DNA of 25,477 nucleotides from a virus, in IMG/VR virus record IMGVR_UViG_3300033994_002722, positions 1 to 25,477 of that record; one strand, given 5' to 3'. Numbering within the stretch: position 1 is the first letter of the stretch; every line of letters begins with the position of its first letter. Below are positions 1 to 25,477 of this stretch, piece after piece. The translations under genes and the position numbers were made by a program. The notes beneath the pieces were generated by a model. It worked only from the letters and a program-made list of their open reading frames with translations. It made no database searches and was not told the origin of the DNA.

Positions 1-1169
1 TGTGGGACAACCGCATCCCAATCCTCGTGCTACCGGAAACGCCCGATCGCCTCAGTGAGCGGCTGGCTCAATGGCTGAAGGATCACCTCCAGCAGCGCCG
101 GAATGCCGTGCGCTTCCTTTTGCCGCGCGCTGATGCACCGCCTTTGTTTACTGACCCGACACTGCTCTTCCACGCACGTGCCGTCGTCAAAGCGACAGAA
201 TGGCAAGGCCAGGGTCCCGAATACGGCAAGCTCCGAACCAAGTACCAGAAGCTGCTGCGGGACGCGCTGAAGGATCGCTACGACCGCTTCGCGATTCTCG
301 CGGCCTGGGACAATCAAGCACCCGCGAAGTCTCGCTTCGCTGAGGAAAAGCTGAAGGTCCGCGGAAGCGAGATTCCGAAGGCGATGGACGAAGTTATCGC
401 CACCGACCTGTTCGAGCCGGAAGCCTTCGCCGATTACGCTATCGAAGCTGCTAAAGGGGCGGCTTCGGTCAAGAAAGTGCTCGACGAGCTTAAGGAGCCC
501 CGCCCAGCACCGGCTGATACCATCCCCTGGCTTGGTGACGCGCTAATGAAGGAGAAGCTCATCTCCGTCTGTGCGCAGGGTAAGATCACGATCAACGTGC
601 AGGATCGGGAGCGCCTGGAACGCCGGCCCGGCGAAGAGATCAAGGACGCCTTCACGCGCCTGCGCGGCAAGCTGCCGGATGGCAAGCAGTTAGAGGAGGT
701 GATCCTTGGCCTGCCAGGCGCAGGCGCCGCCACTCATGGCGCTGCTCCGCAACCCGGCCCGAGCAATGGCGCCACGTCGGATGCAAAGCCGTCGCCTGGG
801 GCAGGACCTGGCGGCACTGGGACTGCCCCGCTATCAGGCGGCAACCCTGGCGGAACGACGTCACCGCCGCCCGGCGTTGGCGAGGGTCCACCCGGGAACA
901 TTTTTGGAAACGGTGGCGCCGAGAGCTTCGGTGGCAGCAGCACCACACCGCCAAAGCCAAAGATACGGTTGGAGGCACCTAAGCCCACATCAGGCCTCAA
1001 CCTCGCAGGCCAGCTTGAGATGTGGTCGATAACACCAGCCACGCCGGTTCAGTTGGTGACCATCACGCTCGAGGCCGCGACCGGGGCTCAGCTCAAGAAG
1101 CTGCTGGAGAAACTGCCGGATGGCATGATCTATGGCCTGGCGCTGGATCGCGAGGACGGCTCAGCATGA
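1..1169 (+). CDS. DUF499/BrxC-PglY-like ATPase, C-terminal part (5' end outside window)
   Basis: The reading frame is open from the left edge (first full codon at base 3, reading W-D-N-R-I-P-I-L-V-L), so the GTG at 27 is an internal valine, not a start. About 389 residues are visible, ending in TGA at 1167-1169. No Walker motif is seen; in this family it lies further N-terminal. The visible part has a charged helical domain, then a Gly/Pro/Ser/Thr-rich linker (bases about 715-945), then a small C-terminal domain of about 60 residues. DUF499 proteins are large P-loop ATPases found in BREX (BrxC/PglY) and related methylase-linked defence loci. The assignment rests on the style of the C-terminal region and on the neighbours (PglZ, DUF1156 methylase, helicase). 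It overlaps the next gene by ATGA. Upstream sequence would settle the family. Confidence 0.6.
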   Translation, partial: WDNRIPILVLPETPDRLSERLAQWLKDHLQQRRNAVRFLLPRADAPPLFTDPTLLFHARAVVKATEWQGQGPEYGKLRTKYQKLLRDALKDRYDRFAILAAWDNQAPAKSRFAEEKLKVRGSEIPKAMDEVIATDLFEPEAFADYAIEAAKGAASVKKVLDELKEPRPAPADTIPWLGDALMKEKLISVCAQGKITINVQDRERLERRPGEEIKDAFTRLRGKLPDGKQLEEVILGLPGAGAATHGAAPQPGPSNGATSDAKPSPGAGPGGTGTAPLSGGNPGGTTSPPPGVGEGPPGNIFGNGGAESFGGSSTTPPKPKIRLEAPKPTSGLNLAGQLEMWSITPATPVQLVTITLEAATGAQLKKLLEKLPDGMIYGLALDREDGSA

Positions 1170-2167
1170 CGCTGCCCCTTCCGTTGTTGCGCCAGCTCCA
1201 GCAAGCGACACCGGCGCAAGCCTGGGCTGCGATCGCGGAGCATGCGCTTCATGTCTGCGATACGGCCGGCGAGGGCAAGCCGCTCGATGCGGCCGCAAGG
1301 CTGCGCGACGAGGGCTTGCGCGCACTGGATGCCTGGATGTCCGGTGCTGGCTGGGATCTTTGGGCAGAGTTCGGTGCCGCAATGCCACGTACGGCTGATC
1401 GCTTGGTCGAGTGGTGGAGTGCAGTTCCTCCAGGCCTCGGCGCTGCGGTCCTCATCCTCGACGGATTATCGCTGCGCGAACTTCCCTTGCTGCGTCAGGG
1501 CGCTGCAGCTCATGGCTTTGCTGTCGTCAGCGTAGCGACGACAGGTGCGGAATTGCCAGGGGACACCAATGCCTTCGCTCAGGCTTTGGGAGTCAGCAGC
1601 CGCGGCACGCTCGCCAATAACCACCCGCCCGGCAGTTTACGTCTCGCTGGAGCCAGCACCGAGGTGGCAGGCCTGCCTTGGGCGGATTGCGCTGCGCTCG
1701 TGAAGGCACAACCCCGGTGGCTGTTCTGGCATGAATGGCCAGATACGCGCTTCCACAACGGCAGCAGCTTTCAGGCGCTTGCCAAAAATGCCGAAGAGAC
1801 GTTTGCCGACGCTGCCTTCTGGGCCTTCATGCGCCGCCTCGCCACGGGACGGCGGCTGCTGGTCACATCCGATCATGGCTACGCCCATATCGGAAGCTTT
1901 CAGGATACCCACGACGACCAAAAGGCTTGGCTTCGCGGCGTGTTTGGTGGGGGCCGTACGGCCGCAGATGGTGAGACGGGCGCGTGGTCTCCACCGCTTG
2001 CCCTGGCAGTGGATGGCCGCCAGGCGCGGGTACGCCTGCCCCTCGGCCGGCGGAAATGGCCGGTGCCGGGCGGCAATGCAAGCCTTAGCCATGGCGGTCT
2101 GACTCTGCTCGAAGCCTTGTCGCCCTTCATTGAACTCAGACTTCAGGATGCTTCGAATGCCACGTGA
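1166..2167 (+). CDS. pglZ-like: Compact PglZ-domain (alkaline phosphatase superfamily) protein
   Basis: This 333-aa protein starts at ATG 1166, which overlaps the TGA of the preceding gene (ATGA); the frame is open further upstream but that region lies inside the previous gene. It shows the PglZ/alkaline-phosphatase layout. ILDGLSL has a metal-binding Asp at residue 99, VTSDHGY has Asp236-His237, and SHGGLTLLEAL near the C-terminus has His309. PglZ proteins are core parts of BREX and Pgl systems, with metal-dependent phosphatase or nuclease activity proposed. At 333 aa it is much shorter than typical BREX PglZ (about 650-900 aa) and is essentially the catalytic core. It sits between the ATPase and methylase genes, suggesting one co-translated complex. 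Its 3' end overlaps the methylase start. Confidence 0.8.
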   Translation: MTLPLPLLRQLQQATPAQAWAAIAEHALHVCDTAGEGKPLDAAARLRDEGLRALDAWMSGAGWDLWAEFGAAMPRTADRLVEWWSAVPPGLGAAVLILDGLSLRELPLLRQGAAAHGFAVVSVATTGAELPGDTNAFAQALGVSSRGTLANNHPPGSLRLAGASTEVAGLPWADCAALVKAQPRWLFWHEWPDTRFHNGSSFQALAKNAEETFADAAFWAFMRRLATGRRLLVTSDHGYAHIGSFQDTHDDQKAWLRGVFGGGRTAADGETGAWSPPLALAVDGRQARVRLPLGRRKWPVPGGNASLSHGGLTLLEALSPFIELRLQDASNAT

Positions 2168-5100
2168 AGGCGCCACTGTTTCCGCCAAGGATAGACTTAC
2201 CCAGGAGATCGCGAAGGCGGTTGGTGCCGGTCGCCCCATGACGATGGAGACGGTGGACTTCTCCGATCCCAATCGACCGAAGACCTGCATAGAGGTGGAT
2301 TTCCCGATCCTGGCGATCAATCAGATCGCGCAGATCGAAGGCAATGCCGGCAAGCCGATTTACCAGATGTCGAAGTGGTGGGCGCGTCGGCGGTCCTCGG
2401 TGTTCCGCGCCATGCTTCTGGCCAGCGCGATGAAGGCGCCGGACGACCCCGCCCAGGCGGCGAAGGTGGTGTGGGATGCCTACTACGCCAACCATCAGAA
2501 GAAGGGGGCGCTGCAGCACCTTAAGGTAGCGGACATCTTCATGGGCGGCGGCACCACGCTGGTGGAAGGATCGCGCCTGGGCATGGAGATGTCTGGCGTG
2601 GATCTGAACCCAGTAGCCTGGTTCGTCGTGAAGCAGCAGTTCGCCAAGCCCGACCTTGACGCGGTGAAGCGGCTGCTGGCCGATGTCGAGGCCGAGGTAA
2701 AGCCGCAGATCATGCCCTTTTATGCCTGCGAAGGTCCGGGTGGTGAGAAGGGAGTCTGGACACGGCTGGCCGATGGCAAGGTCATGGGCGACGACTTCGA
2801 CCCGCTGACGCTGACGCCGGATGAGCGGAAGGGCTTTTCCTATGCCGGCCCGGAGGCGATTTACACCTTCTGGGCCAAACATGGGCCTTGTCAGGTGACC
2901 GGCTGCGGTCATCGCACGCCGATCATATCCAGCAACATCATGGCGGTGAAGACGTTGACGGTGAAGCGCTGGCCACAGATGTGTGAGGCATGCAGCCAAG
3001 CCTTTGATGTTGAAGACGAGGCAGCGCGCATGGCGCCCGATGTGCCGCTTGTGCTGGCACCTGGAGAACGCGCTTTCACTGTTCCGGACCGAGCGGGACG
3101 AGTGAAGTGTCCCTCTTGCGGGCATGCCAAACAGATTAAGCTAATCGGCAAGGGTGAGCGCAAAAAGGTTGATCTCGCGTTGATCGTTGATCCTCAATGG
3201 GTCGCGGGAGCACCCCGACTGGATGCTAATGGTATCCCATTTGGGGGCGCTGCACAGGATGATGCACAGTCAACTACTGCTTGGAACACGGCCCGAGCGC
3301 AAACAAGCTGCCTAATCGAGCTTAGAGGCAAGGTAGAGCGCCTCAAACGAGATCGAAAAACTGGAGAAATGAAACTCGAGCGAGATTGGCCCGAAACTAT
3401 TGAGCATCCTGTCACCAAGGTAGAGGTAAGAGTAGGGGAAGCATCAAAAACAAAAGGCTCAAAGAAAGGGCACTTCGCCTGTGAGGCTTGCTCAACCTCT
3501 CAAGATGTTATGGAGACCGTGAAGAAGACTGGCAAAACTGGTCAGTTTGCTGCCTATGCAGTTCAGGGTTTTTCGCCGCAGCTCGCCAAGAGTGATTCGG
3601 CCTATGGTGGGCGCTTCTTTGTTGCCTTTGACGACGCGGCGGCGAATAGACTGAATGCCGCGACAATCGAGTGGGAGCGCCGTAAAGACGCCGACCTGAA
3701 GGATTGGTGGCCGCGATCTGAGATACCTATTGGTGCGGAAATCGGACCTCATGACGTAGAGGGACATGGCTATCGATTCTGGTGGACGATGTTTAATCCA
3801 CGCCAACTTCTTGTACATTCAATTTTGTTGAAATCCATCATGAGCACTGGAAATCATGAGCCGTATACGAGAGAATTTGTTCTTGGGGCATTCCAGCAGT
3901 ATTTGCGCAATCAAAATATGTTTTGTATATGGGATCGGGAATACGACAAGCTTTCACCGCATCTAAGCAATAGTAATTTTCATCCGAAGTCTACGCCTGT
4001 AGAAAATTCGGTATTTGGTGCCCTTGGCCGTGGCAATTGGCTCTCCTGCGTAGGAAGTGTGTTGGAGGGCGCTGAATGGGCACAGGCTCCATGGGAGCCT
4101 GTCGTGGTTCAGCAGCTAGTTAGAACACATCCCGCTTTAGCTAAACTGACAACAGGAAAGAGCGAGAAGGTTTGGCCCGGCGATGCCATGTCGATCCCTC
4201 GACTGGCGGTCGGATCGGCTACGAATCTAACAGAAGAAAGCACTTCGTATCTTGATTTAGTTATTACAGATCCGCCCTTCGGAAATCTGCTTCAGTACTC
4301 TGAGATGGCTGACTTTTTTTATGTCTGGCTTCGGCTAGCATTAAAAAATTCATACCCTCTCGAGTTCACACCTGAATACACGCCAAAAACTCTTGAGGCG
4401 GTTGCGAACTCAGCGCGGCAACCCGGACCGGGAGAGGCTGATGCTTTCTACCAGCGACTGCTCACGCAGGCCTGGCGCGAGGCGCATCGTGTTCTAAAGC
4501 CAGGCGGCACACTCGCATTTACCTTCCATCATAGCGAGGACGATCCATGGGTCGCCGTACTCGAATCACTCTTCGATGCCGGCTTTTATCTTGAGGCGAC
4601 CTATCCTATCCGCTCCGATGAAACGAAGGGCGAGGGCGAATTCGGTAGCAAGAAGATTGAGTACGACATCATCCATGTCTGCCGGAAGCGCACAGAAGCT
4701 CCCACCGCGGTTTCTTGGGCACGCATGCGCCGCGAAGTACTTGAGGATGTACGACAACTCCAAAATCTTCTGGAGAGTCACGCAAAAGAGGGGCTACCAG
4801 CAGCCGATCTCGCTGTCATTAAGCGCGGTAAGGCGCTTGAGTATTTCTCCCGCCACTATGGCCAGGTGTTCAAGAACGAAGGCGAAGCCATCAGCGTCAA
4901 GGAAGCGATCCTTGGCATCAATCAGATCATCGATGAGGGCGGCAACGCCGCTGACATCCCGCCGGTCGAGGCGGAACCCTATACGCGCCAATTTCTACGC
5001 ATCTTCAACGACAATGCCGAGCAGAAGCGCGACCAGATGCAGAAATTCCTCCGTGGCACCGGCAGTAGCCCAGACGAATTTGAGGCGCGAGGCTGGTGCT

Positions 5101-5441
5101 CGGAGAAGGCCAAGGTTTTCCATCTGACCTCACCGCTTGAGATCGCGCAGTCCTGGCACAAGCGCCAGAAGCGAAAGCTCGATAGTGATTACGACCAAGC
5201 CATGGTGCTGATCGGCGCCTGTCACCCTGGTACCGGCCTAGACGTCAACGACACGCTTCGCAATCCGAACTTCAAGCCGCATCCGGCCTTGAGGTCGCTG
5301 CTGGAGTGGTTTGAGCGTCGCGGCCACAATCAAACTATTCGTGACGCTGCGAAACTGGCCAAGCTGCGCTTCGATGCATGGCAGAATTCCCAGCCGAAGA
5401 AGCCGGCCAATACCCAAATGTCACTGTTCGGAGGGAGTTAA
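2157..5441 (+). CDS. DUF1156-type DNA (adenine-type) methyltransferase
   Basis: This is a protein of about 1094 aa. I chose ATG 2157 because AGGA at 2145-2148 lies 8 nt upstream; ATG 2148 and TTG 2130 are in-frame alternatives. The N-terminus matches DUF1156 style (CIEVDFPI, then GNAGKPIYQMSKWWARR). SAM-binding motif I is around residues 126-145 (DIFMGGGTT, then GVDLNP). The catalytic motif IV DPPF is at 705-708. Between them are paired cysteines suggesting zinc ribbons: C245/C250 with C276/C279, and C318/C321 with C442/C445. DUF1156 proteins are amino-methyltransferases of phage-defence loci, probably marking self DNA. The middle (about 3120-4450) is AT-richer than the ends, and may be a swapped recognition region. 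The target sequence cannot be read from the protein. Confidence 0.85.
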   Translation: MPREGATVSAKDRLTQEIAKAVGAGRPMTMETVDFSDPNRPKTCIEVDFPILAINQIAQIEGNAGKPIYQMSKWWARRRSSVFRAMLLASAMKAPDDPAQAAKVVWDAYYANHQKKGALQHLKVADIFMGGGTTLVEGSRLGMEMSGVDLNPVAWFVVKQQFAKPDLDAVKRLLADVEAEVKPQIMPFYACEGPGGEKGVWTRLADGKVMGDDFDPLTLTPDERKGFSYAGPEAIYTFWAKHGPCQVTGCGHRTPIISSNIMAVKTLTVKRWPQMCEACSQAFDVEDEAARMAPDVPLVLAPGERAFTVPDRAGRVKCPSCGHAKQIKLIGKGERKKVDLALIVDPQWVAGAPRLDANGIPFGGAAQDDAQSTTAWNTARAQTSCLIELRGKVERLKRDRKTGEMKLERDWPETIEHPVTKVEVRVGEASKTKGSKKGHFACEACSTSQDVMETVKKTGKTGQFAAYAVQGFSPQLAKSDSAYGGRFFVAFDDAAANRLNAATIEWERRKDADLKDWWPRSEIPIGAEIGPHDVEGHGYRFWWTMFNPRQLLVHSILLKSIMSTGNHEPYTREFVLGAFQQYLRNQNMFCIWDREYDKLSPHLSNSNFHPKSTPVENSVFGALGRGNWLSCVGSVLEGAEWAQAPWEPVVVQQLVRTHPALAKLTTGKSEKVWPGDAMSIPRLAVGSATNLTEESTSYLDLVITDPPFGNLLQYSEMADFFYVWLRLALKNSYPLEFTPEYTPKTLEAVANSARQPGPGEADAFYQRLLTQAWREAHRVLKPGGTLAFTFHHSEDDPWVAVLESLFDAGFYLEATYPIRSDETKGEGEFGSKKIEYDIIHVCRKRTEAPTAVSWARMRREVLEDVRQLQNLLESHAKEGLPAADLAVIKRGKALEYFSRHYGQVFKNEGEAISVKEAILGINQIIDEGGNAADIPPVEAEPYTRQFLRIFNDNAEQKRDQMQKFLRGTGSSPDEFEARGWCSEKAKVFHLTSPLEIAQSWHKRQKRKLDSDYDQAMVLIGACHPGTGLDVNDTLRNPNFKPHPALRSLLEWFERRGHNQTIRDAAKLAKLRFDAWQNSQPKKPANTQMSLFGGS
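5430..5437 (+). promoter_or_regulatory. Strong Shine-Dalgarno fixing a TTG start
   Basis: GGAGGGAG sits across the end of the methylase gene, 7 nt before TTG 5445. There is no ATG or GTG nearby in that frame, so this ribosome site is the main reason to accept the TTG start of the 167-aa protein. Confidence 0.75.
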
Positions 5442-5444
5442 GCG

Positions 5445-5948
5445 TTGCCGATCTTCGAACCCTGGGCACGAAACGGTCTGACTTTGCTCTGGGGGGCTGA
5501 CGCGCTGCGCGACCTTGCCGAACCCAGTCAGATTCTGCCGCTGCGTGTACTCTTCGGCTGGCGCGGTGATTGGCCCGCAGACCTGCCGGCCAATGGCGGC
5601 CGCACGCTCGTCGCAACCGGGTTGGAAGCGACCCTGGATTGCCTGGTACAGGATGAGGCTGAGGCTTGGCTTGCTTCTGACCTGCGCGACCTCATTCTTG
5701 GCTTTCAGCAGGCTTATGAAGGGCAGCGTGCCCTCGTGCTATGGCTGCCAAGCGGCCAGCAGCGCGTCACTTGTGACCCAGCGACCGACGCCTGGCTTTG
5801 GACGACAATAGACAACAGCAAGCTGCCCCTCGGCCGGCTACTATTCTCAGGCGCTGCCTCTGATGCGCGCGCCATCTCCCCGCCCGGTTGGCGCGGTGCA
5901 CAAGAAGGCCCCGGCCTGATAGGCCTACACCAGGCGCGGCTTTCCTGA
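5445..5948 (+). CDS. Unrecognised 167-aa protein of the methylase/helicase operon
   Basis: It starts at TTG 5445, three bases after the methylase stop, with a strong ribosome site, and ends in TGATG shared with the helicase start. Strict coupling on both sides argues for a real gene whose product is needed in fixed ratio with its neighbours. I do not recognise the family. It is a soluble, Leu/Trp-rich alpha/beta-looking protein (FEPWARNGLTLLWG near the N-terminus, RALVLWLPSG around residues 95-104) with no signal peptide, membrane segment or metal motif. Its size and its partners resemble BrxB (DUF1788), the small partner of PglZ in BREX, but no motif supports equating them. Confidence 0.75.
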   Translation: MPIFEPWARNGLTLLWGADALRDLAEPSQILPLRVLFGWRGDWPADLPANGGRTLVATGLEATLDCLVQDEAEAWLASDLRDLILGFQQAYEGQRALVLWLPSGQQRVTCDPATDAWLWTTIDNSKLPLGRLLFSGAASDARAISPPGWRGAQEGPGLIGLHQARLS

Positions 5949-8752
5949 TGGGCGAAACGCTTGAGATGTTGCCCGGCGTGCGGGTGTCGCATGCGGAGCT
6001 GGGCGAAGGCGTGGTGCTGGAGGCGTCGCGGGATGGCTATCTCCGCGTCTTCTTCGGCTCCGGTGAGCGCCGGGTGCCACTGGCCGCGCTGCGTCCTGCA
6101 CTCTCGCGGGCAGATCGCATACTGGCCAATGTCGCCGGCACACCGGAGCAATTGCGCAGCATCCGCCTGACCTTGCAGGCGCATATGCTGCCCTTGATGG
6201 AAGGTGCGGCCGCGCTGACCTCTGCGCGGATTGACCTGCTGCCGCACCAGGTGGTGCTGACCCACCGCGTGGCCACAGCAAGCCCGCGCCGCTTCCTGAT
6301 CGCCGATGAGGTCGGCCTGGGCAAGACCGTCGAGACCGCGCTGATCCTGCGCGAGCTGGCAAGCCGTGGGGAGCTCGAGCGCGCCCTGATGGTCGTGCCC
6401 GCCGGCCTGGTGAATAACTGGCACCGCGAATTGAATGAGGTCTTCGGACTGGATTTCGAGGTCTTCGGCAGCGAAGGCGATGTGACCGATCGCAAGACCA
6501 ATGCCTTCGCCAAGCATCACCGCCTCATCGCCAGCATCGACACGCTGAAGCGGCCTGCGCGCGTGAAGCGCCTGCTGGAAGCCCCGCGCTGGGACCTCGT
6601 CGTCTTCGATGAAGCGCATCACTTGACGGCGGTCCAGGAAGGGAAGCGTGTCCGCCGCACGGAAAACTACAAGCTGGCGGAGGCGCTGAAGGATCACGCG
6701 CGAGACCTGCTGCTGCTGTCTGCCACACCGCATCAGGGGCACCATTTCCCATTCTGGATGCTGATCCAGCTCTTGAATCCGACGTTGTTCCGCAGCGTGG
6801 ACGAGATGGTGACGCAGCGGCACCGGCTTTCGACCGTGGTCTTTCGGCGCACCAAGGCGGATGCATGCCGACCGGATGGCTCGCCGCTCTTTGCGCGGCG
6901 CTGGGTGCACACCGAATCCTTCGTGATGTCCGACGCCGAGCGAAAATTCTACGAGGCTTTGCAGCGCTACCTTCAGGATGGCTTTGACCTGGCCAAGCGA
7001 CAGGGCGGTAAGGGCCGTGCGCTCGGCTTTCTGATGGCGATCTTCCAGAAGATTGCGGCGTCGAGCTTTGCTGCCGTGCGCCGAACCCTGCGTCGCCGCA
7101 TGCTCGCGCTGACGATCCATGAAGCGGTGCTGCGCGACCGCGCCCTCGATATCGACGGACGCGACTCTCTTTACGGGGAGGCACGGGCGCTCATTCACGA
7201 GGAATACGGGCTGCCGCAGGATCACGTCGGCCGTGGTCAGGTGGACCAGGTGCTGGCAGATTTGAAGCTCAGGCTGGTGCGTCGTCTGGACAATGAGGAG
7301 GAGGCGCTTGCGGAGGTCTCCGATCCATACGGGACTGAAGCTGCGGCTCAGTCTGCGGAAGACCTCGCCAGCCTGGCGGTGTCGATCCACCTGCCGGAGG
7401 AGCGGCTGCGCATCGCTGAGATGCTGGCGACTTTCCCAGCGGCGCGCGAGACCAAGATTGCGAAGCTGTTGGCTGGCCTCGGCGTGCTGTGGCGACAGAA
7501 TCCACAGGAGAAGGTGGTGATCTTTGCCACCTACCTCGGCACCGTCGAGCAGATCGCGCGCGACATCGAGGCGGAGTATCCGGGCCAAGGTGTCGCCGTG
7601 CTCCGCGGCGGTGACCACGGCGCGAAGTTGGCGGCGGAACGCCGGTTTCGGCAGAAGGATGGCCCGCGCGTTCTGGTCTGTACCGCAGCGGGGCGGGAAG
7701 GCATCAACCTCCAGTTCGCCCGCGTCCTGTTCAACTTCGATCTGCCCTGGAATCCGATGGATGTGGAGCAGCGCATCGGTCGCATCCATCGCTATGGCCA
7801 GCGCGATACAGCACAGGTCTACAATCTTATTCTGTCGGACACGATCGAGGGACGCATCTTCTTGATGCTTGATCAGAAGCTTACCGAAATTGCGCGCGCG
7901 CTCGGTAAAGTGGACGAGGCCGGCAATATCGCGGAGGACTTACGGGCGCAGGTGCTGGGCCAGCTATCTGAGCGGCTGAATTACGATAGGCTGTACCAGA
8001 CAGCGCTATCAGACCCAGAGCTTCGGCGAACCAAGGTTGAGCTCGACGCCGCACTGGCAAATGCCAGTGAGGCAAGGGAGGTGGTGTTCGAGCTTTTCCA
8101 GGACCTCGATGGCTTTAGCCTGGAGGACTACCGGCCGTTTTCTGATCTCACCGGCAGTGTGGGCCGCATCCACGACTTCTTGGCTGCTGCTCTGGCCGAG
8201 CAGGATTGGGCACTTAGGAAGGCATCGGATGGGCTGTTCGAGGTTGTCGATCAGACTGGTACGAGGGTGGCGCGGTTCACGGACGACCGCGAACGCGCCA
8301 TGGCGACGGATGGCCTAGGACTCCTCGGGTTGGATCATCCCCTTGTCGCTAGTCAGCTTGCGAAGTGGCGAAGCACGCCGCCCGAAAGCTTGGGCTCAAG
8401 CGTACGCCAAGCTGGCGGCGAGCGCGCCGTATTATGCTGGTGGCTGTTCGAAGGGGCCACGACGCAGGGAGACCGAAAGACGCAGGTGCTCACGCTTGCG
8501 ATAAACCCAGGCGGTACCCGGTTGGTGGGCATGGAACGATTGCCCGAACGGATGCTTGAACGACCGCCAGCGGATGGCTTCCTAGACTTGGCTGAGCGTC
8601 GGCGCTTCCTGGCCGCGTATGCCGAACCGGCGCTGGAACGGGAGCTCCACCATCGTGGCCTATTGGCGCCGGGAACCTCATTCTCAGCAGAGCTCCTGGG
8701 CTGGCTGGAAGTCAGTGCTGATGATCTGATACGGGGAGATCAGACCGAATGA
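5948..8752 (+). CDS. SNF2-family DEAH helicase/ATPase (DrmD-like)
   Basis: This 934-aa protein starts at ATG 5948, overlapping the upstream stop as TGATG; a longer in-frame start at TTG 5888 would lie inside the previous gene. A small SH3/KOW-like beta domain comes first (residues about 8-50). Then follow Walker A DEVGLGKT (120-127), Walker B DEAH (221-224), LLLSATPHQG, and the C-terminal helicase lobe with GREGINLQ (about 580) and the arginine-finger motif RIGRIHRYGQ (about 610). The last 300 residues are not recognised. SNF2-like helicases of this kind occur as DrmD in DISARM and in other methylase-linked defence operons, where they are thought to translocate on invading DNA. It is coupled to a downstream stub at 8749. 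Confidence 0.9.
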   Translation: MGETLEMLPGVRVSHAELGEGVVLEASRDGYLRVFFGSGERRVPLAALRPALSRADRILANVAGTPEQLRSIRLTLQAHMLPLMEGAAALTSARIDLLPHQVVLTHRVATASPRRFLIADEVGLGKTVETALILRELASRGELERALMVVPAGLVNNWHRELNEVFGLDFEVFGSEGDVTDRKTNAFAKHHRLIASIDTLKRPARVKRLLEAPRWDLVVFDEAHHLTAVQEGKRVRRTENYKLAEALKDHARDLLLLSATPHQGHHFPFWMLIQLLNPTLFRSVDEMVTQRHRLSTVVFRRTKADACRPDGSPLFARRWVHTESFVMSDAERKFYEALQRYLQDGFDLAKRQGGKGRALGFLMAIFQKIAASSFAAVRRTLRRRMLALTIHEAVLRDRALDIDGRDSLYGEARALIHEEYGLPQDHVGRGQVDQVLADLKLRLVRRLDNEEEALAEVSDPYGTEAAAQSAEDLASLAVSIHLPEERLRIAEMLATFPAARETKIAKLLAGLGVLWRQNPQEKVVIFATYLGTVEQIARDIEAEYPGQGVAVLRGGDHGAKLAAERRFRQKDGPRVLVCTAAGREGINLQFARVLFNFDLPWNPMDVEQRIGRIHRYGQRDTAQVYNLILSDTIEGRIFLMLDQKLTEIARALGKVDEAGNIAEDLRAQVLGQLSERLNYDRLYQTALSDPELRRTKVELDAALANASEAREVVFELFQDLDGFSLEDYRPFSDLTGSVGRIHDFLAAALAEQDWALRKASDGLFEVVDQTGTRVARFTDDRERAMATDGLGLLGLDHPLVASQLAKWRSTPPESLGSSVRQAGGERAVLCWWLFEGATTQGDRKTQVLTLAINPGGTRLVGMERLPERMLERPPADGFLDLAERRRFLAAYAEPALERELHHRGLLAPGTSFSAELLGWLEVSADDLIRGDQTE

Positions 8753-8862
8753 CGAAGCGGGCTGCTGTTCCTTTCGATGCGGCCTTGTGCGCCCGGGCTG
8801 GCCGCCATTATGAAGGTGACTGGTTAGAAATTTTGCTGGCCGAAAACGCTGACCTCAGGTGA
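8749..8862 (+). pseudogene. 37-aa coupled stub, probable 5' remnant of a lost operon gene
   Basis: ATG 8749 overlaps the helicase stop (ATGA), just as the other genes of this operon overlap, and codes for MTKRAAVPFDAALCARAGRH and 17 more residues before TGA at 8860-8862. Codon use is still GC-rich like the operon. The sequence turns AT-rich straight after. The simplest reading is the N-terminus of a sixth operon gene cut off by recombination or deletion. It could instead be a genuine micro-protein. Confidence 0.5.
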
Positions 8863-8931
8863 TCCAAGAATTGCGGGTTGAGTGTGATAGGGCAACTTCA
8901 GCAGATTGAGACATAAGCAAAGGAGGCTTAG

Positions 8932-9534
8932 ATGAATTTTCAGGATTTTCAAAACGCGTTTCCAAAGATTAGTAGCCATGCTCCCCAAGGCTTGGCCGAG
9001 TCCTTCGCCATAGATGAATTCAAGAGGTTCATGTCAATTGGTGGGACTATCCTCAGGTCCTTCCCAAATGTATCTAACAATTTAGATGAACGAAGGATGG
9101 CTCATATACTGATACGTTCTCTACTAGAGAATTTTTTCTGGATTATTTATATTTTTGAGGGAAACACTAAATCGTCGTGGAACACGCGGTTTGACGAGTA
9201 TCTTGATGGATTCAAATTAGAATACGCGAAGCTTTATAAAGACCCTGATTTACCCTTTAAGGCAGACATTGAGCCTGCCCATCAATCATGGGAAACTCTA
9301 AAAAAGCCCATGGATATAAGAAGCGTCCTTGCACAAGTGAGGAACATTCACGGAAATCGCCTGGATTTTTTGTATTTCTTATACCGTATCACTAGTTTCG
9401 ACACGCATGCCAAAACGATGGAGTCTATATTTTCTGCGGCCTTTGCGAAGAAGTGCAATTTTCCGTACGTTAAGATCGATAATGCCATAGATCTTATGGC
9501 TGATGAATATTTAAGCGTATGGAAAAAATTGTAA
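8932..9534 (+). CDS. Unknown 200-aa protein, AT-rich, possibly DUF5677/HEPN-like
   Basis: ATG 8932 has an excellent ribosome site (AAAGGAGG, 8919-8926, 5 nt upstream). The product is mostly helical and rich in Phe, Lys, Asn and Ile, with RSLLENFFWIIYIFEGN around residues 65-80 and DTHAKTME near residue 160. I do not recognise the family with confidence. The Arg...Glu helix near residue 65 and the overall helical pattern resemble DUF5677-type proteins, which are often found near defence genes. Base composition (about 35% GC in a hand-counted 60-base line) differs sharply from all neighbours and points to separate transfer. It is 69 bases beyond the stub and convergent with the DUF262 gene. Confidence 0.65.
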   Translation: MNFQDFQNAFPKISSHAPQGLAESFAIDEFKRFMSIGGTILRSFPNVSNNLDERRMAHILIRSLLENFFWIIYIFEGNTKSSWNTRFDEYLDGFKLEYAKLYKDPDLPFKADIEPAHQSWETLKKPMDIRSVLAQVRNIHGNRLDFLYFLYRITSFDTHAKTMESIFSAAFAKKCNFPYVKIDNAIDLMADEYLSVWKKL

Positions 9535-9667
9535 TGGAGTGTACACCTACTGTATGTGCACCTACGATAATCTCCTGACTGCGAACGCATTTGAAGTAAG
9601 CCTCTCAGACCTCTGTTGTCCGCAGATTTGCCAGTCTCTCTTCTGGCTTGTCACGTACCCCGCCGCC

Positions 9668-9733
9668 TCACCCCACTCACCTTTTCACCACTTGCACATG
9701 CAGCGCCGCCGCAGGCAAATCCAACGTAGAAAG
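9668..9733 (-). repeat. Direct repeat copy A (decayed spike 3' end)
   Basis: Ungapped 66-base alignment with 12010-12075 gives about 56 identical positions. In the best 50 bases (9684-9733) there are five differences, four of them silent in the spike frame and one Val to Leu. The two copies bracket the DUF262 gene in the same orientation. Confidence 0.85.
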
Positions 9734-9847
9734 CCATATAGTCCGCGACAACCTTGTAATAGATCCTCGAGCTTGTTTTGAAATACTCGACGCATAAATC
9801 TGGCAGAAGGGATGTAAATGTTCTGATCGTATACCAATAACGCTCAT
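9677..9847 (-). pseudogene. Relic of a tail-spike gene 3' end
   Basis: The minus-strand frame starts at ATG 9847, 8 nt after the DUF262 stop, and codes for 56 residues. The last 17 (LSTLDLPAAALHVQVVKR minus the first) match the spike C-terminus LSTVDLPAAALHVQVVKR almost exactly. Upstream of that the match fades. In the relic, a stop codon stands where the spike has its second Arg of KRRVG. The original stop position (GTGGGGTGA) is still present downstream. This indicates decay of a once-coding copy rather than chance similarity. The first part of the frame is probably meaningless. Confidence 0.75.
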
Positions 9848-9855
9848 GCTGTAGC

Positions 9856-11736
9856 CTAGGCGTTATTTATGCTTTTCGCGGCATGCATGGACCACAAGGC
9901 CTCGAGTGTGACGCTGTTTCCCTCGGTGAGGGAAGTCATCGCTGCGACAACCAATTTGGCGCGATCACGCAAGAATTCGCTGAAATCTGCTGTAAGCTTT
10001 TGCTTAAACGCCGCTTCTTCCATGCCTGCATAATGAGCCTTGGATAGCAAATCGAATGAAATCAAGTGGGATTTCAAGCGCTCTCGAACAACGTCAGCAT
10101 CCGCCCATTGAACACGTTCTTTCAGATATTCCAGCGGATCCTTGCGCCCAATCATGCGGTTGGTCTTCCAGGTGATGAGTGCGCAGTTCAGTGCCAAATA
10201 GCTGGATATTCCAGCTTCTGAGAGCAAGGCATCTGGAAAGACGTGGTGATACTCACGCTTTTGAATGCTATCGTAGTTCGCGCTCTTGTGGTCCGCAAAA
10301 TCGATCGCGCCCAGATAGGTCGTTACCGCCAAGATCGCGCGAGCTTCTATACCTGCCGCCTTTGGCCAGCCGGCTGTCAACAATGAGTCTACATCGGCCA
10401 GCGGAAACTCAGAGCGATTCAGCGCAGGCACCACCGTTAAATCGGCATCGGAAAAGCTCGGATTTTTCAACAACGCCTTGATAGCCTTAAAGTCGGCAAA
10501 CGCGCGCGACGCCGCCGTGTTTTCATAGCGGTCGGTGAAAAAGGCAGACCACAAGTAGCGGCGCAGAAGCTTCTCCGCCTTGGCAAGGAAATCGCCGTGA
10601 TCCGGAATCAACTCATAGGCAGCCGCGATCACCGCTAAAACTGCATTGGTCGGCAATCGCGCCTCGTCGAATATGCGCTGGCCGTCCAAGAACGATGCCA
10701 TGCGCTCAAGCCCACTCTCGAGCTTCGGCCAATTGTCCAGCAACTGCTTTTTGTCCATTTCTATCATACCGCGCGTATTAGGCAGTTTCTCCTGCAGCAA
10801 CGCCGAGGTGGATAGAATGAGATCGGCAACATTGCCGTAGCGTCCAGCCGTCGGGCATTTATGCGTCAGGCTGGCCTCAAGTGCGTGGAGCGACTTCTCT
10901 GCCACGCTTTCTACCTCAGCCACGATGATGTCGTAGAGCGACAGAGGCTTGCTATTGGTGTTCATATTAATGAACACCTGCAATGCCACATCCTTACTGG
11001 TATCGGCCGGTAACGATAGATATGGCAGATTGAAGTGCGTTACGCGTTCGCGCAGGATGGTGATCTCCGCTTTAATCTTGTCGCGTGTAGCCGTGTACGC
11101 CTTGTATTTGGCCAGTGCGTCAGGGTCGGTATCCGCCGGTTCCAGTGGTTTGGTTGCATCATTCAGCCACATGTCGATTTCAGTCGAAATGTCGCCAGGT
11201 CGAAGTAGCGAGACGGGCAGCAAACCGCGCCTGAAACACTGGGCCGGTTCCTCTGCCCAGCGCGGCATACGCAGCTGATTCTTATTTACCCAGCGCGGAA
11301 TGCAACGGATTTCCATCTCGGAGCCAGACTTGCTTTCCCCGCGGTCAAACTGCGGCAAGTAGACGAAAAAGGTCTCCCACTCGTAGTTGTTATGCATCGA
11401 ACGCCAGAACGCCGTCAGCCTTTGCTGGCCATCCAACAAGTGCTGAGTCACGGTGCCTGGTGTGACGGGCTCTGAGCTTACGATGAAACGCGACCCGAAT
11501 TTTTCCTGCCCGGCGACTTCAAGTGCCAAGGTCACGCCCACAGGCAGATTGTTGATGATGGTGTTAAGAAAGCTGGCGATTCGCCCTCGATCCCAAGCCT
11601 CAAAGCGCTGAAAACGTGGCAACTTGACCATGCCATGCTGAATGTTCTGAAACCAAACGCCAAGGGTTCTGTCTTGGGCCTTGCTCGACTGCTGCATGAT
11701 GCTCATTTCCGCCCTCGCATTCTTTTTGCCGTTCAT
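9856..11736 (-). CDS. DUF262 / HNH (DUF1524-like) GmrSD-type restriction protein
   Basis: The product is about 626 aa from ATG 11736, with GGAAG a few bases upstream. TTG 11778 would add 14 residues, and ATG 11706 would also keep the domain. The N-terminal DUF262 domain shows LPRFQRFEAW and the hallmark DGQQRLTAFW (DGQQR near residues 102-106), then FINMNTNSKPLSLYDI. The C-terminal part has REYHHVFPDALL (His-His near 498-499), the signature of the DUF1524/HNH nuclease half. GmrSD-like proteins are type IV-like enzymes that cut modified phage DNA using nucleotide hydrolysis by the DUF262 half. A single-chain fusion is common. It lies just beyond the tail-spike gene on the same strand, a usual site for cargo genes in prophages, and is flanked by copies of the spike 3' end. 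Confidence 0.85.
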   Translation of the reverse strand: MNGKKNARAEMSIMQQSSKAQDRTLGVWFQNIQHGMVKLPRFQRFEAWDRGRIASFLNTIINNLPVGVTLALEVAGQEKFGSRFIVSSEPVTPGTVTQHLLDGQQRLTAFWRSMHNNYEWETFFVYLPQFDRGESKSGSEMEIRCIPRWVNKNQLRMPRWAEEPAQCFRRGLLPVSLLRPGDISTEIDMWLNDATKPLEPADTDPDALAKYKAYTATRDKIKAEITILRERVTHFNLPYLSLPADTSKDVALQVFINMNTNSKPLSLYDIIVAEVESVAEKSLHALEASLTHKCPTAGRYGNVADLILSTSALLQEKLPNTRGMIEMDKKQLLDNWPKLESGLERMASFLDGQRIFDEARLPTNAVLAVIAAAYELIPDHGDFLAKAEKLLRRYLWSAFFTDRYENTAASRAFADFKAIKALLKNPSFSDADLTVVPALNRSEFPLADVDSLLTAGWPKAAGIEARAILAVTTYLGAIDFADHKSANYDSIQKREYHHVFPDALLSEAGISSYLALNCALITWKTNRMIGRKDPLEYLKERVQWADADVVRERLKSHLISFDLLSKAHYAGMEEAAFKQKLTADFSEFLRDRAKLVVAAMTSLTEGNSVTLEALWSMHAAKSINNA

Positions 11737-11908
11737 ACTCTTCCGTACGACCTCTGGCTCGACGTAGAGATCCTCCAACCCTTTCCGTCGTCAAATCATC
11801 TGAGACCGAGCGGAGGGGCTCATAACCGAGGACTTGGCCCATCGAAGACTAAGGTTAGGCTGCGTTTTGGTGATGCATCAAGCGGTAACGCTATCCAACT
11901 GCCCCCCT

Positions 11909-11995
11909 TCACACCCTCTCCACCATCCTGAACCCCCGCGACGCTAACGGCAGACTGTCCCGGCTTATGGCGGCGTCTTCGCCGGGCGCGTTCAT
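11909..11995 (-). CDS. Possible 28-aa phage ORF after the spike gene
   Basis: ATG 11995 lies 14 bases past the spike stop and gives a 28-residue frame ending in TGA at 11909, with a weak GGGG upstream. It is too short to judge. A CGGCG-TCTT-CGCCG hairpin (11971-11984) lies inside it without a T-run. The remaining bases up to the DUF262 start (about 11737-11908) hold nothing I recognise. Confidence 0.2.
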   Translation of the reverse strand: MNAPGEDAAISRDSLPLASRGFRMVERV

Positions 11996-12009
11996 CGCAT
12001 CCCCGTTCT

Positions 12010-12075
12010 TCACCCCACCCTTCGCTTCACCACCTGCACATGCAGGGCCGCCGCAGGCAGATCCACCGTGGAAAG
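12010..12075 (-). repeat. Direct repeat copy B (intact spike 3' end)
   Basis: This is the last 66 bases of the functional spike gene, including its stop. It matches 9668-9733 as described for copy A. Homology stops at 12075/9733 and at the stop codon. Confidence 0.85.
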
Positions 12076-13851
12076 GCTGACATTCCGTGCTGTGATGCGC
12101 ACCTTGTCGTTGGACCAGACATGGCAATCCAGAATAAAAGCGATGCTGCTGGTATCGAGCGATGCATCGGCGAAATCCCCGCGCCGCGCGCCGGGCACCG
12201 TCACATCCGCATTCGCCACTGCGCCTGGGCCAAGGTTCGGCAAATCCCAACTGATGCCGCTCGCCATCACCAGTGTACGCGTGCCCGCGGGCAGCGCCGG
12301 GCAGCCATAGAGCACCGCCGGCGCATCTTCGGGCAGGCCGTAAAGGCGCAGCGCTTCCAATTCGATCTGCCCGTCAAAGCCAATGATCCCGATTTGCGCA
12401 AAGGCAACCTCCGGCCCCAAGCGTAACGTCTGGCGGCGATTGAGGTCGCTCTCCTGCATCACTGCCCCCGCCTGCCAGGTTTTGGAGGTCGGCGCCCATT
12501 GCAGCGTCGTGCCGGATGCCAGCGCATCGCCGGCGATGTTCTCGCGCACAATGCCGGCGCCATTAAAGCAGCGTAGACAAAGCCGTCCGCCATCGGCGCC
12601 CCCCACCAGCCAATGCGCCAACGCAAATTCCTTGGCATGCGTGGTCTGCACGACAAACCCAACCCCGCGATTGGGGTTCAGCAGCAGGCCGCGCGCGGTG
12701 GGGGTGATGCCGTTCAACCCATTCCAGGAAAGCGCCGCCATGGTGGTCTCGGCGGTGGTGGAAGTGGCCATAATGCAGGCGCCTTCGACACCAATCTCGG
12801 TGCCGCTATGCCAAAAGGCTGCCGCACGGATATTCGGGATATTGGCGAGCAGCCTGGTCAGGCGCGATGCCGGTGCGCGGTGGCGGTTGAATACCGCATT
12901 GCCCGCACGGGTCGCGCTGGGTGTGTAATCCACCCCGATCGCATAGCTCTGCGCCCAGGCGATGTCATATTCGCAATCGGTCGCAGCGGCGGTGTGCCGC
13001 GCGGCAAAGGGGGAACACCCCTCCATCCGCATATTGCGCGCGATGATGGCGGTGCCATTCGTCTCATTCAAAAACGGAATAGCGATATTGGGATCAAGCT
13101 GCCGCAGCTCGAAATTCGGCGCGTCAAAGACATGACGATTGTGATTGTTATAGGCATCCGCAGCGCCGCGCGAAAACCGCACGCCAAAGCGGTCCAGCGC
13201 GGGATTGATACCCGTGCCACAGGCGAAATGCCCGCCGTAATATCGGATGGAGGTATTCCAGGCCGTGGCAGTCGCGGCATGCGCATCAATGCCATAGCGG
13301 TTGTTCAGAATGCGGCCCAGGAGCAGCGTGGTGTCCTCAAAGCCGCGCCCGTCGCCCAGTGTGCGCAGCCCGATGGCGAACCCGGATACCAGGCGCAGAT
13401 CAATCAACGAGGAATCAAGATTGCATGCCAGGATGCCGATATCATCCTCGCTCAGCCAGTCGGATTGGATCTGCCGCGTCACTTGCAGGCCGAGATAGAG
13501 CTTTTCCCCATTGCGCGTGGTGCCGCCATCACCCAGCGTCAGCACGGTCGCGGGTGCATTGGTCGCCCCGGTGTATTGAATGACGCCCTGCATGATCAGC
13601 CCGCGCGCGCCGCCGCCCAGCGTGACGCCAGCATCCACGCGCCAGGTGCCGGGCGGGATCACTGCGAATTTCTTGTCTGCCGCCGCACGATCAAAACACG
13701 CCTGGATGGCCGCGCGATCATTCGCCGCGCCATCACCAAGCCCGCCGAAGTCAAAGGGTAGCACCGCTTCGCGGTCGCGCAGATACTTCGCCAGATCAGT
13801 CTTGGAGATATTCTGCCCCAGCACCAGTAGATCATCGATGCGTGCGGCCAT
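12010..13851 (-). CDS. Tail spike / fibre protein with pectate-lyase-like beta-helix
   Basis: This is a 613-aa protein from ATG 13851, 10 bases after the J-like gene stop, with GGGG upstream. Residues 30-75 have the pectate-lyase-3 signature style: GGLGDGAANDRAAIQACFDRA, then IPPGTWRVDAG. Short Gly/Asn/Asp-rich repeats of a right-handed parallel beta-helix follow. The C-terminal 150 residues look beta-rich and may fold or trimerise the spike. It probably binds or degrades the host surface polysaccharide. It is the last gene of the tail operon, the position at which receptor-binding proteins and cargo genes usually vary. Its last 22 codons are duplicated beyond the DUF262 gene. Confidence 0.75.
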   Translation of the reverse strand: MAARIDDLLVLGQNISKTDLAKYLRDREAVLPFDFGGLGDGAANDRAAIQACFDRAAADKKFAVIPPGTWRVDAGVTLGGGARGLIMQGVIQYTGATNAPATVLTLGDGGTTRNGEKLYLGLQVTRQIQSDWLSEDDIGILACNLDSSLIDLRLVSGFAIGLRTLGDGRGFEDTTLLLGRILNNRYGIDAHAATATAWNTSIRYYGGHFACGTGINPALDRFGVRFSRGAADAYNNHNRHVFDAPNFELRQLDPNIAIPFLNETNGTAIIARNMRMEGCSPFAARHTAAATDCEYDIAWAQSYAIGVDYTPSATRAGNAVFNRHRAPASRLTRLLANIPNIRAAAFWHSGTEIGVEGACIMATSTTAETTMAALSWNGLNGITPTARGLLLNPNRGVGFVVQTTHAKEFALAHWLVGGADGGRLCLRCFNGAGIVRENIAGDALASGTTLQWAPTSKTWQAGAVMQESDLNRRQTLRLGPEVAFAQIGIIGFDGQIELEALRLYGLPEDAPAVLYGCPALPAGTRTLVMASGISWDLPNLGPGAVANADVTVPGARRGDFADASLDTSSIAFILDCHVWSNDKVRITARNVSLSTVDLPAAALHVQVVKRRVG

Positions 13852-13861
13852 GGCAGCGCCC

Positions 13862-15856
13862 CTAGATTGCGGTAGCGGTGACCGGCCCGATCAGCGCGGA
13901 GACATTACCCTCGGCCGAGACAGAGCGCAGCCAATACCAGCGCGCATCGGCGGCATTCAGCCCTAGCCGATCCCAGGGCAGCGCGGTGGGCTCGGCGACC
14001 AGCTTTGTGGCTTGGGCAAGATTGGCAGTCTCACCCTCAAACACCTGCAAGCGCGTGACCTCTGGCGGCATGATCCCGGAAAGCCGCACACCACCCGCAA
14101 TGCCAAGCGCTGCTGCTGCGGTGATGCCGCCAGGAATGGCAGCCTCCTGCCAGCCGGATACCGCGCCACTGCGGGCCACGGCGCGCAGCCTGAACGCCGT
14201 CGGCTCACCGGTGGCGATGGATGCCGCGGTGGCACTCAGCGCCCCGCCATAACCCTGCCAGGCGGCCACAGAGGCGGGACGGAATTCCAGTTCATAGCCG
14301 GACAAATACGCACTGCCGACCGCCGCCCAGGAAAGGCTGAGCGCGGTGAAAGCACTGCCCGCCGGTGTTTCCACGCTGATCGTCGCCGGCGCGGCAATTA
14401 CGCCCGGGTTGGGCAGCACCACCGATGGGCTATCGCCCGTCGCGCGTTCATCCACCGCCGGGTCCCAATCCCAAATCGCGGGGTCTTCCTCAGCCAAGGT
14501 CAAATCCACGCCACCATCGGGTGCCAGCCGCCAGCCCGTCACTCGCGCCGGAAAGGGCCCCAGCCGATCAAGCGCCAGCGTCACGCTATCCCATGGACGC
14601 AGCCGCAACGCAGAAAGATTTGCCGGAAAGGCCACCTCGCGCTGGCGGCGATTGCGTTCCAATTCAGCCTTCATGATGCGCTGCACGGTCGCGACCGAGG
14701 TGGTCAACGGAAATTCCATGCTGCGATAGATTGCCTCACCCCCATCCTCGGCCACGTAATTCGCGGCGAGCAGCGGCGGCGCATCGGTTGGTTGCCAGTT
14801 CTTGGCCGGGTCCACATAGACCGCGCGCACGCCGTTAAAGAGATCCCTGCGCGGCCGGCTGCCCTGGATGGTGACATCACCGCGCAGCGCATTGGCATTG
14901 AGCGTCGTGACAGGCAGCGCGGGGCCACCCGCATGGATAAAAAACCGCCCGCCCGAGACCACCAGCGCACCCGCCATGGCGGCGACAAGCTTGCGGGTGA
15001 TGGCGATCTTTCCCTCACCAAGCGAGACACGGCCATTGACCGTATAGCGCTTTTCATAAACGCCGGCGCGCGTGCCGATCAGCTCATCACAGATATTGGC
15101 AGCAGCGATCAAAGCGGGGATGTCGATATCATCCCAGGATGCCTTCCAGCCAAAGGGGGCCGTCAGGTACCAGGCAAGGCAAAGCGCCGGATTGTCCGAC
15201 CATCCTGTCGTATTGCTGCGCGGGTCCAAAATGGTATTCGCGCCCTGCACCAGGGCTGCGATGTTGGGCGGGCCGGAGGGAAAGGCCTGGGCGGTGATCT
15301 TTAGGCGCACCGCGACATAGGCACGCCCGCAGCCACGATGGTTGGCGGTCCATTTGCCGCCGGTCTCGGCGATCAGATTTGCATTCGCCACCTGATCCGC
15401 CGCGCCCAAATGGCGATCAATCCGCACCAAGCCGGCAAACTTCGCATCGGTCGCCAGCGTATCGCCGAGCCAGACATCGCCAATGGATTGCACACGATGC
15501 GCGGCGAGCACGATGACGGCGTAGAAATACCCATCGGCGCGACCCTGATCATCGGTCGCGGAATGGATGAACACCATGGGCCCGCCCACCTTGATGCGGC
15601 CAAAGACGAGTTGATGTTCCGTCAGAGGTTGCCGAAAGGATTGCGTGCGCCCCGCGCCGGGGGCGGTGGTATTATCGACCGCGCGGCTGGGAATAGCGGG
15701 GGATGAGGGCGGGCGTGAGGGAAAGACCGAACCGCCAACGCTGGTAATGGCAAAGGCAGTGCCAGCACCCACCAAGGCGCCGATGATTCCGCCACCGACT
15801 GCGGCTGAGGCCACCGCACCAACGGCGACGGCGATGATCGGGATGGCGACGGGCAT
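13862..15856 (-). CDS. Tail tip / host-specificity protein (lambda J / GTA gp15-like)
   Basis: This 664-aa protein starts at ATG 15856, directly after the preceding stop. It opens with a hydrophobic Ala/Gly-rich stretch (residues about 5-42), as J-type proteins often do. Then comes the tip domain (LTEHQLVFGRIKVGGPMVFI; ALCLAWYLTAPFGW) and, around residues 490-580, a fibronectin-III-like beta domain. J proteins close the tail tip and contact the receptor. At 664 aa it is short against lambda J (1132 aa), so the central hub may be reduced, with host recognition moved to the spike gene that follows. Confidence 0.75.
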   Translation of the reverse strand: MPVAIPIIAVAVGAVASAAVGGGIIGALVGAGTAFAITSVGGSVFPSRPPSSPAIPSRAVDNTTAPGAGRTQSFRQPLTEHQLVFGRIKVGGPMVFIHSATDDQGRADGYFYAVIVLAAHRVQSIGDVWLGDTLATDAKFAGLVRIDRHLGAADQVANANLIAETGGKWTANHRGCGRAYVAVRLKITAQAFPSGPPNIAALVQGANTILDPRSNTTGWSDNPALCLAWYLTAPFGWKASWDDIDIPALIAAANICDELIGTRAGVYEKRYTVNGRVSLGEGKIAITRKLVAAMAGALVVSGGRFFIHAGGPALPVTTLNANALRGDVTIQGSRPRRDLFNGVRAVYVDPAKNWQPTDAPPLLAANYVAEDGGEAIYRSMEFPLTTSVATVQRIMKAELERNRRQREVAFPANLSALRLRPWDSVTLALDRLGPFPARVTGWRLAPDGGVDLTLAEEDPAIWDWDPAVDERATGDSPSVVLPNPGVIAAPATISVETPAGSAFTALSLSWAAVGSAYLSGYELEFRPASVAAWQGYGGALSATAASIATGEPTAFRLRAVARSGAVSGWQEAAIPGGITAAAALGIAGGVRLSGIMPPEVTRLQVFEGETANLAQATKLVAEPTALPWDRLGLNAADARWYWLRSVSAEGNVSALIGPVTATAI

Positions 15857-16207
15857 TCAGCCGATCCTCCAGGCTATGCTGCATTCCGTAATGGCTGCGG
15901 TGGTCAGGCCGCGTGGCCCAACAAAGGCAGCGCGGCCTGCTTCGACCACCACGCCCAGGCGCGGCGCATCGCCGGCCAGGACGATTTCGCCCGCGCGCGC
16001 ATAGGCGGGCGCGATACGTGGAAAGCCAGCGCTATCGGCAGAGGCTTCAAGCGATGGCAGCACAAGAACGCAGGGCTTATGGCCGGTGACAGCCTCGACA
16101 GCGGCAAGCGCGAAGCTGGCGCAATTCCAATGTCGCGCATCGAATGGACGCGCTTCCGCCGCCGACAGCAGCGCCGCCAGCCGCACCGCCCAATCTTTTC
16201 GCCGCAT
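15857..16207 (-). CDS. NlpC/P60-like (DUF6950-type) tail assembly protein
   Basis: The product is 116 aa from ATG 16207, whose A is shared with the preceding TGA (TGATG); GTG 16210 is one codon upstream. RHWNCASFALAAVEAVTG places a candidate catalytic Cys at residue 29, in the style of NlpC/P60 and DUF6950 proteins encoded between hub and tip genes in tail modules (lambda K, GTA gp14 positions). In the later segment RLGVVVEAG, where family members often carry the catalytic His, I see no His. The peptidase may therefore be inactive, or use a different residue. It is short for the family. Confidence 0.6.
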   Translation of the reverse strand: MRRKDWAVRLAALLSAAEARPFDARHWNCASFALAAVEAVTGHKPCVLVLPSLEASADSAGFPRIAPAYARAGEIVLAGDAPRLGVVVEAGRAAFVGPRGLTTAAITECSIAWRIG

Positions 16208-16782
16208 CACTGCGCTGGCAGGCGGATTTCTGCTTCCTGCAAGGCGGGCACATATTCAAAGAACCTGTCGCCCTGATATTCCGCCTGCTGGTCCGCATCC
16301 GTGTAGCGACGCACCTCGGCGCGTTCGAGATCTACCAGGCGGCTTTCGCAAGTCAGCGAAATCCGCGCCTCCGCGCCATCCGTCACTTCCATGACATCCA
16401 TCAGCCCAGCCCAAAGCGGGAATGGATCAGCGACAAAAGCTCCCTCGGCATCCAGCAGCACGCCCCATAGCCTCGCCGGACGGAGCCGAAAGCTGCGCTC
16501 CGCCAGCGCAATATCCACGACCTCCTGCGGCACGGGCGAAAGCGAGAGCGTCAGCCGCACAGCGCGTAATTCCACTGTCTCCTCAATCTCGCTGACAGCA
16601 CCGATGGCGCCGAGCCCCTCAAACACCTTCCCCGCCCAATGCAATGGCCCAATCCCCGTCCAGGCGCGAAAAAAGCCCGAGGCGAAATCAAGCTCCACCA
16701 GCACCACCGGGGCTGCGACGGGCGACGCCGCAGCGGCAATGGCAGCCGGCGTGAGGCGCGGCGATGGATTGCTGCCGGACAT
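16207..16782 (-). CDS. Tail hub-like protein (GTA gp13 / minor tail position)
   Basis: 191 aa from ATG 16782, overlapping the previous stop (TAATG). The C-terminus (RRYTDADQQAEYQGDRFFEY) is a pattern typical of hub-type proteins of alphaproteobacterial prophages, and the N-terminal half is beta-rich. Its position, after the distal tail protein and before the NlpC/P60-like gene, matches the hub slot of GTA-type tails. The fold is not proven; DUF2163 proteins in that slot are usually longer (about 290 aa). Confidence 0.6.
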   Translation of the reverse strand: MSGSNPSPRLTPAAIAAAASPVAAPVVLVELDFASGFFRAWTGIGPLHWAGKVFEGLGAIGAVSEIEETVELRAVRLTLSLSPVPQEVVDIALAERSFRLRPARLWGVLLDAEGAFVADPFPLWAGLMDVMEVTDGAEARISLTCESRLVDLERAEVRRYTDADQQAEYQGDRFFEYVPALQEAEIRLPAQ

Positions 16783-17468
16783 TACAACGCCTCCTCAAGC
16801 CGGATGGTGATGGCGGTAAAGCCGCCCGGGCGGGTTGGGTTCGCGGCCTCATCATCCGATACCAACCGCATCGGCACGCTGGGCCTCGTCAGCACCAGCG
16901 GCTGGTTCACCAGCAATGCCTCGCGCAAGGGTGGCGCGATCGGAATGGTCGCGGTGCCAGTGCCGGAGGCGGTGATGGCCTCGGTCGCGATATAAAGCCG
17001 TCCGGCAAGGCCGATCATGTCCCCCGCACCGATCGCCAGCGCATTCGGATACCAACCCTGCGTCTGGATCGAGAGCGCACCGCGCGGCGCGCCCGCCGCC
17101 AACGCCGGATTACCCGAGCCCACCACAAAGCCGGTGCCATCGGTAAAGATCGTCGCGTCGTTAAAGGAGAATGGCCCACTTGGCACTTGCCCCTGGCTGC
17201 GCGGATCGCCACTGCGAAATTCCCGCCGCCAATCATAGATCCTGACCGTATTCAGCGAGCCCGCAAGCGCCGCCAGCAAGCCTTCCAGAATACCACCGCG
17301 CCTGCGATCCAGCGGTTCAAAACTTGCCTGCGCCACCCAGCGCGCGCCTTCGCGCCGCAGCACCTGCGCCTGGCGCGTGATGGGCGAGACAAAGCGCGTG
17401 GTGTTGTGCTGCAAATAGAATGTCAGCCGCGTTGGGCGCAGCGCCTCGGGCCAGGTGTATTCAACCAT
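16782..17468 (-). CDS. Distal tail / minor tail protein
   Basis: 228 aa from ATG 17468, 5 bases after the tape-measure stop, with GGGGG upstream. The N-terminus (TFYLQHNTTRFVSPITRQAQ, then WVAQASFEPLDRR and LNTVRIYDW) resembles the beta-sandwich distal tail proteins that connect tape measure and hub. The size is close to lambda L (232 aa) and the position matches. No enzyme motif is visible. Confidence 0.6.
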   Translation of the reverse strand: MVEYTWPEALRPTRLTFYLQHNTTRFVSPITRQAQVLRREGARWVAQASFEPLDRRRGGILEGLLAALAGSLNTVRIYDWRREFRSGDPRSQGQVPSGPFSFNDATIFTDGTGFVVGSGNPALAAGAPRGALSIQTQGWYPNALAIGAGDMIGLAGRLYIATEAITASGTGTATIPIAPPLREALLVNQPLVLTRPSVPMRLVSDDEAANPTRPGGFTAITIRLEEAL

Positions 17469-17473
17469 GGCTG

Positions 17474-19627
17474 TTACCCCCGCACTGTTTCATAAGCGCT
17501 GCCACCCCGGCGAATGGCATCCAGCGTCATGCTTGATGACTGCCGCGCAATCTGCCCTGCCAAAATCCGCAGCCGCGCCTCAACCCCCGCATCCGCGCCG
17601 CGCGCATCAATGGCGATGGAGGTATTGATGGTGGTGCCGGCTGGCGCGCTGCCATTGGGCAGCACCGTGCCGGCCTGGTTCGGCACAAACCATTCCGGGC
17701 CGCGTTCGCCAACGATATAGGGCTGTCCCGCCGACACCGGGCCACCCTCGGCGCGAAACAAGCCACCAATGGCGGTGCCGATATCATTCAGCCAATTCCC
17801 CGCACCAATGCTGGACAGCCCGGCCGAGGCCGCATTGCCCAAAGGCTCAGTAATGGTGCGCCGGGCGATGATGCGCGTCATGTCCTGCAATAGGCCCTTG
17901 AGCACTTCAGACAGCCTGGCGCCGCGCACAATCGCGTCCTCAAAGGCCGAGGAAAAGGCAAAGCCCAATTCCCGCGCTGCGTCGCGCGTATTTTCCGTGC
18001 TGCGCTTGATGCGCTGCTCGGCCTCCTCCAATTCGTTCAGCGCGCGTTCGCCTTCGCGGGCGATGGTCTCGGTTGGGATCGGCCTGCCAGCGCGCTCGGC
18101 ACGCTCCGCCAAATCTCCCAGCCGTTCCAGGCGGCGCTGATAGCGTTCATAGGCATTCTCATTGTCCAGGATCAGCCTTTCGCGTTCGCGCAGCAGGTCA
18201 TTCAACTCGCGTTCTGCCGCGCGATCGGCGGGCGGGATGGCGGCAACACGGCGGGTGGTGCCTTCAATGCGGCGCAGCGCCTCATCACGTTCTTGCAAAG
18301 CCAGGGTTTCAAGCCGGCTGCGATCGGCGGCGGTGATGCCACCGGCGGCCTCAGCCTCACGCAGGCGGCGGACGCGGTCCTCATATTCGCTATTGATGCG
18401 AAAGCGGTCATCGAGCGCGCGGCGCAATTCCTCGGCATCCGCGGCTGTGCGGCGGCGACGCGCATCGGCGGCCTGGGCGGCGGCGCTTTCCGCCTCGCGC
18501 TGCTGCCGTTCGCCGGAGGCCTGTTCACCGCGCGTGATTTCCTCCGCGAGTTCCTGATATTGCCGACGCAATTCCTCCAGCCGGGCGGCGCGATCCACCC
18601 CGGCCTGTTGCTGCGCGGTGCCGACCAGGCCGCTGCGGATGGTGCCGCGCCGTGGTTCGGTGGGCAGGCTTTGGCCTTCGATTTCAGCCTCAAGCCGGGC
18701 GATTTGCGCGCGCAGTGCCGTAGCCTCTGCCCGGCGCGCGGCCTCCTGCTCGGTTGGCAGCAAAAGGCCAGAGCCGCGTCGCACGCCATCCAGCACGCGC
18801 GCCGCGCCGGATAGCGCCTGGGCCAGCGTATTGGAAAGGCCGATGGCTTGATCCAGCCGGGCGAGGAATTGATCCGTCGCAACGGTGAGCTGCCCAAAGG
18901 CGCGCCCCACAGAAAGCGGCGCGCGTTCAAATTCGCCATTCAGCTTTTCAACGGCACCCAGCAGCGCGGGGAATACCGTATCGGCGGTGAGCTTGCCTTC
19001 GGAGCCAAGCTTGCGGAGTTCACCGATGGAAACGCCCAGCTCGCGCGCCAGCGCCTGCGCGAGGGTGGGCAGGCCTTCCAAGATGGAACGCAGTTCATCG
19101 CCTTGCAGCGTGCCCGATGCCAGGGCCTGGGCAAGCTGCTGGGTGGCGGCGGAGATTTCCTGTTGCGAAGCGCCCGAGGCGATGGCGATGCGCTGCAAGC
19201 CGCCGACGAGCGTTGCGACCTGATCCGAAGTGGCACCAATTTCCCGCGCGGCGATGGAAAACCGAGCGAAGGCATCCACGCTTTCACGCACCGCGACGCC
19301 GGTTTGCAGGCTATCCTGATAGAGCCTGTCATAGATCTCCCCGGCGCGTTCCACCGAACCGAGCGCGGTATTGAGCCGCCCCATGGATTGCGTCAGCGCA
19401 TCGCCGGCCACCACCACCGCGCGCAGCCCGGCGGCGAGGCCCGCGATCTGCACGCCGCGCACGGCGATATCCAGCAAATCCAGCGCGCGGGACGCACGTT
19501 CCGCCCCGCCCTGAATGCGCGCGAGGGAGCGTTGGCCGGTTTCACCGACCTCACGCAATTCCTGTTTTACGCGCGCGGCGTCGTCCAAGGACAGGCGCAC
19601 CGAGACGCGGCGGGTGGCGTCAGCCAT
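17474..19627 (-). CDS. Tail tape measure protein
   Basis: 717 aa from ATG 19627, with GGAGG 9 nt upstream; the start overlaps the stop of the G-T extension (ATGGCTGA). Residues about 60-260 carry the tape-measure N-terminal domain (GVAVRESVDAFARFSIAARE, then SGTLQGDELRSILEGLPTLA). Residues about 310-570 form a long Glu/Arg/Ala-rich coiled coil. The C-terminal 100 residues are Gly-rich (GGLFRAEGGPVSAG). It sets tail length and is short, predicting a short tail. Antisense frames across it come only from its Arg/Ala/Glu codons. Confidence 0.9.
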   Translation of the reverse strand: MADATRRVSVRLSLDDAARVKQELREVGETGQRSLARIQGGAERASRALDLLDIAVRGVQIAGLAAGLRAVVVAGDALTQSMGRLNTALGSVERAGEIYDRLYQDSLQTGVAVRESVDAFARFSIAAREIGATSDQVATLVGGLQRIAIASGASQQEISAATQQLAQALASGTLQGDELRSILEGLPTLAQALARELGVSIGELRKLGSEGKLTADTVFPALLGAVEKLNGEFERAPLSVGRAFGQLTVATDQFLARLDQAIGLSNTLAQALSGAARVLDGVRRGSGLLLPTEQEAARRAEATALRAQIARLEAEIEGQSLPTEPRRGTIRSGLVGTAQQQAGVDRAARLEELRRQYQELAEEITRGEQASGERQQREAESAAAQAADARRRRTAADAEELRRALDDRFRINSEYEDRVRRLREAEAAGGITAADRSRLETLALQERDEALRRIEGTTRRVAAIPPADRAAERELNDLLRERERLILDNENAYERYQRRLERLGDLAERAERAGRPIPTETIAREGERALNELEEAEQRIKRSTENTRDAARELGFAFSSAFEDAIVRGARLSEVLKGLLQDMTRIIARRTITEPLGNAASAGLSSIGAGNWLNDIGTAIGGLFRAEGGPVSAGQPYIVGERGPEWFVPNQAGTVLPNGSAPAGTTINTSIAIDARGADAGVEARLRILAGQIARQSSSMTLDAIRRGGSAYETVRG

Positions 19628-20317
19628 GGGGCGTTTCCTCCCTGCCGCGTGTGGCGATGCCTTCCGCCATGCCGATACGCATTGCCATCAACATTTCCGA
19701 AGCGGCCCAGCCCTGCGCGCCGAGATCGCGCGCGGCGACAAGCGCATTGGCGATGTTGAGCGTCATACCGGCCATGCCGGCCTCAGCGCAGGCGGTGCCG
19801 GCGGCCCAGCAGGCATGAGCCTCGACGCTGAGCGGTGCGTGTTGCGTGTAGGGGCAGCTATCGGCGCAATCGCGCGCGATGGCCGCGCAGCCGCGACAAT
19901 ATTCGGGCCCGCTGCCGAAATGCCATGCGGCGCGGGCCCTTAGGCGTTTCCCTCGGTGGCCACGGCAGCGGCGGGTGAGGTTGCGCGGTCCCAGAAGGCG
20001 GCGGCGATGTCATCCAGGTCCATCAGGCGTTCCACCGCATCGGGGGAAAGCGGGAGAGGCTTGCCGGAGGTGTCGCCGATGCCCTCCCAGGCGAGGATGG
20101 CGTGGCGAGCGAGGGCCTTGACCAGATAGGCGAAGGCGAGGCCGCGGGCCATGTCGGGGTCGAGGTCTGGTTCTGCCGCACGCAGCGCGCTGAGGCGGCG
20201 GGCGGAGGCTGCCTGGGCGGCGGCCATCACGGCGGTGGTGACCGGGCGGATTTCCACGCGGACGCCGCGCGGGAGGGCGAGCCAATAGGGCTCGACTGGT
20301 AGGTCGAGGGTGAGCAT
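19620..20317 (-). CDS. Tail assembly chaperone G-T, made by programmed -1 frameshift
   Basis: The first 124 codons are those of G. At GGGAAAC (19952-19946) a -1 slip opens a frame of 108 codons (19946-19623), closed by TGA at 19622-19620, giving 232 aa. The extension has no ATG, GTG or TTG near its beginning, so it is unlikely to be a separate gene. It carries a Cys pattern, PEYCRGC with two further cysteines (C-x2-C-x6-C-x3-C), suggesting a zinc site, then a helical end. In lambda, G and GT are made at a fixed ratio and load the tape measure; the same order (G, T, tape measure) is seen here. Lambda sizes are 140 and 279 aa. Confidence 0.85.
19905..19939 (-). promoter_or_regulatory. Stem-loop downstream of the slip site
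   Basis: Starting 6 nt after the heptamer, GGGCCCGC pairs perfectly with GCGGGCCC, and inside it GCCG pairs with CGGC: 12 base pairs with one bulged A and a 10-nt loop. Position and strength fit a frameshift-stimulating structure. It also covers the TAA-proximal region, so terminator function is possible, but there is no T-run. Confidence 0.8.
19940..20317 (-). CDS. Tail assembly chaperone G (unshifted product)
   Basis: 125 aa from ATG 20317, with GGAG 6 nt upstream; an open frame reaches 20464, but only this start has a ribosome site. The start MLTLDLPVEPYWLALPRGV and the helical Ala-rich body are typical of siphovirus tail assembly chaperones. The last residues, Glu-Gly-Asn-Ala, are coded over the slip site, with TAA straight after. 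Upstream, where the tail-tube gene would normally be adjacent, lies the inserted nuclease/helicase cassette, so this gene needs its own promoter or read-through of about 4.5 kb. Confidence 0.8.
   Translation of the reverse strand: MLTLDLPVEPYWLALPRGVRVEIRPVTTAVMAAAQAASARRLSALRAAEPDLDPDMARGLAFAYLVKALARHAILAWEGIGDTSGKPLPLSPDAVERLMDLDDIAAAFWDRATSPAAAVATEGNA
19946..19952 (-). promoter_or_regulatory. Slippery heptamer GGGAAAC for -1 frameshifting
   Basis: On the minus strand the zero-frame reading is GAG GGA AAC GCC TAA, so G-GGA-AAC fits X-XXY-YYZ exactly. Lambda uses GGGAAAG at the same place in its G gene. The shifted frame (GGG AAA, then CGC) is precisely the frame that stays open for the T extension. 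Confidence 0.9.
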
Positions 20318-20479
20318 GTGATTCTCCGTTTGGATGATTCTTGAAGCTGACCCGCTCATGCCGGAGCGGTAAAGGCGAGCGCGCAAGGGCTCAGGCCGAC
20401 CATTTGCGCGGAGCAAGTCCAAGTTGCTGATGCACCTAGCGCGAAGCTCGACCAAAGCTTGCATACGTGCTTCTCAGCC
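20318..20479. other. Divergent gap at the left junction of the nuclease/helicase cassette
   Basis: This separates the minus-strand chaperone from the plus-strand nuclease, so it should hold two divergent promoters. I see no convincing -35/-10 pair in either direction, no long palindrome, and no direct repeat shared with the right junction beyond an 8-base match expected by chance. Confidence 0.4.
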
Positions 20480-21301
20480 ATGATAGATCCACGGTGGGGG
20501 GCCAAGTCCATTCCTATTTCCACTGTTTACCTCAGTGTCGAGGGCCTGTGCGGCGGCGAGCAATGGCACGTCGACGACTTCGACGCGCTCGCGGACCTAG
20601 TGGCGGTGGTGATGGTCGGCAGGGCAAAACTCGTCGCGGGAATCTTGGAAGGGGCGGAGATCGGGCCGATCGTAACCAGTGCGGCCATGAAGGCTCGCCT
20701 GAAAAGTAGCTTGCTGCTTGAGGAGGGCAAGGACACTTGGCACCGGGACGGCCTGCTGTTCGAAACCATCTGCTGGATCATCGCGCGGAGAGGTTCTGCG
20801 CCGAACGAGGTGCTCTCTGATCCACATCGTAGGGCCACAAACCAGGGCGCGGATTCGGTCAAGGTCGTCTTCGATCCCGGGGCGCGAGAGCTCGAGAAAG
20901 TCACCGTCTATGAGCAGAAATGCTCCGACAAACCACGGGACAAGTTCCGCGATGAGGTGCTGCCGGCGTTCACGGATTGGATCACCGGCACACGAGATGA
21001 TGAGTTGCTCCAGATCGCGATCGGACTCTTGGCCCGCTTCAACCTAACGGACGCCGAGCACAATCGTGCCTACGCGCGTCTCGCCCTCGCGCCGCGCCCA
21101 ATTGCATTTCGCGCGGCCCTGACGGTGAGCCCCGCTACCTTTCCGCAGGGGAAATGCAAGAAGGTCTTCAAGGGTTACGACTGTCTGGCTGTGGCCCTGG
21201 ATGCGCGGTTCGGCGACACTTTCCCGCTGGACGACATGCGCGCGTGGTTCGAGGCGTTCGCCGCGGCGGTCTGGGCCAAGATCGAGGCGTTCAATGTTTG
21301 A
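20480..21301 (+). CDS. hamA-like: PD-(D/E)XK-like nuclease, HamA-like (Hachiman)
   Basis: 273 aa from ATG 20480; TTG 20459 would add 7 residues, and neither has a strong ribosome site. LLFETICWI (Glu95), GADSVKV (Asp125) and VYEQKCS (Glu145-x-Lys147) in order form a PD-(D/E)XK-type active site, as in DUF1837/HamA. The gene overlaps the next by 8 nt (ATGTTTGA), and the next is a Ski2-like helicase; this pairing defines Hachiman (HamA nuclease, HamB helicase) and the related AbpAB. In Hachiman, HamB is thought to sense damaged or abnormal DNA and release HamA for DNA degradation. The DUF1837 call is by motif and context. Another nuclease-helicase pair is possible. Confidence 0.65.
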   Translation: MIDPRWGAKSIPISTVYLSVEGLCGGEQWHVDDFDALADLVAVVMVGRAKLVAGILEGAEIGPIVTSAAMKARLKSSLLLEEGKDTWHRDGLLFETICWIIARRGSAPNEVLSDPHRRATNQGADSVKVVFDPGARELEKVTVYEQKCSDKPRDKFRDEVLPAFTDWITGTRDDELLQIAIGLLARFNLTDAEHNRAYARLALAPRPIAFRAALTVSPATFPQGKCKKVFKGYDCLAVALDARFGDTFPLDDMRAWFEAFAAAVWAKIEAFNV

Positions 21302-24300
21302 CGCCGGGACCGCCGCTTTGATCCGCTCGGCACCAGCGGTCGAGGGGGTCAATCCCGATATCCTGCCGCAGGAGCTCACTCGGATCTATGCGGAGCTGGT
21401 AGCTCTTAGACTGCGGGCCACCGACCCAGACGCGGCTGTCGAACGAGCTCCGGACCTCGACCGTTTGCTGCGCGTGGCGGCGGTCTACGAGGCCATCACC
21501 GACACTGCGCGTAATGCTGCGGACCGGCGTGCGGCAGCATTCGTCGCAGCCACCGCCTACCAGATCGTTGGGCGCATCGACACGCGCCGGGGCTTCGCGG
21601 GCGACGACATGCTGACAGCGAACGCGATCCACCCGGCCTTGGCGGCACCGCTCCTCTTCATCATCGCCGGGCAAAGTCCCGATGCGCGTGAAGCTGGCCT
21701 CCGCTTGCAGGGCTTGGCTGCTGAAGACCTCGTACTGACCGCACTGCTCGAATCGATCGCCGATCTGAGCGCTGAACGGTTCGAGGCCATCCTCGCGCGC
21801 GCGCAGCGGCTGCGGCAGCTGAGGTCAAGCGCCGCGGCTCCGCTTGAGTTGCAGGCCACCCAGGCGCTCTATGGCCTGTGCTGGTCCGGCTTGGTCCAAA
21901 TAGCAGCCTTGGCGTTGGACCAAGCCGCGCCGCAGACCGCCTTCCGGCGTGGTGATACCGCCCAGGCCACGTTCCGGAGCGTCGAGGCGTTGGCGATCGG
22001 CGATCTAGCGGTTCCGGGGGATGGTGGCGCGATGACCTCGGCCTTCACAGGGCCACGCCATCTTGCGCGTCTGCTGCGCGATGTGGCGGAGGGGCTGATG
22101 GGGTCGAGTTTGGCGGTTTTACCGGTTCCGGCTGGTGCCAAACCGGAGGTCTGGAGAAGGTGGATTCGCAATCGCGCGAGGTCGAAGCCGACTATCTGGC
22201 CCAACCATCGGCCAGCCATCGATGATGGACTGCTCGACGCTGGGCGTTCCGCGGTACTGGTGCTCCCTACCGGCGCAGGCAAGACCACCGTGTCGGAACT
22301 CAAGATCGCCGCCACCCTGGCTGCAGGTCGCAAAGTCATCTTCCTCGTGCCGACATTGGCCCTAGTCGACCAACTCAGGGACGACCTTGCGAGGAGCTTT
22401 CCCGATGACCTCGGAAGCGTTGCGGTGTCGACGGATGGCGACCTCTCCGTCCTCACCAGTGGTCCAGAACTGGGTGACATCGAGGTGATGACCCCGGAGC
22501 GTCTGCTGGCGACACTAGGCTTCGCGGACGCCGACGTGTCCGAGGTTGGGCTCATCATTTTGGACGAGTGCCACATCCTCAGTCCCGTTGGCGGGGGGAA
22601 CCGCAGTCTCGATTCGATGCTGTGCCTAATGCACGCGGCGAAGAGGGCTCCTAAGGCCGACTTTCTACTTCTGTCGGCCATGCTGACCAACGGCGAGGAG
22701 CTTGCCGCCTGGCTCACGACCCTGCTTCCGGGTGATGCGCGATACTATCACGATCCGTGGAAACCCAGCCGCCAAGCGCGCGGCGTAATTGTTTATCCGA
22801 AGGCGCCGCTCGACGCGCTCTCCAGCTACGCGCGATCGAAGAGGTGGGGCCGGAAACCCAGGAAGCCACCTCTGGAAGTCCCGGCGCACGCTTTATTTGG
22901 GCTGCAGAACAACTGGAACAGCGATCAGGCGCAGGACACCGCGCTCACAAGGCTCCTGCCGGACCCAGTACGGGTCGCGGTTGGGAGAGACGGACCCACG
23001 GCGAACGCTAACAAGGTTTCCGCGGCGATAGCTGCGCGCACAGCCGGCGCAGGCCTGAAGACGATTATCTTTGTACAGCAGGCCGACTACGCCTGCTCGA
23101 CCGCTAAAGGTCTCGCTCCCAAGTTGCCGGCCGTCGGAAATCTCTCCGCAGACGAGTTGACCTACCAACAGGAGATCGCCGTCGAGCTCGGCCCCACGGG
23201 ACGGTCTTTGGTGAACACGAAGGCCGGAGCGATCCCCCACAACGGCGACATGCTCGCGCCGGAACGACGCCTGGCGGAGTCCCTGTTCCAGCGGGCCGAC
23301 GGCGCCCGCGTCATTGTCGCCACCCCAACCCTGGCGCAGGGCATGAACCTGCCGGCCCAAGTTGCTATTCTAGCCGGCAACATCCGCAACGAGAACAAGA
23401 CACGGCAGGCGCTAAAGCAGCACGAGCTGCTGAACGCCGCGGGCCGCGCGGGCCGTGCTGGCCATCTGGCCAATGGCTTGGTGTTGCTGGTGCCGGAGCC
23501 GGTGGTGGGCTTCACGGCCGCGGCGGCTTCGGACGAGGCTTTCACTGCCCTAAGGTCGATCCTTCCTGCCAACGATCAGTGTGTGCGGATCGACGATCCC
23601 ATGGACCCGATCCTCGACCAAATCCAGATTGGAGGTACGCTCTCCGCCGAGGCTCGGTACTTCATGAGCCGGCTAAAGGCGGGTGAGCCTGATGACACTG
23701 CCGTGGATGCCGCTGTGGAGATGGTCCGCAGATCGCTCGGGGGTTATCAGGCAAAGCTCCGCGACCAGGACTTCGAGGCTAAGCTTGTGGCCCTCCGGAC
23801 AGCGCTCATGGCGGAGGCGGAGGAACTCAGTCCTGGCGTAGCCCGCGTCGCGGCGTTCACCGGATTGAACGCGCCGGCTCTACAGGCCCTTAGCCTGATC
23901 CTTGACGCACAGACTGAGGCGATGCCGTCCACCATTCAAGAATGGTGCGATTGGATTGTCGACCAGTTTGCTGCCGAACCAGTTCTCCTCGAGGCGCTGA
24001 TGGGCCAGGACGCCGACACCGTGAAAGCGGTCTGCCGCGGCACAAAGTCTGGCCCCGCTCTGACAATCGCCGAGTTCGGACGCCTAAAGGCTGGGTTGCG
24101 CGCTTGGGTGACAGGCGAGCCATTCGACCGGATTGAGATCGCCCTGGGCGTGGCCGCTGCTGATGTCGATGCCTGTGCTCGGAGCCGCGACTTGGTGCTC
24201 AAGCTCGCCAATCGGCGCCTCTACTTGATCGCGGCCGCCGTCGCCGAACTCGTGAAGGAGAAGCTGACGGCGCTGGCAGTTGAAGCCGTAAATCCGGCGG

Positions 24301-24515
24301 TGCTGGAGATCCTACCGATCGCAATTCGCCGGGGCTGGGATACGCCGGAGAAGGCGGCGTTCGCATATCGGCACCCCGATATCCGTGGCCGCGTGGCGGC
24401 TCATCGTGCGTATGCAGACCGGCTCGGAGCGACGCCCCCGACCGTTGGACGCACCTTCGCGGAAATCCTCAGTCTAATCGACGCAAAACTCGCGTTGGGT
24501 GTGCTGAAGGACTAA
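21294..24515 (+). CDS. hamB-like: Ski2-like superfamily 2 helicase, HamB-like (Hachiman)
   Basis: 1073 aa from ATG 21294, with GAGG 6 nt upstream inside the nuclease gene; the frame open to 21201 lies within that gene. The N-terminal 300 residues are helical and unrecognised. Helicase motifs are PTGAGKTT (325-332), DECH (424-427), LLLSAML in the SAT position, VIVATPTLAQGMNLPA and GRAGRAG (717-723), which are Ski2/Hel308 traits. The C-terminal 300 residues are helical. HamB of Hachiman is a helicase of this class and comparable size. It has only one partner gene and ends 271 bases before the tail-tube gene, which converges on it. Confidence 0.75.
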   Translation: MFDAGTAALIRSAPAVEGVNPDILPQELTRIYAELVALRLRATDPDAAVERAPDLDRLLRVAAVYEAITDTARNAADRRAAAFVAATAYQIVGRIDTRRGFAGDDMLTANAIHPALAAPLLFIIAGQSPDAREAGLRLQGLAAEDLVLTALLESIADLSAERFEAILARAQRLRQLRSSAAAPLELQATQALYGLCWSGLVQIAALALDQAAPQTAFRRGDTAQATFRSVEALAIGDLAVPGDGGAMTSAFTGPRHLARLLRDVAEGLMGSSLAVLPVPAGAKPEVWRRWIRNRARSKPTIWPNHRPAIDDGLLDAGRSAVLVLPTGAGKTTVSELKIAATLAAGRKVIFLVPTLALVDQLRDDLARSFPDDLGSVAVSTDGDLSVLTSGPELGDIEVMTPERLLATLGFADADVSEVGLIILDECHILSPVGGGNRSLDSMLCLMHAAKRAPKADFLLLSAMLTNGEELAAWLTTLLPGDARYYHDPWKPSRQARGVIVYPKAPLDALSSYARSKRWGRKPRKPPLEVPAHALFGLQNNWNSDQAQDTALTRLLPDPVRVAVGRDGPTANANKVSAAIAARTAGAGLKTIIFVQQADYACSTAKGLAPKLPAVGNLSADELTYQQEIAVELGPTGRSLVNTKAGAIPHNGDMLAPERRLAESLFQRADGARVIVATPTLAQGMNLPAQVAILAGNIRNENKTRQALKQHELLNAAGRAGRAGHLANGLVLLVPEPVVGFTAAAASDEAFTALRSILPANDQCVRIDDPMDPILDQIQIGGTLSAEARYFMSRLKAGEPDDTAVDAAVEMVRRSLGGYQAKLRDQDFEAKLVALRTALMAEAEELSPGVARVAAFTGLNAPALQALSLILDAQTEAMPSTIQEWCDWIVDQFAAEPVLLEALMGQDADTVKAVCRGTKSGPALTIAEFGRLKAGLRAWVTGEPFDRIEIALGVAAADVDACARSRDLVLKLANRRLYLIAAAVAELVKEKLTALAVEAVNPAVLEILPIAIRRGWDTPEKAAFAYRHPDIRGRVAAHRAYADRLGATPPTVGRTFAEILSLIDAKLALGVLKD

Positions 24516-24786
24516 GGGGATCCCGCAGCGGCCGTGACCTCCTGAGAACGTCTCGCCTCGCCCACAACTCTCCAACCAAAGCCGCACTGATTGTCCACTG
24601 TGCGACTCGATCCAAAAGTCCCTGTCTGACGCAACTATGGTCCAAGACCTTCAAATCCCAACGTCCGCCTTCGGATGAGCGACATTCAGACCTGAAGGGC
24701 AAGTTTGAGCGCAAACAACTAATCTGCAGCATCTATCGCCAACGTCCGAGTTGTCCCCGAAGCCGGCCTGCTCGGCCGACCGGACA
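24516..24786. other. Convergent gap at the right junction of the cassette
   Basis: No gene found; the 87-codon minus-strand frame here has no ribosome site or recognisable content. CGGCC-TGCTC-GGCCG (24764-24778) is a 5-bp hairpin just past the tail-tube stop without a T-run. CAACGTCCG occurs twice (near 24659 and 24740), and CGTCCGCCTTC...GAGCGACATTC near 24661 resembles short palindromic intergenic elements of alphaproteobacteria, but one copy is too little to name it. Confidence 0.35.
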
Positions 24787-25477
24787 TCACGCATACTCCG
24801 CCCCCGCCTGCTGGTTCCTCAACACCACCGTCATCATCCGCCCCGCCGTCGCGTTGAACGCCGCCCTGAAATCAAAGCTTGCCTCCACCCCCGCCGGCCC
24901 TTCGATCGGCGTCTTGGCCAGCGCCAGATAAACCTCATGCAGCGTGATCGTCAGGCTGCGATTGGCGTCCATCGTGAAGGCCATGGCGAATTCTGCCGGC
25001 GTGCCGCCCTGCGCCTGCGCCAGCAGCACCGTATTCTCAAACCGTACCGTGATTTGCCCGGTGCAGCGTGCAATGCCGGGATCCACACCCTCAACCTTCC
25101 GGTCAGCGCGGATGGTGCGCACCGTCTCCATCCCATTCGAAAAACTGAGCCGCGCGCCGGTCACTTGCGCCAGCGCCGCACCAGCGCGCGTGATGGAACC
25201 CTGCGCCTTATTGAAGGCCGTAAAGGCGGCGCCGCTTGGCGTGCCGCCGGAACTCGCCGCACCGCGGAGCGATCCCTGGCCCAGCAGTCCAATCGTCGCG
25301 GTCGCAGGACCGGTGGGCGTGAAATCCATCTCCAGCGTATCTGCGCGCACGCCCGTGCAAACATCAAAATTCGGCACATCGGGATAGCCGATTTCGATAC
25401 TGTTGGAAGGCAGCGCCGCAAGGCCTGAGGCAAAGCTATGGATGAAATTTGGGCTGGTGCCGCTGGTCGTCGGCGGG
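24787..25477 (-). CDS. Tail tube (major tail) protein, N-terminus outside window
   Basis: About 229 residues are visible, open to the right edge; the GTG at 25377 is internal, since upstream codons continue the same protein style (FIHSFASGLAALPSNSIEIG). The beta-rich, Gly/Thr-rich sequence (DTLEMDFTPTGPATATIGLL; RKVEGVDPGIARCTGQITV) fits siphovirus tail tube proteins with the Hcp-like fold. Its place before the chaperones and tape measure agrees. The transcript must cross, or end before, the inserted plus-strand cassette. Confidence 0.7.
   Translation of the reverse strand, partial: PPTTSGTSPNFIHSFASGLAALPSNSIEIGYPDVPNFDVCTGVRADTLEMDFTPTGPATATIGLLGQGSLRGAASSGGTPSGAAFTAFNKAQGSITRAGAALAQVTGARLSFSNGMETVRTIRADRKVEGVDPGIARCTGQITVRFENTVLLAQAQGGTPAEFAMAFTMDANRSLTITLHEVYLALAKTPIEGPAGVEASFDFRAAFNATAGRMMTVVLRNQQAGAEYA

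Follow-up and report, generated by a model that had tools for sequence, protein, structure and literature searches.

What kind of defense system is encoded by five adjacent genes of the IMG/VR virus record IMGVR_UViG_3300033994_002722, whose products recall parts of BREX, DISARM and Hma? A preliminary description read them as a hybrid of BREX and DISARM and guessed that they might define a separate subtype. We analyzed the window, that is, the whole stretch of DNA, which at 25,477 bases is also the whole IMG/VR record.

In January 2026, Rakesh and Krishnan defined BREX-Related (BR) systems, which are centered on a DUF499 ATPase (PMC12839542), and the operon matches one of these, the already named Type-3 BR defense system. 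As published, Type-3 BR combines a PglZ that is stand-alone and active with a DUF499 ATPase, a DUF1156 methylase and a nuclease-free helicase resembling BrxHII; an inactive STAND protein is present in 82% of taxa, and the system is reported from 569 taxa (PMC12839542). The following sections describe the operon, its relatives and its possible mechanism, and then weigh it against the known systems.

Organization of the operon

Five plus-strand genes lie head to tail within positions 1-8752 (Table 1). The preliminary description had called these genes correctly and had described them as translationally coupled, but its end position for the feature, 8862, overshoots by about 110 bases. The ATPase and PglZ genes share an ATGA (1166-1169), the PglZ and methylase genes overlap at about 2157-2167, and the genes for the 167-aa protein and the SNF2 helicase overlap at 5948. 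The methylase likely starts at 2157, with alternatives at 2130 and 2148.

Because the edge of the record cuts the ATPase gene, the N-terminal ~540 amino acids of the protein lie outside the record. The full-length relative from Siccirubricoccus phaeus (944 aa) has a Walker A motif in its initial part, and the ATPase of another homologous locus (L002, Aminobacter pSR6) matches the Pfam DUF499 profile. At the thresholds used, the ATPase fragment, PglZ and the 167-aa protein matched no family in Pfam, NCBIfam or PADLOC. The methylase has intact FMGGGTT and DPPF motifs and is 31-63% identical to its relatives. The helicase has an intact Walker A motif (GLGKT) and DEAH box, and its Pfam domains are helicase domains only, with no nuclease family.

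Table 1. Features of the operon in the window (positions in bases)
Feature	Position	Strand	Basis
DUF499-type AAA+ ATPase, C-terminal 388 aa	3..1169	+	80% identity to Siccirubricoccus phaeus homologue, residues 540-942; operon position in 93 loci
Compact PglZ, predicted phosphodiesterase, 333 aa	1166..2167	+	AlphaFold2 fold, invariant residues
DUF1156 N6-adenine methylase	2157..5441	+	DUF1156 and N6_N4_Mtase Pfam matches above cut-off
Predicted target-recognition insert of the methylase, putative swapped cassette	2775..4450	+	~residues 200-760 counted from 2175
167-aa conserved protein, presumed iSTAND (BrxB/BrxF-like) subunit	5445..5948	+	
SNF2/RapA-type helicase, 934 aa, without nuclease domain (BrxHII/HmaA-like)	5948..8752	+	

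Conservation and distribution

An alignment of PglZ was searched against GTDB genomes and IMG/VR, yielding 88 additional loci. Since only the best 80 of 250 genome hits were taken, and all were found through PglZ, the sample is skewed toward close relatives. In this sample, with the window counted, 84 of 93 loci have the complete set of five, and 83 have it in the same order on one strand, as the preliminary description would predict; several of the loci lacking the full set are truncated by contig ends. The five genes are thus one old, widely conserved unit, beyond what chance would produce. Scans of viral contigs with the single 167-aa or PglZ protein gave no matches, whereas the alignment-based scan succeeded.

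Judging by record titles, the loci occur in Pseudomonadota, Chlorobi, Planctomycetes, Acidobacteria, Chloroflexi, Cyanobacteria and Verrucomicrobia. Exactly these five genes, ordered alike, are found in Aminobacter pSR6, Ensifer pT173c and Candidatus Tenderia, and haloarchaeal plasmids carry a related ATPase-PglZ-methylase set. When plasmids were searched with tblastn, the 167-aa protein retrieved 37 records and PglZ retrieved 43. In PLSDB, the locus is shared by 34 plasmid records from Klebsiella, Enterobacter, Citrobacter and Raoultella; the one such plasmid that was examined has a KPC carbapenemase gene aboard. The system is widespread, on phage-like contigs as well as enterobacterial plasmids, yet no annotation library that we used names all of its parts, and RefSeq labels several of them hypothetical.

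A probably swappable insert in the methylase

Among the sampled loci, the nearest relative of the window operon is L007, whose helicase is 94% identical. The two methylases are 95% identical in the N-terminal part and 88% in the C-terminal part, but only 49% in the intervening insert (residues 200-760). The window insert is closer, at up to 59%, to those of far more distant systems. Its G+C content also stands apart, at 0.525 in 2775-4424 versus 0.62-0.65 in the methylase N-terminus, PglZ and the helicase. Four pairs of cysteines lie within it (residues 239/244, 270/273, 312/315 and 436/439); two 4C zinc fingers have been reported in the insert of Type-3 BR methylases, though in a subset only (PMC12839542).

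The same pattern is seen elsewhere in the sample. The inserts of L026 and L015 are 47% identical, while the rest of these operons is nearly unchanged (DUF499 ATPase 99%, PglZ 97%, small protein 98%, SNF2 helicase 97%, methylase N-terminus 100% and C-terminus 97%). Across L026/L015, L018/L073, L048/L066 and L066/L087, inserts are 47-58% identical and all other parts 92-100%. Because the insert diverges within otherwise near-identical operons, specificity appears to be exchanged as a module while the rest stays unchanged. By these comparisons, the insert is a putative target-recognition cassette that can be swapped; rapid change driven by selection could contribute to the low identity as well.

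The exchange also suggests that marking and attack probably depend on the insert as their sole sequence reader. In Type I BREX, engineering has established PglX as the specificity factor for methylation and defense (PMC11341690). Among close pairs, identity of the insert tracks weakly with that of DUF499 and of PglZ (partial r ~0.35), so these proteins may have a minor part in specificity. Natural operon pairs that differ nearly only in the insert are ready-made material on the question of a sole reader.

Predicted structure of the compact PglZ

PorX is a phosphodiesterase that acts on cyclic and linear oligonucleotides, and it is the protein that the PglZ model most resembles. An AlphaFold2 model built from 59 sequences (pLDDT 89.3, pTM 0.91) superimposes on PorX over 297 residues with a Z score of 23.0 at 3.3 A (Foldseek 5.7e-11), and on the PglZ of Acinetobacter BREX with a Z score of 18.7 (Foldseek 2.6e-8). 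In PorX, the equivalent of the compact protein is the helical linker together with the phosphatase domain. The predicted fold confirms that the 333-aa protein is a PglZ, presumably a metal-dependent phosphodiesterase with an invariant predicted metal site. Residues D99, T134, D193, D236, H237 and H309 are invariant in the 59 sequences. The stretches around D236-H237 and H309 align with PorX and with the PglZ of Salmonella BREX, and the D193 stretch aligns with the Salmonella protein; T134 would be the nucleophile.

The 167-aa protein

This gene was classified as the iSTAND component because it is the sole candidate in the operon, and the assignment is likely, by position only. A confident AlphaFold2 model (pLDDT 91.3) has AAA+/RecA P-loop proteins as its best structural neighbors, at weak Z scores of 5.0 or less, and the likeness may merely represent a common arrangement. 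Foldseek found nothing below 1e-3 for the model, and the family has no sequence relative in PDB. Comparison with six BrxF sequences by using hhalign was negative (0.2% probability), and PADLOC yielded no consistent family over all 79 family members. Among close pairs, the protein does not covary with the recognition insert (partial r 0.04), which gives no support for a role as a co-evolving sequence reader.

As a separate observation, the BrxF proteins that we fetched with NF033453 (L110-L115) retain a Walker A-like motif that is intact (GPSGSGKT or a close variant), although PMC12839542 places BrxF among inactive STAND proteins.

A possible mechanism

From the observed anatomy, conservation and exchange pattern, we infer every activity proposed here. 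The DUF1156 enzyme would methylate adenine at the site read by its insert and so mark the cell's own DNA. By analogy, the DUF499 ATPase, the small protein and PglZ would form a core like BrxC-BrxB-PglZ; BrxC is known to bind BrxB-PglZ (PMC13326643). When the reader carried by the methylase meets an unmodified phage site, the complex with the SNF2 translocase would be switched to attack, and PglZ would nick the DNA, again by analogy, since nicking is established for BREX PglZ (PMC12205998). The methylase would thus be the only reader in restriction, PglZ the effector and the small protein its regulator. We estimate a probability of roughly 80% that this is a Type-3 BR operon working by methylase-read marking and PglZ attack.

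A less probable alternative, though one deserving some weight, is abortive infection or signaling, in which the substrates of PglZ would be nucleotides or cyclic dinucleotides and not phage DNA. The closeness of the compact PglZ to PorX, an oligonucleotide phosphodiesterase, fits this idea, and so does the cleavage of cyclic oligonucleotides by BREX PglZ, a nuclease that binds BrxB; however, the BREX enzyme also cleaves plasmid and phage DNA (PMC12205998). Moreover, the operon combines a gene for sequence-specific modification with a translocase, which points to discrimination at the level of DNA.

Genes inserted within operons

In the PglZ-found sample (best 80 of 250 genome hits), about 30 of 93 loci have at least 250 bases between two core genes. 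Such gaps are most frequent between PglZ and the methylase (22 of 91) and between the small protein and the helicase (11 of 84); they are found less often between the methylase and the small protein (5 of 84) or the ATPase and PglZ (1 of 93). The extra genes within gaps are mostly of defense type. SIR2+HerA occurs in four loci (L005, L038, L053 and L074), all between PglZ and the methylase; in L005, the version on the Klebsiella KPC plasmid, it lies inside the operon at 12889-15766. An AAA ATPase with a subtilase (Peptidase_S8), present in L039 (11025-14656), L061 and L067, is likewise always in this gap. An OLD-like AAA_21 gene, found in eight loci, is always between the small protein and the helicase, and in six of these a DUF4276-type gene follows it. 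Five loci carry Schlafen AlbA_2 genes. Other cargo includes HSDR_N-like, PIN and lipase genes and, by inspection of sequences, MNT/HEPN-like pairs. The window operon has no cargo between its core genes. Locus L040 carries the OLD-like pair, whereas L018, with a helicase 97% identical, has about 10 bases in that gap; the contrast indicates recent gain or loss of cargo.

Modules of the OLD, Schlafen, HEPN and PIN types have been reported across BREX and BR systems, and standalone nucleases beside the core are described as not conserved (PMC12839542). The words SIR2 and subtilisin are absent from the text of that report. Two points go beyond it: the insert as a putatively swappable cassette and the extra genes in preferred gaps. 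We lean toward the view that Type-3 BR is a modular platform in which the cassette sets the specificity of modification as well as that of attack, and the preferred gaps (PglZ|methylase and small protein|helicase) take interchangeable secondary effectors, SIR2+HerA and AAA+subtilase pairs among them.

Phage context and neighboring genes

A siphophage-type tail module lies downstream of the operon on the opposite strand. Its proteins are 66-86% identical to those of four tail clusters of S. phaeus. In that organism, the operon is ~38 kb from the best-matching tail cluster, on its other side; both are on a 310,696-base contig, taken as the same one. In IMG/VR contigs L089, L091, L093 and L094, the operon is near genes for tail fiber, tape-measure, endolysin and primase proteins, so its presence near virion genes recurs. 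In this record, too, the operon lies near phage genes, and it may belong to the phage.

Several neighboring genes were observed in the window. Directly 3' of the operon, in a stretch of low G+C content, is a gene for a DUF5677-like protein of 200 aa (8932-9534, plus strand; 2e-5, just under the Pfam cut-off). Farther on is a GmrSD-N/DUF262 gene, resembling Type IV restriction (9856-11778, minus strand). Six of 93 loci (the window, L023, L070, L088, L089 and L091) have a gene of this type no more than 2.5 kb past the helicase, an arrangement that recalls the BREX-BrxU pairing. A direct repeat of 78 bases, 81% identical, is located at 9668-9745 and 12010-12087; it corresponds to the 3' end of a tail-fiber-like gene, duplicated beyond the GmrSD-N gene, as if a second fiber gene had received the latter by insertion or recombination. 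A second copy, though a partial one, is also present in the related tail cluster L105.

A Hachiman-like pair is encoded at 20459-24515 (plus strand), between the genes for a minor tail protein and a tail assembly chaperone, which are on the opposite strand. It consists of a 280-aa protein and a HamB-like DEAD-box helicase (PADLOC, 1.6e-36); the 280-aa partner gave no HamA match even at an E value of 1. At the same place, the related Siccirubricoccus tail clusters L106, L108 and L109 contain different cargo (1.1-3.4 kb), including, by inspection, a Ser/Thr-kinase-like gene in L108. With differing cargo at one site, this part of the tail module looks like a cargo hotspot.

Comparison with known systems

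Among the alternatives concerning ancestry, an Hma-like (Type-1 BR) system that picked up PglZ and the small gene is rather improbable; in that case the helicase would be the principal effector, with PglZ in an accessory role. The ATPase, methylase and helicase are indeed homologous to those of Hma: in PADLOC, the methylase is matched best by HmaB and the helicase by HmaA (3.5e-93), and homologues of the ATPase match HmaC weakly. However, nearly every complete locus has the small protein, every one of the 93 loci has PglZ (the criterion by which they were selected), and a helicase with no nuclease calls for an effector. Hma lacks PglZ and the small protein, and its helicase usually bears a PD-(D/E)XK nuclease; Type-3 ATPases form a separate clade (PMC12839542). 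PglZ and the small protein thus set the operon apart from the three-gene Hma loci, as the preliminary description had suggested.

A hybrid joining the ATPase, PglZ and methylase of BREX to a DISARM helicase is hardly credible: the helicase does match DrmD (PADLOC, 1.9e-78; NCBIfam, 4.7e-92, yet at half of the cut-off score), but the HmaA and BrxHI/HII (2e-91) models outscore DrmD in PADLOC, no protein scanned in the window matched DrmB or DrmC in PADLOC, the ATPase is DUF499 rather than BrxC, and the five genes form a single old unit. DISARM, which has DrmA, DrmB and DrmC besides the methylase and DrmD, does not fit the operon. What it shares with class 1 DISARM is an SNF2 helicase, distant kin of DrmD; it differs in having an ATPase and PglZ and in lacking DrmB and DrmC.

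Canonical BREX (types 1-6) has BrxC and a multi-domain PglZ, whereas the operon encodes DUF499 and a single-unit PglZ of 333 aa. Type-3 BREX has a BrxHII-type helicase, a PglZ and a methylase with a nested recognition insert, as found here, but in our operon DUF499 replaces BrxC, PglZ is free of fusions, and no BrxA is annotated beside the operon in relatives.

In contrast, four components agree with Type-3 BR, and the 167-aa protein is the candidate for the iSTAND. By its homologues, the C-terminal fragment belongs to a DUF499 ATPase, with the ATPase domain itself lying beyond the record; PglZ is stand-alone and has its active-site residues; the DUF1156 N6-methylase has a nested insert; and the SNF2 helicase has no nuclease fusion. 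The five genes fit this one named subtype, the 167-aa protein by position, which is the outcome that the preliminary description had named as its refutation, while the conservation that it required is observed: the genes do represent a distinct subtype, although not a new one. Insert swapping is not described in the published account, whose text contains no swap, recombination or shuffling (PMC12839542), and here about a third of the loci have genes inserted within the operon. The operon thus resembles Type-3 BR in its DUF499 ATPase, metal-site PglZ, DUF1156 methylase, extra small conserved gene and nuclease-free helicase, and this copy differs from the published ones in adjoining a phage tail module.
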